From Flavobacterium praedii (lineage in GTDB: Bacteria; Bacteroidota; Bacteroidia; Flavobacteriales; Flavobacteriaceae): a stretch of 64,000 nt of DNA. The translations under genes were made by a program, and so were the position numbers. Shown one piece after another: positions 1-64,000 of the stretch (the stretch's first letter is position 1; each line of letters starts with the position of its first letter). The notes under the pieces are model-generated. The model was not told where the DNA came from and did no database searches. It saw only the letters and a list, made by a program, of their open reading frames with translations. The DNA lies in contig NZ_CP113948.1 of NCBI RefSeq assembly GCF_026810365.1, forward strand, positions 3,937,501-4,001,500, in the 5' to 3' direction.

Positions 1-2
1 AA

Positions 3-683
3 GGTGGATTTGCTCCAACTTTGGCTGGAGGAACAGAGGATGCTTTAGATACTATAAAAAAAGCTGTTGAAATGGCAGGATATACTTTCGGAGACGAAAT
101 TATGATTGCTTTAGATTGTGCTTCTGCGGAATTCTATGTAAATGGTAAATATGATTATTCTAAGTTTGAAGGGCCAACTGGTAAAGTTAGAACATCTGCT
201 GAACAAGTTGAGTATTTGTCAGAACTAGTTTCTAAATATCCAATTATTTCTATCGAAGATGGAATGGATGAAAATGACTGGGATGGTTGGAAAATGTTGA
301 CTGATAAAATCGGTCACAAAGTACAATTAGTAGGTGATGATTTGTTTGTTACTAATGTAAATCGTTTGTCAACAGGTATAGAAAAAGGTATTGCTAATTC
401 TATTTTAGTAAAAGTAAACCAAATTGGTACTTTGTCTGAAACAATTGCAGCAGTAAATATGGCTAAAAATGCTGGTTATACATCTGTAATGTCTCACCGT
501 TCAGGAGAAACTGAAGATTATACTATTGCTGATTTAGCAGTTGCTTTAAACTGTGGGCAAATTAAAACAGGTTCTGCTTCTCGTTCTGATCGTATGGCAA
601 AATACAATCAATTACTAAGAATTGAAGAAGAATTAGGTAATTCAGCTTATTTTCCTGGAAAAAAAGCTTTTAAAATAAAGTAA
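3..683 (+). CDS. eno: Enolase, C-terminal part (cut by window edge)
   Basis: Enolase interconverts 2-phosphoglycerate and phosphoenolpyruvate in glycolysis, in the cytosol. The frame is open from the first in-frame codon (GGFAPT, the conserved loop found mid-protein in enolases), so the true start lies left of the window. Visible family motifs are [11 protein letters not shown] and GDDLFVTN, which carry Mg-binding acidic residues, [11 protein letters not shown] with the catalytic lysine, and SHRSGETED near the active site. The visible 226 residues are roughly the C-terminal half of the usual 430-residue protein. A strong hairpin with a T-run follows, so this is the end of its transcript. The identification is very secure from these motifs. 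Confidence 0.97.
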
Positions 684-705
684 TTTTAATAGTTTTATAA
701 TAATT

Positions 706-739
706 AAGCCATTCGTCTTTGATGAATGGCTTTTTTTTT
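706..739 (+). terminator. Rho-independent terminator after eno
   Basis: A perfect 9-bp stem, AAGCCATTC (706-714) with GAATGGCTT (724-732), is followed by a run of T. It lies 23 bases after the enolase stop codon. Confidence 0.88.
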
Positions 740-791
740 AATATTTAACAAATTCGATGATCAATTAGTTTTTAAATTAATGGGAATTCCT

Positions 792-799
792 TAGATTTG
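792..799 (+). promoter_or_regulatory. Probable -7 promoter element for gltA (TAGATTTG)
   Basis: TAGATTTG matches the Bacteroidota -7 consensus TAnnTTTG and lies 36 bases upstream of the chosen citrate synthase ATG, after the eno terminator. No clear TTG -33 element is seen at the usual spacing, so the assignment is moderate. Confidence 0.45.
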
Positions 800-835
800 A
801 TAAATTATAAATTAAATTTTATTTCATTAAAAAAT

Positions 836-2110
836 ATGTCAAAAATAGCAATATTAGAAATAGATGGTAATAAGTTTGAGCTTCCAGTAATAATTGGAAG
901 TGAAAATGAAGCTGCCGTTGATATTAGTAAATTACGGGATATGTCTGGTGTGATTACTCTTGATCCTGGTTATAAGAATTCTGGTGCATGTAAAAGTGAA
1001 ATTACCTTTTTGGATGGAGAACTTGGGATTTTACGTTACAGAGGGTATTCAATTGAGGAATTAGCCGAAAAATCACATTTTTTAGAAGTTTCTTATTTAA
1101 TTATTTTTGGAGAATTACCTTCTGCTGAACGATTGGAACAGTTTGAAAATGATATTAGAAAATTCACATTGGTTAGTGAAGAGATGAAGATTATTTTAGA
1201 CGGTTTTCCAAGAACTGCTCACCCAATGGGAGTTTTGTCTGCTTTGACTAGTGCATTGACAGCTTTTAATCCTAAATCTGTAGATGCAGATAATGCAAAA
1301 GACATGTATGATGCAGTTTGTAAAACGATTGCCAAATTCTTAGTTATTGCTACTTGGACATATAGAAAAAGCATGGGGTATCCATTGAATTATTATGATA
1401 ATACAATAGGATATGTTGAAAACTTTATGAATTTAATGTTTAAATTGCCTACGGGGCCTTACACGGCAAATCCTGTTGTTATTGATGCATTAGATAAATT
1501 ATTTATTCTTCATGCTGATCATGAACAAAACTGTTCGACTTCGACGGTAAGGATGGTAGGTTCTTCACACGCTGGACTTTTTGCTTCTATTTCTGCTGGA
1601 GTATCTGCATTATGGGGACCACTTCATGGTGGTGCAAATCAAGCTGTACTTGAGATGTTGGAAGAAATTCATGCTAATGGAGGAGATGCTGATAAGTATT
1701 TGGCAAAAGCAAAAGATAAAAATGATCCTTTTAGATTGATGGGATTTGGTCATAGAGTTTACAAAAACTTTGACCCAAGAGCAAAAATAATCAAAAAAGC
1801 GGCAGATGAAGTGCTTTCAACTTTGGGAGTAAACGATCCTATTTTAGACATTGCAAAAAAATTAGAAGTTGCAGCATTAGAAGATGAGTATTTCAAATCA
1901 AGAAATTTATATCCAAATGTAGATTTTTATTCTGGAATTATTTATAGAGCTTTAGGAATTCCAACAGATATGTTTACTGTATTGTTTGCAATTGGTAGAT
2001 TGCCAGGTTGGATTGCACAATGGAAAGAGATGAGAGAAAATAAAGAACCAATAGGAAGACCAAGACAGATATATACTGGTTATCCTTTAAGAGAATATGT
2101 TAAATCATAA
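836..2110 (+). CDS. gltA: Citrate synthase
   Basis: Condenses oxaloacetate and acetyl-CoA to citrate, the entry step of the TCA cycle. The 424-residue length and sequence fit the type II bacterial enzyme. The catalytic triad is visible: His264 in GPLHGGANQ, His306 in GFGHRVYKNFDPR and Asp363 in VDFYSG, close to the E. coli numbering. An in-frame TTG at 797 would add 13 residues, but the ATG at 836 (MSKIAILEIDGN) matches the normal N-terminus of the family and lies downstream of a TAnnTTTG promoter core that overlaps the TTG. Flanking terminators suggest a monocistronic gene. Confidence 0.97.
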   Translation: MSKIAILEIDGNKFELPVIIGSENEAAVDISKLRDMSGVITLDPGYKNSGACKSEITFLDGELGILRYRGYSIEELAEKSHFLEVSYLIIFGELPSAERLEQFENDIRKFTLVSEEMKIILDGFPRTAHPMGVLSALTSALTAFNPKSVDADNAKDMYDAVCKTIAKFLVIATWTYRKSMGYPLNYYDNTIGYVENFMNLMFKLPTGPYTANPVVIDALDKLFILHADHEQNCSTSTVRMVGSSHAGLFASISAGVSALWGPLHGGANQAVLEMLEEIHANGGDADKYLAKAKDKNDPFRLMGFGHRVYKNFDPRAKIIKKAADEVLSTLGVNDPILDIAKKLEVAALEDEYFKSRNLYPNVDFYSGIIYRALGIPTDMFTVLFAIGRLPGWIAQWKEMRENKEPIGRPRQIYTGYPLREYVKS

Positions 2111-2127
2111 AACTTAAATAGTTTATC

Positions 2128-2160
2128 AAAGCTTCACTTTACGGTGGAGCTTTTTTTTTT
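2128..2160 (+). terminator. Rho-independent terminator after gltA
   Basis: GCTTCAC (2131-2137) pairs with GTGGAGC (2144-2150) with one wobble; flanking A and T residues extend the stem, and at least ten T residues follow. Confidence 0.85.
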
Positions 2161-2184
2161 ATCTTTGGCAAAAGTTTAAAAAAA

Positions 2185-3099
2185 ATGCTAGAATTAAACA
2201 TAAAAAATGAAACTTCAAGATTGAAGGCAGTAGTGTTGGGTTCTGCTATAAATAATGGGCCAACACCGAAAGCTGAAGAAGCTTACGATCCTAAATCTTT
2301 AGAGCATATTTTAGCCAATACATATCCTATTGAAGCAGATATGGTTGTTGAAATGGAGGCTTTTAACTCGGTATTTCAAAAATATGGTGTAACAGTTTTA
2401 CGTCCAGAAATGATTGAAAATTACAATCAAATTTTCACAAGGGATATTGGCTTTGTCATAGATGATATTTTTATTAAATCAAATATTTTACCGGATCGAG
2501 AACGAGAATTAGATGCCATTCAATATGTAATTGATCAAATTGATCCTTCAAAAGTAGTTCGTCCACCGGATGAAGTTCATATTGAAGGTGGAGATGTTAT
2601 GCTTTGGAATGATTATATTTTTGTAGGAACATACAAAGGCAGTGATTATGCGAGTTATGTTACTGCAAGAACCAATTGGCAAGGAGTTGATTTTTTAAAA
2701 GAGCTATTCCCAAATAAAATTGTCAAAGAATTTGATTTGGTGAAATCAAAAATAGAAGCTCGTGATAATGCTTTGCATTTGGATTGCTGTTTTCAACCAG
2801 TTGGAAAAGATAAAGGTATTATTTATAAAAGTGGATTTAGAGAAGAAGCAGATTATATGTTTTTGGTAGATCTTTTTGGAAAAGAAAATTTATTCCATAT
2901 TACACGAGACGAAATGTATAATATGAACTCGAATGTGTTTTCTATTGATACAAATATTGTTGTTTCTGAAAAGAATTTTACAAGATTAAATAATTGGCTG
3001 CGATCAAATGGTTTTGTAGTAGAAGAGATTCCATATTCTGAAATTGCTAAGCAAGAAGGTTTGCTCCGTTGTTCTACTTTGCCATTAATAAGAGATTAA
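2185..3099 (+). CDS. Dimethylarginine dimethylaminohydrolase / amidinotransferase-family protein
   Basis: A 304-residue member of the guanidino-group-modifying superfamily (pentein fold: arginine deiminase, DDAH, amidinotransferase), presumably cytosolic. FTRDIGFVID resembles the substrate-binding acidic motif, HIEGGDV the central His/Glu motif, NALHLDCCF carries the catalytic histidine (His198), and LLRCSTLPL near the C-terminus carries the nucleophilic cysteine (Cys296). The substrate cannot be read from sequence: arginine, methylarginine or another guanidino compound is possible. A second superfamily member follows 79 bases downstream, separated only by an AT-rich heptameric stretch, so the two may work on linked steps of arginine or citrulline catabolism. 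Confidence 0.8.
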   Translation: MLELNIKNETSRLKAVVLGSAINNGPTPKAEEAYDPKSLEHILANTYPIEADMVVEMEAFNSVFQKYGVTVLRPEMIENYNQIFTRDIGFVIDDIFIKSNILPDRERELDAIQYVIDQIDPSKVVRPPDEVHIEGGDVMLWNDYIFVGTYKGSDYASYVTARTNWQGVDFLKELFPNKIVKEFDLVKSKIEARDNALHLDCCFQPVGKDKGIIYKSGFREEADYMFLVDLFGKENLFHITRDEMYNMNSNVFSIDTNIVVSEKNFTRLNNWLRSNGFVVEEIPYSEIAKQEGLLRCSTLPLIRD

Positions 3100-3108
3100 A
3101 ATTTTTGT

Positions 3109-3171
3109 TTTAGGTTTAAAGTCTTAATTCTTGAGCTTTAAACTTTAAATCTGAAACTTTTAACTTAAAAA
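3109..3171 (+). repeat. Short degenerate heptameric array (TTTAAAC-like units)
   Basis: About nine 7-bp units of the form TTTAAAC, TTTAAAT, CTGAAAC and TTTTAAC fill the gap between the two guanidino-hydrolase genes and end a few bases before the ATG of the second. This is the most degenerate member of the window-wide heptamer family. Confidence 0.5.
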
Positions 3172-3178
3172 AAATAAC

Positions 3179-4114
3179 ATGAAACAAACAACAAACTCCA
3201 TTTTGATGATTCGGCCAGTAGCATTCCGTATGAATGAGCAAACGGCAGTAAATAATTATTATCAAAAAGTTTTAGATGGTCTTATGCCAGCCACTGTAAA
3301 TGCAAAAGCGCAACAGGAATTTGATGTTTTTGTTGAAAAGCTTCGAGCAGTTGGTGTTGATGTAACTGTAGTTGATGATCGAGAAAATTCGGATACACCA
3401 GACAGTATTTTTCCTAATAATTGGATTTCATTTCATGAGAATGGAGACGTAGCTCTATATCCTATGTTTGCAGAGAATCGCCGACTAGAGCGACGTGAAG
3501 ATATTTTAGACATTTTGGAAGAGAAAGGGTTTGTGATCGAAAATATTATGGATTATACTTCTGCGGAAGAAGATGGTTTTTTCTTAGAAGGAACAGGAAG
3601 TGTAGTACTAGATAGAGAAAATGGTAAAGCTTATTGTGCACTATCCCCTCGAGCCGATGAAGAATTGTTTATTGAATTTTGTGAAGACTTTGAATTTACT
3701 CCTGTAATTTTTGAGGCTTTTCAAACGGTTGATAAGGAACGAAAACTGATTTACCATACTAATGTGATGATGTGTTTGGGCGAAACATTTGCTGTTATTT
3801 GTGCTGATTGTATTGACGACAAAAAAGAACGAAAAATGGTTTTGGACAGTCTAAAAGGAGATGAAAAAGAAGTGATTCTTATTACCGAAGATCAAGTAAA
3901 TAATTTTGCTGGAAATATGCTTGAAGTCAAAGGAACTGACGAAAGAAGGTATCTAGTAATGAGTGCATCTGCTCATCAAAGTTTGACTAAAAAACAAATC
4001 GCTCAATTAGAAGAGCATGTAACAATTTTAAGTTCAAGTCTTGATACTATTGAGGCATGTGGTGGAGGAAGTGCTCGCTGTATGATGGCAGAGATTTTCT
4101 TACCGAGAGAATAA
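3179..4114 (+). CDS. ctlX: Citrulline utilization hydrolase CtlX-like protein
   Basis: A 311-residue guanidino-modifying (pentein) superfamily protein whose best match by eye is CtlX, the citrulline utilization hydrolase known from Bacteroidota. Visible motifs are MIRPVAFRMNEQT at the N-terminus, DSIFPNNWIS, FFLEGTGSVVLDR, the catalytic His193 in IYHTNVMM and the nucleophile Cys301 in GGGSARCMMAE. It would act in the cytosol on citrulline or a related ureido or guanidino compound; the exact substrate is inferred from family naming only. It probably shares a transcript with the preceding DDAH-like gene. A perfect 13-bp terminator stem follows. Confidence 0.8.
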   Translation: MKQTTNSILMIRPVAFRMNEQTAVNNYYQKVLDGLMPATVNAKAQQEFDVFVEKLRAVGVDVTVVDDRENSDTPDSIFPNNWISFHENGDVALYPMFAENRRLERREDILDILEEKGFVIENIMDYTSAEEDGFFLEGTGSVVLDRENGKAYCALSPRADEELFIEFCEDFEFTPVIFEAFQTVDKERKLIYHTNVMMCLGETFAVICADCIDDKKERKMVLDSLKGDEKEVILITEDQVNNFAGNMLEVKGTDERRYLVMSASAHQSLTKKQIAQLEEHVTILSSSLDTIEACGGGSARCMMAEIFLPRE

Positions 4115-4133
4115 AAAATTGATCCTAAAGAAT

Positions 4134-4179
4134 AATCCAAATTCCAAATGTTATATAACCTGGAATTTGGATTTTTTTG
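4134..4179. terminator. Strong hairpin terminator between convergent genes
   Basis: AATCCAAATTCCA (4134-4146) pairs perfectly over 13 bp with TGGAATTTGGATT (4161-4173) and is followed by a T-rich run on the plus strand. It separates ctlX from the convergent marC-like gene and may serve both directions. Confidence 0.85.
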
Positions 4180-4192
4180 TTTTTTAATAACA

Positions 4193-4819
4193 TCAAAAAT
4201 TTCCTTTGATAATATTGATAAGTGCACTAACGATGTATTGAATTCCAATTGCAATTACTATAAAACCAACAATTCTAGATATGGCTACGATACCAGAAGC
4301 CCCTAGTATTTGCGCCAAAAAGTTTGCACTCCTAAGAATAATAAAAATAGCAATTGCAATAGCTAATATTGCACACGAAGCAATAATTAGTTCATTGGTT
4401 TCATGGTGTTCCTGATAAAAAGCAATTAATAAAGATATTGATCCTGGTCCAGCAAGCATTGGCATTGCCAAAGGTGTTAATGCAATGTCATTTCGTTGTT
4501 GGGCATCTGATTCTATTTTTTTGTTGATACCTCGTTTTTTGTTGAACTTTCCAGACAATAGGGAGAATCCAGAACTAACAATAATCAATCCACCTGCAAT
4601 TCGAAGTGAATCTATATTAATCCCAAAAAAACTAAGTACATATTTACCGGCAAAAAAAGAGATTATGAGGATAAGAAATACATTTATGGCAGTCCATAAT
4701 GAAATTCTAGAACACTCTTTTTTGGAATCACTACTTGTTAATCCAACAAAAATTGGAACTGTTCCGATGGGATTTAGTACAGAAAATAATGCAGCAAATA
4801 GGTAAATAAACAAATCCAT
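4193..4819 (-). CDS. MarC-family integral membrane protein
   Basis: A 208-residue inner-membrane protein of the MarC (UPF0056) family. About six hydrophobic helices are visible: residues 1-23, 40-60, 70-90, 115-133, 143-163 and 180-203. The family signatures LNPIGTVPIFVGLT near the N-terminus and PLAMPMLAGPGSIS mid-protein are present. Despite the name, MarC is not established as a drug-resistance protein and its transport role is unknown. It is the only clear minus-strand gene in the window. A TACTTTTA sequence on the minus strand (plus 4838-4845) just upstream resembles the -7 promoter core. Unrelated to the flanking genes. Confidence 0.9.
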   Translation of the reverse strand: MDLFIYLFAALFSVLNPIGTVPIFVGLTSSDSKKECSRISLWTAINVFLILIISFFAGKYVLSFFGINIDSLRIAGGLIIVSSGFSLLSGKFNKKRGINKKIESDAQQRNDIALTPLAMPMLAGPGSISLLIAFYQEHHETNELIIASCAILAIAIAIFIILRSANFLAQILGASGIVAISRIVGFIVIAIGIQYIVSALINIIKGNF

Positions 4820-5005
4820 TAATTTTTATTTTTACTGTAAAAGTAAACATTTTATAAGAACTTAAATTACCTATTTGTTAGGATTTCGTTCACTTATTGT
4901 CATTTTATTCACAAATCCATAAAAATATTTATTTTGAGGTGGAATTATAATCAAAAATGCAAAGGGTATGTTCTAATAAATAGCAAGTGCTAAATCCATT
5001 TTGAT

Positions 5006-5013
5006 TACTTTTG
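5006..5013 (+). promoter_or_regulatory. Probable -7 promoter element (TACTTTTG)
   Basis: A perfect TAnnTTTG match lies 20 bases before the ATG of the CoA-binding gene, implying a leader of only about 14 nt. No convincing -33 TTG was found. Confidence 0.5.
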
Positions 5014-5032
5014 TAACTTATATTGATTTAAA

Positions 5033-5401
5033 ATGATAAAAAATAAAAAAACATTAGTTATTGGAGCGACTACAAAACCAGAAAGAGCTGCTTTTAAAGC
5101 TATTGAAATGCTTGTAGCAAAAGGAAATTCCGTTCTTGCTTTGGGTCAAAATACTGGAGAAATTGCAGGGATTAAGATAAATACTAAAGCAATTCCGGTA
5201 AAAAACATTGATACCATCTCTTTGTATATCAATTCTTCCCGTCAAAAAGAGTACTACAATTATATAATTGAAGCTAAACCTAAACGAGTCTTGTTTAATC
5301 CAGGAACCGAAAATTCTCAGTTTTACCAATTGTTAGAATTGAATAATATCAAGTATGAAGTAGCGTGTACTTTGGTTTTACTCACTTTAAATAAGTATTA
5401 A
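5033..5401 (+). CDS. CoA-binding domain protein
   Basis: A 122-residue single-domain protein of the CoA_binding_2 family (Rossmann-like fold related to the N-terminus of succinyl-CoA ligase alpha). The N-terminus KKTLVIGATTKPERAAFKAIEML has the nucleotide-binding beta-alpha turn, and KPKRVLFNPGTEN matches the conserved NPGTEN segment. The length matches stand-alone family members. The cellular role is not established; CoA or nucleotide binding is inferred from the fold. It appears to be a single-gene unit with its own promoter core upstream and a repeat-like hairpin region downstream. Confidence 0.85.
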   Translation: MIKNKKTLVIGATTKPERAAFKAIEMLVAKGNSVLALGQNTGEIAGIKINTKAIPVKNIDTISLYINSSRQKEYYNYIIEAKPKRVLFNPGTENSQFYQLLELNNIKYEVACTLVLLTLNKY

Positions 5402-5420
5402 TTTTATTAGGATCTATTTC

Positions 5421-5510
5421 CAGCTGTACACTATATCTTTTTTGGCCTCTAAAAAAAAAGAGCCCAAAAAAGGATGCCGTTTCCATCTGGGATAAGCTAC
5501 TTGGAAGTGA
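5421..5510. repeat. Palindromic intergenic element, probably a decayed repeat
   Basis: The centre is an inverted repeat: CTTTTTTGGCCTCT (5437-5450) pairs with AGAGCCCAAAAAAG (5459-5472) with one mismatch. The flanks (CAGCTGTACACTATATC and GGATGCCGTTTCCATC) read like an intergenic repeat that I recall from Flavobacterium genomes; that resemblance is from memory. The rest of 5402-5662 shows no gene. Confidence 0.5.
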
Positions 5511-5649
5511 TGTTTTTTAGATTGAAATAATAATGATTTTTTGGCAACTTTTAGAATTGGCATAAACTCAAAATAGATTTAAAAAAAAACAGGTTGTCTT
5601 GTAAGTTAAAATAGATTTAATTTTCTAAAAAGCAGTTTGTCGAATTGCT

Positions 5650-5657
5650 TACTTTTG
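5650..5657 (+). promoter_or_regulatory. Probable -7 promoter element of recR (TACTTTTG)
   Basis: A perfect TAnnTTTG match ends five bases before the chosen recR ATG at 5663. Transcription would start at or within a base or two of the start codon, giving a leaderless or near-leaderless mRNA. Confidence 0.5.
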
Positions 5658-5662
5658 TAAAT

Positions 5663-6283
5663 ATGGAATTTTCTTCAAAATTAATTGAAAAAGCAGTTAA
5701 TGAAATGGCTCAATTACCAGGAATTGGTAAAAGAACCGCTTTGAGATTGGTCTTGCATTTATTAAAACAACCCAAAGATCAAGCTGTTTTTTTAGCACAA
5801 GCTTTGGTTACCATGCGAGAAGAAATAAAGTATTGTAAAAGTTGTCATAATATTTCGGATAGTGAAATTTGTGAAATTTGTGCCAATGCTAATAGGAATC
5901 ATCAAATTATCTGTGTTGTAGAGGATATTCGTGATGTAATGGCAATTGAAAATACAGGACAATTTAAAGGAATTTACCATGTTTTGGGGGGCAAAATTTC
6001 TCCAATAGATGGCGTAGGTCCCAGTCAACTGACTATTTCTACATTGGTAGAAAAAGCTAAGTTAGGTCAAGTAAGTGAAATTATATTTGCTTTAAGCTCT
6101 ACAATGGAAGGGGATACTACCAATTTTTATATTTACAAACAAATATCCGATTTGAAAATAATTGTTTCAACAATTGCAAGAGGTATTGCTGTTGGAGACG
6201 AATTGGAGTATGCAGACGAAGTTACACTTGGGAGAAGTATACTACAAAGAGTTCCATTTGAGAAATCATTGAAAATTAATTGA
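5663..6283 (+). CDS. recR: Recombination mediator protein RecR
   Basis: RecR works with RecO (and RecF) to load RecA on SSB-coated single-stranded DNA during gap repair. The 206-residue protein has the N-terminal helix-hairpin-helix ([20 protein letters not shown]), a four-cysteine zinc finger (Cys58, Cys61, Cys70, Cys73), a Toprim domain ([14 protein letters not shown] onward) and the C-terminal Walker-B-like region ending with [16 protein letters not shown]. An in-frame TTG at 5645 would add six residues, but it sits inside the promoter core and the [11 protein letters not shown] start matches the family. It is followed by a weak terminator, so it is probably not co-transcribed with the polysaccharide locus. 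Confidence 0.96.
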
Positions 6284-6285
6284 TC

Positions 6286-6309
6286 AGCTAGTTGAGAATC
6301 TAGCTTTTT
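6286..6309 (+). terminator. Weak hairpin terminator after recR
   Basis: AGCTAG (6286-6291) pairs with CTAGCT (6300-6305), followed by four more T residues. The stem is short, so termination may be partial. Confidence 0.5.
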
Positions 6310-6327
6310 AAATCGTAAGCGAAAAAC

Positions 6328-6335
6328 TATCTTTG
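6328..6335 (+). promoter_or_regulatory. Probable -7 promoter element of the first export operon (TATCTTTG)
   Basis: TATCTTTG fits TAnnTTTG and lies 17 bases upstream of the ATG at 6353. It marks a likely left boundary of the polysaccharide locus. No good -33 element is visible. Confidence 0.45.
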
Positions 6336-6352
6336 CTATCAAAATTATACTA

Positions 6353-7144
6353 ATGAACAAACGTTTAGCCTTTATATTTTTAATTTTCAGTGTTGTATTT
6401 ACATCTTGTATTCCTGTAAAAGATTTGGTTTATCTTCAAAAAAAAGGTAATTCGTCTAGCGAGGATCCAATTACAATGGTAGAATCTAAACCTTATCGTT
6501 TGCAAACCCATGATGTGTTAAGTGTCACTATCAAAGCATCGGATCCCAAATTGGTCACTATATTTAATCCAACGGTCAGTGGAACTGAATCGGAACAATC
6601 AGAATCAGGTTTGTATTTTAATGGCTTTACCGTTGATGATCATGGCAATATACGAATTCCAGTATTGGGAGAAATGAATGTAATGGGATTTACGCTAGAG
6701 GAAGTTCGTGTTAGTATCGAAAAACAATTATTAGCTGAATATTTTAAGGATAACGCAAGTATTTTTGTTGTGGTAAAATTAGCGGGCTTTCGATATACAA
6801 TCAATGGAGAAGTTGGAAGTACAGGAACAAAGACTTTATTTCAAGAAAAAGTAAATGTTATGGAGGCTATTGCCAATGCAGGTGATATAACAACTACTGG
6901 AGATAGAAAGGCAGTAACTATCATTAGACAAACACCAAATGGGACCGAGATGAAAGACTTAGATCTTACCAATATTAATGTGATGAATTCGCCTTATTAT
7001 TTCTTGCAACCCAATGATTACATTTATGTCAAACCACTGAAGCAAAAAACGTGGGGAACTGGAAGTACCGGAATTCAATCATTGACAACCATAATTACAT
7101 TGTTGTCCTTATTTACAACAACTTATTTGTTGCTTAAAAATTAA
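6353..7144 (+). CDS. Wza-like polysaccharide export outer-membrane lipoprotein
   Basis: A 263-residue protein of the polysaccharide export (Wza/BexD-like) family, predicted to form the outer-membrane exit channel for capsule or EPS. A hydrophobic signal peptide ends in FTSC with a lipidatable Cys19. The Poly_export domain spans about residues 45-145 (LQTHDVLSVTIKASDP, NIRIPVLGEMNVMGFT) and one SLBB domain about 148-230 (FRYTINGEVGSTGT). A C-terminal hydrophobic helix (about 243-260, TTIITLLSLFTTTYLLL) is present. Only 14 bases separate it from the Wzc-like kinase gene, the usual partner. Confidence 0.93.
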   Translation: MNKRLAFIFLIFSVVFTSCIPVKDLVYLQKKGNSSSEDPITMVESKPYRLQTHDVLSVTIKASDPKLVTIFNPTVSGTESEQSESGLYFNGFTVDDHGNIRIPVLGEMNVMGFTLEEVRVSIEKQLLAEYFKDNASIFVVVKLAGFRYTINGEVGSTGTKTLFQEKVNVMEAIANAGDITTTGDRKAVTIIRQTPNGTEMKDLDLTNINVMNSPYYFLQPNDYIYVKPLKQKTWGTGSTGIQSLTTIITLLSLFTTTYLLLKN

Positions 7145-7158
7145 AACTATTTCAAAAG

Positions 7159-9606
7159 ATGTTAGATATTAAAGATTTTACGGTTTTTGAAAATCATCCT
7201 AGTTTTGATTTTAAAGGTTTTTTAATAAAGATATTGAGTTATTGGAAATGGTTTTTGCTATCTGTTTTTGTAGCATTAATGATAGCGTATCAAGTCAATA
7301 TACGAAAGGAAAAGATTTATGGAGTCGAAACCTTGATTTCTGTAAAAGAAGAAACCAATCCACTCTTTACCTCAAGCACTAACTTAGTGTTTAATTGGGG
7401 TGGTGCATCCGATCAAATTCAGACTATTTCAACTACTTTACAATCCCGTTCTCATAATGAATTGGTGGTTGATAAATTGCAGTTTTATATTGATTATTTG
7501 GTACAAGGGGAATACAATATTTTAGACGCTTATGGAGCAGTCCCTTTTTATGTGGATATAGATAAAAAACAAGGGCAGTTAGTTGGAAATCTTATTGGAG
7601 TTAAATTTATTACCGAAAATGTGTATGAATTGAGAATTCCATTTGAAGGAACTAGCGCATCATTGATTCATTATTTGGATAATAGTTATACCAATACTTC
7701 CGTTGTAGAAGGTGAATTTGTAAAGAAATATAAAGTAGGCGAACTGGTTTCATTGCCTTTTTTGAATTGGAAATTGAGGATAAAAGACAGTCCTGGTTTG
7801 TATAAAGGCAATGAATATTTTGTCAGATTTAATGATTTTGACGGAACAGTTTCTAACTACCGTAATGTTAATGTCAAATCGGATGATAAAGGTGGATCAA
7901 TAATTACTTTAGGAATGCAAGGGGCCAATAAAGCACGTATGGTTGAATATTTGAATTCGACTGTAAAAATGCTGATAAAAAGACAGTTGGATGGTAAAAA
8001 TCAATTTGCTACCAATACGATTAATTTTATAGACAGTACGCTTATTGCCATGGAATCCCAATTAAAAGAAACGGGAGATGAGTTGAAATCTTTTAGAAAA
8101 GATAAAAACATTTATGATGTTGAAGAAGGTGGTGGTGCTAAGTTCTCGGATAAAGTGTTGAATTTTGATGTTGAAAAAGATGCAATTAATCGTAAAATTC
8201 AGTATTACAACTCCCTGAAAGCCTATTTGAAAAACAGCGTCGATTACTCTAAGTTACCAGCACCTTCAGTAGCAGGTATCGAGGATCCTAATATTGTTGT
8301 GAATGTTTCCAAACTAATTGCACTTTCTACTCAAAGATCAGAAATGGCTTACGCTGTAAAGAGTGAGAAAATTTTTAGAGATTTTGACAATCAAATGGAA
8401 GCAGTAAAGAATGTATTATTAGAAAATATAACTACAGCAAAATCTTCTTTGCAATATGATTTGGCAACTGTTGAAAGTAAAATCAATCAGACGGAAAGCA
8501 AGATTAAGAGACTTCCAGATGACCAACAGGAATTGATAAAGATCAAAAGAAAATATGATTTAAGTGATAATATTTACAATACTTTTTTGCAAAAGCGTAG
8601 TGAGGCAGATATTGTTAAAGCCGCTAATTTGTCAGATATTCATTTTATTGATCCTGCAAAAGATATAGGAGGAGGTTTAATCGGGCCAAAAACAGGAGTA
8701 AATTATGTTTTAGCCTTATTTCTTGGTTTGTTACTTCCTTTACTTATTATTGTTGTTATGTTTTTTATCAATAATACGATTCATAATCCAGAAGACATCC
8801 AGAAACTAACAAGCATACCATTAATAGGAGTGGTTGGAATCAATATGGATAATATAAATTTAGCGGTTTTTGAAAAACCAAAATCTGCATTATCTGAATC
8901 ATTTAGAGCGATCCGATCATCTCTTCAATTTTTGTATAAAAAAAATAACGTAGCGGGAGCCAAAACCTTAATGATTACTTCATCGGTAAGTGGGGAAGGA
9001 AAAACATTTTGTTCGATTAACATTGCTACAGTATTTGCTTTGAGCGAAAAAAAGACAGTGATTGTTGGTTTGGATTTGAGAAAACCAAAACTGTTTGAAG
9101 AATTTAATTTACAAAATACGGTAGGGGTAGTCAATTATTTAATCGATCAAAAAAGTTTGGATGAGATTGTAAATCCTACTTCTATTCCTTTTTTGGATGT
9201 GATACTTTCTGGGCCAATTCCTCCGAATCCTTCTGAATTGATTATGAGTGATGGAATGAAAGAATTGATAGAAGAGCTAAAAACAAAATACGATTATATT
9301 ATTTTGGATACACCTCCAGTTGGTCTGGTTGCTGATTCACTTGAATTGTCCCAATATTGCGATGTAACTTTATATATGGTGCGACAAAATTTCACTAAAA
9401 AAGAAATGATTACATTATTGAACAATAGGGTTAATCGAGGGGAGTTACACAATACTAGTATTATTCTAAATGGTTTTGAAAATAAAGCTAAGTATGGTGG
9501 TGGGTATGGTTATGGATATGGGTATGGAAATGGTAATTATTCTAGCGGTTATCATGAAGAGGAAAAGAAGAAAACTATATTGGATAAATTTAAAAGAAAG
9601 AATTAA
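7159..9606 (+). CDS. Wzc-like polysaccharide co-polymerase with bacterial tyrosine kinase domain
   Basis: An 815-residue inner-membrane chain-length regulator and BY-kinase controlling capsule polymerisation and export. The N-terminal Wzz domain has a first membrane helix at about residues 30-47 and a second at about 520-545, flanking a large periplasmic part with coiled-coil stretches (about 280-330 and 420-480). The cytoplasmic kinase domain carries Walker A SSVSGEGKTF (Lys615), Walker A' GLDLRKPK (Asp639) and Walker B YIILDTPP (Asp717). The tail is tyrosine- and glycine-rich (GYGYGYGYGNGNY), as expected for the autophosphorylated cluster. It directly follows the Wza-like gene and precedes the nucleotide-sugar genes. 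Confidence 0.95.
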   Translation: MLDIKDFTVFENHPSFDFKGFLIKILSYWKWFLLSVFVALMIAYQVNIRKEKIYGVETLISVKEETNPLFTSSTNLVFNWGGASDQIQTISTTLQSRSHNELVVDKLQFYIDYLVQGEYNILDAYGAVPFYVDIDKKQGQLVGNLIGVKFITENVYELRIPFEGTSASLIHYLDNSYTNTSVVEGEFVKKYKVGELVSLPFLNWKLRIKDSPGLYKGNEYFVRFNDFDGTVSNYRNVNVKSDDKGGSIITLGMQGANKARMVEYLNSTVKMLIKRQLDGKNQFATNTINFIDSTLIAMESQLKETGDELKSFRKDKNIYDVEEGGGAKFSDKVLNFDVEKDAINRKIQYYNSLKAYLKNSVDYSKLPAPSVAGIEDPNIVVNVSKLIALSTQRSEMAYAVKSEKIFRDFDNQMEAVKNVLLENITTAKSSLQYDLATVESKINQTESKIKRLPDDQQELIKIKRKYDLSDNIYNTFLQKRSEADIVKAANLSDIHFIDPAKDIGGGLIGPKTGVNYVLALFLGLLLPLLIIVVMFFINNTIHNPEDIQKLTSIPLIGVVGINMDNINLAVFEKPKSALSESFRAIRSSLQFLYKKNNVAGAKTLMITSSVSGEGKTFCSINIATVFALSEKKTVIVGLDLRKPKLFEEFNLQNTVGVVNYLIDQKSLDEIVNPTSIPFLDVILSGPIPPNPSELIMSDGMKELIEELKTKYDYIILDTPPVGLVADSLELSQYCDVTLYMVRQNFTKKEMITLLNNRVNRGELHNTSIILNGFENKAKYGGGYGYGYGYGNGNYSSGYHEEEKKKTILDKFKRKN

Positions 9607-9626
9607 AAATGTAATTCATTTAAAAA

Positions 9627-10613
9627 ATGATTGAAAACAGTAACAAAAAAATATTAATTACAGGAGGAGCCGGATTTATAGGGTCTAATTTATGTGACTA
9701 TTTTTTGTCTAAAAATTACAAAGTAGTTTGTTTGGATAATTTCGCAACTGGGCATCGACATAATTTGAAAGATTTTTTGAATAATAAAGATTTTAAATTA
9801 ATTGAAGGTGATATTCGGAATTTAGAAACCTGTCAACAAGCCGTTATAGGAGTTGATTATATCTTGCATCAGGCAGCTTTGGGTTCTGTTCCAAGATCTA
9901 TTAACGACCCTATCACTTCAAATGATGTCAATGTTTCCGGCTTTTTGAATATGTTAGTAGCAGCGAGAGATGCTAAGGTAAAACGGTTTGTATATGCTGC
10001 TAGTTCTTCAACTTATGGAGATTCAATTGGATTGCCAAAAGTAGAAGATGTAATTGGTAAACCTTTGTCACCATATGCTATAACCAAATATGTAAATGAG
10101 TTGTATGCTGAAATTTTTAGTAGAACCTATGGATTGGAGACTATTGGATTGCGTTATTTTAATGTATTTGGCAGAAAACAAGATCCCAATGGAGCTTATG
10201 CAGCAGTTATTCCAAAATTTGTGATGCAATTGATGCAACATGAAAGTCCTAAAATAAATGGTGACGGAAATTATTCGCGTGATTTTACATATATTGACAA
10301 TGTGATTCAGATGAATGAATTGGCAATGACTACGGAAAATCCAGAGGCTGTTAATACGGTTTATAATACTGCTTATGGGGATCGGAATACTTTAAATGAC
10401 TTGGTGGGTTATTTAAAAAACTATTTATCTGCATACGATCCCAAAATTGCTCAAGTTGCAATTGAATATGGTCCCAATAGAGCAGGAGATATTCCGCATT
10501 CATTAGCCAGTATTGATAAAGCCAAAACAATTTTGGGTTATGATCCTAAATTTTCTTTGCAAGAAGGATTGAAGGAAGCTGTGGGTTGGTATTGGGAGAA
10601 TTTGAGCAGCTAG
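9627..10613 (+). CDS. wbpP: UDP-N-acetylglucosamine 4-epimerase, WbpP/TviC type
   Basis: A 328-residue extended SDR enzyme. GGAGFIGSNLCDYF is the NAD-binding motif, and Tyr150/Lys154 in SPYAITK form the catalytic YxxxK pair. Segments HQAALGSVPRSINDPITSN and RYFNVFGRKQDPNGAYAAV are characteristic of WbpP/TviC, which prefer N-acetylated UDP-sugars (UDP-GlcNAc to UDP-GalNAc). Together with the WbpO/TviB-like dehydrogenase at 12390 it predicts UDP-GalNAcA synthesis, as in the Vi antigen and Pseudomonas O6 pathways. Twenty bases separate it from the Wzc-like gene. A heptameric array begins right at its stop codon. Confidence 0.88.
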   Translation: MIENSNKKILITGGAGFIGSNLCDYFLSKNYKVVCLDNFATGHRHNLKDFLNNKDFKLIEGDIRNLETCQQAVIGVDYILHQAALGSVPRSINDPITSNDVNVSGFLNMLVAARDAKVKRFVYAASSSTYGDSIGLPKVEDVIGKPLSPYAITKYVNELYAEIFSRTYGLETIGLRYFNVFGRKQDPNGAYAAVIPKFVMQLMQHESPKINGDGNYSRDFTYIDNVIQMNELAMTTENPEAVNTVYNTAYGDRNTLNDLVGYLKNYLSAYDPKIAQVAIEYGPNRAGDIPHSLASIDKAKTILGYDPKFSLQEGLKEAVGWYWENLSS

Positions 10614-10669
10614 TAGATTTTAGACTACAGATTTCAGGTTTTAGAATTTAGAGAATAGAATATTGAGAA
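10614..10669 (+). repeat. Heptameric array (TAGATTT/TAGAATT-like), 8 units
   Basis: Eight consecutive 7-bp units (TAGATTT, TAGACTA, CAGATTT, CAGGTTT, TAGAATT, TAGAGAA, TAGAATA, TTGAGAA) start directly after the wbpP stop codon. The period continues into AATGAAT and AGTGATA up to the likely ugd start at 10684, so the first few residues of a longer ugd frame would be repeat-derived. Confidence 0.85.
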
Positions 10670-10683
10670 AAATGAATAGTGAT

Positions 10684-12075
10684 ATGAAAATTACAAAAAT
10701 TTGTTGCATCGGAGCAGGATATGTCGGAGGACCAACCATGGCTGTTATTGCACAAAAATGCCCAGACATTCAAGTTACCGTTGTCGATTTGAATGCAGAA
10801 AGAATTGCCGCATGGAATGATGAAAATACAGATAATATTCCAATTTATGAACCAGGTTTAGCCACCATTGTAGCAGAAGCCAGAGGAAGAAACTTGTTTT
10901 TTTCTACCGAAGTAGACAAAGCAATTGACGAGGCCCAAATCATTTTTATTTCGGTAAATACTCCAACAAAAACCTATGGAAAAGGTAAGGGAATGGCTGC
11001 TGATTTGAAATACATTGAATTGTGTGCTAGGCAAATTGCTAGAGTCGCTAAAAGTAATAAAATAGTTGTCGAGAAATCTACTTTGCCAGTACGAACCGCA
11101 GAGGCTATCAAAAGCATTCTTGACACTACTGGAAACGGCGTTCAGTTTCAAATTTTGTCGAACCCTGAGTTTTTAGCTGAAGGTACTGCTGTGCAAGATT
11201 TATTGAATCCAGATCGAATTTTGATTGGAGGAGACACTTCAATAGAGGGACAAAAAGCAATTCAGTCATTGGTTGATGTTTATTCGAATTGGGTAAGTCC
11301 AGAGAAAATATTGACTACTAATGTTTGGTCTTCGGAGTTGTCTAAATTGACAGCGAATGCTTTTTTGGCTCAAAGAATATCGTCTATCAATGCGATGTCA
11401 GAACTTTGTGAAAAAACAGGTGCAGATGTCAATGAAGTTGCCAGAGCTATTGGAATGGATAGCCGTATAGGTCCAAAATTTTTAAAGGCATCGGTTGGGT
11501 TTGGAGGCTCTTGTTTTCAAAAAGACATTTTAAACTTAGTTTATATTGCAAAATCATACGGACTGAATGAAGTAGCAGATTATTGGGAACAAGTTATTAT
11601 TATGAATGACCATCAAAAGCGTCGTTTCTCTAATACAATAGTACAAACACTTTATAATACAGTTGCAGATAAAAAAATCACATTTTTGGGTTGGGCGTTC
11701 AAGAAAGATACTAATGATACTAGAGAGTCTGCTGCGATTTATGTAGCAAACGATTTGATTAATGAACAAGCCAAAATTGCAGTTTATGATCCCAAAGTTT
11801 CTCGCAAAAAGATGTTAGCCGACTTGGATTATTTGGAAAGCAGAACAGCTGAAGAAAACGCAAAAGGGATTGATACTTTTGATGATCCCTATTTATGCTG
11901 TAAAAATGCCCATGCTATCGCTATACTCACAGAATGGGATGAATTTGCAACTTATGATTGGAAAAAGATATATGAAGGAATGCAAAAACCCGCTTTTGTA
12001 TTTGATGGTAGAAATATATTGAGTAAATCAGAATTAGAAGCGATTGGCTTTATATATCAGGCTATTGGTTCTTGA
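10684..12075 (+). CDS. ugd: UDP-glucose 6-dehydrogenase (eukaryotic-like UGDH type)
   Basis: Oxidises UDP-glucose to UDP-glucuronate with two NAD+. The protein resembles the animal/plant-type UGDH class rather than the short bacterial Ugd: [19 protein letters not shown] at the N-terminus, [42 protein letters not shown], and [13 protein letters not shown] with catalytic Cys277. The start at 10684 ([12 protein letters not shown]) fits the family; upstream in-frame TTG 10663 and ATG 10672 lie inside the heptameric array and would add 7 or 4 non-homologous residues. UDP-GlcA may be a building block itself or a precursor of other sugars. A perfect hairpin follows 45 bases after the stop. Confidence 0.93.
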
Positions 12076-12120
12076 TAGTTTGTAATTGTATTAAAAACTT
12101 GCAAATGGAGTTTTAGTATC

Positions 12121-12152
12121 GTTTTTGGTATCACCAAAAACAGTGATTTTTT
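12121..12152 (+). terminator. Hairpin terminator after ugd
   Basis: GTTTTTGGT (12121-12129) pairs perfectly with ACCAAAAAC (12133-12141) around a 3-nt loop, followed by AGTGATTTTTT. It closes the first transcription unit of the polysaccharide locus. The rest of the 12076-12389 gap holds only this hairpin and the promoter core at 12280. Confidence 0.65.
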
Positions 12153-12279
12153 ATATAACCCTAACATTTTGAATTAAAGATTTTTATTGACTATGAGTTG
12201 TTTACAATTGTAGTTTATAAAAATCTTTTTTTTGCTTTTTGGAGGCCCTTTTTTGATCCCATTGGATTCTTATTTTTTG

Positions 12280-12287
12280 TACATTTG
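12280..12287 (+). promoter_or_regulatory. Probable -7 promoter element upstream of the WbpO-like gene (TACATTTG)
   Basis: TACATTTG matches TAnnTTTG. A TTG at 12262-12264 lies 15 bases upstream and a TTTG at 12252-12255 lies 24 bases upstream, neither at ideal spacing. It would give a leader of roughly 95 nt before the TTG start at 12390. Confidence 0.4.
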
Positions 12288-12389
12288 TGAGCTTAATTCA
12301 GAGTAGATTTGTAACCAATTATAGAAGTGTATTTCTAATTGCTCTGTTTTTTACGAAAAGACTTTTAAAACCAACAATAGTTTAAGAAA

Positions 12390-13673
12390 TTGAATAAAGA
12401 CATAAAAATTGCAGTAATAGGTTTGGGATATGTTGGTTTGCCTTTGGCTCGATTGTTTGCTACCCAATTTTCGGTTGTAGGATTTGATATTAATGTATCG
12501 AGAGTTGTAGCTTTGCAATCAGGCACAGATAGTACTCTAGAGGTGGATGATGCAACATTGCAAAAGGTATTGGTTTCAAAACCAAGTAATGAAAAAGGTT
12601 TGTATTGTACCTCCCAAAAATCAGATATAGCCAACTGTACTTATTTTATTGTAACGGTTCCTACTCCGGTTGACAAAAACAACCGTCCTGATTTGACTCC
12701 TTTGTTTAAATCCAGTGAAACTGTTGGTTCCGTTTTGAAAAAAGGAGATATCGTTATTTACGAGTCTACCGTATATCCAGGAGTTACAGAAGAAGAATGT
12801 GTGCCTGTTTTAGAAAAAATATCCGGATTAAAATTCAACATCGATTTTTTTGCAGGCTATTCCCCAGAACGAATCAATCCAGGGGATAAAGAACATACTG
12901 TTGAAAAAATATTAAAAATAACCTCAGGATCCACTCCTGAAATTGGTCATAAAGTAAATGAATTGTATCAATCGGTTATTACTGCAGGAACGCATTTAGC
13001 CCCCTCTATAAAAGTGGCTGAAGCTGCAAAAGTCATCGAGAATTCCCAACGCGATATCAATATTGCTTTTGTAAACGAATTGGCCAAAATTTTTAATCTT
13101 TTGGATATTGATACTGCTGCTGTACTTAAAGCCGCGGGAACCAAATGGAATTTTTTGCCTTTCAAACCGGGCTTGGTTGGCGGGCATTGTATAGGGGTTG
13201 ATCCCTATTATTTGGCGCAAAAAGCGCAAGAGAAAGGCTATCATCCTGAAATTATATTGGCCGGTCGTCGATTGAATGACAGTATGGGCGATTATGTAGC
13301 CTCACAAGTAGTGAAGTTAATGATTAAAAAAGGGGTGACTATCAATGGTGCCCGCTTGTTAATGCTCGGTATTACTTTTAAAGAAAATTGTCCTGATGTT
13401 CGCAATACCAAAATTGTAGATGTGATCCAGGCACTGGAAGATTACGGAATCGAAGTGACTATTTTTGATCCTTGGGCTAATCCTTCTGAGGTGCAACACG
13501 AATATGGTTTAACAATGGTGAATGAGGTGCCAAAAGCTACTTATGATGCGATAGTTCTTGGTGTGGCGCATACTGAATTTTTGAATTTGGATATTAATTC
13601 GTTAAGAGAAACATGCAGTATATTGTATGATGTTAAGGGCGTTTTGACGGACGGGGTTGATGGGAAATTGTGA
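12390..13673 (+). CDS. wbpO: Nucleotide-sugar dehydrogenase, WbpO/TviB type (UDP-GalNAc/GlcNAc dehydrogenase)
   Basis: A 427-residue UDP-sugar 6-dehydrogenase of the WbpO/TviB class, which oxidises UDP-GalNAc or UDP-GlcNAc to the uronate. Visible are the NAD motif IAVIGLGYVGLPLARLF, FIVTVPTPVDKNNRPDL, YESTVYPGVTEEECVPVLE, GYSPERINPGDKEH and GLVGGHCIGVDPYYL with catalytic Cys267. The only plausible start is TTG 12390 (encoding MNKDIKIAVIG); there is no in-frame ATG nearby. With the WbpP-like epimerase it predicts UDP-GalNAcA. A heptameric array begins at the base before the stop codon, so the TGA is part of the first repeat unit. Confidence 0.88.
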   Translation: MNKDIKIAVIGLGYVGLPLARLFATQFSVVGFDINVSRVVALQSGTDSTLEVDDATLQKVLVSKPSNEKGLYCTSQKSDIANCTYFIVTVPTPVDKNNRPDLTPLFKSSETVGSVLKKGDIVIYESTVYPGVTEEECVPVLEKISGLKFNIDFFAGYSPERINPGDKEHTVEKILKITSGSTPEIGHKVNELYQSVITAGTHLAPSIKVAEAAKVIENSQRDINIAFVNELAKIFNLLDIDTAAVLKAAGTKWNFLPFKPGLVGGHCIGVDPYYLAQKAQEKGYHPEIILAGRRLNDSMGDYVASQVVKLMIKKGVTINGARLLMLGITFKENCPDVRNTKIVDVIQALEDYGIEVTIFDPWANPSEVQHEYGLTMVNEVPKATYDAIVLGVAHTEFLNLDINSLRETCSILYDVKGVLTDGVDGKL

Positions 13674-13781
13674 GTAGTGAATTGTGAGTAGTGAATGGTG
13701 AGGAGTGAATAGTTAGAGGTTAGAAGTGAGTGGTGAGAAGTGAAAAGTGAGTTGTGGGTTGTGGGTTGTTGGTTGTGAGTT
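13670..13781 (+). repeat. Heptameric array (GTGANNN), 16 units
   Basis: Sixteen in-phase 7-bp units (GTGAGTA, GTGAATT, GTGAATG, GTTAGAA, GTGAGAA, GTGGGTT and similar) run without phase break. The first unit overlaps the TGA stop of the preceding gene. Weaker heptameric sequence of another type (AATAGAA) continues to about 13830, directly in front of the next gene. Confidence 0.93.
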
Positions 13782-13820
13782 TTTAGAGAAGAGAATTAAG
13801 GGAATAGAAAATAGAAATAA

Positions 13821-15197
13821 CTGAAAACAGAAAGTCAGCATATCGAATTAAAATCGAGCTTCAATGATGAGGTAATTATTACTTTGGTGGCTTTTGCCAA
13901 TGCCGAAGGAGGAAGTGTTTGTGTAGGAGTGGATGATAATGGTGTGGCAATTTCTTCTTTTAAAATAGGAAAAGAAAGTGTTCAACAATGGACAAACGAA
14001 ATAAAAAATAAAACCATTCCGTCCATTATACCGGATGTTGCTGTTGAGGAAATGGATGGTGTATCAGTGTTAGTTTTCAGTATTCAAGAATTTCCGATTA
14101 AGCCTGTGGCTTTCAAAGTGCGCTATTACAAAAGGGTAAAAAATGCCAATTATCAAATGAATTTACAAGAGATATCCGATTTGCATTTGAAGACTTTCAA
14201 TAGCAGTTGGGATTATTATCCTTCTCCACATTATGATTTGGGGTCTATTGACTTAGATAAAGTAAATCGTTTTATTGAATCGTCTAATGGAATTCGGGAG
14301 ACTCAAATACAAGATGATCCGCTTACGGTACTTCGGAAGTTTGAAATGTTGAAAGAAAATGGACAAATGGCCAATGCCTGTCATTTGTTGTTTTCCAAAA
14401 ATGAAGTTTTTGATGCCACAATTTCAATTGGCCGGTTTTCTACAGAGACGAGCATCAAAGACAGTATTGTTTTGCGATCGGATTTGTTTACAGAAGTAGA
14501 AGCTACACTAGCATTTGTTCGGAAACACATGAATAAAAATTATATTATAACGGGAGATCCCAAAAGGGAAGAACGTTGGGAATACCCTTTGGACGCTTTG
14601 CGCGAAATTGTTGTCAATATGATTGTACATCGCGATTATCAAAATACAGGGGATTCCATTATTAAAATTTTTGACCATAAAATTGAGTTTTACAATCCCG
14701 GAGGATTAGGAAACGGGATTACTTTTGATGAATTGCGTGCTGGGACATATACCTCTTATGCTCGAAACAGAAAAATTGCCGACCTGTTTAGGGAATCAGG
14801 GATTATAGAAAAATACGGATCGGGTATCAAGCGCATCACCAATGCATTTGTGCATTACGGTTTGACAGCTCCAACTTTCGAAGCTTTTCAAAATGGTTTT
14901 CGTGTAACGGTTTATGCCAATGGAACTGAAACAAACGATGGCGGTGTAAATGGCGGTGTACGTGGCGGTGTAAATGGCGGTGTAAATTTAGAAAAAGTAG
15001 ATGCAGCAATTTTAGATTCAAATTCAATTTTTAGTTTTATTGCAAAAAATCCTGGAGTAAATATTTTGTCATTGATAAATCATTTCAGTGTTCCGAAACG
15101 TACCGTAGAACGTTGGGTAAAGCAATTAAAGGATGATCGTAAAATTGAATTCAGAGGTGCTCCAAAAACGGGAGGGTATTGGGTGATTGGAAGTTAG
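13821..15197 (+). CDS. AlbA_2-domain ATP-binding protein, putative transcriptional regulator; start codon abnormal
   Basis: A Schlafen/AlbA_2-type protein. The N-terminal AlbA_2 domain (about residues 1-115: ESQHIELKSSF, VAFANAEGGSVCVGVDDNG) is followed by an HATPase_c_4-like region (EYPLDALREIVVNMIVHRDYQ, IKIFDHKIEFYNPGG, RNRKIADLFRESGIIEKYGSGIKRI) and a C-terminal winged-helix-like segment. Four 12-bp repeats encode GGVN/GGVR linkers (14940-14987). The frame is open from the stop at 13818-13820, and the natural N-terminus LKTESQHIELK begins at CTG 13821, where family members would have ATG. TTG 13884 would remove the first 21 domain residues. The gene either uses a CTG start or has lost its start. 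Its target is unknown. Confidence 0.75.
   Translation: MKTESQHIELKSSFNDEVIITLVAFANAEGGSVCVGVDDNGVAISSFKIGKESVQQWTNEIKNKTIPSIIPDVAVEEMDGVSVLVFSIQEFPIKPVAFKVRYYKRVKNANYQMNLQEISDLHLKTFNSSWDYYPSPHYDLGSIDLDKVNRFIESSNGIRETQIQDDPLTVLRKFEMLKENGQMANACHLLFSKNEVFDATISIGRFSTETSIKDSIVLRSDLFTEVEATLAFVRKHMNKNYIITGDPKREERWEYPLDALREIVVNMIVHRDYQNTGDSIIKIFDHKIEFYNPGGLGNGITFDELRAGTYTSYARNRKIADLFRESGIIEKYGSGIKRITNAFVHYGLTAPTFEAFQNGFRVTVYANGTETNDGGVNGGVRGGVNGGVNLEKVDAAILDSNSIFSFIAKNPGVNILSLINHFSVPKRTVERWVKQLKDDRKIEFRGAPKTGGYWVIGS
14940..14987 (+). repeat. Four 12-bp coding repeats (GGVN/GGVR)
   Basis: Four near-identical 12-mers (GGCGGTGTAAAT, one as GGCGGTGTACGT) encode a Gly-Gly-Val-Asn/Arg linker between the ATPase-like part and the C-terminal helix-turn-helix part of the AlbA_2 protein. 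The unit is a multiple of three, so copy changes would keep the frame. Confidence 0.9.
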
Positions 15198-15246
15198 AAG
15201 TCAGATTTTAGAGGGTAGAATAGAGAAAATAGAAAACATAAAGAAA
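15191..15246 (+). repeat. Heptameric array (NNNNTAG/NNNNCAG), 8 units
   Basis: Eight in-phase units (AAGTTAG, AAGTCAG, ATTTTAG, AGGGTAG, AATAGAG, AAAATAG, AAAACAT, AAAGAAA). The first unit contains the TAG stop codon of the AlbA_2 gene. The array ends 27 bases before the rfbB ATG. Confidence 0.85.
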
Positions 15247-15273
15247 TAGTTAAGTCAAAATAAAAATATTAAA

Positions 15274-16320
15274 ATGAAAAAAATACTTATTACAGGAGGA
15301 GCGGGGTTTATTGGTTCACATGTCGTAAGACGATTTGTGCAAAATTATCCAGATTATCAAATTTTTAATTTGGATGCATTGACCTATGCTGGGAATTTAG
15401 AAAATATCAAGGATATTGAAAAAGAACCGAATTATACTTTTGTAAAAGGAGATATAACTGATGAAAATTTCATAGATGCTTTGTTTCAAAACCAACAGTT
15501 TGATGGAGTGATTCACTTAGCTGCCGAATCACATGTGGATCGTTCGATTGAAGATCCTTTGGCTTTTGTGAAAACCAATGTGATTGGAACGATGAATTTA
15601 TTGAATGCGGCCAAAAAACAATGGTTGGGGAACTTTGAAGGCAAACGTTTTTATCACGTGAGTACCGATGAGGTTTATGGTTCTCTAGGGGCCGAGGGTT
15701 TATTTACAGAGACTACTGCCTATGACCCGAATTCGCCTTATTCAGCATCCAAAGCCAGTTCGGATCATTTTGTTCGGGCTTATGGCGAAACGTATGGATT
15801 GCCGTATGTAATTACGAATTGCTCTAATAATTATGGTCCTTACCATTTTCCAGAGAAATTGATTCCGTTGTTCATCAACAATATTATCAATAATAAACCA
15901 TTGCCGGTTTATGGGGACGGAAATTATACCAGAGATTGGCTTTTTGTAAAAGACCATGCCGTGGCTATTGATTTGGTTTTTCATGATGGAAAAAATCATG
16001 AAACCTATAATATTGGAGGTTTTAATGAGTGGAAAAATATCGATTTGGTCAAAGTGTTGTGCCAAATTATGGATCAAAAACTAGGAAGAACTACTGGAGA
16101 ATCAGCTCAATTGATCACTTACGTGAAAGACAGACCGGGACATGATTTGCGTTATGCTATTGATGCCTCCAAAATTAATACACAGTTGGGCTGGAAACCA
16201 TCTGTTACTTTTGAACAAGGATTAGAAATCACTATTGATTGGTATTTGAATAATCAAGATTGGTTGAACAATGTGACTTCGGGAGCGTATGCTTCGTATT
16301 ATGAGAAGCAGTATTCGTAG
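15274..16320 (+). CDS. rfbB: dTDP-glucose 4,6-dehydratase
   Basis: Second step of dTDP-L-rhamnose synthesis (dTDP-glucose to dTDP-4-keto-6-deoxyglucose). The 348-residue SDR protein shows GGAGFIGSHVVRRF (NAD site), HLAAESHVDRSI, the catalytic STDEVYG and YSASKASSDH (YxxxK), and NNYGPYHFPEKLIPL. The other three rhamnose genes (rfbC, rfbD, rfbA) are about 29 kb downstream at 44916-47863, so the pathway is split but complete within the window. Flanking heptameric arrays on both sides make it a self-contained cassette. Confidence 0.95.
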   Translation: MKKILITGGAGFIGSHVVRRFVQNYPDYQIFNLDALTYAGNLENIKDIEKEPNYTFVKGDITDENFIDALFQNQQFDGVIHLAAESHVDRSIEDPLAFVKTNVIGTMNLLNAAKKQWLGNFEGKRFYHVSTDEVYGSLGAEGLFTETTAYDPNSPYSASKASSDHFVRAYGETYGLPYVITNCSNNYGPYHFPEKLIPLFINNIINNKPLPVYGDGNYTRDWLFVKDHAVAIDLVFHDGKNHETYNIGGFNEWKNIDLVKVLCQIMDQKLGRTTGESAQLITYVKDRPGHDLRYAIDASKINTQLGWKPSVTFEQGLEITIDWYLNNQDWLNNVTSGAYASYYEKQYS

Positions 16321-16326
16321 GATGTA

Positions 16327-16416
16327 GTGAATGGTGAATAGTTTTAAGTGAGAAGTGGATAGTGAGAAGTGCCTCTCGACTGTGCTCGAGGTGACAAGTG
16401 AGGTGTGAGAATATTG
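16327..16416 (+). repeat. Heptameric array with embedded CCTCTCGACTGTGCTCGAGG element
   Basis: Seven in-phase units (GTGAATG, GTGAATA, GTTTTAA, GTGAGAA, GTGGATA, GTGAGAA, GTGCCTC; 16327-16375) lead into CTCGACTGTGCTCGAGG, followed by more repeat-like sequence. A similar CTCTCGACTGT string occurs near 43951. Confidence 0.8.
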
Positions 16417-16466
16417 ATTTGAATAAAGCTTGATTACGTATAAAGGAATTAATAAGATAAGAAAAC

Positions 16467-16937
16467 ATGAACTGGTACGTAGTTTACACCAAACCCAAGT
16501 GGGAAAAGAAAGTTGCGGAGCGGCTAAGTGAGATAGGAGTAATTTCCTATTGTCCTTTGATAACCAAAATCAGTCAATGGTCGGATCGTAAAAAGAAAAT
16601 AGAAGTTCCACTTTTTAATTCCTATATTTTTGTTCAAGTGAATGAAAAGGAACGGAATGTTATTTTTGAAATTCCTGGTGCGATTCGCTATTTATTTTGG
16701 CTAGGAAAACCTGCTATTGTAAAGGAAAATGAGATTCAAGCTATACAAGATTGGCTGAATGTACCCGACACTTTTGAAGTGATGGTGGATACTTGGCAAA
16801 AAGGGGATAAAATCGTTTTGGAATCTGGGCCATTTGTCGCACAATCGGCCATAGTTCAAGAGGTAAAACTGAATCATTATGTACTTGTCTTGGAGTCTTT
16901 GGGATGTATTCTTAAAGTAGAAAAGAAAATAAAATAA
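16467..16937 (+). CDS. UpxY-family transcription antiterminator (NusG-like)
   Basis: A 156-residue NusG paralogue of the UpxY/RfaH type. The NGN domain covers about residues 1-95 (MNWYVVYTKPKWEKKVAERL, PLFNSYIFVQVNEKE, IPGAIRYLFWLGKPA) and a KOW-like domain about 108-150 (GDKIVLESGPFVAQSAIVQE). In Bacteroides, UpxY proteins are encoded at the head of capsule operons and let RNA polymerase read through the untranslated leader of their own locus. Here the gene precedes a 559-bp leader and the second export gene set, the arrangement expected for that role. No UpxZ-like partner is seen. Confidence 0.9.
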   Translation: MNWYVVYTKPKWEKKVAERLSEIGVISYCPLITKISQWSDRKKKIEVPLFNSYIFVQVNEKERNVIFEIPGAIRYLFWLGKPAIVKENEIQAIQDWLNVPDTFEVMVDTWQKGDKIVLESGPFVAQSAIVQEVKLNHYVLVLESLGCILKVEKKIK

Positions 16938-17052
16938 TTTTTTGTTTTTTTAAAAAGTTGAAATAAAGAGCTTTAGTATTTTGTGTAATTGCTTACAAAT
17001 ATAATTGTAAAAATACAGCTTAAAAAGTACAGGAAAATCTTTATTTTTAGTT

Positions 17053-17060
17053 TAATTTCG
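17053..17060 (+). promoter_or_regulatory. Possible -7 promoter core (TAATTTCG)
   Basis: TAATTTCG differs from TAnnTTTG by one base and lies in the leader 437 bases before the second wza-like gene. No -33 element is seen at the expected distance, so this is tentative. Confidence 0.22.
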
Positions 17061-17307
17061 CAAATTCTTAGAAATAGTGAACCATTATGGGACTCACAGT
17101 GGCGAAGCCGTGGAGTGATTTTATCGGTTTACTGTTTTGAGTTGTGGGTTTTGAGTTAAGAGTTTTGCTACACTGCAGTATTTTAACTTGGCACAGCCTA
17201 AACGGCTTTACTTGAAAAAATTACTTGAATAACAATATTAGATAAAAGTAACCTCTAGGGTTTCATCGTTTTTTACTAGTTATAAGTATAGAATTTTATA
17301 ACTATGT

Positions 17308-17451
17308 CAATGTCATTTCCTTAAGGAACTGTCAGACCAAATTCGTTTAGTTTGTCATTTCGACCAGCGGGAGAAATCACATTACAGGAACACCTAATGT
17401 GATTCCTCCTTCGTCGGAATGACAAAACCCACTCTTAAGGAAACGACATTG
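17308..17451. repeat. 144-bp nested palindrome (MITE-like candidate)
   Basis: The outer arms CAATGTCATTTCCTTAAG (17308-17325) and CTTAAGGAAACGACATTG (17434-17451) are inverted copies with one mismatch. Inside, about 32 bases from TTGTCATTTCGACC to CACATTA (17352-17384) are mirrored imperfectly by TAATGTGATT to GAATGACAA (17395-17425) around a 10-nt loop. No coding capacity. The inner motif resembles a TGTCATTTCGAC repeat that I recall from Bacteroidota genomes. Confidence 0.8.
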
Positions 17452-17496
17452 ATTACTGTGCGGTAAAAAATGTTTTAATGGTCAAAAAAAAATAAT

Positions 17497-19929
17497 ATGA
17501 GAAAAATAATTACAGCAATTGTCCTTTTTATAGCTCTTTTTCAGTCTTCCTCTTTGATGGCTCAAGATATTTTGAAGGGCAGTGATCTGAGTACCGTAAG
17601 AGTAGATTATTTATCGGATGGAGATATATCCAAGATAAAATCGCAACTGCAAAGTAATAATGTTTCGATAGATCAAGCGGAGTCTATGGCGCTTTCTAAA
17701 GGTATGAGTGCTACGGAATTTGCTAAATTGAAAAAGAGGTTAGCTGTACCAACCAAAACGATATCCAAACAAAAGAAAAATGATTTGGATGCGGACCAAA
17801 ATAATAGTGAAGAAAGTGAGCGAAAGCAAGAAAAAATAGAAAACATTAAAGTAAAAGACAGTTTAAATTCACTTGTTTTTGGCTCTGAGTTGTTTGACAA
17901 TCCCACTTTGAATTTTCAACCTAACTTAAAATTGGCTACTCCTGTAAATTATGTTTTAGGCCCTGGTGATGAATTGCAAGTAAGTGTAAATGGCGTGCAA
18001 GAATTTGATGATACCGTACCCGTAACTGTTGAAGGAAAAGTCAATATTCAATATGTTGGACAGATTGCAGTGTCTGGAATGACCATTGAAGCTGCCACTC
18101 AAAAAATTAAAGGAGCTATTTCTAGAATTTACAGTACCGTTCGTTCGGGGCAATCACAAGTTAGCATAAGTTTGAGTCGTATTCGTACTATTAAGGTGAC
18201 TATTATCGGTAGCAAGCAACCTGGAAATTATTCTATTTCATCCCTTGCAACTGTTTATAATGCCTTGTTTTTGGGGGGAGGTCCGAGCAAAAACGGAAGT
18301 TACCGAAACATTGAATTGATTCGTAATAATAAGGTGTTTAAAAATATTGACATCTATCGCTTTTTGGTCAGTGGAAACCAGTCGGATAATGTGGGTTTAA
18401 AAGACAATGACGTTATACGGATTCCAGCTTACACCAATAGGGTGACTGTTGAAGGAGAAGTAAAACGTCCGGGAATTTTTGAGATGAAAAAAGGAGAGAA
18501 TTTCTCTAATTTATTGAATTTTGCTTCCGGATTCAATGAGTTTGCTTATACCGCATCGGTTAATGTTTTACAAAAAACAGGAAAAGAATTTAAGGTAGCC
18601 GATATACAAGCGGCACAATACAGCAGTTATATACCTTTGAACGGGGATGTGTACCGTGTTTCAAAAATTCTGAACCGTTTTGAGAATCGTATTATTATTC
18701 AAGGAGCAGTATTTAGACCCGATACTTATTCCTTCTATCAAGGAATGCGTGTTACAGATTTGATCCGTCAAGCCGAAGGATTAAAAGAAGACGCCTATTT
18801 AAAAAGAGCTCGTATCATTCGTTTAAAGTCGGATTTGACTTACGAGAATGTAACTATTGATTTGTCCAAAGCAATGTCGGGTGATTTTGAAGCGAATTTA
18901 GCTTTAAAAAAGGAAGATGTTTTAACGGTATATTCTGTTTTAGATTTCAAAGAAGAATATAAAGTTACCATTGATGGTGAAGTAAACAAACCAAATGTAT
19001 ATGACTATCAGGACAATTTAACCCTTAACGATTTGATTATTGCGGCTGGTGGGTTAACAGGTTCAGCCTCCAAACGTGTTGAAATTGCGAGAATGATCAA
19101 AGCTGAAAATATTGATGATACCAATCCTAAGAAAGTTGAATTGTTTACTATAGAAATCACACCCGATTCGAATGAACAAATTACTAATTTTGAATTGAAA
19201 CCATTTGATGTTGTTAATATTAGGCGAATGGCTGTTACCGATAAACCAGAAATGGTCCTTATAAAAGGGGCAGTTGCTTACCCAGGAAAATATGTATTGG
19301 CCAATAAAAAAGAAAAAATCTATGATGTTATTGTAAGAGCAGGAGGATTAACATCGATGGCGAGTTTGAATGGAGTAAAAATAAAAAGACCTATAAAAGC
19401 AGCACAAATTGAAGATTTAGAAAATGTGAATTTGAATTTGGGTAAAAAAGACAGTATTCAAAACAAATTAGAAAAGAAACTCAAAGAGGATTTAAAATAC
19501 GCCACCATACCTGTAGATTGGACTAAAGTAGCCAAAAATCAAACCGGGAATGCGAATGTTACGTTATTGCCTGGAGACGAAATTGAAGTTTCTACTTTCA
19601 ATGAAACCGTAAAAGTGGCCGGGAATGTACTTTTAACTTCTGAGATTCCATACGTAAAAGGCAGGGGCTTTAATTATTATCTGGATGCCGTTGGCGGACT
19701 TGATGCTAAAGGATGGAGAAAGAATGCCTATATTATCTATCCTAACGGTCAAGCTGCAGTATCTCATAACATATTATTATTTTTTAGGTCAACTCCAACC
19801 GTTCTGCCTGGTTCCCAAATTATAGTCCCAGAAAAACCAGAAGTCAAAAAAATGAGTGCTGGAGAATGGGTGAGTATTGCTTCTGTGTTAGTGAGTATGG
19901 GCGTTTTGTTGGTGACAGCTATTAAATAA
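17497..19929 (+). CDS. Wza-like polysaccharide export protein with multiple SLBB domains
   Basis: An 810-residue periplasmic/outer-membrane export protein. A signal peptide ends near residue 23 (LFQSSSLMAQD). After a charged linker (about 80-125), the Poly_export domain lies around residues 150-235 (YVLGPGDELQVSVNGVQE, VNIQYVGQIAVSGMTIEAA). About five SLBB-like repeats follow (IIGSKQPGNYSI; TVEGEVKRPGIFEM; IIQGAVFRPDTYSF; TIDGEVNKPNVYDY; LIKGAVAYPGKYVL). The C-terminus has a hydrophobic helix (about 790-807). It is three times longer than the Wza-like lipoprotein at 6353 and pairs with the Wzz-like gene at 20133, forming a second export set. Confidence 0.92.
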   Translation: MRKIITAIVLFIALFQSSSLMAQDILKGSDLSTVRVDYLSDGDISKIKSQLQSNNVSIDQAESMALSKGMSATEFAKLKKRLAVPTKTISKQKKNDLDADQNNSEESERKQEKIENIKVKDSLNSLVFGSELFDNPTLNFQPNLKLATPVNYVLGPGDELQVSVNGVQEFDDTVPVTVEGKVNIQYVGQIAVSGMTIEAATQKIKGAISRIYSTVRSGQSQVSISLSRIRTIKVTIIGSKQPGNYSISSLATVYNALFLGGGPSKNGSYRNIELIRNNKVFKNIDIYRFLVSGNQSDNVGLKDNDVIRIPAYTNRVTVEGEVKRPGIFEMKKGENFSNLLNFASGFNEFAYTASVNVLQKTGKEFKVADIQAAQYSSYIPLNGDVYRVSKILNRFENRIIIQGAVFRPDTYSFYQGMRVTDLIRQAEGLKEDAYLKRARIIRLKSDLTYENVTIDLSKAMSGDFEANLALKKEDVLTVYSVLDFKEEYKVTIDGEVNKPNVYDYQDNLTLNDLIIAAGGLTGSASKRVEIARMIKAENIDDTNPKKVELFTIEITPDSNEQITNFELKPFDVVNIRRMAVTDKPEMVLIKGAVAYPGKYVLANKKEKIYDVIVRAGGLTSMASLNGVKIKRPIKAAQIEDLENVNLNLGKKDSIQNKLEKKLKEDLKYATIPVDWTKVAKNQTGNANVTLLPGDEIEVSTFNETVKVAGNVLLTSEIPYVKGRGFNYYLDAVGGLDAKGWRKNAYIIYPNGQAAVSHNILLFFRSTPTVLPGSQIIVPEKPEVKKMSAGEWVSIASVLVSMGVLLVTAIK

Positions 19930-20002
19930 ATCAGTTATGGGTTATCTGTTGTGGGTTATGAGTTGTCAGTTTAAAAGTTTAAAAGTTGTTTAATGAGTTT
20001 AG

Positions 20003-20128
20003 ACAACAGAAAACAGATAAAAGAGAACAGACAACAGAGAACAGACAACAGAGAACAGAAAACTTACAACAGATAACCAATAAAGGTTAACCAAAAACCG
20101 ATTACAGAAAACATAAAACCGACAACGG
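20003..20128 (+). repeat. Heptameric array (ACAACAG/AGAACAG), 18 units
   Basis: Eighteen in-phase 7-bp units (ACAACAG, AAAACAG, AGAACAG, ATAACCA, AAAACCG, ACAACGG and similar) end four bases before the ATG of the Wzz-like gene. Looser heptameric sequence (CAGTTAT, GGGTTAT) precedes it from about 19933. Confidence 0.92.
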
Positions 20129-20132
20129 AAAT

Positions 20133-21197
20133 ATGGAAGAACAAATACCCAACGACGAGATTTCGTTAAAAGAATTGATAGAAAAGGCTAAGGAATGGTA
20201 TAGCTATTTACTTTCCCAATGGAAAATCATTGTATTGGCAGGGATTGTAGGAGCTGCTTTGGGGTTAACGTATTCTTTGACTAAAAAACCAATTTATACC
20301 GCTACTTTGTCTTTTGCTTTGGAAGATGAAAAAGGAGGTGGAGCTGGAGGTCTAGGGTCACTGGCTAGTTCTTTTGGGATTGATCTTGGTGGTGGAGGTG
20401 GAAGTATATTTACGGGTTCTAATTTGACTGAGTTGTTTAAATCCCGCACCATGGTTGAAGAAACCTTAATGACTCCTGTTACGGTTAATGGAAAAGTAAT
20501 TTCTTTGGCTGAAATGTACATTCAAAATAACGAATGGAGAGACAGCTGGAAGGAGAATCCTAAATTCAAGAACATACAATTTTTACCCAATACCAAACGT
20601 AAGTACTTTACTCGTGTGCATGATAGCATTTTGGGTATAATTTATCAGAATTTATCTAAATCTTCTTTAGCTGTGGCTCAAAAAGACAAGAAAATAGCTA
20701 TTATTTCTATGGATGTAGCTTCAACCAATGAAATGTTTTCGAAGTATTTCTGCGAAGCGCTAGCCAAACAGGTTGGACAGTTTTATGTGACGACCAAAAG
20801 CAAAAAGGCCCGTGCTAATATGGAAATTTTGGAACGACAAACCGATTCCATTCGTGCCGAGCTCAATGGTGCTATTACGGGAGTAGCAGTGGCCAATGAT
20901 AATACCTTTATGTTGAATCCTGCTCTTAATGTGCGTCGTACCCCATCTGCCCGCAGACAGGTTGATGTGCAGGCGAATACCGCCATACTGACTGAATTAG
21001 TGAAACAAACCGAATTGGCTAAAGTTACTTTGCGTAAAGAAACACCTTTGATTCAAGTTATTGACCGACCTATTTTGCCCTTACCGAAAGAACGTTTCGG
21101 AAAAGCCAAAGGTTTGGTGATGGGAGGATTTTTGGCTGGGTTTTTAACTGTTTTGGTCTTGATTGTGAGGAGGTTGTTGAAGGAGTTAGCAGGTTAA
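20133..21197 (+). CDS. Wzz-like chain-length determinant (no kinase domain)
   Basis: A 354-residue polysaccharide co-polymerase of the Wzz family. Membrane helix 1 is at about residues 32-52 (WKIIVLAGIVGAALGLTYSL) and helix 2 at about 328-346 (GLVMGGFLAGFLTVLVLIV). The periplasmic part carries a glycine-rich insert (GGGAGGLGSLASSFGIDLG) and coiled-coil stretches around 230-300. The C-terminus stops just after helix 2, so there is no BY-kinase domain, in contrast to the Wzc-like protein at 7159. It presumably sets glycan chain length together with the SLBB protein encoded just upstream. Confidence 0.9.
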   Translation: MEEQIPNDEISLKELIEKAKEWYSYLLSQWKIIVLAGIVGAALGLTYSLTKKPIYTATLSFALEDEKGGGAGGLGSLASSFGIDLGGGGGSIFTGSNLTELFKSRTMVEETLMTPVTVNGKVISLAEMYIQNNEWRDSWKENPKFKNIQFLPNTKRKYFTRVHDSILGIIYQNLSKSSLAVAQKDKKIAIISMDVASTNEMFSKYFCEALAKQVGQFYVTTKSKKARANMEILERQTDSIRAELNGAITGVAVANDNTFMLNPALNVRRTPSARRQVDVQANTAILTELVKQTELAKVTLRKETPLIQVIDRPILPLPKERFGKAKGLVMGGFLAGFLTVLVLIVRRLLKELAG

Positions 21198-21556
21198 GGG
21201 TTTGAATTGTTTACAGTTTAAAGTTGTTTAAGGGTTTAAATTGTTTAAAGTTATTTAAAAGTTTAAAGTTGATTGGGCGTAACCGCAATCCCGATAGCAA
21301 TCGGGACGCAAAGGAGTCGCAAAGAACGCTAAGATATAAGGGATGATTTTTCTTTTGTCCCGACCCTAACGGGAGTTGAAAAAAAATGATGAATTTTCGT
21401 TTTAAACCAGCCCTAAAGGGAACGAAAATTGAAGTATAGGTTTAAATTTTTGTTTTGCCTGCGCCCCATAAGGAAGCAGGGAAATATAGTTTAGAAAGAG
21501 GTTTTCATAATGGCACTCGACAATTTGATAAACGAAAACCAAAAAAATAATTAAAT
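21198..21556. repeat. Intergenic repeat region with heptamer-like sequence and four hairpins
   Basis: This 359-bp gap has no gene. TTTAAAG-type heptamers (21215-21270) are followed by TCCCGAT/ATCGGGA (21289-21306), CGCAAAG-type sequence, TCCCG/CGGGA (21358-21374), AATTTTCGTTT with AACGAAAATT (21392-21430), and CCTGC/GCAGG (21458-21480). Several hairpin loops share a CCCTAA-like core. These are repeat families, not obvious terminators. Confidence 0.65.
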
Positions 21557-21979
21557 ATGAAAACAGGAATAACTTTTAGTGCTTTTGACTTGTTTCATGC
21601 TGGTCATGTTAAAATGTTGGAAGAAGCCAAACGCCATTGTGATTATTTGATTGTAGGTTTGCAAACGGATCCTACTCTGGATCGTCCCGATAAAAATCAA
21701 CCCGCACAAACAGTAGTGGAGCGTTACATACAATTGAAAGGATGTAAGTTTGTAGATGAGATTGTTCCTTATGCTACCGAACAGGATTTAGAAGACATCT
21801 TGCGTTCCTTTAAAATTGATGTGCGCATTGTAGGAGATGAATATCGAGAGCAAGATTTTACGGGGAGAATGTATTGTGAAGCGAAAGGAATTGAATTGTA
21901 TTTTAATACTCGTGACCATCGGTTTTCGAGTTCGGGTTTAAGAAGGGAAGTTCATCAGAAAGAGTTGAATAAAAAATAA
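21557..21979 (+). CDS. Adenylyl/cytidylyltransferase-family protein (TagD-like)
   Basis: A 140-residue nucleotidyltransferase of the TagD/cytidylyltransferase family, which activates small phosphorylated alcohols or sugars with CTP. The N-terminal FSAFDLFHAGHVKML contains the HxGH nucleotide-binding signature, and HRFSSSGLRR matches the C-terminal RTxGISTT-like loop in modified form. Length and fold match glycerol-3-phosphate cytidylyltransferases, but the substrate could be another phosphate in this sugar cluster. It lies just before the CDP-dideoxysugar genes, with 54 bases to the next gene, so a role in making a CDP-linked substituent is plausible but unproven. Confidence 0.8.
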   Translation: MKTGITFSAFDLFHAGHVKMLEEAKRHCDYLIVGLQTDPTLDRPDKNQPAQTVVERYIQLKGCKFVDEIVPYATEQDLEDILRSFKIDVRIVGDEYREQDFTGRMYCEAKGIELYFNTRDHRFSSSGLRREVHQKELNKK

Positions 21980-22033
21980 AAAAATAGGTTTTAGAATAAA
22001 GAATCAATCTGTTTTGCCAGATAGATAAAAATC

Positions 22034-23071
22034 ATGAAAAATTACACTTTAAAAGTTCACGATATAAAAAAAGAGACAAAAGATACCATTACTCTTTGTT
22101 TCAAGCAACCTGGTTTAAAAAAGATTAAATATCAAGCGGGTCAGTATCTTACTTTGTCTTTTAGAATTAACGGGAGAAAATATACTAGACCTTATTCCTT
22201 TTCATCGGCACCTTCGGCAGATGCTTTTTTGGAAACGACTATCAAGCGCGTGCCCAATGGTATTTTTTCTAATTATGTGCATGATACCGTTCAAGTTGGA
22301 GATATTGTAGAAGTGATGGAGCCTATAGGTGATTTTGTACATACCCATGATGAGTTTACTAATCAGATTTATTTTTGGGGAGTTGGTAGCGGTGTAACGC
22401 CATTAATGTCGATTATAAAAGAAGTTTTAATTTCGAATCCATTGGTTCAGGTAAATCTAATATATGGAAATAAGAATTTTGAATCTACGATTTTTTTAGA
22501 TTTAATTGACGACTTATTGAAACAGTATCCAGAAAAATTTAAAGTTTGGCACTTTCATACCCAATACAATCATGTTGAAAGACATCATTTTGTAAAAAGC
22601 GGGAGAATTAACACAGCATTCATCTTGGATTTACTTCAAGACACGGATGTTGAACAGACAAAACATTACATTTGCGGTCCAATAGATTTGAAAAATACCA
22701 TCAAAGAAGCTTTGGGTATTTTAAAATGTCCGAAAGAAAACATTCTTTCGGAAGATTTTGAATTGATTAAAAATCCAAAAGATTTTGAAGATATCGTTAC
22801 CCATACTATAAATATTCAATTTCAAGGAATTGATACCATAGTTGAAGTTGAAAAAGGAAAAAGTGTTTTGGAAGCTGCTCTTGATGCCGGAATTGAATTG
22901 CCGTATTCCTGTCAAACTGGAAGTTGTAATACCTGCAAAGGGAAATTAGTAGCTGGAGAATTGCGAATGATAGGACTTTCGAAAGAACGAGATGATTTGG
23001 AATCTGAAGATTTTTTATTGTGTTGCAGTTATCCTTTGACTGATGGTGTTTTTGTTGAAATAGCCCCCTAA
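22034..23071 (+). CDS. FAD/[2Fe-2S] NAD(P)H oxidoreductase, candidate CDP-6-deoxyglucoseen reductase (E3)
   Basis: A 345-residue electron-transfer flavoprotein. An FNR-type FAD domain (about 1-105: RPYSFSSAPS) and NAD(P)H domain (about 110-230: WGVGSGVTPLMSIIKE) are followed by a plant-type [2Fe-2S] ferredoxin domain (about 255-345: LPYSCQTGSCNTCKGKL and FLLCCSYP). Placed before rfbF, rfbG and rfbH, it is the natural candidate to reduce the RfbH reaction intermediate in 3,6-dideoxyhexose formation. Known AscD/DdhD enzymes carry the ferredoxin domain at the N-terminus; here it is C-terminal, as in PaaE, so this is a different architecture. A GC-rich palindrome provides its stop codon. Confidence 0.82.
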   Translation: MKNYTLKVHDIKKETKDTITLCFKQPGLKKIKYQAGQYLTLSFRINGRKYTRPYSFSSAPSADAFLETTIKRVPNGIFSNYVHDTVQVGDIVEVMEPIGDFVHTHDEFTNQIYFWGVGSGVTPLMSIIKEVLISNPLVQVNLIYGNKNFESTIFLDLIDDLLKQYPEKFKVWHFHTQYNHVERHHFVKSGRINTAFILDLLQDTDVEQTKHYICGPIDLKNTIKEALGILKCPKENILSEDFELIKNPKDFEDIVTHTINIQFQGIDTIVEVEKGKSVLEAALDAGIELPYSCQTGSCNTCKGKLVAGELRMIGLSKERDDLESEDFLLCCSYPLTDGVFVEIAP

Positions 23072-23083
23072 CCCCGAAGGGGG
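23062..23083. repeat. GC-rich palindrome overlapping a stop codon
   Basis: CCCCC (23064-23068) and CCCC (23072-23075) face GGGGG (23079-23083) across TAA and GAA. The TAA is the stop codon of the reductase gene. Similar CCCCTAACCCC..GGGG elements are, from memory, common in Bacteroidota intergenic DNA. Confidence 0.6.
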
Positions 23084-23117
23084 AACTTCGCTAGGTGGGT
23101 AAGGGTTGAAAGGAGTA

Positions 23118-23265
23118 GTGAATGGTGAATACTGAATAGAATGCAGAATAAAGAAAGTTTTAAGCAAAACAAAAAATAGAAACATAAAGATTTAGAGTTG
23201 AAAATTTATCCCTATACCTTTGGGACAAAAGTTTAAACCTAAAATCTAAAATCTAAAATCTATAT
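23118..23265 (+). repeat. Heptameric sequence upstream of rfbF, two short arrays
   Basis: GTGAATG, GTGAATA, CTGAATA, GAATGCA, GAATAAA (23118-23152) form one short array. GTTTAAA, CCTAAAA, TCTAAAA, TCTAAAA, TCTATAT (23231-23265) form another that ends exactly at the rfbF ATG. Confidence 0.75.
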
Positions 23266-24042
23266 ATGAAAGTAGTCATTTTTGCAGGTGGTTTTGGAAC
23301 ACGCCTGATGGAAGAAACGGAAGCAAGACCTAAACCTATGGTAGAAATTGGCGGAAAGCCTATTTTATGGCACATTCTAAAAATGTATGAGCATTATGGG
23401 TACAATGAATTTGTGATTTGTTTGGGCTATAAAGCAACCTACATCAAAGAATATTTCTATAATTATTATTTACACAATTCGGATGTTACAATTGAATTAG
23501 CCAATAATAACATTAATGTCCATTATTCGGAAACTGAATCTTTCAAAGTAACTTTGATAGACACTGGATTGCATACCAACACAGCGGGAAGATTGAAGCG
23601 TATTGAAAAATATGTAACAGGAGAAACCTTTATGTTAACCTATGGGGATGGTGTAGCCGATGTCAATTTATCTGCACTTTTAGATTTTCATAAATCACAT
23701 GGGAGGTTAGCTACTTTAACGAGTGTACAAGTACCTGGGCGTTTCGGAAATTTAGAAATAAAACCTCAAGGGGAGGTCGATAGTTTCGTGGAAAAACCAG
23801 CGGGCGATGGAATGTGGATTAATGGAGGTTTTTTTGTTTTAGAATCAGGTATTTTTAAATATCTAGAAGGAGATGTGGAAGATACACAATGGGAAAAGGA
23901 ACCATTAGGAGCTATTGCTAAAGATCAACAGCTGGCAGCATACAAGCACACTGGATTTTGGAAATGTATGGATGCTTTAAGAGATAGAATTGAGTTAGAA
24001 GCTATGTGGAATTCCGGTAATGCAAAATGGAAAACATGGTAG
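23266..24042 (+). CDS. rfbF: Glucose-1-phosphate cytidylyltransferase
   Basis: Makes CDP-glucose from CTP and glucose-1-phosphate, the first step to CDP-linked 3,6-dideoxyhexoses. The 258-residue protein has the nucleotidyltransferase motif VVIFAGGFGTRLMEETEARPKPMVEIG, LTYGDGVADVNL (metal-binding Asp), VQVPGRFGNLEIK and the typical C-terminus GFWKCMDALRDRIELEAMWNSG. The length equals known RfbF/AscA. The heptamers end at its ATG. The next gene, rfbG, overlaps its 3' end by 16 bases, indicating translational coupling. Confidence 0.96.
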   Translation: MKVVIFAGGFGTRLMEETEARPKPMVEIGGKPILWHILKMYEHYGYNEFVICLGYKATYIKEYFYNYYLHNSDVTIELANNNINVHYSETESFKVTLIDTGLHTNTAGRLKRIEKYVTGETFMLTYGDGVADVNLSALLDFHKSHGRLATLTSVQVPGRFGNLEIKPQGEVDSFVEKPAGDGMWINGGFFVLESGIFKYLEGDVEDTQWEKEPLGAIAKDQQLAAYKHTGFWKCMDALRDRIELEAMWNSGNAKWKTW

Positions 24043-25124
24043 AATCATTATTTTATAAACTGAAAAATACTTACCAAGGGAAAAAGGTTTTTTTAACTGG
24101 GCACACTGGTTTTAAAGGTGCTTGGATGTTAAAAACCTTATCGCTTCTAGGAGCAGAGGTCAAAGGATATGCGTTGGCACCGCAAACTAAAGAGGATCTG
24201 TTTCATTTGATTGATGGCGAGACTATTTGTACTTCAGTCATTGCCGATTTAAGAGATAAACAACGTCTGGAAGAAGAATTAGTGTCTTTTCAGCCCGATT
24301 TTGTTTTTCATCTAGCTGCACAGCCCTTAGTACGCTTGTCTTACGATATACCTGCCGAAACTTTTGAGGTAAACGTTATTGGCACTGCCAATGTTTTGGA
24401 TGCCGTGCGTTTACTCGACAAGAAATGTGATGTGGTATTGATAACTACTGATAAAGTGTATCACAACAACGAATGGATTTACCCATATAGAGAAAACGAC
24501 CGTTTGGGTGGTTACGACCCTTATAGTGCGAGTAAAGCTTGTGCGGAGTTGGTGATTGACTCGTATAGAAATTCTTTTTTTAATATAAAAAACTACGACC
24601 AACATGAAAAAAGCATTGCCGTAGCGAGAGCGGGAAATGTAATTGGTGGTGGCGACTGGTCGCAAGACAGATTGATACCAGATATTGCCAAAGCTTTTGC
24701 TTTCGAAAATCCTGTGGTGATACGCAACCCAAACTCGGTGAGACCTTGGCAACATGTGTTGGAACCTGTTATGGGCTATTTGCTGTTGGGAGCTAATTTA
24801 GCTGTTGAACCCATAAAATTTGGCCAAGCCTACAATTTTGGACCGCATTTACCCGATGCACTTCCTGTGGAGGAAATGCTGAAATTGGCTATTGCTAGTT
24901 GGGGAAAAGGCGAATACATAGTAGAAAAAGTAGAAGGACAGCCACACGAAGCAGGATTGTTGAAACTGGACATTAGTAAAGCTATAGCTGAATTGAAATG
25001 GCAGCCCAAAATGAATGCGAGACAAGCAGTGAGTATGACGATGGACTGGTATAGTGAGTTTGTACAGAAAAGGAATCAAATCAATCAGTTTACAGAATTA
25101 CAGATAATATCATTTTTACAATAA
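24027..25124 (+). CDS. rfbG: CDP-glucose 4,6-dehydratase
   Basis: Converts CDP-glucose to CDP-4-keto-6-deoxyglucose. This 365-residue SDR enzyme shows VFLTGHTGFKGAWMLKTL (NAD site), HLAAQPLVRLSYDIP, the catalytic TTDKVYHN in place of the RfbB-type STDEVY, YDPYSASKACAEL (YxxxK) and ARAGNVIGGGDWSQDRLIPD, all typical of RfbG/AscB. Either ATG 24027 or ATG 24036 could initiate; both overlap the rfbF stop. The product feeds RfbH (26540). Confidence 0.95.
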   Translation: MENMVESLFYKLKNTYQGKKVFLTGHTGFKGAWMLKTLSLLGAEVKGYALAPQTKEDLFHLIDGETICTSVIADLRDKQRLEEELVSFQPDFVFHLAAQPLVRLSYDIPAETFEVNVIGTANVLDAVRLLDKKCDVVLITTDKVYHNNEWIYPYRENDRLGGYDPYSASKACAELVIDSYRNSFFNIKNYDQHEKSIAVARAGNVIGGGDWSQDRLIPDIAKAFAFENPVVIRNPNSVRPWQHVLEPVMGYLLLGANLAVEPIKFGQAYNFGPHLPDALPVEEMLKLAIASWGKGEYIVEKVEGQPHEAGLLKLDISKAIAELKWQPKMNARQAVSMTMDWYSEFVQKRNQINQFTELQIISFLQ

Positions 25125-25130
25125 AATAAT

Positions 25131-25667
25131 ATGAATATTAAGACTACCGAGTTTAATGATTTATATGTTTTGGAATATAATTCATTCAAGGATGACAGAG
25201 GGGAATTTGTTAAGACAATATATAAGGACACTTTTATAGACAACAAATTAGAATGGAATTTTGCCGAAAGTTTTTATTCCGTTTCACATCAAAATGTTTT
25301 TAGGGGGATGCATTTTCAATACAGTCCGAATGATCATGAAAAATTGGTTTATGTTGTTAAAGGAGCGATTTTGGATGTAGTTCTTGATTTGAGATTTCAT
25401 TCAGAAACGTATGGTAAATATTTGACAGTTGAACTTTCTGATAAAAATCGAAAAGGATTATATATAGGAAAAGGATTTGCACATGGCTTTTTGTCTTTGG
25501 AAAACGATACAATTGTAGAATATCATACAACGACAGTACAGAGTAAAGAAAGTGAAGGAGGCGTAAAGTGGAATTCGTTTGGATTTGATTTGTTTATTGA
25601 GAATCCTATAATTTCAGAACGTGATGATTCGTTTTCTCCATTTGACAAAGGATTTAAATATTTTTAG
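25131..25667 (+). CDS. RmlC-like sugar epimerase, candidate AscE (CDP-dideoxyhexulose 5-epimerase)
   Basis: A 178-residue cupin of the dTDP-4-dehydrorhamnose 3,5-epimerase family. DDRGEFVKTIYKD, the catalytic His61 in FRGMHFQ, VVLDLRF and GKGFAHGFLSLE are visible. A second, more typical RfbC lies at 44916, so this copy probably has another substrate. Its place between rfbG and rfbH, next to an RmlD-like reductase, matches the Yersinia asc cluster where AscE epimerises C5 of the CDP-3,6-dideoxy-4-hexulose on the way to ascarylose. Only one base separates it from the next gene. Confidence 0.8.
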   Translation: MNIKTTEFNDLYVLEYNSFKDDRGEFVKTIYKDTFIDNKLEWNFAESFYSVSHQNVFRGMHFQYSPNDHEKLVYVVKGAILDVVLDLRFHSETYGKYLTVELSDKNRKGLYIGKGFAHGFLSLENDTIVEYHTTTVQSKESEGGVKWNSFGFDLFIENPIISERDDSFSPFDKGFKYF

Positions 25668-25668
25668 G

Positions 25669-26550
25669 ATGAAGGTATTAGTAATTGGAGCATCAGGTTT
25701 AGTAGGGTCACATTGTTTAAAATATTTTAAAGAGAAAGATGTTGAAGTAATAGGGACATATAGAAATTTTAAAACTGAAGGAACTTATTTTTTTGATCCT
25801 TTGGAAGAGAATTGTTTTGATTTTTTAGAAGAAATAAATTTTAAACCTGAGGTGATTGTTCATTGTGGTGCATTAACTAATGTTGATTATTGTGAAGAGC
25901 ATCAGGCGGATAGTGAAAACCAAACATTGACTTCAACGAAAGTAATTGCCGACTATTGTAAAAAAAATAACACTAGGTTAGTTTATATATCAACAGATTA
26001 TGTTTTTGATGGTTTGAACGGACCTTATTCAGAGACTGAAAGGACAAATCCAATTAACGTTTACGGAAAACATAAGTTAGAAGCAGAATGGGTTGCTGAA
26101 AAAATAGAAAGTTGCATTATTGCTAGAATTACTAATGTTTATGGAGAGGAAGAACGATCAAAAAATTTTGTCGCTCATTTATTAAGTGTAATTCATTCTG
26201 GTATGGAAAAGAATTTTAATCTTCCATTCGATCAGTTTGCAACGCCGATTTATGCAGGAGACATAGCCAGGATGATTTATTTACTGGTTATGGATGATAA
26301 GAAAGGAGTTTATCATTTGGCATCAACTGATTATTACAACAGATACCAATTGGCAAAAAAAGTGAAATCTTATTTTAAGAACGCTAGTCATTTGTTATTG
26401 GAACCGATTTCTACACAGTCTTTGCAACAAAAAGCTAAACGACCTTTAAATGGAGGGTTGCTGAACATAAAATTTACGAGGGAATATCCTCAATTTGAAT
26501 ATACCAATGTAGATGCTTTTATTTTAAAAAATATAAAAAATGGAATATAA
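25669..26550 (+). CDS. RmlD-like sugar nucleotide reductase, candidate AscF
   Basis: A 293-residue SDR protein related to dTDP-4-dehydrorhamnose reductase: [17 protein letters not shown] (nucleotide binding), [47 protein letters not shown] (YxxxK). A GTG at 25621 in frame would add 16 residues inside the upstream gene; ATG 25669, one base after that gene's stop, is preferred. It is likely the final 4-keto reductase of the CDP-dideoxyhexose pathway; the genuine rhamnose RfbD is at 45696. It overlaps the rfbH start by 11 bases. Confidence 0.8.
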
Positions 26551-27844
26551 AAATATTAACGAAGAGTTAGAAAAACAATTGATGCCTGCATTGCAGAAAA
26601 ACATTAGCAAACCAATAGTTCCTGGAGTGGATTATGTTTCCGTTACTGGAAAAATAATAGATGCTGAGGATATATTAAATGGTGTTGATGCAGCAATGGA
26701 TGGTTGGTTGACTGCTGGTCGTTTTGCTAACAAATTTGAAGAAGATTTTGCGAAATACTTTGGAGCGACAAAAGCTTTGTTAGTAAATTCGGGTTCTTCT
26801 GCGAATTTGGTGGCATTTTATGCACTTACTTCTCCAAAATTAGGCGAACGTGCTATAAAACCAGGTGATGAAGTGATTACAGTGGCAGCTGGTTTTCCTA
26901 CTACGATAAACCCAATCATTCAGTTTGGAGCTATTCCCGTTTTTATTGATGTGGACATTGCTACACACAATGTGAAAGCCGATATGATTGAAGCAGCTGT
27001 GGGGCCAAAAACAAAAGCAATTATGATTGCACACTCCTTGGGGAATCCTTTCGATTTGGATGAGGTAATGCGTGTGGCAAAAAAATACAATCTTTGGGTA
27101 GTAGAAGACGATTGCGATTCGCTTGGAGCTACTTACAAAGGGCAAAAAACTGGAACTTTTGGGGATATCTCCACATTTTCGTTCTATCCGGCGCACCACA
27201 TCACTATGGGAGAAGGAGGTGCGGTTGTGATTAACAATCCTGTTTTAGCCAAATTGGCAGAAAGTTTCCGTGATTGGGGGCGTGATTGTTATTGTGAGCC
27301 AGGGAAAGATGATACCTGCGGTTGTCGCTTTGGACAACAGTTGGGTACTTTACCTTATGGTTATGACCATAAATACACCTATTCACATATTGGTTTCAAC
27401 TTGAAAGTGACCGATATGCAAGCCGCTTTCGGGGTGTCTCAAATTAAAAAGATTGATCAGTTCGTTCAAAGACGTAGAGAAAATTATGCTGCTTTGTATG
27501 AGCGTATGAAGGAATTTGAAGAAGTGTTTATTTTGCCTGAACCAACACCTGATTCTGATCCGTCTTGGTTTGGTTTTCTGTTGACCCTTAGAGAAGGAGA
27601 TGCTGCTGATAGACATATGCTGGTGCAACATTTAGAAGAAAAGAAAATTGGAACCCGTTTGTTGTTTGGGGGTAACTTGTTAAGACAACCCGCTTATGCC
27701 AATATTGAGCATCGCGTGGTCGGCGATTTGACAAATACGGATACGATCATGAACCAATCTTTTTGGTTGGGGGTTTGGCCAGGGTTGAATGAAAGTCATT
27801 ATGATTATATGGCGGATGTTATTAGGGAGTATTTGAATGAATAA
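26540..27844 (+). CDS. rfbH: CDP-4-keto-6-deoxyglucose 3-dehydrase (RfbH/AscC, E1)
   Basis: A PMP- and [2Fe-2S]-dependent enzyme that removes the C3 hydroxyl, the committed step to 3,6-dideoxyhexoses. The 434-residue aminotransferase-fold protein has [31 protein letters not shown] and [13 protein letters not shown]. The PLP lysine is replaced by histidine in [13 protein letters not shown] (His219/His220), the hallmark of this family. Cys250, Cys252, Cys260 and Cys262 in the CYC..CGC segment supply the iron-sulfur ligands. It overlaps the preceding reductase gene and ends the CDP-sugar block. Identification is very secure. Confidence 0.96.
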
Positions 27845-27901
27845 AAAGAAAATTATATCTTCAAATATTCAAGGTTTTAATGAGTTTTATTTAATTAATT
27901 C

Positions 27902-29308
27902 ATGAGTATAGTATTATCAAAAAAAGATATTTTTTGGGGGTATTTTGCTCAGTTTTTTTCTATAGCATCAGGAGTCATTACTTTGCCTTTGATACTTAGG
28001 ATGTTAACCAAAGAAGAAATAGGTTTGAATTATTTATTGCTAACCTTTGGTTCTTTGGTTTCTCTTTTTGACTTTGGTTTTGCTTCACAATTTGGACGCA
28101 ATATTTCCTATATTTTTGGAGGGGCACAAAGTTTGCAAAAAGAGGGGATTCAAGTTGAGAGTTATTCAAGAGAAATTAATTACCGTTTATTGGCAACAAT
28201 GATTCATACAGCTCGTTATGTTTATAGACGAATTGGTTTAGTAGTTTTGGCGACTTTACTTACTTTTGGAACATGGTATATTTACGAGGTAACAAATGGA
28301 TTTAAGACAGTTCATAATGCTTTGATAATTTGGTTTATTTTTTCTTTTTCAGTTTTTTTTGAAATGTTTTATTCGTATTATACTGCTTTACTTGGCGGTA
28401 GAGGTATGATAATGGAATCAAGAAAAGCCATTGTATATTCAAGGATGGTTTATGTAATTTTGGCTTTTGTTTTTCTTTATATGGGCTTTGGATTGATTGG
28501 AGTTGTAATAGCTAATTTTATTGCTCCTTTTTTTAATAGAATTATTTCTTATCGTTTCTTTTTTACTGAAGACTTAAAGAGTAAAATTGATTGTTTTGAT
28601 ATTTCAAAAAAGGAAAAATTAGAACTTTTTAATATTGTATGGTACAATGCTCGAAAAATGGGGCTAGTGTTTATAGGAGCATATGCTATAAATAAATTTA
28701 GTCTTTTCTTAGCTGGTTTGTATTTGCCTTTATCAGAAATTGCTTCATATGGATTAATGATACAATTAGTTGGCTTGATTAGTACTGTTTCTGGAACTTT
28801 TTTTTTGATTAGTCAATCTAAATTTTCAGCAATGCGAGTAAATGAAGATAAAGAAAAGATTTTAAAAGAATTTGCTTTTAGTATGAATGTGTATTATTTG
28901 TTATTTGTATTTGGAGCTGTTTTCTTGGTTATTGTATGTCCATGGTTACTGATAATAATTGGTGCAAAAGCTAAGTTACCATCAGTTTTAGTTTTGTGCG
29001 TTTTTGCCTTAATTGTACTGTTGGAAGGGAATCATTCAAATTTTGCTGGATTTATTATTACTAAAAACAATATTCCATTTGTTAAATCTTCATTAATTGC
29101 AGGATTGGCTATTGTATTAGGAGATTATTTTTCTTTGGTTTACACTACCTATGGAATTTTAGGACTAGTAGTAGTGCAAGGTTTGTCTCAAATTGCGTAT
29201 GCAAATTGGAAATGGCCTTATGTCGTTTGCAAAGAGTTTGGAATTAGTTTTTTATCTTTTGTTGAGATTGGAATGAAAGAATCGTTAATCAGATTAAAAA
29301 TAAAATAA
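27902..29308 (+). CDS. wzx: Polysaccharide flippase, Wzx-like
   Basis: A 468-residue integral membrane protein of the MATE/PST superfamily, predicted to flip lipid-linked oligosaccharide repeat units across the inner membrane. About 12 hydrophobic helices are seen; the N-terminus (FFSIASGVITLPLILRMLTKEEIGLNYLL) has the typical Wzx start with a positively charged loop. It opens the most AT-rich part of the window, followed directly by glycosyltransferases, with an EpsG-type polymerase downstream at 37094. This supports a Wzx/Wzy-dependent glycan. Confidence 0.88.
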   Translation: MSIVLSKKDIFWGYFAQFFSIASGVITLPLILRMLTKEEIGLNYLLLTFGSLVSLFDFGFASQFGRNISYIFGGAQSLQKEGIQVESYSREINYRLLATMIHTARYVYRRIGLVVLATLLTFGTWYIYEVTNGFKTVHNALIIWFIFSFSVFFEMFYSYYTALLGGRGMIMESRKAIVYSRMVYVILAFVFLYMGFGLIGVVIANFIAPFFNRIISYRFFFTEDLKSKIDCFDISKKEKLELFNIVWYNARKMGLVFIGAYAINKFSLFLAGLYLPLSEIASYGLMIQLVGLISTVSGTFFLISQSKFSAMRVNEDKEKILKEFAFSMNVYYLLFVFGAVFLVIVCPWLLIIIGAKAKLPSVLVLCVFALIVLLEGNHSNFAGFIITKNNIPFVKSSLIAGLAIVLGDYFSLVYTTYGILGLVVVQGLSQIAYANWKWPYVVCKEFGISFLSFVEIGMKESLIRLKIK

Positions 29309-29313
29309 AAATA

Positions 29314-30363
29314 GTGATTGATAAGGACACGGATTTTTTAAAAATCACGAATAATTTTGCTAAAACAGCAAGTATATCATCGATTCAGATAATAAAATCC
29401 AACTTGGATTTTACGCCAAAAGTAACTATCGCTATCCCCACTTACAAGAGAGTAGCTCTTTTGAAAGAAGCAATTGATAGTGCAATAAATCAGTTAGGTT
29501 ATGAATTCTATGACATAATTGTAGTAGATAATGACCCAGAAAGGGGTTGCGAGACGGAAAAATTATTGCTGTCCTATAATGATAAAAGAATTGCTTATTA
29601 TAAGAATTCTGAAAATATTGGAATGGCAGGTAATTGGAATCGTTTGTTTGAATTGGCTCTGGGAGATTATGTGGTAATGTTACATGATGATGATTTAATA
29701 CTTTCTTCTTTCTTGTCTGAATGTATGTGTTTTGTTGATAATAAACGAGATATAGGTATTTTGAGGCCTGTTTCGCAATTATTTAATGATACATTAATTC
29801 AAGATCAGATTCTTCAATTTGAAAAAGATTCAAATATTATAAGGGGACGTAAATGGAGAGGTAAGTTCAAGCGTATATTTGATATTGATAATTGCTTAAG
29901 TTTTGCGTTAGGTCCACCTACAGGTTGTTTATTTAATAAAAAGGCAGTTTTTGATATAGGCGGGTATAATGCAGATTTTTTTCCATCACTTGATTATTGT
30001 TTTGCGCTATTATTTTCTTGTCACTATAAAGTTTTTGTATTAAAAAAGACGTTGACATTATATCGATGGGGAGTAAATGAATCCCTAAATATTTCAACAA
30101 GAAAGGCTTTTGTTACAGATGCTTATTACTTAAGAAAATTTATTTTTAAGAAATATGGTTTGCCAAAATATATAGCTGACAGATATTTATATTGCTTTAT
30201 AGATATTCATAAAGATTTAAATTTTGAGTTTGAGTTTGATGAGAGTGTTTTGAGTCATAAAAAGATAAATATTGAAAATATGGCTTTATTCTCAAGTATT
30301 ATTTGGGTTTATATGAAAATGGTAAAAGCAATTAAATACAAAATAGGTATAGATATTTGGTAA
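29314..30363 (+). CDS. Glycosyltransferase family 2
   Basis: A 349-residue GT-A fold transferase, presumably on the cytosolic membrane face, adding a sugar to the lipid-linked unit. PKVTIAIPTYKRVALLKEAI is the nucleotide-binding start, DIIVVDNDPE the second strand, NSENIGMAGNWNRLFELALGDYVVMLHDDDLI carries the DxD-type metal site, and FPSLDYCFALL the putative base region. It starts at GTG 29314, five bases after the wzx stop; no ATG is available before the domain. Donor and acceptor are not predictable. Confidence 0.87.
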   Translation: MIDKDTDFLKITNNFAKTASISSIQIIKSNLDFTPKVTIAIPTYKRVALLKEAIDSAINQLGYEFYDIIVVDNDPERGCETEKLLLSYNDKRIAYYKNSENIGMAGNWNRLFELALGDYVVMLHDDDLILSSFLSECMCFVDNKRDIGILRPVSQLFNDTLIQDQILQFEKDSNIIRGRKWRGKFKRIFDIDNCLSFALGPPTGCLFNKKAVFDIGGYNADFFPSLDYCFALLFSCHYKVFVLKKTLTLYRWGVNESLNISTRKAFVTDAYYLRKFIFKKYGLPKYIADRYLYCFIDIHKDLNFEFEFDESVLSHKKINIENMALFSSIIWVYMKMVKAIKYKIGIDIW

Positions 30364-30560
30364 TGATGTTAATATTGTGGATAAAAATATAGTAAAATAA
30401 TTATAAATATTATGTTAATAGTGATGTGTTGAGAAACCTTTTAGCCATAAAAAATGTCAAAAGTTGTGGAAATTAGTGCAAATATTAGAAAATCTTATGA
30501 ATGGTTATTTGTAAGTTGCTTTAGTGCTGAAAAGAAAGATTATATTTTAGAAAATAAATT
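30364..30560 (+). other. 197-bp AT-rich gap before glf
   Basis: A small frame from ATG 30454 to TAA 30588 (44 codons) overlaps the glf start but resembles nothing recognisable. No hairpin or heptameric array is seen here. Confidence 0.3.
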
Positions 30561-31670
30561 ATGGAAAAAAAAGAATACGATTATTTAATAATTGGAGCGG
30601 GTTTATTTGGTAGTGTATTTGCACATGAAATGACAAAAAAAGGCAAGAAGTGTGTTGTTATTGAAAAAAGAGATCATATAGCGGGAAATATTTATACAGA
30701 AAAAACAGAAGGAATAAATGTCCACAAATATGGTGCACATATATTTCATACTAGTAATAAAAAAGTTTGGGATTATGTGAATTCATTTGTTGAGTTTAAT
30801 AGATTTACTAACTCTCCAATTGCAAATTATAAGGGGAAAATGTATAATCTTCCTTTTAATATGAATACTTTTTATCAGCTTTGGGGAGTTAAAACACCTG
30901 AAGAAGCTCGAAAAAAGATAGATGAACAAAAAGCCGAATATGCTCATATTACTGAGCCTAAAAATCTTGAAGAACAGGCTTTGGTTCTAGGAGGTACTGA
31001 TATTTACGAAAAACTAATAAAAGGATATACAGAAAAACAATGGGGAAGACCAGCAACAGAAATACCAGCGTTTATTATTCGTAGATTACCTTTTAGATTT
31101 ACATTTGATAATAATTATTTTAATGATATTTATCAAGGTATTCCAGTTGACGGATACACAAAGCTTATTGAAAAAATGTTGATTGGTATAAATGTAATTA
31201 CAAATATTAATTATTTTGAGGATAGGCAAAAATGGCATAATCTCGCTGATAAAATTGTATTTACAGGGAAGATAGATGAGTTTTATGATTTTAAATACGG
31301 TAAGTTGGAATACAGAAGCCTTCATTTTGAAAGTGAAGTATTAAATATATCGAATTATCAAGGGAATGCTGTTGTAAATTATACAGAAAGTGAAATTCCT
31401 TATACAAGAATTATAGAACATAAACATTTTGAATTTGGAACTCAAGAAAAAACAGTTGTGACCAAAGAATATCCTCACGAATATTCTAAGGACAACGAAC
31501 CTTATTATCCAATAAATGATGATAAAAATCAAGAGCTATTTGACAAGTATCAATTGCTGTCTCAAAAAGATAATCAAGTGATTTTTGGTGGACGATTAGC
31601 AGAATATAAATACTATGATATGCATCATGTTATAGAAAAAGCGCTAGAATTAACGGAAACATTAGAGTAA
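30561..31670 (+). CDS. glf: UDP-galactopyranose mutase
   Basis: A flavoenzyme that interconverts UDP-galactopyranose and UDP-galactofuranose. At 369 residues it has normal length. The FAD-binding YDYLIIGAGLFGSVFAHEM, the characteristic KYGAHIFHTSNKKVWDYVN, FNRFTNSPIANYKGKMYNLPFNM, YTEKQWGRPATEIPA and the C-terminal VIFGGRLAEYKYYDMHHVI are all present. It predicts galactofuranose in the Wzx/Wzy-type glycan. Two bases separate its stop from the next glycosyltransferase. Confidence 0.97.
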   Translation: MEKKEYDYLIIGAGLFGSVFAHEMTKKGKKCVVIEKRDHIAGNIYTEKTEGINVHKYGAHIFHTSNKKVWDYVNSFVEFNRFTNSPIANYKGKMYNLPFNMNTFYQLWGVKTPEEARKKIDEQKAEYAHITEPKNLEEQALVLGGTDIYEKLIKGYTEKQWGRPATEIPAFIIRRLPFRFTFDNNYFNDIYQGIPVDGYTKLIEKMLIGINVITNINYFEDRQKWHNLADKIVFTGKIDEFYDFKYGKLEYRSLHFESEVLNISNYQGNAVVNYTESEIPYTRIIEHKHFEFGTQEKTVVTKEYPHEYSKDNEPYYPINDDKNQELFDKYQLLSQKDNQVIFGGRLAEYKYYDMHHVIEKALELTETLE

Positions 31671-31672
31671 AT

Positions 31673-32914
31673 ATGAAAGTAATACAAATAAGTACCGGTT
31701 TTGATATTAGTTTTAATGGAGGAATTACCAATTATGTTAGAAATATTTCGGAATCGTTAATAGATGCAGGACATGAAGTTACTGTTATTTATTCAAACGA
31801 TAATGGTATTAAAAAAGAGTATGTATTTAATACTATTTCAATTGATACAAAAATGCAAGCATTTGGTTTAACAAGTGTTGTTTCAAATGGGGATATTGCT
31901 AAATTGGAAAAGATTATTAAAAGAGAAAAGCCGGATATTATTCATGTACACATGATGATTGATCTTCCAATTAAGGTGTTAGAAATGTTTAAAAAACATG
32001 CAAAGTTAGTTATTTCTTTACATGATTATTATTATATCTGTAATAGGATTGTACTTATGAAGGCAGATGGGTCAAATTGTGTGGATTCAAATGAAAATAA
32101 AGATTGTAATTCATGTATTCAAAGAAATGAAGCTATAGGAAATAGATATTGGCGTTTTATCAATAAAAAAATTAAAAATATATTTTATAAAGATTCGTTT
32201 TCTCCTTCTTCTGGTCATCACGAAAGATTTGTTGTTGGTAATAAAATGTTTAAAGAAGCAGATTTATTAATTGCTGTTTCTAATAGAGTAAGAGAGATTT
32301 ATCAAAATAATGGATTTGTTAATGATAAGTTTGTTGTAAATCATATTGGTAATTATACAGCTGAGGAGGATTTTAGAAGTTTGTTTGGAGGAAGAAAGTT
32401 CAAAGAGACAAATGACATCATTAGGTTTGGATTTATGGGAAATTTAAATTATCATAAAGGCGCTAACATATTACTTGAGTTGATTAAAAACACGAAACAT
32501 GAATTTCACATCTATGGTCGTGTGGCTCCAAATGTTTTAGAAGAAATTAAAACAAATGAAAAGGTTATATATCATGGTGAATATAAACATACAGATTTGC
32601 CTTCTATACTAAAAGATATAGATTTTGGACTCGTATTACCTGTTTGGGAGGATAATGCACCTCAGGTAATTTTTGAATTTTTAAATGCGGGTATTCCAAT
32701 TATAGGAACCAAAAAAGGGGGACTTCCAGATTTTATTAATGATAAAAATGGTAAATTGTTTGGGGTTAATGAAAATGATATTGTTGAAATGAAAAAGTAT
32801 ATAAATTCAACTGAATTGATTGGTTTTTACAATAAAGTTATTAATAATATTGAAGGAACTAAAAAAGCAAATCAGCACTCAAGAGAATTAATTGAACTAT
32901 ATAATGATTTGTAG
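31673..32914 (+). CDS. Glycosyltransferase family 4
   Basis: A 413-residue GT-B fold transferase. The N-terminal acceptor domain begins MKVIQISTGFDISFNGGITNYVRN; ADLLIAVSNRVREIYQNNGF is the linker helix; the donor domain has RFGFMGNLNYHKGANILLEL and the ExFxxxxxG..E-like motif WEDNAPQVIFEFLNAGIPI. Donor is unknown; the preceding glf and the neighbours suggest repeat-unit assembly. The next glycosyltransferase starts on the base after its stop codon, so the genes are tightly coupled. Confidence 0.87.
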   Translation: MKVIQISTGFDISFNGGITNYVRNISESLIDAGHEVTVIYSNDNGIKKEYVFNTISIDTKMQAFGLTSVVSNGDIAKLEKIIKREKPDIIHVHMMIDLPIKVLEMFKKHAKLVISLHDYYYICNRIVLMKADGSNCVDSNENKDCNSCIQRNEAIGNRYWRFINKKIKNIFYKDSFSPSSGHHERFVVGNKMFKEADLLIAVSNRVREIYQNNGFVNDKFVVNHIGNYTAEEDFRSLFGGRKFKETNDIIRFGFMGNLNYHKGANILLELIKNTKHEFHIYGRVAPNVLEEIKTNEKVIYHGEYKHTDLPSILKDIDFGLVLPVWEDNAPQVIFEFLNAGIPIIGTKKGGLPDFINDKNGKLFGVNENDIVEMKKYINSTELIGFYNKVINNIEGTKKANQHSRELIELYNDL

Positions 32915-34069
32915 ATGACAGAGAAGAGGTTAGTCAGTATGTTTTATTTTGATAAAAATGTAGCAGGAAAAGATATGTTTCTTGTTCCTAAATATTTGAA
33001 CGATTATTTAGGAATGCAAGGAGAGATAGTTTATCCAATAAATAAAGAAAATATTGATTTTAATGATAATTATAGAGGAATGAAACTGACTCCTATTAAA
33101 TCTCTCAGTAAGTTTCATTCAACTATTTGGAGTGAGAAAGAAATGACTTGGTGGCTAATAAAAAATGCCAAGAGAATTGATGTATTATGTCTTTTTTGGC
33201 TAAATCAACGAAATGTTTTTTTTGCTAAGATTTATAAATTATTAAATTCTAAAGGGATTTGTTATATAAAAGGGGATTTAGGATATACTGATTTTTCAAA
33301 ACCTACTAATAAAGGTTTTAGGAGGTATTTTAGAAATTTATTTTTGAAAGCTGTTGATGTTTATTCTGTAGAAACGGAAGTTAATTATGAAGCCATAAAA
33401 CAAGGTTTGTTAGGTGAGCATTTAAGAAAATCAACGGTACTGATGTCAAATGGCTTTGATGCAAAACTTTTTGAAGAATTAAATATTACTAAGAGAGAGT
33501 TCAATGAAAAAGAAAATTTATTAATTACAGTTGGCAGATTAGGGACTGTACAAAAAAATAATGAAATGATGCTAGAAGCACTTGATGGAGTTGATATGCA
33601 TGATTGGAAATTTATGTTGATTGGAAGTGTAGAAGAAAAGTTTTTAAAAACTTACAATGAATTTATATTAAAAAATCCTGATAAAAAAGAAAAGGTTATA
33701 ATTACGGGAGCAATTTATGATAGGGCAATATTATTGGATTTATATAATAAATCAAAATTATTTGTATTGACGTCAACTTGGGAAGGAATGGCAAATGTTT
33801 TTCCTGAGGCTCTTGCATTTGGGAATTATATACTTACAACAAATGTTAGTGGTGCCAAAGAAATTTCGGACAATGGGAAACTAGGGAAAATTATAAAAAT
33901 TGGAGATATCGATGCTTTAAGAGTAGCTTTGTGTGATGTTTTTAAGTCAAAAGTTGATTTAGAAACAAATTATAGAGAAGCTATTAATTTCTCAGATTCA
34001 AGTTTTAATTGGAGACAACTTGTTACAAGAGTTGGGGATAGAATTATTGAAATTAATTTGAGGAGATAA
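32915..34069 (+). CDS. Glycosyltransferase family 4
   Basis: A 384-residue GT-B transferase. The C-terminal donor-binding domain is clear: LITVGRLGTVQKNNEMMLEAL and SKLFVLTSTWEGMANVFPEALAFGN with the family-4 Glu motif. The N-terminal part is divergent and carries no recognised acceptor signature. It starts immediately after the previous stop. A small hairpin (ACTCCCAAT with ATTGGGGGT, 34081-34100) lies between it and the acetyltransferase gene. Confidence 0.85.
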   Translation: MTEKRLVSMFYFDKNVAGKDMFLVPKYLNDYLGMQGEIVYPINKENIDFNDNYRGMKLTPIKSLSKFHSTIWSEKEMTWWLIKNAKRIDVLCLFWLNQRNVFFAKIYKLLNSKGICYIKGDLGYTDFSKPTNKGFRRYFRNLFLKAVDVYSVETEVNYEAIKQGLLGEHLRKSTVLMSNGFDAKLFEELNITKREFNEKENLLITVGRLGTVQKNNEMMLEALDGVDMHDWKFMLIGSVEEKFLKTYNEFILKNPDKKEKVIITGAIYDRAILLDLYNKSKLFVLTSTWEGMANVFPEALAFGNYILTTNVSGAKEISDNGKLGKIIKIGDIDALRVALCDVFKSKVDLETNYREAINFSDSSFNWRQLVTRVGDRIIEINLRR

Positions 34070-34077
34070 ATCGTAAT

Positions 34078-34105
34078 GGGACTCCCAATTTATTGGGGGT
34101 GAGTT
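34078..34105 (+). promoter_or_regulatory. Intergenic hairpin before the acetyltransferase gene
   Basis: GGGACTCCCAATT, TATTGGGGG and TGAGTTTT form a short stem (ACTCCCAA with TTGGGGGT, one wobble). The TGGGACTC start recurs in the leader at 17088. It might be an attenuator or a repeat. Confidence 0.35.
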
Positions 34106-34124
34106 TTAAATTAAATTTTAAAAA

Positions 34125-34748
34125 ATGAAAAGACTGCTCTATCCGATTTTGGAATTATTTGGTTATATATTATCTAAGATATTTGACCTTAAATTTTTAA
34201 TGAGGTTTAAATTAGTTAAAAGGTTGATTTATTCTTCTTGGTATAAAAGATTTTTTAAAGTTTATGGTAAAAATTTCAATCTTGACTATCCTTTTTATGG
34301 GTTAGGTCTGGAGTTTGTTGAAATAGGTGATGATTTTATTGGTTGTCCAGGATTAAGAATTGAGGCTTGGTCTAAATATGGGAATGATTATTTTAAGCCA
34401 GAGATTGTCATCGGAAACAATGTTTGTTTTAATTATAATTGTCACATTGGTGGAATTGGGAAGATAATAATAGGAAACAATGTGCTGGTAGGCAGTAATG
34501 TTTTGATTACGGATCATTATCATGGTAAAACAGACGACGAAAGTTTACAAATACCACCTATTTCGAGACCATTGTATTACAAAGGAGAAGTGATAATTGA
34601 AGATAATGTTTGGATTGGGGAGAATGTTTCAATAATGCCAGGTGTAGTAATAGGTGAAAATTGTGTAATAGGAGCTAATTCAGTTGTGACTAAAAGTTTT
34701 CCTAAAAATTCAATAATAGCAGGAGTTCCTGCGAAAAGAATAAATTAA
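34125..34748 (+). CDS. Acyltransferase with left-handed beta-helix (hexapeptide repeat) fold
   Basis: A 207-residue acetyl-CoA-dependent sugar O- or N-acetyltransferase of the WbbJ/Maa-like class. Hexapeptide repeats run from about residue 85 to 200 (IVIGNNVCFNYNCHIGGIG, IIIGNNVLVGSNVLITDHYHG, VIIEDNVWIGENVSIMPGV, VIGENCVIGANSVVTKSF) and end in AGVPAKRI. A histidine in LITDHYHGK is the probable catalytic base. The N-terminus is basic and partly hydrophobic, suggesting membrane association. It would acetylate a sugar of the repeat unit. Confidence 0.88.
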   Translation: MKRLLYPILELFGYILSKIFDLKFLMRFKLVKRLIYSSWYKRFFKVYGKNFNLDYPFYGLGLEFVEIGDDFIGCPGLRIEAWSKYGNDYFKPEIVIGNNVCFNYNCHIGGIGKIIIGNNVLVGSNVLITDHYHGKTDDESLQIPPISRPLYYKGEVIIEDNVWIGENVSIMPGVVIGENCVIGANSVVTKSFPKNSIIAGVPAKRIN

Positions 34749-34750
34749 AA

Positions 34751-36040
34751 ATGAAAAATACAGTTTTTACAATTTGTGCAAAAAATTACATAGGTTTAGC
34801 ATTAGCCCTTGAAAAATCAATAAAAAAACATAATATAGATGTTGATTTTTTTGTTTTTGTTGCAGATGAATTTTCTTTAGAAGAGGAGTTGAAAAATCTT
34901 CCGGACAATGTCATTATTGCTAAGGATGCGATAGGAATTTCAGAAGCTAAATGGCAACAGATGAGTTTTAAATATGATATTACTGAGTTCTGTACTTCCA
35001 TTAAACCATCGTGTTTTAAATATGTTTTAGAACATTTTTCTCCAAATGCCTGTATTTATTTTGATCCTGATATTTTAGTATTTAATTCTTTGGATACTAT
35101 TTTTAATCAATTGGATCAGAAATCTATTATTGTAACTCCACATATTACTACAATTGAGAGAATATATACAGGAAATTTAAATGAAAGAAATTTATTGTTC
35201 TCGGGTATGTTTAATTTGGGTTTTCTAGCTTTGAAAAATGATGAATCTGCAAAGAAAATGCTAGATTGGTGGGAAATTCGTCTTGAAGACAGGTGCTTTC
35301 AGAATATGATGGAAAATTATTTTACAGACCAGAAGTGGATGGATTTTTTGCCCTCATTTTTTCCAACGCAATTATTGATTTCTTCAGATTTAGGATTAAA
35401 TGTTGCACCATGGAACTTTTTTGAGAGAGAAATTGTAAATATTGATGGTGCTTTTTTTGTCAAGAATCGTATTGAAAAGGAGGTGAATAATTTTTACCCA
35501 CTTACATTTGTTCACTTTTCGGGTTATAATTATAATGCTTTGGTTAATGGAGATATTGTCCAGGGGAATATTAAAAATTTTGAAGGTTACAAGGATTTTA
35601 ATGAAATATTTGAGATTTATGCTAACTTTATTAGAGAAAGTGACTTTTTAAAATATATCAAACTCGGTTATTCTTATAATTATTTTTCAGATGGCATTGT
35701 GATTTCTAAAATTTACAGAGGTTTGTTCAGACGATTATTGGAGGATGAAAAAATAAATTCCAACCCATTTGATGAAAAAGGAGGTTTTTATTTGTCTTTG
35801 AAGAGTAGTAAAATCCTTAATACTCATATGCAAAAGATTGATAAAGTAACAATGGATTCGGTTGCAAATATTGAACATAAAACAATTATGATAAATAAAA
35901 TTTTAAGCTTTGTGTTTAAAATAATTGGTGCTAATAAATTCTTTATGATTGTTAGGCTCATGCGTTCGTATTCAAAAATTGAGAACCATGTTTATCTTCT
36001 GAATAAAGATTATTTTAAACAATTTAAAATTAGAAGTTAA
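34751..36040 (+). CDS. Glycosyltransferase, GT8-like GT-A fold
   Basis: A 429-residue protein. The first 250 residues look like a GT-A glycosyltransferase related to family 8: MKNTVFTICAKNYIGLALALEKSIKKH at the start, CIYFDPDILVFNSL with the DxD metal motif, SGMFNLGFLALKND and NVAPWNFFEREI. The C-terminal 150 residues show no recognised domain. Two bases separate it from the acetyltransferase gene and one base from the next transferase gene. Donor unknown; GT8 members often use UDP-sugars and retain configuration. Confidence 0.78.
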   Translation: MKNTVFTICAKNYIGLALALEKSIKKHNIDVDFFVFVADEFSLEEELKNLPDNVIIAKDAIGISEAKWQQMSFKYDITEFCTSIKPSCFKYVLEHFSPNACIYFDPDILVFNSLDTIFNQLDQKSIIVTPHITTIERIYTGNLNERNLLFSGMFNLGFLALKNDESAKKMLDWWEIRLEDRCFQNMMENYFTDQKWMDFLPSFFPTQLLISSDLGLNVAPWNFFEREIVNIDGAFFVKNRIEKEVNNFYPLTFVHFSGYNYNALVNGDIVQGNIKNFEGYKDFNEIFEIYANFIRESDFLKYIKLGYSYNYFSDGIVISKIYRGLFRRLLEDEKINSNPFDEKGGFYLSLKSSKILNTHMQKIDKVTMDSVANIEHKTIMINKILSFVFKIIGANKFFMIVRLMRSYSKIENHVYLLNKDYFKQFKIRS

Positions 36041-36041
36041 A

Positions 36042-37094
36042 TTGATTACATTTTTTGGTTACAATAGTATGTTTAAACACAAACGTGGGGTTGAGAATGT
36101 GATTCATTTTCAATCACTGGCAAGTCCTTTTCTAATAAATTATTATTTGCATTGGGACACTTGTTCTAGTGTAAGAAGATACAGAAATCTCGTTTGCATA
36201 GGTGTTAAGAAAAATTTTTTTTGGGTTATTAATCTAAATTTTCTCTTATTCAAAATTAAAAAAAGAAATAAAAAAATATTCATACACTCCCATAATCCGC
36301 TTATGAGTATAATGAGTGTGTATCAGAGCAATTTGTTTACAGTTCATGATGCTTTGTATTATCTCACACGAGTTACGAAACACAAATTGAACAAGATTTT
36401 TTGGTTGTTGGAAAAAATTCTTTATCGCCGTTGTGGTTACGTTCATTTTATTTCCAGTTATGCCAAAAAGATGAGTTTGTATAAAAGCAGTAATAACTAT
36501 ATTATAGTTCCTAATACTTCGCATTTTGAAACTTTTGAAATCGATAATCTTTATATAAATGATAATTTAAAAAAGTTTAATTCAGATGTTATAAAGGTTT
36601 TTACAGTTAGAAGCATTGAGGAAAGAGCATTAATTAACTTGATTGTTGCCGTAGCAGAAAAACTAAAAGCAAAAAAGATTGAATTTTTGATTGCAGGAAA
36701 AGGTCCTTTATTGGATTTTTACAAGATAGAAATAAAAAATTTAGGGTTGGAGAATATTTCGCTTTTGGGGTATGTTTCTGATGATGATTTGATACAATAT
36801 TATAAAGATTGTGATTTGGTTCTTGTTCCTGCAGCCTATGGTGAAGGCTTTGGATTACCCATAATTGAAGGGTATTTGTTTGATAAACCTGTAATATCAT
36901 CTAATGTTTGTGCTATTCCCGATGTTATTATTTCTGATGAGTTTCTTTTTGAGAATACTGTTGAGAGTATTATTTCTAAACTTTATTTTGCTAAGGAGCA
37001 AAAAAAATGTCAATTTAGGAATTATTATGAAGAACGCTTTTCAAACAAAGTAGTGATATCAAAAATGAATGACTTGTATAAAAATCTGCTTTAA
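36042..37094 (+). CDS. Glycosyltransferase family 4
   Basis: A 350-residue GT-B transferase. The donor domain is clear: IKVFTVRSIEERALINLIVAV, FLIAGKGPLLDFY, and CDLVLVPAAYGEGFGLPIIEGYLFDKP with the EGFGLPxxE motif. It begins at TTG 36042, one base after the preceding stop; the next in-frame ATG (36069) would remove nine residues. Its stop codon overlaps the ATG of the polymerase gene (TAATG), a sign of coupling. Confidence 0.85.
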   Translation: MITFFGYNSMFKHKRGVENVIHFQSLASPFLINYYLHWDTCSSVRRYRNLVCIGVKKNFFWVINLNFLLFKIKKRNKKIFIHSHNPLMSIMSVYQSNLFTVHDALYYLTRVTKHKLNKIFWLLEKILYRRCGYVHFISSYAKKMSLYKSSNNYIIVPNTSHFETFEIDNLYINDNLKKFNSDVIKVFTVRSIEERALINLIVAVAEKLKAKKIEFLIAGKGPLLDFYKIEIKNLGLENISLLGYVSDDDLIQYYKDCDLVLVPAAYGEGFGLPIIEGYLFDKPVISSNVCAIPDVIISDEFLFENTVESIISKLYFAKEQKKCQFRNYYEERFSNKVVISKMNDLYKNLL

Positions 37095-38209
37095 TGGAAG
37101 TTTACATAATTACGTTACTGTTCATTTTTGTTTTTGGTTTTGTTGATTTAAGGCTAAAATTAACTGACTCGCAAAGAAATTGGTTAGTGTCTTTTTTGTA
37201 CGTCATAATTGTAATTCAAATAGGATTGCGATGGGAAACAGGGTCGGATTGGGTTCCTTATTTAGAGAATTTTCAAAACACAGATGATTACGGTACTGTT
37301 CTTATAAATGCTTTAATTGGTTATGAAATTGGTTATGGTTTTTTTGCTTTTTTGATAAAAAAGCTGTTCGATAATTATAGTTTTTTTTTGTTAATACATG
37401 CTCTAATATTTTATTGGGGTATTTTTAGGGCAGCTAAAAAATATAGTCCTTATTTCTTTGTAGCCTTGTTGTTTTTTTATGCAACAAATTTGGGAATGGT
37501 TGGCTCTAACCGTCAGTTGTTGGCTATTGTTATTTGTTTATATTCCTTAAGATTTGTTTTTGAACGAAAATTACTAAAATTTATTGGGGTTATTGGTGTT
37601 GCTTGTTTGTTTCATACCACTGCATTTTTGTTTGCAGTATATTATTTTTTAGATAGGAATTTCAAAACAGTTACAGTAGTTACGGTATTAATCATATCTT
37701 TAATCTTAGGAAAAACAGATTTACCATTTCAAGTATTTTCAAAATTTGGAGGACTATTTGGCGAATTAGCAGCTTCAAAAACTACTGCCTATTCAGAAGG
37801 AGCAAAAGATGTTTTGGCTGAGGCGAGTTTAAGTGTTTTTGGTTTGATAAAAAGATTATTTTTTATAGCTATTTTCACCTATAACTATTCTTTTTTATCG
37901 AAAAAACTGTCTTATTATAAAGTACTGTATAATGGATATGTTTTTGGAATGGTAATTTATTTTCTTTTTGCCAGTTCTTTATTAATTTTAGTGAATAGGG
38001 GTTCGTTGTATTTTAATATTATGGAGAGTCTTTTAATTTCATGCCAGTTTTTGATTTTTAGTAGACGATTAGATAAAGTGTATGTGTATTTTTTATTGCT
38101 GTTAATTTCAATTGTGTTTTTATTTCAATCCATTACAGCCTATCCAGAATTGTTTGCCCCCTATAAAGGTGTTTTTTATAACTCTGAATTTCAGAGAACT
38201 ATGTTTTAA
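37094..38209 (+). CDS. wzy: EpsG-family polysaccharide polymerase (Wzy-like)
   Basis: A 371-residue membrane protein with about ten hydrophobic helices. QIGLRWETGSDWVPYLENF matches the conserved GxDwxxY region of EpsG-type polymerases; SNRQLLAIVICLYSLRF and LFHTTAFLFAVYYFL match the later conserved R and H motifs. It is predicted to polymerise flipped repeat units in the periplasm. It is the only Wzy candidate in the window and lies in the same operon as the Wzx flippase. Confidence 0.85.
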   Translation: MEVYIITLLFIFVFGFVDLRLKLTDSQRNWLVSFLYVIIVIQIGLRWETGSDWVPYLENFQNTDDYGTVLINALIGYEIGYGFFAFLIKKLFDNYSFFLLIHALIFYWGIFRAAKKYSPYFFVALLFFYATNLGMVGSNRQLLAIVICLYSLRFVFERKLLKFIGVIGVACLFHTTAFLFAVYYFLDRNFKTVTVVTVLIISLILGKTDLPFQVFSKFGGLFGELAASKTTAYSEGAKDVLAEASLSVFGLIKRLFFIAIFTYNYSFLSKKLSYYKVLYNGYVFGMVIYFLFASSLLILVNRGSLYFNIMESLLISCQFLIFSRRLDKVYVYFLLLLISIVFLFQSITAYPELFAPYKGVFYNSEFQRTMF

Positions 38210-38220
38210 ATTGTATAGAT

Positions 38221-39321
38221 ATGAATTTGATTATTGATAACATAATTTTTTCGCTACAAAAATCAGGTGGGATTTCGGTGTATTGGTTTGAAATTATGAG
38301 CAATATTTTGAAACAATTTTGCACAACTACTTTTTTTGTTGAAGAAAATAAACCATTAGGAAATTTATTTAGGGATCAATTAATAATTGACAATACTCAG
38401 ATTGTAGAAAATAATAATGAATTACTTCATTATTTTTCAAGATATAGAACTATTAAAATTAAGAATAGGAATGAACAGTTTATTTTTCATTCTTCATACT
38501 ATAGAACATTAAGTAAATCTGTTAAAAAGAATAATCAAGTTAGAGAAGTCGTTACAGTTCATGATTATACTTATGAACGCTTTAGTTCTGGCCCCAAAAA
38601 ATGGCTACATTCTTGGCAAAAGAAAAAAGCAATAGCTGCAGCTGATGTAGTAATATGTATTTCTGAAAATACAAAGAAGGACTTATTGTATTTTTCGCCT
38701 GAATTTTCTATTAAAGATATTAAGGTTATTTACAATGGGGTATCCTCGGATTATTATAAAATACCAGAAGCGAGTAGTAACAGTAGTAATCCCTTTTTCT
38801 TATTTGTTGGTTCTAGAACTTCCTATAAGAATTTTGATTTTGCAGTTAAATCAGTGGCTTCACTTGATAACTATCATCTTAAAATTGTTGGGGGACAGTT
38901 ATCTCAAAAAGAAATACAATTTTTGGATAACTATTTAAAAGGGAGATGGATCTATTTGGGTATAATAAGTAATACTGAATTGAATACTTCTTATAATGCC
39001 GCATTTGCTTTGTTATATCCGTCTTCTTATGAAGGTTTTGGTATTCCACTTGTAGAAGCGATGAAGGCAGGTTGTCCATTTATTGCTTTGCAATGCTCTT
39101 CAATTACAGAAGTTGCTGGCAATGCTGGTTTTTTGATGAATACTTTAAGTATAGATCAATTTAAAGAGGGTGTTGTATTTATTCAAACTAAAAGAGACGA
39201 AATTATTGAAAAGGGATTACAACAATCTCATTTGTATTCTTGGGATAAATGTTATGCTGAGGTTGTTGCAATCTATAAAGAATTGTATAAAGAATTAATT
39301 ATTAATAAAGAAAATAAGTAA
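38221..39321 (+). CDS. Glycosyltransferase family 4 (mannosyltransferase-like)
   Basis: A 366-residue GT-B transferase. VTVHDYTYERFSSGPKKW and ADVVICISENTKKDLL in the acceptor domain, and FFLFVGSRTSYKNFDFAVKSV, LLYPSSYEGFGIPLVEAMKAGCP in the donor domain are typical of RfaB/MtfB-like mannosyl- or rhamnosyltransferases. GDP-mannose and dTDP-rhamnose are both made from genes in this window, so either donor is plausible. Two bases separate it from the following epimerase gene. Confidence 0.87.
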   Translation: MNLIIDNIIFSLQKSGGISVYWFEIMSNILKQFCTTTFFVEENKPLGNLFRDQLIIDNTQIVENNNELLHYFSRYRTIKIKNRNEQFIFHSSYYRTLSKSVKKNNQVREVVTVHDYTYERFSSGPKKWLHSWQKKKAIAAADVVICISENTKKDLLYFSPEFSIKDIKVIYNGVSSDYYKIPEASSNSSNPFFLFVGSRTSYKNFDFAVKSVASLDNYHLKIVGGQLSQKEIQFLDNYLKGRWIYLGIISNTELNTSYNAAFALLYPSSYEGFGIPLVEAMKAGCPFIALQCSSITEVAGNAGFLMNTLSIDQFKEGVVFIQTKRDEIIEKGLQQSHLYSWDKCYAEVVAIYKELYKELIINKENK

Positions 39322-39323
39322 GC

Positions 39324-40328
39324 ATGAAAAAAGTAATTGTATTAGGAGGCGGCGGTTTCATAGGAGGTCACTTGGCAAAAAGATTAAAGAATGAAGGATG
39401 TTATGTTCGAATAGCCGATATTAAGAATCATGAGTATTTTGATCATCAAGAAATTTGTCATGAATTTATTTTGGCAGATTTGCGTGATCCTAAGGCAGTT
39501 GAATTGGTAATTGGAGAAGGGTATGACGAGGTATATCAGTTGGCCGCAGATATGGGTGGAGCAGGTTATATTTTTACAGGAGATAACGATGCGAATGTTA
39601 TGCATAATTCGGCACTTATAAATTTGAATGTGGTTCACGAGTGTGTGAAGAAAAATATTAAAAAAGTTTTTTATTCATCTTCTGCCTGTATGTATCCTGA
39701 ACACAATCAATTGGATCCAGATAATCCTAATTGTGAAGAATCATCAGCTTATCCAGCAAATCCAGATTCAGAGTATGGATGGGAAAAATTATTTAGCGAG
39801 CGTTTGTATTTTGCTTTTAATAGGAATTACAAATTAGATGTAAGAGTAGCTAGATTTCATAATATTTTTGGTCCACAGGGGACTTGGATGGGTGGAAAAG
39901 AAAAGGCTCCAGCAGCAATGTCAAGAAAAGCAGCTGAAGCAGCTGTAGGAAGTTCTTTTGAAGTATGGGGTGATGGATTACAAACAAGAAGTTTTCTCTA
40001 TGTTGATGAATGTGTTGAGGCAGTTCTGAGGATGATGGAAAGTGATTTCTTGGGTCCTGTAAATATTGGGTCAGATGAAATGGTTACGATTAATCAATTA
40101 GCTGAAATGGCAATAAAAATTAGCGGTAAAAATATTGCAATTAAAAACATAGCAGGTGAAGAGTTTATTCAGAAATATGGTTTTAAATGCCCTGAGGGTG
40201 TTAGAGGAAGAAATTCAGATAATAGACTTTATGAAGAAAAAATACAATGGAGAGTATCAGAACCACTTGAAAAAGGAATGATCAAAACATTTACTTGGAT
40301 TAATGATCAAGTGAAAAAATCAATTTAA
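39324..40328 (+). CDS. GDP-mannose 3,5-epimerase-like enzyme
   Basis: A 334-residue extended SDR epimerase with strong resemblance by eye to plant GDP-mannose 3,5-epimerase (GME), which makes GDP-L-galactose and GDP-L-gulose. VYQLAADMGGAGYIFTGD, FYSSSACMYPEH with the catalytic Cys122, SEYGWEK (Tyr151, Lys155), VARFHNIFGPQGTWMGGKEKAP with the second catalytic lysine, DGLQTRSFLYVDECVEAVLR and GVRGRNSDN all correspond. A short insertion (EFIQKYGFKCP) precedes the last motif. manC at 42608 provides GDP-mannose from the same region. The exact product needs biochemistry; other NDP-hexose epimerases are possible. Confidence 0.75.
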   Translation: MKKVIVLGGGGFIGGHLAKRLKNEGCYVRIADIKNHEYFDHQEICHEFILADLRDPKAVELVIGEGYDEVYQLAADMGGAGYIFTGDNDANVMHNSALINLNVVHECVKKNIKKVFYSSSACMYPEHNQLDPDNPNCEESSAYPANPDSEYGWEKLFSERLYFAFNRNYKLDVRVARFHNIFGPQGTWMGGKEKAPAAMSRKAAEAAVGSSFEVWGDGLQTRSFLYVDECVEAVLRMMESDFLGPVNIGSDEMVTINQLAEMAIKISGKNIAIKNIAGEEFIQKYGFKCPEGVRGRNSDNRLYEEKIQWRVSEPLEKGMIKTFTWINDQVKKSI

Positions 40329-40348
40329 TGTATTAGAAAAATGTTACA

Positions 40349-40393
40349 CAGGAAATTACCGCTAATAATACAATGGTAATTTCCTGTTTTTAT
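40349..40393 (+). terminator. Strong terminator ending the Wzx/Wzy operon
   Basis: ACAGGAAATTACC (40349-40361) pairs perfectly with GGTAATTTCCTGT (40376-40388), a 13-bp stem followed by TTTTTAT. It separates the epimerase gene from the next glycosyltransferase. Confidence 0.88.
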
Positions 40394-40450
40394 AAATTTA
40401 AAATTATTTAGAGTATTCCTTTTAAATATATTTAGTAATCAAAAAGTATT

Positions 40451-41674
40451 TTGAAATTATTATTAATTACACAGGTGTTTTATCCAGATACTGTTTCAGT
40501 TTCACAACATTTATGGGATTTAGCCGAGCATTTACAAAATAACGGACATGAAATTTCTGTTTTTACTAGTAAATATCCCTATGAAGAAAAAAACACAAAA
40601 TATTCTGATTTTGAGGTTATAAATGGGATCAAGATATATCGAATTAGTCAGTCTAAACTAGGTAAAGGAAATCCTTTTTTTCGAATAATTGATTTCTTTA
40701 CTTTTAGTTTTAATATAGGTATCAAATTATTATTTGTTAAGAAAAATAAATATGATGTTATATTGGGGACTACTGTTCCTCCTTTATTGTCTTTTTTAGG
40801 GGTTGTAATATCAAAATTTAATAAAATACCATTCTATTATTGGGTTATGGATTTACAGCCTGAATTGTCTATAGCTTCTCATTTGATCAAAAAAGATTCT
40901 TTGGCGGCTAAGTTTTTTACAACCATTGGGAATTATAGTATAAAAGAATCTAAAAAGATTATATCTCTCGATAAATTTATGACTGAATATTTGATTGGAA
41001 GAGGAGCTGAAAAAAAGGATGTTTTTACTATTCCTGTTTGGCCTGTAATTGATAAAATATATGAAGGAAAGAGAAATGAAAATCCTTTCAGAATTGAAAA
41101 TGATTTCGGAGATAAAATTGTAATAATGTATTCAGGGAATCATGCTTATGTACATCCTTTAGACACTTTGTTAAATGTTACAAAATTATTAGAGAACGAT
41201 AATCGTTTTTTGTTTGTTTTTGTAGGGGGAGGCGTTAGGAAAAAAGATGTTTCTGATTTTAAATTTAATAATAAATTAGAAAATATAATTCAACTCCCTT
41301 TTCAACCAAGAGAAAATATTCACAATTCATTAGGAGCATCTGATGTACAGGTTGTTATAATGGGAAATAATCAAGTAGGTTTTACTCATCCAAATAAAAT
41401 TTATGGGGCAATGTTTGTTGGAAAACCTATTTTGTATATAGGTCCAAAGCAATCTCATGTGACTGAAATAATTTCAGATTTAGATGGAAATATAATGGCT
41501 GATCATAATGATGAAAACACTATTGTGAATGGTTTGTTAGAGTTTGCAAATTTAAATGACACCCAAAAAGAAGAGATTGGTTTGAATAATCTTAAATACG
41601 TTAATGACAACTTTTCTCCAACAATTCTAAAAAATAAAATGTTAGAAGCTATTGTAAATTTATTCAAACTATAA
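40451..41674 (+). CDS. Glycosyltransferase family 4, WbuB-like
   Basis: A 407-residue GT-B transferase resembling WbuB/Fnl-type enzymes that add an N-acetyl-6-deoxyhexosamine or GlcNAc. LLLITQVFYPDTVSVSQHLWDLAEHL, YYWVMDLQPELS, KIISLDKFMTEYLIGRGA, VIMYSGNHAYVHPLDTLL and GFTHPNKIYGAMFVGKPILY (with the donor-domain Lys/Tyr motif) are typical. The start is TTG 40451; no ATG precedes the domain. With the WbpV-like reductase and ManC genes it forms a separate unit after the terminator at 40349. Confidence 0.85.
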   Translation: MKLLLITQVFYPDTVSVSQHLWDLAEHLQNNGHEISVFTSKYPYEEKNTKYSDFEVINGIKIYRISQSKLGKGNPFFRIIDFFTFSFNIGIKLLFVKKNKYDVILGTTVPPLLSFLGVVISKFNKIPFYYWVMDLQPELSIASHLIKKDSLAAKFFTTIGNYSIKESKKIISLDKFMTEYLIGRGAEKKDVFTIPVWPVIDKIYEGKRNENPFRIENDFGDKIVIMYSGNHAYVHPLDTLLNVTKLLENDNRFLFVFVGGGVRKKDVSDFKFNNKLENIIQLPFQPRENIHNSLGASDVQVVIMGNNQVGFTHPNKIYGAMFVGKPILYIGPKQSHVTEIISDLDGNIMADHNDENTIVNGLLEFANLNDTQKEEIGLNNLKYVNDNFSPTILKNKMLEAIVNLFKL

Positions 41675-41693
41675 ATATTGCATTTAAATTATT

Positions 41694-42587
41694 ATGAAAA
41701 TTATCATCACAGGAGCTAAAGGATTTGTTGGAACTAATCTTATGACCTATTTACAACATTCATATGTGATGCAATCATTGAGTGTTAGGTACATCCCCAA
41801 TCAGCAAATTGAGATAAAAGGTGATGTAATTATTCATTTAGCTGGTAAAGCTCACGATTTAAAAAAAGTGTCCAATCCGCAGGATTATTACGAAGCTAAT
41901 TTTGAGTTAACCAAGCAACTTTTTGATGCTTTTTTAGCTTCGGAGTCGGCTGTTTTTATTTTCATGAGTACAGTAAAAGCAGTGGCAGATGAAGTAAAGG
42001 GGATATTGAGCGAAGACGAAATACCAAATCCTAAAACCCATTATGGTATTGCCAAACATCAAGCAGAGCAATACATTTTGAACCAGAAATTACCGGAGGG
42101 AAAGCGCGTTTATATACTTAGACCCTGTATGATTCATGGTGCTGGAAACAAAGGGAACCTCAATTTATTGTACCAATTGGTTGTTAAAGGACTGCCTTGG
42201 CCTTTGGGAGCTTTTGAAAATCAGCGTTCTTTTTTGAGTATTGAAAATCTTTGTTTTGTGATTAAAGAATTACTAGGGAATACTTCTATTCCTTCGGGAG
42301 TGTATCAAGTAGCAGATGATGATGTCTTGTCTACAAACGAATTGATTCAATTAATAGGAAAGGTTTTGGATAAAAAAAGTAGAATACTCAATTTATCAAA
42401 AAATGCGATAAGCTTGCTGGCTAAATTAGGGGATTATCTGCATTTACCCTTAAATTCAGAACGTTTACAAAAGTTAACCGAGAATTATGTGGTAAGTAAT
42501 CAAAAAATAATAAAGACTATTGGGAAAGAGTTGCCTATTTCTTGTGAAGAAGGCTTGATAATGACTTTTAGATCATTTAAGAAATAA
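41694..42587 (+). CDS. NAD-dependent sugar reductase/epimerase, WbpV/QuiC-like
   Basis: A 297-residue SDR protein. MKIIITGAKGFVGTNLM is the NAD motif, HLAGKAHDLKKVSNPQDYYEAN and FMSTVKAVADE, HYGIAKHQAEQYI (YxxxK) and LRPCMIHGAGNKGNLNLL follow the WbpV/QuiC pattern. These enzymes reduce UDP-4-keto-6-deoxy-GlcNAc, made by WbpM-like dehydratases, to UDP-QuiNAc or UDP-FucNAc. A WbpM-like gene (49964) and a WbpL-like transferase (48152) are in the window, supporting this role. Substrate is inferred from family and context. Confidence 0.78.
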   Translation: MKIIITGAKGFVGTNLMTYLQHSYVMQSLSVRYIPNQQIEIKGDVIIHLAGKAHDLKKVSNPQDYYEANFELTKQLFDAFLASESAVFIFMSTVKAVADEVKGILSEDEIPNPKTHYGIAKHQAEQYILNQKLPEGKRVYILRPCMIHGAGNKGNLNLLYQLVVKGLPWPLGAFENQRSFLSIENLCFVIKELLGNTSIPSGVYQVADDDVLSTNELIQLIGKVLDKKSRILNLSKNAISLLAKLGDYLHLPLNSERLQKLTENYVVSNQKIIKTIGKELPISCEEGLIMTFRSFKK

Positions 42588-42607
42588 AAGACAATAAAAA
42601 TAAAATA

Positions 42608-43696
42608 ATGACAGAAACTAAAAGTAACACCTATGTCCTCATTATGGCAGGTGGTGTGGGAAGTCGGTTTTGGCCAAAGAGTCGTAATCACTTTCCGAAA
42701 CAGTTTATAGACATATTGGGAATTGGGAAATCGTTGTTGCAACTCACTTACGAACGATTTGAAAAAATCTGTCTTAAGGAAAATATCTATATACTGAGCA
42801 ATCAGCAATATTTGGGTTTGATACAGGAACAACTGAGCGGTATAGCAGTAAGCAATATTTTACTGGAACCAAGTCGCAACAACACCGCACCTTGTATTGC
42901 CTATGCTTCCTATAAAATCCTAAAACAGAATCCGGATGCAAATATAGTAGTTGCACCATCAGATCATTTGATTTTGAAGGAAACGGAGTTTTTGAGTAAA
43001 ATTGAGCAAGCCCTTGATTATACCGCAGCAAATGATGCTTTGGTTACTCTAGGGATTAGCCCTACACGACCAGATACCGGTTATGGGTATATTAATTTTC
43101 AAAAAGAGGGGATTGATGGGGTGCACCAAGTGGAGAAATTTTTAGAAAAACCTGTTTTAGAAAAAGCTCAAGAATATTTGGTAAGTGGTGATTATTTATG
43201 GAATGCAGGGATTTTTATTTGGCGCGCCCAAAGCATCCAAACTGCTTTTCAAAAATATGCCTCGGAAATAGACGTCTTGTTTTCCAAAGGGAATGAAGTT
43301 TATAACACTAGTGCCGAAGTTGATTTTATAAACGAGAATTATCCTAAAAGTCCGAATATTTCCATTGATTATGCGATATTGGAAAAAGCGGATAATGTCT
43401 TTACCCTTCCCGCCGATATCGGTTGGTCAGATTTGGGCACTTGGGCTTCTTTACATGACGTTGCAGAAAAAGACAATGATAATAATGCTTTGAGTGTAGA
43501 TCATTTGCATCTAGAAGATACTCAAAATTGCATTATTCATTTGCCTAAAGGAAAAGCGGCCGTAATTAAAGGATTGGAAGATTTTATTGTGGTTGATGAT
43601 GGTAAAGTATTGTTGATTTATCCAAAAGGGAATGAACAGGAGATAAAGGCAGTCGCAGGGAAGATGGTGGTTGAGTTTGGGGAGGAGTATTTGTAG
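42608..43696 (+). CDS. manC: Mannose-1-phosphate guanylyltransferase
   Basis: Forms GDP-mannose from GTP and mannose-1-phosphate. The 362-residue protein has YVLIMAGGVGSRFWPKSRNHFPKQFID at the N-terminus, LEPSRNNTAPCIAYAS, VVAPSDHLI and VEKFLEKPVLEKAQEYL. It stops after the nucleotidyltransferase and short beta-helix parts, so the C-terminal isomerase domain of bifunctional ManC/AlgA is absent; no phosphomannomutase is seen nearby. GDP-mannose would feed the GME-like epimerase and mannosyltransferases. A heptameric array starts two bases after its stop codon. Confidence 0.95.
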   Translation: MTETKSNTYVLIMAGGVGSRFWPKSRNHFPKQFIDILGIGKSLLQLTYERFEKICLKENIYILSNQQYLGLIQEQLSGIAVSNILLEPSRNNTAPCIAYASYKILKQNPDANIVVAPSDHLILKETEFLSKIEQALDYTAANDALVTLGISPTRPDTGYGYINFQKEGIDGVHQVEKFLEKPVLEKAQEYLVSGDYLWNAGIFIWRAQSIQTAFQKYASEIDVLFSKGNEVYNTSAEVDFINENYPKSPNISIDYAILEKADNVFTLPADIGWSDLGTWASLHDVAEKDNDNNALSVDHLHLEDTQNCIIHLPKGKAAVIKGLEDFIVVDDGKVLLIYPKGNEQEIKAVAGKMVVEFGEEYL

Positions 43697-43698
43697 AA

Positions 43699-43796
43699 GT
43701 GAATAGTGAATAGTGAATAGTGAATAGTGAATAGTGAATGGTGAATGGTGAATGGTGAATGGTGAATGGTGAATGGTGAGTTGTGAATGGTGAGTT
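43699..43796 (+). repeat. Heptameric array (GTGAATA/GTGAATG), 14 units
   Basis: Fourteen perfectly phased units: five GTGAATA, six GTGAATG, then GTGAGTT, GTGAATG, GTGAGTT. The array begins two bases after the manC stop codon. The homogeneity of the first eleven units suggests recent expansion. Confidence 0.96.
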
Positions 43797-44398
43797 GCGT
43801 TTTTAAAAGTTTAAAAGGTTGCACTATTTAATGTTGTTAAAAAATAGGTATTTGAGAAGTGGAGGTCTTTCCATGCAAAAGCTGAATTACGGGATTTGAA
43901 TTAGCTTTTGGTGATGTTCCCTTTGGCAGTATAACAAGATTTTGGCTCTCGACTGTACTTCGACTTCGCTCCGTACAAATTTTTCTGGATCAATACCATT
44001 AAGATTAAGGATTTCTTGCTAGAATTATTCTAAATGCAGCTCTCGCAAAGGCGCAGAGACGCAAAGAAAACGGTTTTAGACTTTGCACCTTAATGGCTCT
44101 GCCAGAAAAATCAAAGTTTAACTTAATGAGTTTGCGCTCGAGGAGACAGGTGAGTTGTGAGATGAGAGAAGTGAGTTCTCGGTTGTCAGTTTAAAGGTTT
44201 AAAACTGTTTAATGGCTTCAGAGTTTAAAGTTGTTTAAGTTCCAGTATGGGATTGAATTATTTATATATTGAAGGTATTTCAATTCAAATGTTGTATTGC
44301 GGGATTTGATTATTGGAGCGGAGTTCGTTGTGAGGACGCTTCCTTTTTCAGTAGGACAAGATTCTGGAATGTTATATTTTATTAAATAAAAAACATGT
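43797..44398. other. Non-coding remainder of a 702-bp gap with degenerate repeats
   Basis: No gene is seen. Two related copies of a 65-78-bp sequence are present (43881-43945 and 44291-44368), sharing GGGATTTGA and CAGTA..ACAAGATT.TGG. Between them are a CTCTCGACTGT element (about 43949), CGCAAAG-type heptamers (44044-44066) and six GTGANNN-type heptamers (44150-44191) followed by GTTTAAA-type sequence. It looks like a graveyard of repeats rather than a leader. Confidence 0.55.
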
Positions 44399-44848
44399 AT
44401 GTCAGAAAATAATAAGATCCCTAAATTAATCAAAGGCGGAATTCATACCGACCAAAGAGGGCAGATTTCCTATGTTAACGATATGAAATTTGATGCTATT
44501 GAGCGGTTTTATATCATTAGTAATTCGGCTGAGAATCCTTTGCGGGCTTGGCAGGGGCATAAAATAGACAATAAATATTTTTATTGCATTCAAGGTACTG
44601 TAAGAGTGCATTATGTAAAAATAGACCACTGGGAATCGCCTTCGAAAGATTTGAAAGTTGAAAGTATTGTTCTTAGTGCTGATCAAAGCAATGTTCTTCA
44701 TATTCCGGAAGGTTATGCCAATGCCATTGAATCGCTGGAAGTGGGGTCTAAATTGATTTCGTTTTCTACTTTACCGCTAGACCGAACTTCGGAAGATGAT
44801 GTGCGGTTTGATAGTGATATGTGGGAGTTAGTGAATAGTGAGAAGTGA
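44399..44848 (+). CDS. Cupin-type sugar epimerase-like protein (RmlC/FdtA-related)
   Basis: A 149-residue small cupin. IKGGIHTDQRGQISYVNDM, FYIISNSAENPLRAWQGHKIDNKYFYCIQGTVRVHY and VLHIPEGYANAIESL resemble the WxcM/FdtA and dTDP-4-dehydrorhamnose 3,5-epimerase-related families, where a barrel His (in WQGHK) is important. The exact sugar is unknown; it could be a 3,4-ketoisomerase or epimerase for a dTDP-sugar, as it lies just before rfbC. The last five codons (VNSEK) and the TGA stop are formed by heptameric repeat units, so the C-terminus has been rewritten by the array. Confidence 0.75.
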   Translation: MSENNKIPKLIKGGIHTDQRGQISYVNDMKFDAIERFYIISNSAENPLRAWQGHKIDNKYFYCIQGTVRVHYVKIDHWESPSKDLKVESIVLSADQSNVLHIPEGYANAIESLEVGSKLISFSTLPLDRTSEDDVRFDSDMWELVNSEK

Positions 44849-44885
44849 GTGGTGAATAGTGAATAGTGAGTGTGAATAGTTAGAA
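44831..44885 (+). repeat. Heptameric array invading the 3' end of a gene
   Basis: GTGAATA, GTGAGAA, GTGAGTG, GTGAATA, GTGAATA, GTGAGTG, TGAATA (six bases, a phase slip) and GTTAGAA. The first three units lie inside the coding frame of the cupin gene and supply its last residues and stop. Confidence 0.92.
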
Positions 44886-44915
44886 GTTACTTTTAAAAAG
44901 ATAAAAAATTATAAT

Positions 44916-45464
44916 ATGAACATAGAGCAAACTTATATTAAGGATTTAGTTATACTGACTCCTGATGTATTTGAGGACGAAAGGGGTTATTTTTTTGAGG
45001 CCTACAACAAAAATAAATTGAGTGGGTTGGGAATTGATATTGAATTTGTGCAGGACAATCAATCCTTTTCACAAAGGGGAACTTTGCGGGGTTTGCATTA
45101 CCAGAATCCGCCTTTTGCTCAAACTAAATTAGTTCGAGTATTACAGGGAGAGATAATGGATGTTGCTGTCGATCTAAGGAAAGACTCCCCTACTTACGGG
45201 AAACATTTTGGAATCAAATTAACAGCCGAAAACAAAAAACAATTGTTAGTTCCACAAGGTTTTGCCCATGGATTTTCGGTATTGAGTGAAACCGCTGTAG
45301 TGCTTTATAAGTGCGATCAGTTTTATAATAAAGCCAGCGAAGGGGGTATCCGTTTTGATGATACAACTTTAAACATCGATTGGGGAATGGATTTAAAAGA
45401 TGCTATTGTATCCGGAAAGGATTTGGTTTTACCTGATTTTGCAGGGTGTAATAGTGAGTTTTAA
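44916..45464 (+). CDS. rfbC: dTDP-4-dehydrorhamnose 3,5-epimerase
   Basis: Third step of dTDP-L-rhamnose synthesis. The 182-residue cupin has the classic features: DLVILTPDVFEDERGYFFEAYN, FVQDNQSFSQRGTLRGLHYQNPPFAQTKLVRV with catalytic His61, DVAVDLRKDSPTYGKHFG and VPQGFAHGFSVLSETAVVLYKC. It matches rhamnose RfbC far better than the homologue at 25131. Its final codons (CNSEF) look repeat-derived, and a long heptameric array follows directly after the stop. Confidence 0.95.
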   Translation: MNIEQTYIKDLVILTPDVFEDERGYFFEAYNKNKLSGLGIDIEFVQDNQSFSQRGTLRGLHYQNPPFAQTKLVRVLQGEIMDVAVDLRKDSPTYGKHFGIKLTAENKKQLLVPQGFAHGFSVLSETAVVLYKCDQFYNKASEGGIRFDDTTLNIDWGMDLKDAIVSGKDLVLPDFAGCNSEF

Positions 45465-45660
45465 GTTGGTAGTGAATAGTTAGTAGTTAGTCGTGAATAG
45501 TTAGTCGTGAATAGTTAGTCGTGAATAGTTAGTCGTGAATAGATAGTCGTGAATAGATAGTCGTGAATAGTTAGTGGTGAATAGTTAGTAGTTAGTCGTG
45601 AATAGTTAGTAGTTAGTCGTGAATAGTTAGTGGTGAATAATGAAGAGTGAATATTGACTG
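45465..45660 (+). repeat. Heptameric array (GTGAATA/GTTAGTC alternating), 28 units
   Basis: Twenty-eight units in unbroken phase, largely alternating GTGAATA with GTTAGTC, GATAGTC, GTTAGTA or GTTAGTG, giving a 14-bp superperiod in places. It starts on the base after the rfbC stop codon and fills most of the gap to rfbD. Confidence 0.96.
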
Positions 45661-45695
45661 TCTATTTGCTAAAATAAATTTTCTGTATATAAATT

Positions 45696-46559
45696 ATGAA
45701 AAAAATATTAATTACCGGTGCCAATGGGCAATTGGGTTCTGAATTGAATGTTCTGTCAAAAATATATAACCAATTTGAATGGGTTTTTACGGATCGAGAA
45801 GAGTTGGATTTGTGTAATTTGGAGAATTTAGCTGCCGAATTAACAAATATAAAACCGGACTATATCGTTAATTGCGCAGCTCACACTGCTGTGGATCGAG
45901 CCGAATCAGAATATGAATTGTCTGATGTTTTGAATCATAAATCCGTTGCTGTACTGGCAAATTGGAGTAAAAACAACACTTGTAAATTGATTCATATTTC
46001 CACCGATTATGTTTTTGACGGTACTGCGGCAACTGCTCTAAGTGAGTCAGCTCCCACAGGTCCGATTAATGTGTATGGAGTGACCAAATTGGCTGGGGAA
46101 AAAGCGTGCATGGAGGAAAATCCATCAGCTATTATCATCAGAACTTCTTGGGTATATTCTAGTTTTGGAGCCAATTTTGTAAAAACAATGTCAAGATTAA
46201 TGCAAGAAAGAGATTCTTTGAATGTTGTCAATGATCAAATAGGAAGCCCAACTTATGCGGCCGATTTGGCACAAGCTATAATGACAATTATTACGCATCC
46301 AAATTGGGAAGCTGGCATTTATCATTTTTCGAATGAGGGAGCAATTAGTTGGTATGAATTTGCTTTGGCCATTCAGGAAATTGGTGGTTTTGATTGTGCT
46401 GTCAGCGGTATTCCATCTTCGGCTTATCCAACACCAGCAAAACGCCCTCAATATTCATTATTGGACAAAACCAAAATTAAAGCTACTTTTGGGGTAGTTG
46501 TTCCGGGATATAGGGAGAGTTTGGTGAAGTGTATGGAGCAACTAATTAGTACGAATTAA
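45696..46559 (+). CDS. rfbD: dTDP-4-dehydrorhamnose reductase
   Basis: Final step of dTDP-L-rhamnose synthesis, using NAD(P)H. The 287-residue SDR protein has [72 protein letters not shown] (YxxxK), IRTSWVYSSFGANFVKTM and NDQIGSPTYAADLA, all diagnostic. It is preceded by the 28-unit heptamer array and followed by a GxxExxY gene and rfbA. Confidence 0.95.
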   Translation: MKKILITGANGQLGSELNVLSKIYNQFEWVFTDREELDLCNLENLAAELTNIKPDYIVNCAAHTAVDRAESEYELSDVLNHKSVAVLANWSKNNTCKLIHISTDYVFDGTAATALSESAPTGPINVYGVTKLAGEKACMEENPSAIIIRTSWVYSSFGANFVKTMSRLMQERDSLNVVNDQIGSPTYAADLAQAIMTIITHPNWEAGIYHFSNEGAISWYEFALAIQEIGGFDCAVSGIPSSAYPTPAKRPQYSLLDKTKIKATFGVVVPGYRESLVKCMEQLISTN

Positions 46560-46583
46560 AAACGAATTTAACGAATTCTACTA

Positions 46584-46973
46584 ATGGATAAAATACTTTT
46601 TAAGGAAGAGAGTTTTAAAATTATTGGTGCTTGTATGAAAGTACATCGTTCATTAGGAGTAGGATTCTTGGAGGCGGTTTATGAAGAAGCATTAGAGAAA
46701 GAATTTTTGATTCAAAATATTCCTTTTAAAAGACAGCTGAAATTGGAATTATATTATGAAAATGTGAAATTGAGTAAGTATTATAGAGCAGATTTTGTTT
46801 GCTATGATGGAATTGTTTTAGAAATTAAAGCTGTAGTCCATATTCCAGATATATTCTACGCGCAGTTGAGAAATTATTTAAAATGTACCAATATGGAATT
46901 GAGTATGCTAATTAATTTTGGTATGCCATCATTGAATTATAAAAGAATAATTAATTTGAAAAATTCGGATTAA
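46584..46973 (+). CDS. GxxExxY protein
   Basis: A 129-residue protein of the GxxExxY family, named for the motif seen here as [17 protein letters not shown]. The later part, [22 protein letters not shown], has the D..E.K pattern of PD-(D/E)XK nuclease-like folds, and [25 protein letters not shown] is the conserved C-terminus. Function is unknown; such genes are often scattered as single insertions in Bacteroidota. Here it sits between rfbD and rfbA, 24 and 20 bases away, so it is co-transcribed with rhamnose genes without an obvious metabolic link. Confidence 0.9.
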
Positions 46974-46993
46974 TTCGTAAAATTAGAAGAACT

Positions 46994-47863
46994 ATGAAAG
47001 GAATAATACTTGCTGGAGGATCGGGTACTCGTTTGCATCCGTTAACGCTTGCGATGAGTAAGCAAATGATGCCTGTTTATGATAAACCAATGATTTATTA
47101 TCCATTGTCGACATTGATGATGGCTGGTATCAATGAAATATTGATTATTTCGACACCGCATGATTTGCCTAATTTCAAAAAATTATTAGGAGATGGATCG
47201 GCAATAGGATGTAAATTCAGTTATGCGGAACAAGCAATTCCAAATGGTTTGGCGCAAGCATTTGTGATTGGAGAAGACTTCATTGGTTCGGATTCTGTTG
47301 CTTTGGTATTAGGAGATAATATTTTCTTTGGAGCCAATATGCATGAATTATTGCAATCGAATACCAATCCTGAAGGGGGAGTTGTTTTTGCTTACCATGT
47401 TTCGGATCCAGAGCGATATGGTGTTGTAGAATTTGATAAAAATCTGAAAGCGCTATCTATCGAGGAAAAACCTTTAGTCCCAAAATCAAATTATGCGGTT
47501 CCAGGGTTGTATTTTTATGACAATTCAGTAGTGGAAATAGCAAAAAATATTCAACCTAGTGCCAGAGGAGAATATGAAATTACCGATGTGAATAAAGTGT
47601 ATTTGGAACAAGGTAAATTGAAAGTTGGAATTTTGAGCCGTGGTACCGCTTGGTTGGATACCGGAACTTTTAACAGTTTGATGCAAGCAGGACAATTTGT
47701 ACAGGTTTTGGAAGAACGTCAAGGATTGAAAGTAGGTTGTATTGAAGAAATTGCTTGGAGGCAAGGTTTTATAACTGAGGATCAACTAAGAGAATTGGCC
47801 GAGCCTTTGAAAAAGTCGGGGTATGGAGAGTATTTATTGGGGCTTTTGAAATATAAAATTTAG
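46994..47863 (+). CDS. rfbA: Glucose-1-phosphate thymidylyltransferase
   Basis: First step of dTDP-L-rhamnose synthesis. The 289-residue enzyme shows [20 protein letters not shown] with the phosphate-binding loop, [39 protein letters not shown] with the metal-binding Asp, [18 protein letters not shown], and [18 protein letters not shown]. It completes the set with rfbC and rfbD upstream and rfbB at 15274. Confidence 0.97.
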
Positions 47864-48151
47864 TTCAGGGAATAGCAGCAGACAGAATTTAGATTGCAGT
47901 ATTTAATTCTATAAATAACAGTATTTGTTAAAATAAATTTTCAAACCATATTAGTCATGTAAGTTTTTAGGCTGAATAATGCTAAGTAAAAACTAAGTCC
48001 ATTTAAGTAAATACAAAACTTTTTTTACTTTAACTAATATTTGGAAAGCTAGTTTTCTTTTTCTTTTATGACTTATATGTTTCAAAATTAATTGCTTTTT
48101 AAAATAGAATTTAGCGGAATGCAGAAAACGGATAACCGATAACCTCCTATA
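47864..48151 (+). other. 288-bp gap before the WbpL-like gene
   Basis: AT-rich with no gene. The last 35 bases show heptameric units (ATGCAGA, AAACGGA, TAACCGA, TAACCTC) ending next to the ATG at 48152. No confident promoter core was found. Confidence 0.4.
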
Positions 48152-49099
48152 ATGAATTACATTACCTTACTTTTTTTATTTATTGGTGTTGAATTGCTTT
48201 ATTTCAAGATTGCCGATTTTTATAATATTATTGACAAACCCAATAGCCGTTCTTCGCATACATCAATAACATTGCGCGGGGGAGGAGTTATTTTTCCTAT
48301 AGCGATTTTAACAGCTTGCATCCTGGGATATGTTTCTTGGACATTAACAGTTGCGGTACTTTTGGTGGCAATTGTTAGCTTTATTGACGATATAAAACCT
48401 TTATCTCAATTGCCCAGATTTGCTTCTCATGCTATAGCTATTGGCTTGGTTTTTTATGATTTGAATTTGTTTACTCAAGCACTTTGGCTTTTGCCTATTG
48501 TTTTTATCTTATTAATCGGATGGGTGAATGCGTTTAATTTTATGGATGGCATCAACGGGATAACTGTAATGTATGCCTTTGTAGTTATTGTTAGTTTTTC
48601 TTTTTTAGAAATAAATAAAGAGAGTCTTCCGTTATTATGGACTATGGGATTGTCTTGTTGTGCTTTTGGAATTTTTAATGTTCGGAAAAAAGCCAAAACA
48701 TTTGCCGGTGATGTTGGAAGTATTAGTATGGCTTTGTTCTTGGGCTTTTTTATGATAAAAACGATTTTGGTTTCGGGTCAAGTTGGTTATCTCCTTTTTT
48801 TATCCGTGTATGGAATTGATGCCGTTATTACCATTTTTACACGAATAAAAAAGAAAGAAAATATTTTGGAACCCCACCGTTCTCATTTGTACCAATATTT
48901 GGCGAATGAATTAGGCTATTCCCATATTCTAGTTTCTTTTATGTATGCCTTTATCCAGCTACTGATTAATGTACTGTTGATTTTTTTAGATTCAAAAGGC
49001 AGTTTGTCTCTACCTATTGTGATTTGCTTATTGTTGTTTCAAATTACAATTTATGTATGGATTAGAAGCCGAGTGGTTCAGAAAATTAATTTGACATAG
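48152..49099 (+). CDS. Polytopic phosphoglycosyl transferase, WecA/WbpL (MraY) family
   Basis: A 315-residue integral membrane enzyme with about ten helices that transfers a sugar-1-phosphate from a UDP-sugar to undecaprenyl phosphate, starting a glycan. KPNSRSSHTSITLRGGGVIFP, VSFIDDIKPLSQLPRF with the Asp-Asp motif, NAFNFMDGINGITVMY and FAGDVGSISMALFLGFF are family signatures, with LEPHRSHLYQYLANELGYSH in the last cytoplasmic loop. In Pseudomonas the homologue WbpL works with WbpM and WbpV, both of which have counterparts here. Eleven bases separate it from a second type of initiating enzyme. Confidence 0.9.
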   Translation: MNYITLLFLFIGVELLYFKIADFYNIIDKPNSRSSHTSITLRGGGVIFPIAILTACILGYVSWTLTVAVLLVAIVSFIDDIKPLSQLPRFASHAIAIGLVFYDLNLFTQALWLLPIVFILLIGWVNAFNFMDGINGITVMYAFVVIVSFSFLEINKESLPLLWTMGLSCCAFGIFNVRKKAKTFAGDVGSISMALFLGFFMIKTILVSGQVGYLLFLSVYGIDAVITIFTRIKKKENILEPHRSHLYQYLANELGYSHILVSFMYAFIQLLINVLLIFLDSKGSLSLPIVICLLLFQITIYVWIRSRVVQKINLT

Positions 49100-49110
49100 A
49101 TTTACTGATT

Positions 49111-49743
49111 GTGGGACAAAAAGATCATTTTCTTACTTCTAGATTATATTTTAAGTCAATGTTAAAGCGTGTTTTTGATATTGGATTTTCTATTCTAATG
49201 CTTTTTGTGTTTTCGTGGTTGCTTTTGACTGCTTGGTTCTTGGCTGTTATCGATACTCAAACAAATGGGATTTTTACACATGATCGTATTGGCCAATTTG
49301 GGAGAAAGTTTAAAATTTACAAATTGAGAACAATACAAATTAATTCAGATGGTGAAGGGAAAGGTATAAAAATTTCAAAAATTGGTCAACTACTTCGAAA
49401 TTACAAATTAGATGAGTTGCCTCAGTTTTTTAATGTTTTGAAAGGAGAAATGAGTGTTGTAGGTCCAAGGCCTGATATTGAGGGCTATTACGATTTATTA
49501 GAAGGCGAGAATCGGAAAATTTTGGATTTAAAACCAGGATTAACCAGCTTGGCTTCTTTAAAATATTACAATGAAGACAAACTTTTGGATATTCAAGAAA
49601 ATCCTTTGCGATATAATGACGAAGTATTATTTCCGGATAAATTAAAACTGAATTTGGCTTATTACCATCACCAGAGTTTGTATGAAGATTTAAAGATTAT
49701 TGTCGCAACTGGAAGATTTGTAGTTGTAAAAATTATAAGTTAA
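49111..49743 (+). CDS. Monotopic sugar transferase (PglC/WcaJ-type initiating enzyme)
   Basis: A 210-residue bacterial sugar transferase (PF02397 type) that attaches the first sugar-phosphate to undecaprenyl phosphate. An N-terminal membrane helix (VFDIGFSILMLFVFSWLLLTAWF) is followed by DRIGQFGRKFKIYKLRTIQ, the catalytic Asp-Glu in YKLDELPQFFNVLKGEMSVVGPRP and KPGLTSLASLKY. GTG 49111 gives the amphipathic N-terminus usual for the family; ATG 49159 would start at MLKRVFD and is also possible. It directly follows the WbpL-like gene, giving two initiating enzymes side by side. Confidence 0.9.
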   Translation: MGQKDHFLTSRLYFKSMLKRVFDIGFSILMLFVFSWLLLTAWFLAVIDTQTNGIFTHDRIGQFGRKFKIYKLRTIQINSDGEGKGIKISKIGQLLRNYKLDELPQFFNVLKGEMSVVGPRPDIEGYYDLLEGENRKILDLKPGLTSLASLKYYNEDKLLDIQENPLRYNDEVLFPDKLKLNLAYYHHQSLYEDLKIIVATGRFVVVKIIS

Positions 49744-49911
49744 ATCTTAATTTTGTAATTCTTTATTTTTTTATTGTTCAAAATAGGTCTAAAATTGATT
49801 TAATTAAGGCGTTGCATTTTTGTTAAATGGTTGTAGATAGTCATTTTATGTGTTTCGTCAGAAATGTAATATTCTATAGTGTAATTTTACTTCTAGATGT
49901 ATTTTAATTTG

Positions 49912-49919
49912 TAATTTTG
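49912..49919 (+). promoter_or_regulatory. Probable -7 promoter element of the WbpM-like gene (TAATTTTG)
   Basis: A perfect TAnnTTTG match lies 44 bases before the ATG at 49964, in a 220-bp AT-rich gap with no gene. It implies a leader of roughly 40 nt. Confidence 0.45.
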
Positions 49920-49963
49920 TATTCTTCCTTTGTTTCTTTTAAGAAAATAAAAAACGCTAAAAA

Positions 49964-51913
49964 ATGAATGAAAATTCCCTTTATTCTGGATTTTTGTCAA
50001 GAGCCAATTTGAGATTAAGCATTCGTAATTTGAGTTACCTGCCAAGGTGGATTATCGTTATGATTGATTTTTCGGTATTGATAATTACCTTTTTCTTTAC
50101 CCTCCTTATTTTTAGAGGAACAGGATTAAAATACATTAATACAACTCATGATGTCTTTTTTATTACTTGCTTTTTTGGAACCAATATTTTCTTTTTTTGG
50201 TTGTTTAGAACCTATTCGGGTATAATACGACATTCTTCCTATATAGATGCAGTGAAACTTTTGTTTTCGCAAATGTCGGTATTGGTTGTTTTTTTGGTGT
50301 TTAACTTTGCTTATGAGTTGCTAAATGATGAACGAATATTCTTGACTACAGCGCTTTTTATCAATGTGGTGTTGTCGTTTTGTGGTTTGTTTTTGTATCG
50401 TGTCGTGGTCAAGCAAACTTTCGAAATGTATTTGTCTGAGAAAAGCGCTACCAAATTAATACGAACTATAATTTACGGAACAGACGCCAACGCGATTTCG
50501 GTTGCGAATGCTTTGAAATTTGAAACGCCAACTCGTTTTAAGATTGTGGGTTTTGTGGATCGAAACAACCAAAATGCTTCAAAGCGTATGTTGGATTTAC
50601 CCATTTTGGTTCAAAAGAAAAAACTACCTTCATTAATGCGTTCAGTAGGAGCTGAAGCAGTTATTATGGCCGATAAAAGTTTAGGGAAAGAAGAGCAATT
50701 GGTGATAGTAGATCAATGTTTGGAATTTAATTATAGAGTTTATACAGTGCCTTTGATTACGGACTGGGAAAATCAGAAAGAAATTTCACAAAAGGTAAAA
50801 AATATACAGATTGAAGATTTATTAGAGCGAAAACCAATTGTTTTAGACAATAAATCCATTTCGAAGCAACTCAAAGATAAAACGGTTTTAATTTCGGGAG
50901 CAGCAGGTTCTATTGGAAGTGAAATTGTAAGACAGGTTTTAACTTTTAATCCCAAAAGAGTAATTATATTAGATCAGGCTGAAACTCCTTTGCATCATTT
51001 GAGTCTTGAATTGGAAAAATTGCATTCGAAATCAAAGATTCATCATGTTATTGCCGATGTTCGAAATAAGGAGGCGATGAACAGGGTTTTTAAAACCTTT
51101 AAACCACAAGTTGTTTATCATGCTGCCGCTTATAAACACGTGCCATTGATGGAAGAAAATCCTTCACAAGCGATTTTGACCAATATAGAAGGAACCAAAA
51201 ATCTAGCTGATTTATCCTGTGAATATGAAGTGATTAAGTTCGTTATGGTTTCTACTGATAAAGCGGTTAATCCGAGTAATGTTATGGGAGCCAGCAAACG
51301 AATTGCTGAAAAATACGTGCAATCTTTGCAGATTAAAAATATAAAAGAGAACAAACTCAATGCTACAAAATTCATTACCACTCGTTTTGGAAATGTTTTG
51401 GGATCAAATGGCTCCGTAGTTCCTTTGTTTACGAAACAAATTGCAAATGGAGGTCCAGTAACGATTACTCATCCTGATATTATTCGTTATTTTATGACCA
51501 TCCCAGAAGCTTGTCAACTGGTATTGGAAGCTGGTGCCATGGGGAATGGAGGAGAGATTTATATTTTTGATATGGGGAAACCAGTTAAAATTTTGGATTT
51601 GGCCAAAAAAATGATCAAACTGGCCGGATTTATTCCTGATAGAGATATAAAAATTGATATTGTGGGATTGCGACCCGGAGAAAAATTATATGAAGAGTTG
51701 TTAAACGATACGGCAAAAACAATTCCTACTTATCATGAAAAAATAATGATTGCTGAAGAAATTCAAGATGAGTTTGAGAATTTGCATGTTGACATAAATG
51801 AACTGATAGGAATTGCTAATTACTTTGACAATGATGATATTGTTGCTAAAATGAAAGTTATCGTTCCAGAGTTTAAAAGCATGAATTCCACTTTTGAAAT
51901 TTTAGATAAATAA
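49964..51913 (+). CDS. WbpM-like UDP-GlcNAc 4,6-dehydratase (membrane-anchored)
   Basis: A 649-residue nucleotide-sugar dehydratase of the WbpM/CapD/FlaA1 class. About four membrane helices lie in residues 25-145, followed by a CoA-binding-like domain (about 160-285) and the catalytic SDR domain (about 300-600: TVLISGAAGSIGSEIVRQ, HAAAYKHVPLMEENPSQAI, STDKAVNPSNVMGASKR). The SDR tyrosine is replaced by methionine (MGASK), as in WbpM. It forms UDP-4-keto-6-deoxy-GlcNAc, feeding the WbpV/QuiC-like reductase at 41694. A perfect terminator stem follows. Confidence 0.92.
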   Translation: MNENSLYSGFLSRANLRLSIRNLSYLPRWIIVMIDFSVLIITFFFTLLIFRGTGLKYINTTHDVFFITCFFGTNIFFFWLFRTYSGIIRHSSYIDAVKLLFSQMSVLVVFLVFNFAYELLNDERIFLTTALFINVVLSFCGLFLYRVVVKQTFEMYLSEKSATKLIRTIIYGTDANAISVANALKFETPTRFKIVGFVDRNNQNASKRMLDLPILVQKKKLPSLMRSVGAEAVIMADKSLGKEEQLVIVDQCLEFNYRVYTVPLITDWENQKEISQKVKNIQIEDLLERKPIVLDNKSISKQLKDKTVLISGAAGSIGSEIVRQVLTFNPKRVIILDQAETPLHHLSLELEKLHSKSKIHHVIADVRNKEAMNRVFKTFKPQVVYHAAAYKHVPLMEENPSQAILTNIEGTKNLADLSCEYEVIKFVMVSTDKAVNPSNVMGASKRIAEKYVQSLQIKNIKENKLNATKFITTRFGNVLGSNGSVVPLFTKQIANGGPVTITHPDIIRYFMTIPEACQLVLEAGAMGNGGEIYIFDMGKPVKILDLAKKMIKLAGFIPDRDIKIDIVGLRPGEKLYEELLNDTAKTIPTYHEKIMIAEEIQDEFENLHVDINELIGIANYFDNDDIVAKMKVIVPEFKSMNSTFEILDK

Positions 51914-51934
51914 AATTTTAAAATTAAGATATAG

Positions 51935-51971
51935 AAAAGGTTTACAAGGGATGTCCTTGTAAACCTTTTTT
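51935..51971 (+). terminator. Strong terminator after the WbpM-like gene
   Basis: AAAAGGTTTACAAGG (51935-51949) pairs perfectly over 15 bp with CCTTGTAAACCTTTT (51955-51969), with a 5-nt loop and trailing T residues. It separates the WbpM-like gene from the ABC-exporter cluster. Confidence 0.92.
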
Positions 51972-52156
51972 GATTATGAAAGTTTTTTTGTCTGGTGGGA
52001 GGTTTTGAGTTTTGGGGTGTTAGTTGTTAAAGGTTTAATGATTCTTCACTAATTGGGAGGGTCTGAATAGTTAAAAAAAGCAAACACTATTCTTTAATGA
52101 TTACATTTGCGGTTTTATTTAAATCAGTGACAATTACCAATTTTAGTTCCAAAATA

Positions 52157-53026
52157 ATGAGCAGTAGTAATACCCCAAATACGGAATGGCTGTTTGAGAT
52201 AACGCCCAAGAATAAATTTTTCTCTTTGAATCTTAGAGAGGTTTGGCAATATCGCGATTTGCTTTTTCTTTTTGTAAAAAGAGATATTGTTACCGTATAC
52301 AAACAAACGGTTTTGGGGCCATTATGGTACTTGATACAGCCGTTGTTTACTTCGATTACCTTTACCATAATTTTCAATACCGTTGCCGGAATTAATACGG
52401 GAACTGTGCCTCCATTTTTATTTAATTTGGCCGGGATTACGGTTTGGAATTATTTCACAGCCTGTCTCAACGGGACTTCCGATACGTTTAGAAGTAATGC
52501 AAACATCTTTGGTAAAGTTTATTTTCCTCGAATTATAGTTCCAATTTCTATTGTAATTTCCAATTTGCTAAAATTTGGAATTCAGTGTGGCATCTTTATT
52601 GTTTTTTATCTTTTTTATTATTTTAAAGGAGCCGATATCAGTTTGAATGCTACGGTTGTGTTTTTCCCTTTATTAATTCTATTAATGGGAGTTCTAGGGT
52701 TAGGATTAGGCATGTTGATTTCGTCTTTGGTTACCAAATATAGGGACTTTAATTATTTGATAGGTTTTGGGGTACAATTGTTGATGTATCTCTCGGCAGT
52801 AATGTATCCTATGGCTTTATTACAGGAAAAAATGCCAAATTATAGTTGGTTAATTCAATATAATCCGTTGGCTTATATTATAGAAACAGCGCGCTATATG
52901 TTACTCAATGTAGGGCAAATCTCTATCTTGGGATTGGTATATACTTTTTTGGTAACGGTTGGTGTATTTTTTGTAGGATTGTTAATTTTTAATAAGACTG
53001 AGAAGAGTTTTATAGATACGGTGTAG
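52157..53026 (+). CDS. wzm: Polysaccharide ABC transporter permease (Wzm-like)
   Basis: A 289-residue ABC-2-type permease that, with Wzt, exports completed polysaccharide across the inner membrane. [33 protein letters not shown] is the typical N-terminal cytoplasmic segment and interface helix start, followed by six hydrophobic helices and the late motif [36 protein letters not shown] 52157 ([15 protein letters not shown]) fits the family; the in-frame ATG 52097 would add 20 residues of non-homologous sequence. Its ATPase partner gene lies 1.1 kb downstream, beyond two repeat arrays and a small gene. Confidence 0.92.
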
Positions 53027-53425
53027 GTGAATGGTGAGTGGTGAATAGTGTGTGGTGAGAAGTGAGTGGTGAGAAGTGAATGGTGAGTGGTGAGAAGTGA
53101 ATGGTGAATGGTGAATTGTGAATAGTGAGAAGTGAGTGGTGAGTGGTGAGAAGTGAATGGTGAGTGGTGAATGGTGAATGGTGAGAAGTGAATAGTTAGA
53201 AGTGAATGGTGAATAGTGAGTGGTGAGTGGTGAGAAGTGAGTGGTGAGAAGTGAATGGTGAATGGTGAGAAGTGAGAAGTGAGAAGTGAGAAGTGAGAAG
53301 TGAGAAGTGAGAAGTGAGAAGTGAGAAGTGAGAAGTGAGAAGTGAGTGGTGAGAAGTGAATAGTTAGAAGTTAGAAGTTAGAAGTTAGAAGTTAGAAGTG
53401 AATGGTGAGTAGTGGGAGGTGTATA
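53027..53425 (+). repeat. Heptameric array, 57 units, directly after the wzm stop
   Basis: Exactly 57 units of 7 bp with no phase break, starting on the base after the stop codon. Units are mainly GTGAGAA, GTGAATG, GTGAGTG and GTGAATA, with GTTAGAA. One stretch has 11 identical GTGAGAA units (53265-53341), and another five identical GTTAGAA units (53363-53397), as expected from recent slippage or unequal crossover. It fills nearly the whole 427-bp gap; no gene is present. Confidence 0.98.
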
Positions 53426-53453
53426 GAAAATTATTAAGGTTAAAATAACTTGA

Positions 53454-53801
53454 ATGGATCATAAAGAATTAGATGTTTGGAAAAAAAGTATGGACTTGGT
53501 TGAGTCAATTTATACTCTTACTCAGCGATTTCCAGATGTTGAAAAATATGGTTTAACGAGTCAAATGAGAAGGGCTGCGGTTTCGATTCCATCAAACATA
53601 GCTGAAGGTGCTGCTCGAAAAGGGAATAAAGAATTATTACAGTTTCTGTATATTGCTATTGGTTCGCTTTCTGAATTGGAGACGCAATATCTTATTGCAA
53701 TACGATTGACTTTTATAGAAAAAGAGGAGGTTTTGGAAAAACAAATGATTGAAGTGAAAAAGCTTTTATTAGGATTTAAGAATTATATAAGTAAAGTGTA
53801 G
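53454..53801 (+). CDS. Four-helix-bundle protein (23S rRNA intervening-sequence family)
   Basis: A 115-residue all-helical protein of the family first known from 23S rRNA intervening sequences. MDHKELDVWKKSMDLVESIYTL, FPDVEKYGLTSQMRRAAVSIPSNIAEGAARKGNKELLQFLYIA and SLSELETQYLIA are its signatures. Function is unknown, possibly nucleic-acid or protein binding. It is lodged between wzm and wzt and bordered on both sides by heptameric arrays, with the right array starting on the last base of its stop codon. This placement suggests an insertion unrelated to export. Confidence 0.92.
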   Translation: MDHKELDVWKKSMDLVESIYTLTQRFPDVEKYGLTSQMRRAAVSIPSNIAEGAARKGNKELLQFLYIAIGSLSELETQYLIAIRLTFIEKEEVLEKQMIEVKKLLLGFKNYISKV

Positions 53802-54010
53802 TTAGAAGAGAGTAGTTAGAAGTGAATAGTGAGAGGTGAATAGTGAGGGGTGAATAGTGAGGGGTGAATAGTGAGGGGTGAATAGTGAGGGGTGAATAGT
53901 GAGGGGTGAATAGCGAGAGGTGAATAGCGAGAGGTGAATAGTGAGAGGTGAATAGCGAGAGGTGAATAGTGAGAGGTGAATAGTGAGGGGTGAATAGTGA
54001 GAAGAGAGAA
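53801..54010 (+). repeat. Heptameric array with 14-bp superperiod, 30 units
   Basis: Thirty in-phase 7-bp units. From unit 4 on, GTGAATA alternates strictly with GTGAGGG, GTGAGAG or GCGAGAG, giving about 13 copies of a 14-bp unit. It begins on the last base of the stop codon of the four-helix gene. The rest of the gap to wzt (54011-54144) holds non-repetitive sequence and three inverted heptamers. Confidence 0.97.
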
Positions 54011-54088
54011 GTAATCGCGGCTCTTACGGAGTATTAATGAAACGAGAATTATATTGTATATAAAAAAAGAGTAAGGTGAAGCGTAATT

Positions 54089-54133
54089 GTGAATAGTATG
54101 AAGGCAATCTCTATTCACTATTCACTATTCACG
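54089..54133 (+). promoter_or_regulatory. Inverted heptamers and hairpin just upstream of wzt
   Basis: CTATTCACTATTCACTATTCAC (about 54111-54132) is the reverse complement of the GTGAATA repeats. A lone GTGAATAG at 54089-54096 can pair with the first CTATTCAC (54111-54118) around a 14-nt loop, and the upstream array can compete for the same pairing. The structure ends 12 bases before the wzt ATG. Confidence 0.6.
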
Positions 54134-54144
54134 GCTCACGAATT

Positions 54145-55401
54145 ATGAAAGATATTATATTAAAAGCTGAAAACATATCCAAACAATACCGCTTGGGTCA
54201 AGTAGGTACGGGAACTTTAAGCCATGACTTAAATCGTTGGTGGCATCAAGTACGTGGAAAGGAAAATCCCTACTTGAAAATTGGTGATACCAATGACCGC
54301 TCTACTAAGGGAACCAGTGAGTATGTTTGGGCTTTGCAGGACATTAATTTTGAAGTAGAGCGAGGTGAAGTTCTGGGAATCATTGGGAAAAATGGAGCAG
54401 GAAAATCTACCTTATTAAAAATATTATCTAAGGTGACTGCACCCACCACAGGAAGCATTAAATCTCGTGGGCGTATTGCCTCGCTGCTTGAAGTAGGTAC
54501 GGGTTTTAATCCGGAGTTGACTGGTAAAGAAAACATATACTTGAACGGAGCCATTCTCGGAATGACCAAAAAAGAAATTGCCTCCAAGCTTGACGAGATT
54601 GTTGAATTCTCCGGTTGCGAACGCTACATAGACACTCCCGTAAAGAGGTATAGTAGTGGTATGACCGTACGTTTGGCTTTTGCCGTGGCTGCTTTTCTAG
54701 AGCCTGAAATTTTGGTGATAGATGAGGTATTGGCCGTTGGCGATGCCGAGTTCCAGAAAAAAGCCATTGGCAAAATGCAGGATATATCGAAAGGGGAAGG
54801 GAGAACGGTTTTGTTTGTGAGTCATGATTTAAGTGCAATAAGCACTCTTGCTACAAGAACTATTGTTTTGAAAAATGGTAATATTTTTGCCATTGAAGAA
54901 ACTAATAAAGCAATATCAATTTATTCTTCGATGGAGCAAGATGATAAGGTTTTTGTTCAAAAGGAAGTTATTGGTAAACCTTCAGTAACTAAAGTAGAAG
55001 TAATCACTTCTGAAGGAGGAACATTACAAGCAAATGGAAAATCTTTAATGATTAATTTCGAGATATCAATGCCTAAGGAAAATTACGAAAATTTGTCTGT
55101 TTCATTTCAAATTTTTGATAGTTTAAATAAGGCTATTATATACAATTATATTTTTGATAAAGATATTCCTATATGTCGGAGAAAAGGGGTAAATAAAATA
55201 TGTTTTGAATTTTCAAATTTAAGATTATATAAAGGGAATTATTATATTAAAGTACATTTAGCTAATTCTAAAACAAGGATAAAGTATCAAGAATTTGATT
55301 GTTGTGGTTTTCAAGTTGAAATGATTGACAAGAGAGAGCCGGAATGGGGTTGGCAAAATAATGTTTGTCAATATATAGATGAAGGAAAATGGAATTATTA
55401 A
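54145..55401 (+). CDS. wzt: Polysaccharide ABC transporter ATPase with C-terminal extension (Wzt-like)
   Basis: A 418-residue ATPase partner of Wzm. The nucleotide-binding domain (about 1-245) shows Walker A GIIGKNGAGKSTLLKIL (about 78-94), the signature YSSGMTVRLAFA, Walker B ILVIDEVLAVGD and the switch FVSHDLSAIS. The C-terminal 150 residues (about 270-418) form a beta-rich domain (LMINFEISMP, LSVSFQIFDS, LYKGNYYIKVHLANS) like Wzt-C, which binds the modified non-reducing end of its own glycan. This implies an exported polymer with a terminal modification, and methyltransferase genes follow directly. Confidence 0.94.
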   Translation: MKDIILKAENISKQYRLGQVGTGTLSHDLNRWWHQVRGKENPYLKIGDTNDRSTKGTSEYVWALQDINFEVERGEVLGIIGKNGAGKSTLLKILSKVTAPTTGSIKSRGRIASLLEVGTGFNPELTGKENIYLNGAILGMTKKEIASKLDEIVEFSGCERYIDTPVKRYSSGMTVRLAFAVAAFLEPEILVIDEVLAVGDAEFQKKAIGKMQDISKGEGRTVLFVSHDLSAISTLATRTIVLKNGNIFAIEETNKAISIYSSMEQDDKVFVQKEVIGKPSVTKVEVITSEGGTLQANGKSLMINFEISMPKENYENLSVSFQIFDSLNKAIIYNYIFDKDIPICRRKGVNKICFEFSNLRLYKGNYYIKVHLANSKTRIKYQEFDCCGFQVEMIDKREPEWGWQNNVCQYIDEGKWNY

Positions 55402-55424
55402 GAAGTATGTAAATTATTACTTAA

Positions 55425-56135
55425 ATGATGGAAAAAAAACATATTGAAGATTGGTTTATAAATCTTAATTCAAATAAAATGCTTTTGTCATTTTATTTAA
55501 TTAGGAAATCATTACTTAATGCTGTTATCGAATTAAAACCAATTATACATGGGCGTGTTCTAGATTTAGCATGTGGAGTAATGCCATATAAAGATTTTTT
55601 AAATAATAGTAATATTGAAACTTATATTGGTGTTGATTTGGAATCAACAGAATATCATAATACTATTAAACCTGATTATTATTGGGATGGAAAGAAAATC
55701 CCATTGGATGATGCTTCAGTAAACTTCGTCATTGCAACCGAATTTTTAGAGCATTATTTTGATACAAAGCATATCCTTCAAGAAATTAATAGAGTACTGA
55801 AACCTGGGGGGACATTCTTTTTTACAGTGCCTAATGTATGGCCGCTTCATGAATCTCCTTTTGATTACCATAGATTTACACCAAATGCATTAGACGAACA
55901 TTTTAAAATGTCAAAATTTTCTTCATGGGAAATTAAACCACTAGGAGGATTTCATTATCATGTAGCTTTAACTTTAGCGTTATGGAATGATTTTCAATTG
56001 TCCAAAAAGTATAGAATAATAATTAAACCTTTTTTGTTTTTTTTTACTAATCTATTGATAAAGAAAGATAAAAGAAAATCCAATTTCAGTAATGGTGAAA
56101 TGTATTCTGGTCTATATGGTTTTGTAATTAAATAG
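55425..56135 (+). CDS. Class I SAM-dependent methyltransferase
   Basis: A 236-residue Rossmann-fold methyltransferase. GRVLDLACGVMPYKDFL is the SAM-binding motif I, TYIGVDLEST motif II, and ATEFLEHYFDTKHILQEINRVLKPGGTFFFTVPN the motif typical of UbiE/Methyltransf_11-like enzymes. It starts 23 bases after wzt. In Wzt-C systems a methyl (or phosphomethyl) group often caps the glycan and is recognised by the exporter, so this is a candidate capping enzyme; that role is inferred. Confidence 0.85.
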   Translation: MMEKKHIEDWFINLNSNKMLLSFYLIRKSLLNAVIELKPIIHGRVLDLACGVMPYKDFLNNSNIETYIGVDLESTEYHNTIKPDYYWDGKKIPLDDASVNFVIATEFLEHYFDTKHILQEINRVLKPGGTFFFTVPNVWPLHESPFDYHRFTPNALDEHFKMSKFSSWEIKPLGGFHYHVALTLALWNDFQLSKKYRIIIKPFLFFFTNLLIKKDKRKSNFSNGEMYSGLYGFVIK

Positions 56136-56153
56136 AAAAAGTAAATTAATACT

Positions 56154-56978
56154 ATGCATCCAATTTTATCCATAATTATACCTTGTTATAATTCTGAAGC
56201 AACTTTAGAAAGCACTTTGGAGTCTGTTTTAAATCAAGATTTTCAAGAGTGGGAAGCTATAATTGTTAATGATGGCTCAATTGATTTAACCGAAGAGATT
56301 GCTTTAAAATGGGCAAATCGTGATAAGAGGTTTAAATATTTTTCAAAGCAAAATGAGGGTTTAGGTAAGACTAGAAATTTTGGCATTTTAAAAGCAAAAG
56401 GGAAATATATTTTACCTTTGGATTCAGATAACTTAGTAGCGAATGATTTTGCAAAGGAAGCGATAGCAATTTTAGAAAATAATAATGAAATTGGTGTGGT
56501 TCATGGTGATGCAGAATATTTTGGTGAAAAATCGGGCTTATGGAAAGTGGATGAATTTGAAATGTCAAAAATGCTTATCGGTAATTATATTGATGCTTGT
56601 GCAATTTACAGAAAAAAAAATTGGGTAGACGTTGGAGGTTATGACGAGAATATGCCATATCAAGGTCATGAAGACTGGGGTTTTTGGATAGCTTTAGGGG
56701 TTTTAAACGTTGAATTTTATCATTTAAATAAAATTACTTTTAAGTATAGAGTGACTAGAAATTCTATGATCCATTCATTTACTGAAAAAATGCTTGAACT
56801 TAATAATGAGTATGTTATAAAAAAATATTCTAAATTGTATCAATTACAACTTAAAGCCATTTATCATGATATGAAATCAAAAGAAAAATCTTTTAATATA
56901 AAATTAAGAAGTGAGAAATTTGTACTTAAATTGTTTTTAAACACCTTATTAAGATGTCAAATTTTTAGAATAAATTAA
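56154..56978 (+). CDS. Glycosyltransferase family 2
   Basis: A 274-residue GT-A transferase. ILSIIIPCYNSEATLESTLESVLNQDFQEWEAIIVNDGSIDLTEEIA, KQNEGLGKTRNFGILKAKGKYILPLDSDNLV (DxD) and YDENMPYQGHEDWGFWIAL (candidate base region) are all present. Length and layout match a complete enzyme. A degraded copy of another family-2 gene follows immediately, so the cluster appears to have gained and lost transferase genes here. Confidence 0.88.
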   Translation: MHPILSIIIPCYNSEATLESTLESVLNQDFQEWEAIIVNDGSIDLTEEIALKWANRDKRFKYFSKQNEGLGKTRNFGILKAKGKYILPLDSDNLVANDFAKEAIAILENNNEIGVVHGDAEYFGEKSGLWKVDEFEMSKMLIGNYIDACAIYRKKNWVDVGGYDENMPYQGHEDWGFWIALGVLNVEFYHLNKITFKYRVTRNSMIHSFTEKMLELNNEYVIKKYSKLYQLQLKAIYHDMKSKEKSFNIKLRSEKFVLKLFLNTLLRCQIFRIN

Positions 56979-56997
56979 TATTATACATTTTTGTCAT

Positions 56998-57201
56998 TTG
57001 AAACCGTTAATCTCAATTATCATCCCAAACTACAACCATTCCAAATATTTGGAGCAGTGATTGGAGAGTGTTTTTAATCAAACCTATTCCAATTTTGAAG
57101 TGATATTATTGGATGATTTTTTAAATCGGTTTTTACTTGTAGAATTGACAAAACAGCTTTTTATGATATTAGATGAATTAATGAAAAAAGTATTATCATG
57201 A
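56998..57201 (+). pseudogene. Remnant of a glycosyltransferase family 2 gene
   Basis: From TTG 56998 the frame reads KPLISIIIPNYNHSKYLEQ, then TGA (57058-57060), then LESVFNQTYSNFEVILLDD, which is the standard N-terminus of a GT2 enzyme with one internal stop where Arg (CGA) or a similar residue is expected. After LLDD the frame continues 27 codons with no resemblance to the rest of the family, and ends at a TGA overlapping the next ATG. Most of the catalytic domain is deleted. Confidence 0.82.
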
Positions 57202-58073
57202 TTAAAAAGAGTCCTCTTGTTTCTATTTGTATACCAACTTATAATGGGAGCAAGTTTATTTTAGCAGCAATTGAATCTGCAATACAACAAAGTTATAATA
57301 ATATTGAAATTATTATTTCGGACGATAATTCAAAGGATGCCACTTTAGAAATTATAAAATTACGATTAGGAAAAGCTTCTATTCCATATTTTATTTTCCA
57401 TCATATTCCTCAAGGTATTGGAGAAAATTGGAATAATTGTGTTAGAAATTCAAATGGAGAGTTTATAAAGTTTCTTTTTCAGGATGATGTTTTAGAAAAG
57501 GATTGTATACGAAAAATGATAGAATTAAGTTTGTTAGATAACAGAATTGGCTTGGTCTACTGTAAACGAAACATTATTTTTGATTCAGATAACATAGATC
57601 ATAAGAATTGGATTGTAATAAATAAAAATCTTCATCAAAATTGGTCAAATTTGAAAATCAAAGAAGGATTTATTGAAGGGAATTTGTATTTGAAAGATCT
57701 TAATTTAATGCGAGAACCATTAAATAAAATTGGGGAACCTACAGCAGTTTTATTAAAAAAAGAATGCTTTGAAAAAGTTGGCTATTTTAGCAAAAACCTA
57801 AAACAAACACTCGATTTTGAATTTTGGTATAGAGTCATGAAATATTATAAAATAGGTTTTCTTGATGAAGAATTAGTTTGGTTTAGACTTCACCCAGAAC
57901 AAGCTACTTTCAAAAATAAATTTTCATATAATGATGAAATAGCAATATTGAATAAAACATTATATAGTAAACTTTTTTGGCGATTACACCTAAATAGACA
58001 ATGGAAATTATTTAAAAGTCAAAGTAAGTTAGGAGATTTCTATAGATTCATTAAAAACAAAATTAAAAGATGA
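57198..58073 (+). CDS. Glycosyltransferase family 2
   Basis: A 291-residue GT-A transferase. LVSICIPTYNGSKFILAAIESAIQQSYNNIEIIISDDNSKDATLEI, GIGENWNNCVRNSNGEFIKFLFQDDVL (DxD-type QDD) and TLDFEFWYRVMKYYKIGFLDEELVWFRLHPEQ follow the family. The start overlaps the stop of the degenerate GT2 frame, and its stop overlaps the next ATG by four bases (ATGA), so translation with the next gene is coupled. Donor unknown. Confidence 0.88.
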   Translation: MIKKSPLVSICIPTYNGSKFILAAIESAIQQSYNNIEIIISDDNSKDATLEIIKLRLGKASIPYFIFHHIPQGIGENWNNCVRNSNGEFIKFLFQDDVLEKDCIRKMIELSLLDNRIGLVYCKRNIIFDSDNIDHKNWIVINKNLHQNWSNLKIKEGFIEGNLYLKDLNLMREPLNKIGEPTAVLLKKECFEKVGYFSKNLKQTLDFEFWYRVMKYYKIGFLDEELVWFRLHPEQATFKNKFSYNDEIAILNKTLYSKLFWRLHLNRQWKLFKSQSKLGDFYRFIKNKIKR

Positions 58074-58981
58074 AATTATTTTCTGTTGTTGTCACATTTA
58101 ATGGGATGAAATGGATTGGTGATTGTTTGGCAAGCCTTTTTCAAAGCACAGTACCTATAGAAGTTATTGTGGTTGATAATAATAGTACAGATGAAACAGT
58201 TAAATACATAAAAAGTAATTTTCCAGAAGTAATCTTATTTGAGCAAAAGGAAAACCTAGGTTTTGGAAAAGCTAATAATATTGGTATGTCTTATGCTTTA
58301 AACCAAAATGCAGAATTTGTTTTTTTACTAAATCAAGATGCTAAAATTGAAAGAACAACCATTGAGGCATTAATTCAAGTTTCTAAAAAAAATAAAGATT
58401 TAGGAGTTTTGTCACCAATTCATTTAAATTGGGAAGGAGATGGTTTAGAGTTCGGTTTTTTTAATAATGAATTTTTTAAAGATTTTTTGTTATCCAATCA
58501 ATTAAAAAAATTTTATATCGAGCCAAAGTTTATTAATGCGTCAGCATGGTTATTACCAATTAAGACATTGAAAATTGTAGGAGGATTTGATCCTATTTTT
58601 TTTCATTATGGAGAAGATGTCAATTACTGTCAAAGAGTAGTTTATCATAATCTCAAATTGGCAGTAGTTCCTAATGTTAAAATTTTTCATGATACCACTA
58701 ATAATGGAGTTGTTAAATATAGTAGTAAGCAAATTAATGTTGCTATTTCAGATAGATATTTCAGAAATCAGGCTATAATCAAGTATGCAAATGTGAATAC
58801 TGATGATGTTCTAAATTATTCAAAGTTCAAAAGGAAAATTTTATTTAGGGTAATATTTAATTTTTTAAATTTCAATATAGAAAAGGCTAAAACTGATTTA
58901 AGATATTATGGTATGCTAAAAAAAATGAATGTAAAAGAAAGTTATCAAATGAATAGAGAAGCAAAACAATCATATTTATAA
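58070..58981 (+). CDS. Glycosyltransferase family 2 (rhamnosyltransferase-like)
   Basis: A 303-residue GT-A transferase. LFSVVVTFNGMKWIGDCLASLFQS, EVIVVDNNSTDETVKYI, KENLGFGKANNIGMSYALNQNAEFVFLLNQDAKI and GGFDPIFFHYGEDVNYCQRV are typical of the rhamnosyltransferase-like GT2 branch. dTDP-L-rhamnose is made from genes in this window, so rhamnose transfer is a reasonable but unproven guess. Confidence 0.86.
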   Translation: MKLFSVVVTFNGMKWIGDCLASLFQSTVPIEVIVVDNNSTDETVKYIKSNFPEVILFEQKENLGFGKANNIGMSYALNQNAEFVFLLNQDAKIERTTIEALIQVSKKNKDLGVLSPIHLNWEGDGLEFGFFNNEFFKDFLLSNQLKKFYIEPKFINASAWLLPIKTLKIVGGFDPIFFHYGEDVNYCQRVVYHNLKLAVVPNVKIFHDTTNNGVVKYSSKQINVAISDRYFRNQAIIKYANVNTDDVLNYSKFKRKILFRVIFNFLNFNIEKAKTDLRYYGMLKKMNVKESYQMNREAKQSYL

Positions 58982-59008
58982 AAAGTATATAATATTTAGT
59001 AAAGCAGA

Positions 59009-60082
59009 ATGATTACTTTTCTATACCCATATCGCAACCGAGAAGTAGAACGTATTAAACGATCTTTAGATTCATTGGCACTGCAAACGGATCAGCGTTT
59101 TAAAGTGCTATTTGTGGATTATGGGTCTAAGCAAGAAATGGCCAATGATGTGGAATGTCTTTTACAATCGTATTCTTTTGTGAATTATTTTTATTTGTAT
59201 ACAAGATTTCAACCTTGGAATAAGAGTAAGGCTCTAAACTTTGCTATTAAAAAGTGTGACACGGATTATTGTTTTGTGGCAGATGTGGATATGATTTTTC
59301 ATCCTGAGTTGGTTTCCTTACTAATTTCCAAATGTGAGGAAACGACGATTACTTATTTTAAAGTAGGATTTTTGTCAAAGTTAGAAAGCTCTAAGTCATT
59401 AGCGTTTAACAAATATCAGATAAAATTCTACACTAATCATGAGGCCACCGGGATATCTCTTTTGCCTGTTAAAAAGCTTAAAGAGGTTCAAGGATATGAT
59501 GAGTTTTTTCATTTTTGGGGAGCCGAAGATACAGATTTGCATAATAGATTGCGTAGTTTAGGGTGTACTATTGCATATTTTGACACTGCGATTATGATGC
59601 TTCATCAATGGCATCCTAATTATAGAAAGAGAGAAACAAAAAGACTAAATTTAGAATTGCAACTTTCCGGTATTGTTGAACATAATCATTTGCATTTGGT
59701 TAATAATTTAGATAAAAGAGTGACTAAAGTAAACCATTGTGATTGGGGTAATTGTATTTCTTTAGAAGATTTTGATAACTTAAATAAAGTAGCAGTTATG
59801 AAGATGGATAATAATAAAACTAAAATTGATTATTTTTTGTTTCATCAATTGCCAAAGTCTAAAAATGAAATTCTTGCCATCGAGATCAAGGAAAATCAAG
59901 AGGTTAATTCATTAAAGCACAAAATAAAACAATTAATGAGGAAAAAGACAAATAGGTTTTATGATTTAAAAACTATAAATGATATGATTTTACAGCATGT
60001 AGTTTCTTTTTATCACACTCAACCTTATAGTTATCAAGTTGGTAGTGATTTGAAAACCTTGGTTTTTAAGATTAAAACATAA
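59009..60082 (+). CDS. Glycosyltransferase family 2 with GT7-C-like domain
   Basis: A 357-residue transferase. The N-terminal GT-A part has MITFLYPYRNREVERIKRSLDSL, QPWNKSKALNFAIKKCDTDYCFVADVDMIFHPEL with DVD as the metal motif. GYDEFFHFWGAEDTDLHNRLRSLG is the galactosyltransferase-like (GT7-C) segment seen in chondroitin-polymerase-type enzymes. The last 130 residues are unassigned. A hexosamine, galactose or uronic acid donor is possible given the nucleotide sugars made here. Confidence 0.85.
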   Translation: MITFLYPYRNREVERIKRSLDSLALQTDQRFKVLFVDYGSKQEMANDVECLLQSYSFVNYFYLYTRFQPWNKSKALNFAIKKCDTDYCFVADVDMIFHPELVSLLISKCEETTITYFKVGFLSKLESSKSLAFNKYQIKFYTNHEATGISLLPVKKLKEVQGYDEFFHFWGAEDTDLHNRLRSLGCTIAYFDTAIMMLHQWHPNYRKRETKRLNLELQLSGIVEHNHLHLVNNLDKRVTKVNHCDWGNCISLEDFDNLNKVAVMKMDNNKTKIDYFLFHQLPKSKNEILAIEIKENQEVNSLKHKIKQLMRKKTNRFYDLKTINDMILQHVVSFYHTQPYSYQVGSDLKTLVFKIKT

Positions 60083-60088
60083 ATGTAA

Positions 60089-60913
60089 ATGTGGATATTT
60101 TCAGAGGAAAAAGTTTCGTTGTTTTGGTGGAGTGAAATTCATTTAACACAAAAGGCTAAAGAGAATTATGGTGATCTTATTGGGAAATATATTGTTGAAA
60201 AAATTTCCAATAGAAATGTAGTTTGGGTGCATCCTGGTAAAAGAAAACTAAAAAATACTTTTACGAAAATTTATTTTACAGTTGGTAGTATTTTAAGTCA
60301 AGTTAAGGGTAATTGTATAGTTTGGGGCAGCGGAATAATTTCTAGAGAACATAAAATTAATAAAGCTACTTTTTTGGCTGTTAGAGGACCTCAAACCAGA
60401 AAAGTATTGATTCAACAAGGGCACAATGTTCCTGAAATTTATGGAGATCCTGCATTATTGATGCCAGTTTTTTTTAAGCCCGTAGTAATTAAGAAATTTG
60501 AATTAGGAATTATTCCACACTATGTTGATTATGAAGTAGTATTATTACATTATCGAGATATAGAAAATGTTGTTGTAATCGACTTAATGACAAATGATGT
60601 AGAACAAGTTACACAATTAATTGCATCTTGTAATTCTGTAATTTCATCTTCTCTTCATGGTTTAATTGTTGCACATGCTTACAGAGTACCTGCTATTTGG
60701 GCTGAGTTTTCAAATAAAATTTATGGGGATGGTGTTAAATACCAGGATTATTTTGAATCGGTTAACTTGGTTACGCCTAAACCATTAAATTTAACAGCAT
60801 TTTTTGCTTTAGATGAAATCTTGGTTAATTTTTACAAAGAGTTTACTTTGCCTAAAAAGGAAAAAATAGAAGCAATACAATCACAGTTAATGGCATGTTG
60901 TCCATTTATATAA
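60089..60913 (+). CDS. Polysaccharide pyruvyltransferase-family protein
   Basis: A 274-residue member of the polysaccharide pyruvyltransferase family (PF04230; CsaB, EpsO and WcaK relatives), which adds ketal-linked pyruvate from phosphoenolpyruvate to a sugar. ENYGDLIGKYIVEKIS at the N-terminus, IVWGSGIISRE, AVRGPQTRKVLIQQG, YGDPALLMP and ISSSLHGLIVAHAYRVPAIW are characteristic. It would give the ABC-exported or capsular glycan an acidic substituent. Some family members act as glycosyltransferases instead. Six bases separate it from the previous gene. Confidence 0.85.
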   Translation: MWIFSEEKVSLFWWSEIHLTQKAKENYGDLIGKYIVEKISNRNVVWVHPGKRKLKNTFTKIYFTVGSILSQVKGNCIVWGSGIISREHKINKATFLAVRGPQTRKVLIQQGHNVPEIYGDPALLMPVFFKPVVIKKFELGIIPHYVDYEVVLLHYRDIENVVVIDLMTNDVEQVTQLIASCNSVISSSLHGLIVAHAYRVPAIWAEFSNKIYGDGVKYQDYFESVNLVTPKPLNLTAFFALDEILVNFYKEFTLPKKEKIEAIQSQLMACCPFI

Positions 60914-60919
60914 CCTAAA

Positions 60920-62014
60920 ATGACTAAAGTTATCCTTATCTCACAAGTGCCTTTGCCATTTTCCAATATTGGAAGTTGGACCACTTTGTATAAAAATTAT
61001 ATAAGAGAAGAACATTTGATAGATTTCATTGTATGTCCCGAACCAAAAGTAAAATGGGATAACGTTGGCTATAGCTGTGTGGTCAATGATTTAATAACTA
61101 GGGTACAAGTAAAAGCTTCGAAGAATATTTATTTAGGATATTTTAAGGCATTGCGAAAGATTTTTAAAAAAGAAGAAAAATATATTATTCAAATCGTAGA
61201 TAATTATGGCATAGTAGCACCATTGACCAATTTTTTAAATCAAACAGGAATGCGACAACAGGTGTATTTGCAATTTTTTTATCATGGTTTTTCTCCTTTT
61301 TATGGAGATCTTAGATACCGATTTTTTTTCGATACCATTGATGAGATGGTGGTGTTGACTAACGATTCTTATAAAGCACATAAGAGCTATTACACCGTTT
61401 TACCCACTCGTTTTTCGGTGTTGTATAACGGAATAGATACTACACGATTTTTTCCAGTTTCAGCTACAGAAAAATTAAAGTTAAAAACAAAAAAACAAGT
61501 AGCTGATAAAACGGTTTTTGTTTGGTGTTCACAAAATCGCCCTAAAAAAGGGCTCCATCTTATTTTAGATGCTTGGAAGAGAATTTATAAAAACCGCCGA
61601 GATATTGTGTTGTGGGTGATAGGTTGTGAGATCAAAGCGACTCAAGACGGAGTGGAATATTTAGGTAGGATTCCTAACGATGCATTACCACAATATTTTC
61701 AAGCTTCCGATTGTTATTTGTTTCCTACGCTTTGTCACGAAGGATTTGGGTTGAGTTTAATTGAAGCTTTGCATTGTGGGAATTACTGTATAGTTTCTGC
61801 TATTGGAGGTGTTCCTGAAGTAATGCAGTATGGTAAACTGGGTAGATTGATTGAAAATCCTCATTTTGTAACAGCATGGGAAAAGGCTATTTTAGATTTT
61901 ATAGAAAATCGGAGAGAGGATATTAGAATTGATTCAGATCTATATTCCTCTAAAAGTTGGAATATTGGCATGAATGAAATTATTACCAATGCTAAAATTA
62001 CATTGAATTCATAA
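60920..62014 (+). CDS. Glycosyltransferase family 4
   Basis: A 364-residue GT-B transferase. VSAIGGVPEVMQYG, FVWCSQNRPKKGLHLILDAWKRI and ASDCYLFPTLCHEGFGLSLIEALHCGNYCIV (EGFGLSLIEA) define the donor domain. Its C-terminal 40 residues (RIDSDLYSSKSWNIGMNEII) closely resemble the translation of a remnant at 63333-63455, so a second copy or near relative once lay downstream. Confidence 0.88.
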   Translation: MTKVILISQVPLPFSNIGSWTTLYKNYIREEHLIDFIVCPEPKVKWDNVGYSCVVNDLITRVQVKASKNIYLGYFKALRKIFKKEEKYIIQIVDNYGIVAPLTNFLNQTGMRQQVYLQFFYHGFSPFYGDLRYRFFFDTIDEMVVLTNDSYKAHKSYYTVLPTRFSVLYNGIDTTRFFPVSATEKLKLKTKKQVADKTVFVWCSQNRPKKGLHLILDAWKRIYKNRRDIVLWVIGCEIKATQDGVEYLGRIPNDALPQYFQASDCYLFPTLCHEGFGLSLIEALHCGNYCIVSAIGGVPEVMQYGKLGRLIENPHFVTAWEKAILDFIENRREDIRIDSDLYSSKSWNIGMNEIITNAKITLNS

Positions 62015-62021
62015 AATAGAC

Positions 62022-62618
62022 ATGATAAAAATAATTAAAACTTTTATTCTTTCAGGAATTAATCTAGTAAAAGATAAAATTAAAGCGTTTCGAATTTACA
62101 ATTTGAGATCAAAAAAAGAGTCAGATGTTAAACGTTGGAAAGAAAACGATCAATTATTCAACGACTGGAATGAAAGAACCTTGCTGTTAGGTTCATTTAT
62201 TCAAATAGATAGTAAAGTGATTGAGTTTGGAGCCGGTAATATGATTTTGGAAACCTTACACTTTAAAAGATATACCCCAACTGATATTGTAAAACGGAAT
62301 CCAAAAATGCTAGTTTGTAATTTAAACGAACCTATCACTATTGACTTATCGGGTTATACTGCAGCAGTTTTCAGTGGAGTTTTAGAATATGTTTATGATA
62401 TTGATGCTGTGTTTTCTGAAATTTCAAATAACATTGATCAAATTGTGCTGTCATATTGTTGCTCGGATAATCTAAACATTTCAAGAATTAAAAATGGTTG
62501 GTTAAGTGATTATTCCAAAAATGAACTGGAAACAATTTTTGAAAAATACAATTATAGAATTTGTGATGAAACACAATGGAGAGGACAAACGATTTATCAT
62601 CTAAAAAGGAAGGGGTAG
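62022..62618 (+). CDS. Methyltransferase-like protein (SAM fold)
   Basis: A 198-residue protein with a partial class I methyltransferase pattern: VIEFGAGNMILETL resembles the SAM-binding motif, YTAAVFSGVLEYVYDIDAVFSEIS the motif IV region, and QIVLSYCCSDN the following strand. The N-terminal 60 residues are basic and helical. The protein is short for a stand-alone enzyme and the glycine motif is abbreviated, so activity is uncertain. It starts seven bases after the glycosyltransferase gene. Confidence 0.65.
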   Translation: MIKIIKTFILSGINLVKDKIKAFRIYNLRSKKESDVKRWKENDQLFNDWNERTLLLGSFIQIDSKVIEFGAGNMILETLHFKRYTPTDIVKRNPKMLVCNLNEPITIDLSGYTAAVFSGVLEYVYDIDAVFSEISNNIDQIVLSYCCSDNLNISRIKNGWLSDYSKNELETIFEKYNYRICDETQWRGQTIYHLKRKG

Positions 62619-62677
62619 TTTTATTAATTTCTTCGAACTAGTTTGAAAAAAGATTAAAAGAAAATACATTATATATA

Positions 62678-63328
62678 ATGAGATTAGAAATTAAATCGCT
62701 TGCAAAAAGTAATTATAAAAAATTTTGTGAATTAGAGGGTTGTGATTATATCGCTAGTGAGTTTGCATTAGAATCCTTATTAAGGATAATGGAGTGTTTT
62801 AAAATAAAAAGTATTCTTGAAGTAGGAATGGGTATAGGTTCAGTCTCTGATACTATTTTGAAATATGTAGCTAGCAGAAATTTAAGTGTTTGTTATCATG
62901 GAACAGAAAACAATGGTTTTTGTTTGAAAGCTTTGCCTCAAAATGTTACATTATATAATCAAGTTAATGTTTTTTTTGGCTTGAATTCTTTGACTGATAG
63001 AAAATATGATTTAATAATAATAGATGGTTCAGATGAAAGTTTAATTAAGTTACTAGATATTTGTAGCGAGAATGCTATTGTTTTTATTGAAGGAGGAAGG
63101 CAAGAACAAACCAAGATGGTTTTGAATTTGTTTCCAAAATCTTTACATGTTAATGTTATTACTTTGAAGAAGAATCCTTCTTATGCTCATGAAGGTAGAA
63201 GTAGTAAAAGTTATATAGGCGGAGGGCAATTGATTTTTGTAAATCCAACATACAAAATGAGACTATATTGGTTTAATAAAAAAGTACTCACTTTTTTTAA
63301 AATAAGAATTAGGAAGATAAATAGATAA
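62678..63328 (+). CDS. Class I methyltransferase-like protein, function unknown
   Basis: A 216-residue protein. ILEVGMGIGSVSDTILKYV is a clear SAM-type motif I, CYHGTENNGFCLKAL the next acidic strand region, and YDLIIIDGSDESLIKLL the motif found in O-methyltransferase-like proteins. The C-terminus (SYIGGGQLIFVNPTYKMRLYWF) is unlike standard sugar methyltransferases. A role in glycan modification is inferred from position only. A glycosyltransferase remnant begins almost at its stop codon. Confidence 0.68.
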   Translation: MRLEIKSLAKSNYKKFCELEGCDYIASEFALESLLRIMECFKIKSILEVGMGIGSVSDTILKYVASRNLSVCYHGTENNGFCLKALPQNVTLYNQVNVFFGLNSLTDRKYDLIIIDGSDESLIKLLDICSENAIVFIEGGRQEQTKMVLNLFPKSLHVNVITLKKNPSYAHEGRSSKSYIGGGQLIFVNPTYKMRLYWFNKKVLTFFKIRIRKINR

Positions 63329-63332
63329 TTAT

Positions 63333-63455
63333 CTTGAATATGTTGAAAACACTGATCTTCAAATTACGATATCACCCGAATTGTATTCTACTAAAAGTTG
63401 GTTGAAAGGAATGAATTCCATCATAAATAGAGCCAAAAAGGCTATTGCTATTTAA
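63333..63455 (+). pseudogene. 3' remnant of a glycosyltransferase family 4 gene
   Basis: The frame from 63333 reads LEYVENTDLQITISPELYS, then TKSWLKGMNSIINRAKKAIA and a TAA stop at 63453-63455. It aligns with the C-terminus of the intact GT4 at 60920 (SDLYSSKSWNIGMNEIITNA). No start codon or catalytic domain is present upstream, because the methyltransferase-like gene ends at 63328. This is a truncated tail left by deletion or replacement. Confidence 0.82.
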
Positions 63456-63534
63456 ATCCATCTACATAGCATAATCAAATTTTCAATTTATATTATAGTT
63501 TGATATAAGTTGTTTGTTATAAAAAATAAAACAG

Positions 63535-64000
63535 ATGAAAAACATAGCCATCATTCCTGCCCGTGGCGGATCGAAGCGCATCCCAGAAAAGAACATTCAA
63601 TTGTTTGGGGGATTGCCTTTATTGGTGCATTCCATTCAATATGCTTTGGCTAATAGTACTATTATAGATGATATTTATGTTTCTACAGATGATTCTACCA
63701 TCAAAAGGGTAGCTTTGGCTAATGGAGCTAAAGTTATTGATAGGCCAGAAGCGCTCTCGGGTGATTTGGAGCCTACAATTACTGCAGTGAAACATGTTTT
63801 AGAATCTATTGAATCTGATGTTGAAAATGTGATTTTACTACAACCGACAAATCCTCTTCGACCACAAAATTTGTTAAAGGAAGCTTTTGATATTTATAAA
63901 AAAGGGAAATACGACAGTCTTTTTACCGTTACCAGAAACCATCAAAAATTCGGAAAAATAACTGAAAATAAATTTCAACCCTTTAATTATACTATTGGGC
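63535..64000 (+). CDS. Acylneuraminate/nonulosonate cytidylyltransferase, N-terminal part (cut by window edge)
   Basis: The frame starts at ATG 63535 and is open to the window end (155 full codons). KNIAIIPARGGSKRIPEKNIQLFGGLPLLVHSI is the CTP-binding motif of the NeuA/PseF/LegF family, with YVSTDDSTIKRVALANGA and VILLQPTNPLRP also diagnostic. These enzymes activate sialic, pseudaminic or legionaminic acid as CMP-sugars. Which acid cannot be told from this part; the missing 3' side probably continues with synthase and aminotransferase genes. It is preceded by a GT4 remnant. Confidence 0.9.
   Translation, partial: MKNIAIIPARGGSKRIPEKNIQLFGGLPLLVHSIQYALANSTIIDDIYVSTDDSTIKRVALANGAKVIDRPEALSGDLEPTITAVKHVLESIESDVENVILLQPTNPLRPQNLLKEAFDIYKKGKYDSLFTVTRNHQKFGKITENKFQPFNYTIG

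Follow-up and report, generated by a model that had tools for sequence, protein, structure and literature searches.

The closest described system is the intervening sequence (IVS) in the 23S rRNA of Coxiella burnetii, which contains an open reading frame (ORF) of the S23p family, is bounded by a 28-bp terminal stem, is excised by RNase III and has been termed a selfish element (PMC4990558). Tandem GACAGAT heptamers are located just upstream of this ORF and their number varies between strains (PMC4990558). Intergenic TAACTGA heptamers have been found in Beggiatoaceae, cyanobacteria and five Bacteroidetes, and for those of Beggiatoaceae binding by a post-transcriptional regulator was proposed (MacGregor 2015, PMC4679880). 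Heptamers in Bacteroidetes are thus partly described, whereas the first-pass annotation of the locus presented here knew of no dedicated description for Flavobacteriia. The GGGAATC repeats of Xanthomonas and the GGGGA(T/C)T repeats of Nostoc are intergenic as well, often occur in convergent pairs and lie nearer to their 5' neighbour; they were treated as G-quadruplexes (PMC4692102). The terms "four helix" and "intervening" do not occur in the accessible text of that paper, nor do these terms, S23, IVS or 23S occur in the main text of PMC4679880. Among the titles and abstracts listed in searches of openly licensed papers, none ties heptamer arrays to free-standing IVP genes, that is, genes of the PF05635/TIGR02436 "23S rRNA intervening-sequence protein" or four helix bundle protein, which is weak evidence of absence. 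BrickBuilt, a MITE of Porphyromonas gingivalis, resembles the arrays described below in that tandem repeats are contained in an intergenic element ending in inverted repeats, but its unit has 23 nt, it forms one sequence family and its abstract has no IVP gene (PMC4596501). PF05635 itself resembles Avd of diversity-generating retroelements (PMC10053308).

The present arrays come from a 64,000-nucleotide stretch of the Flavobacterium praedii genome, here called the window, in which the two largest heptamer arrays bracket an IVP gene (Table 1). This gene was overlooked by the first-pass annotation and is the key to the explanation. The locus shares with the Coxiella IVS the ORF family and tandem heptamers near the ORF that vary in number. 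Terminal inverted repeats, also present in the Coxiella IVS, are found for IVP loci as groups, whereas the block of the window has a 3-unit inverted arm and direct near flanks. Unlike the Coxiella element, which lies within 23S rRNA, that of the window lies between protein genes and has arrays that are far longer and locus-private (cf. PMC4990558). The arrays have in common with TAACTGA repeats a 7-bp unit, an intergenic position and a strain-specific length (PMC4679880), and with the GGGAATC and GGGGA(T/C)T heptamers the intergenic position, the frequent convergent pairs and the location nearer the 5' neighbour (PMC4692102). As in-phase intergenic 7-bp tandem repeats, they are of the same kind as the STRR, TAACTGA and GGGAATC repeats, but their unit sequence differs. 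It is reasonably probable that the block at 53027-54144 is an IVS-like element, in which an IVP gene between short-tandem-repeat arms occupies the space from the stop codon of one operon gene to the start codon of the next; the large left arrays of the window look like overgrown arms.

Arrays of the window and of the F. praedii genome

Table 1. Features of the window discussed in the text, with positions counted from its first nucleotide
Feature	Position	Strand	Profile match
Upstream host gene, ABC-2 type permease	52097..53026	+	PF01061, 1e-17
Upstream G-rich arm, 57 in-phase heptamers	53027..53425	+	
IVP gene, 115-aa four-helix-bundle protein, core of the putative element	53454..53801	+	PF05635, 1.1e-37; TIGR02436, 4.1e-36
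Second G-rich heptamer array, about 28 units, right after the IVP stop codon	53802..54003	+	
C-rich arm in inverted orientation, CTATTCA x3, right ahead of the start codon of the downstream host gene	54108..54140	-	
Downstream host gene, ABC transporter ATP-binding protein	54145..55401	+	PF00005, 1.3e-23
Solo G-rich array at the end of a UDP-sugar dehydrogenase gene	13666..13784	+	
Solo array, unit AGACAAC, C-rich on the + strand	20001..20097	-	
Short solo array AAATCTA, ending 3 bp before an ORF start	23235..23262	-	
Solo G-rich array GTGAATA/GTGAATG, directly after a stop codon, without adjoining IVP gene	43698..43797	+	
Solo G-rich array overlapping the end of ORF 44399-44848	44829..44887	+	
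Solo G-rich array between rmlC- and rmlD-like genes	45464..45657	+	

The upstream arm starts on the base after the permease stop codon and, as had been claimed from the sequence, runs without any phase slip. Its units are GTGAGAA (20), GTGAATG (11), GTGAGTG (10), GTTAGAA (6) and others; 54 of the 57 begin with GTGA or GTTA, the remaining three with GTGT, GTGG and GTGT, and 20 stops occur in each forward frame. An all-frame stop barrier was rejected as the purpose of arrays in general, since the CAACAGA unit type has no stops (by inspection). The ORF that follows the arm scores 128.9 bits against PF05635 (cut-off 33.8) and 123.5 bits against TIGR02436 (cut-off 24) and thus belongs to both families, and in the array behind it 27 of 28 units are in phase. 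The CTATTCA unit of the inverted arm is the reverse complement of the TGAATAG/GTGAATA unit and could pair locally with GTGAATAG just upstream; the RNA fold of 54080-54144 has a z of -2.24, with 8 of 200 shuffles equally good. This 3-unit arm, about 300 bp beyond the IVP gene, is the sole inverted one of the block, and the repeats in the nearest flanks of the gene have direct rather than inverted orientation (complementarity 5, direct score 43).

Other identities of the block were rejected. A known structured RNA finds no support in positions 40000-56000, where Rfam gave no match at E<=1, and an rRNA IVS is ruled out by the location between ABC permease and ATPase genes, not in 23S rRNA, and by near flanks that are direct repeats. 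The IVP does not qualify by profile as the accessory protein Avd of diversity-generating retroelements (DGRs), as its weak matches to the bAvd (20.7 bits) and Avd (26.6 bits) profiles are far below the curated cut-offs of 40 and 80 bits; the distant Avd similarity is only a lead on how gene and arms move. An assembly artefact was judged unlikely because arrays occur at orthologous sites of other assemblies and the genome is a single contig.

Period-7 matching at a threshold of 13 found eight arrays, covering 818 bp of the window, while period 6 gave one, period 12 two and periods 4, 5 and 8-11 none; 7 is the only short period strongly enriched. The identical period-7 scan of 20 spaced 20-kb stretches of the genome found four arrays per 400 kb, and for periods 7 and 14 jointly there were 10 arrays in the 64-kb window versus 8 in 520 kb of sampled stretches, a contrast that is biased upward because the window was chosen for its arrays. 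Among the 14 arrays initially listed, the strong ones are those of Table 1 apart from 23235-23262 and the inverted 54108-54140, both of which had been missed; those at 3109, 10614, 15191, 16327, 17135, 23118 and 44150 are short or degenerate and do not reach the autocorrelation threshold, Tandem Repeats Finder at a low cut-off nevertheless listing 10642-10669 and 17134-17167. The description of the family as strictly 7-bp is accurate for the strong arrays of the window, but some arms at related loci have period 8. Two further repeats or genes lie in this region: a 12-bp tandem repeat of about four copies at 14938-14987, within ORF 13884-15197, and a NusG-family gene (PF02357) at 16467-16937 in the polysaccharide locus, adjoining degenerate heptamers.

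Arrays are also found elsewhere in the genome. In a search of the whole genome, a run of five GTGA units occurs outside the window only at 552 kb, where TauE and Crp-like genes flank it; a pattern of four AGTKARN units added places at 758 kb (at a ClpB-like AAA ATPase gene, which is followed by a YhcG nuclease gene), 991 kb (in a histidine operon with an IVP gene) and 1694 kb (in the gap between a molybdopterin-oxidoreductase-like and a rubredoxin-domain gene). In the histidine operon (G000:C1, about 990.7-992.8 kb; L257:3201-5302), the IVP gene and GTTAGA-type arrays are located between two histidine-biosynthesis genes, both PF00977. Arrays are therefore not confined to glycan loci, and a glycan-specific role is weakened; of the suggested link to the polysaccharide locus, what stands is a local enrichment relative to the sampled genome stretches, not a special or exclusive association. 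The matching locus of relatives has 14 arrays per 60 kb in G010, 4 per 60 kb in G171, 3 per 40 kb in G017 and 3 per 40 kb in G056, and the G010 orthologue of the UDP-sugar dehydrogenase gene also ends in an array. Another stretch of G017 (C15:10001-50000; L333, L334) has ten period-7 arrays in 40 kb, with CACAACC, CCCAAAA and CACGACT among its unit types.

A role in recombination, also suggested by the first-pass annotation, was not borne out. The array between rmlC and rmlD fills a 231-bp gap, whereas in G171 the matched stretches of the two orthologues are 3 bp apart without an array and the gene order is unchanged, so arrays can come and go without gene rearrangement. G056 has a short array after rmlC, and its rmlC and rmlD are about 1.4 kb apart.

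Flanks of IVP genes across genomes

IVP genes were found in 60 of 61 genomes of the genus, 61 of 80 of a phylum sample, 29 of 60 of a Xanthomonadaceae sample and 51 of 98 of a Cyanobacteriota sample. F. praedii has seven. For five of these the nearest scanned period-7 array is at most about 60 bp away, and four of the five have arrays on both sides at a 120-bp limit; the two without a scanned array (L033, L035) have strongly complementary flanks, with scores of 35 and 30. The array units differ between these genes and are of the GTGANNN, AATTNNN, GTTAGAG and GCTTTGA types. In each taxon set, namely the own genome, the genus, other Bacteroidota, Cyanobacteriota, Xanthomonadaceae and a mixture of other phyla, IVP genes as groups are flanked by arrays of period 7, less often 8, with a locus-private unit. 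These arrays are G-rich upstream and tend to the reverse complement downstream, and ordinary genes show little of either.

Flank autocorrelation had its peaks at lags 7, 14 and 21, which recurred in the named, Xanthomonadaceae and Cyanobacteriota sets; lags 8, 16 and 24 gave weaker peaks. The lag-7 z of IVP flanks was 15.2 for the own genome, genus and phylum sample with the window locus excluded, 20.3 for named Bacteroidota, 18.6 for other named loci, 9.1 for Xanthomonadaceae and 17.0 for Cyanobacteriota, against 1.2 for the flanks of 87 control genes; other gaps near IVP genes gave a weaker signal (z 5.5, 43 gaps). Per locus, the period-7 score exceeded the 95th percentile of the control in 51/77 IVP loci and 5/87 control genes, and scores at periods 5, 6, 9, 10 and 11 showed no clear rise in the 77 named loci.

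Complementarity was measured by local alignment of 130-140 nt upstream with the reverse complement of 130 nt downstream, the control being flank partners swapped in from other loci. The 64 loci of the own genome, genus and phylum scored 17.25 versus 10.42 for shuffled partners (maximum of 10000 shuffles, 11.8), with 37 of them at or above the 95th percentile of mismatched flank pairs; the genus loci among them (L038-L067) are not independent, because they are the best-scoring IVP of each of 30 genomes and sites are repeated, an ndpA-like one above all. The 77 named loci of many phyla scored 20.03 versus 9.72 (maximum of 5000 shuffles, 11.26): 58 reached at least the 95th and 38 at least the 99th percentile, 19 stayed below the 95th, and among the non-Bacteroidota 27/34 reached at least the 95th. 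The 29 Xanthomonadaceae loci, about a dozen of which are one common site by inspection, gave 17.17 versus 11.74 (maximum 15.24; 11/29 at or above the 95th percentile), and the 29 Cyanobacteriota loci 24.31 versus 10.73 (maximum 15.9; 19/29). The 87 control genes, ordinary co-directional genes of F. praedii, had a small excess of 11.87 versus 11.27, with 11 at or above the 95th percentile and one at or above the 99th. The recurring site of the Xanthomonadaceae falls within L359-L377, and the gene after it we take, from the start of its sequence, to be a biotin carboxylase gene.

The strand composition and the orientation of the genes were also distinctive. The upstream flank is rich in G and the downstream one in C; the former was more G-skewed than the latter in 34/37 and 42/44 loci with inverted repeats, in 28/29 Xanthomonadaceae and in 26/29 Cyanobacteriota loci, compared with 53/87 control genes. 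An IVP gene shared the strand of both neighbours in 52 of the 62 loci with both neighbours present (from a set of 65, 64 of which were used for complementarity), compared with 156/290 ordinary and 20/31 size-matched genes. In the named set, which consists of 80 of a larger number of loci (L186 is without an ORF; 78 were used for orientation and 77 for complementarity), co-orientation was found for 35/41 Bacteroidota and was weaker elsewhere, at 20/32 non-Bacteroidota. Moreover, in two Cyanobacteriota loci (L407, L408) the IVP gene is immediately followed by (TAACTGA)n, and GGGAATC-type arms flank IVP genes of Xanthomonadaceae, for example L361, L363 and L377; two published orphan heptamer families are thereby tied to IVP genes in the same lineages.

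Two operon gaps compared within the genus

The gap between permease and ATPase genes was compared between species in the best 30 of the 101 genus genomes searched. Among these 30, an IVP gene with arrays occurs in four (F. praedii, G171, G010 and G017), the gap is only 0-63 bp in 16, and ten have other contents, one of them with a scanned array. By inspection, each of the four with an IVP gene also has a short inverted block ahead of the start codon of the ATPase gene. The IVP of G171 is 95% identical to that of the window, and the scanned upstream array measures 373 nt in the window, 55 nt in G171 and 123 nt in G010. GTGA arrays of at least five units are present in 32/101 genus genomes, and starting from the first listed array per genome, an IVP gene was found within 1.5 kb of 1/29 loci, so most such arrays are solo. 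As in the window, the upstream stop codon is no more than 20 bp from the beginning of a G-rich array in 32/39 same-strand cases, and opposite-strand arrays lie within 12 bp of a start codon in 12/28, counts in which some arrays are included twice and ORF ends are mechanical.

The gap upstream of a gene presumed to be ndpA-like (P0001, a working label) was read in 60 genus genomes, 59 of which were readable (L105 consists of N). An IVP gene was present in 23 gaps, five of them without an intact ORF; 15 had a hairpin without an IVP gene, three a single arm (by inspection), and 18 were plain. The 15 hairpins comprise six inverted heptamer or octamer arrays (by inspection; L117, L236, L242, L243, L250 and L251, with scores of 16-21) and nine other palindromes, and the four of these that were folded as RNA all did better than shuffles (z -2.46 to -3.88). 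Mapped on the upstream-protein tree, the presence of the IVP gene requires 13 changes, at least nine of them forced by well supported branches. The decayed IVP genes are those of L110, L115, L228, L229 and L241; those of L110 and L228 have retained clearly complementary arms on either side (scores 24 and 20). A G/C-rich palindromic repeat (CCCCCTAGCCCCC / GGGGG; CTCTCC / GGAGAG) occurs near the ndpA-like gene of L113, at 23065-23090 of the window and in L100, L101 and L104, in the same kind of gap and sometimes as inverted pairs, and may be another operon-gap filler.

Seventeen of the 18 intact IVPs at this site form one clade, L226 being a second lineage, and no recent jumping to new sites was seen, the IVPs of the ndpA-like site being mostly one clade. 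Subtypes A and B were named after viewing the IVP tree, which has few columns and unsettled bootstrap. All seven subtype A genes have CTAAG-type arms on both sides, and in nine of ten subtype B genes both arms are of the CAAAG type, the tenth (L234) having two CTAAG-type arms; subtype and arm unit type match in 16/17 genomes, and the two arms of a locus match each other in 17/17. A further, GTTTAAA-like arm type is found in L226, L228 and L241, one of which has the second IVP lineage. For the 15 loci in which both flanking genes were available, the A/B split is rejected by the flanking proteins (log-likelihood 106 worse, AU p 1.4e-6), and the host clades tested are in turn rejected by the IVP data. 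The IVP gene and both arms have thus mostly been exchanged together within this gap, since the match of subtype and arms, set against the tree of the neighbouring genes, indicates that they mostly behave as one unit. In L234, where a subtype B gene has arms of the other type, both arms seem to have been replaced together; arms are therefore replaceable without the gene. Own arms of the 23 IVP loci scored 21.0 versus 15.0 for mismatched ones (maximum of 10000 shuffles, 19.1), but, since the members of a subtype have their arms in common, only 3/23 exceeded the 95th percentile of mismatched pairs.

Explanations of the arrays and their meaning

If the block is an IVS-like element, its arms would pair in the transcript to give a long stem cleavable by RNase III, by analogy with the 23S rRNA IVS. 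Such a cut would free the insert and spare the neighbouring genes, as for IVP-bearing 23S rRNA intervening sequences, and insertion between operon genes would therefore cost little. Slippage may lengthen or shorten the arms by 7 bp at a time (57 units here, about 8 in G171), their complementarity may be maintained by copying between arms, and gene and arms may spread as one unit. Solo arrays of the window could then be arms left after gene loss, non-autonomous copies or independent slippage products. More tentatively, IVP genes with heptamer arms could form one widespread operon-dwelling class, of which the rRNA IVS would be the 23S special case and the orphan heptamers of Xanthomonas, cyanobacteria, Bacteroidota and perhaps Beggiatoa the arms or gene-less derivatives; the four-helix protein would act on its own stem and help gene and arms to copy or home together.

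A different order of events is conceivable, in which inverted heptamer arrays arise or persist alone in operon gaps and IVP genes insert into the hairpin loops. Intervening sequences of rRNA sit in loops of 23S rRNA helices. The six inverted arrays without an IVP gene at the ndpA-like site, including the four that were folded and did better than shuffles, agree with this order, as do the second IVP lineage of L226 at the same site, the uncoupling of arm type from gene subtype in L234 and the far greater number of solo arrays than of IVP genes. Arm unit type nevertheless follows IVP subtype in all but one of 17 ndpA-site genomes, and more than half of the permease-ATPase gaps among the best 30 of 101 are without an IVP gene, very short and free of any scanned array; that hairpins came before the genes is rather unlikely. 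It is improbable that neutral polymerase slippage alone makes the 7-bp repeats, with IVP genes as tolerated bystanders: slippage, repeated as a hypothesis for heptamers in PMC4692102, would suit the very unequal array lengths among relatives and the mostly solo GTGA arrays, but it leaves unexplained why arrays lie at IVP flanks and far less often at the 87 control genes, as well as the complementarity and polarity within loci.

The positions of arrays close to upstream stop codons, or to start codons on the opposite strand, would fit binding sites of a post-transcriptional regulator of the neighbouring genes, of the kind envisaged for TAACTGA; yet unit sequences that vary by locus are unlike a binding motif and the association with IVP genes is not predicted, which makes such a role very improbable. 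Still harder to credit are recombination junctions that shuffle polysaccharide genes, the reading first given to these arrays: the arrays are dense in the window locus and in the matching G010 locus, but they adjoin non-glycan genes too, and the rmlC-rmlD array is absent from G171 with no change in gene order.

To our knowledge, IVP genes have no established function, although they are common, and the heptamer arrays described independently in several phyla came with no cause. The same layout in several bacterial phyla seems to link repeat families that were described separately. If IVP genes and arrays are one system, both puzzles become testable, namely the reason for a period of 7 and the identity of whatever cuts, copies or binds the arms. 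A caution also follows for genome annotation, as intergenic repeats in glycan loci need not indicate phase variation. If the explanation is true, the arrays would be a marker for a little-noticed class of elements that insert between operon genes without destroying them.
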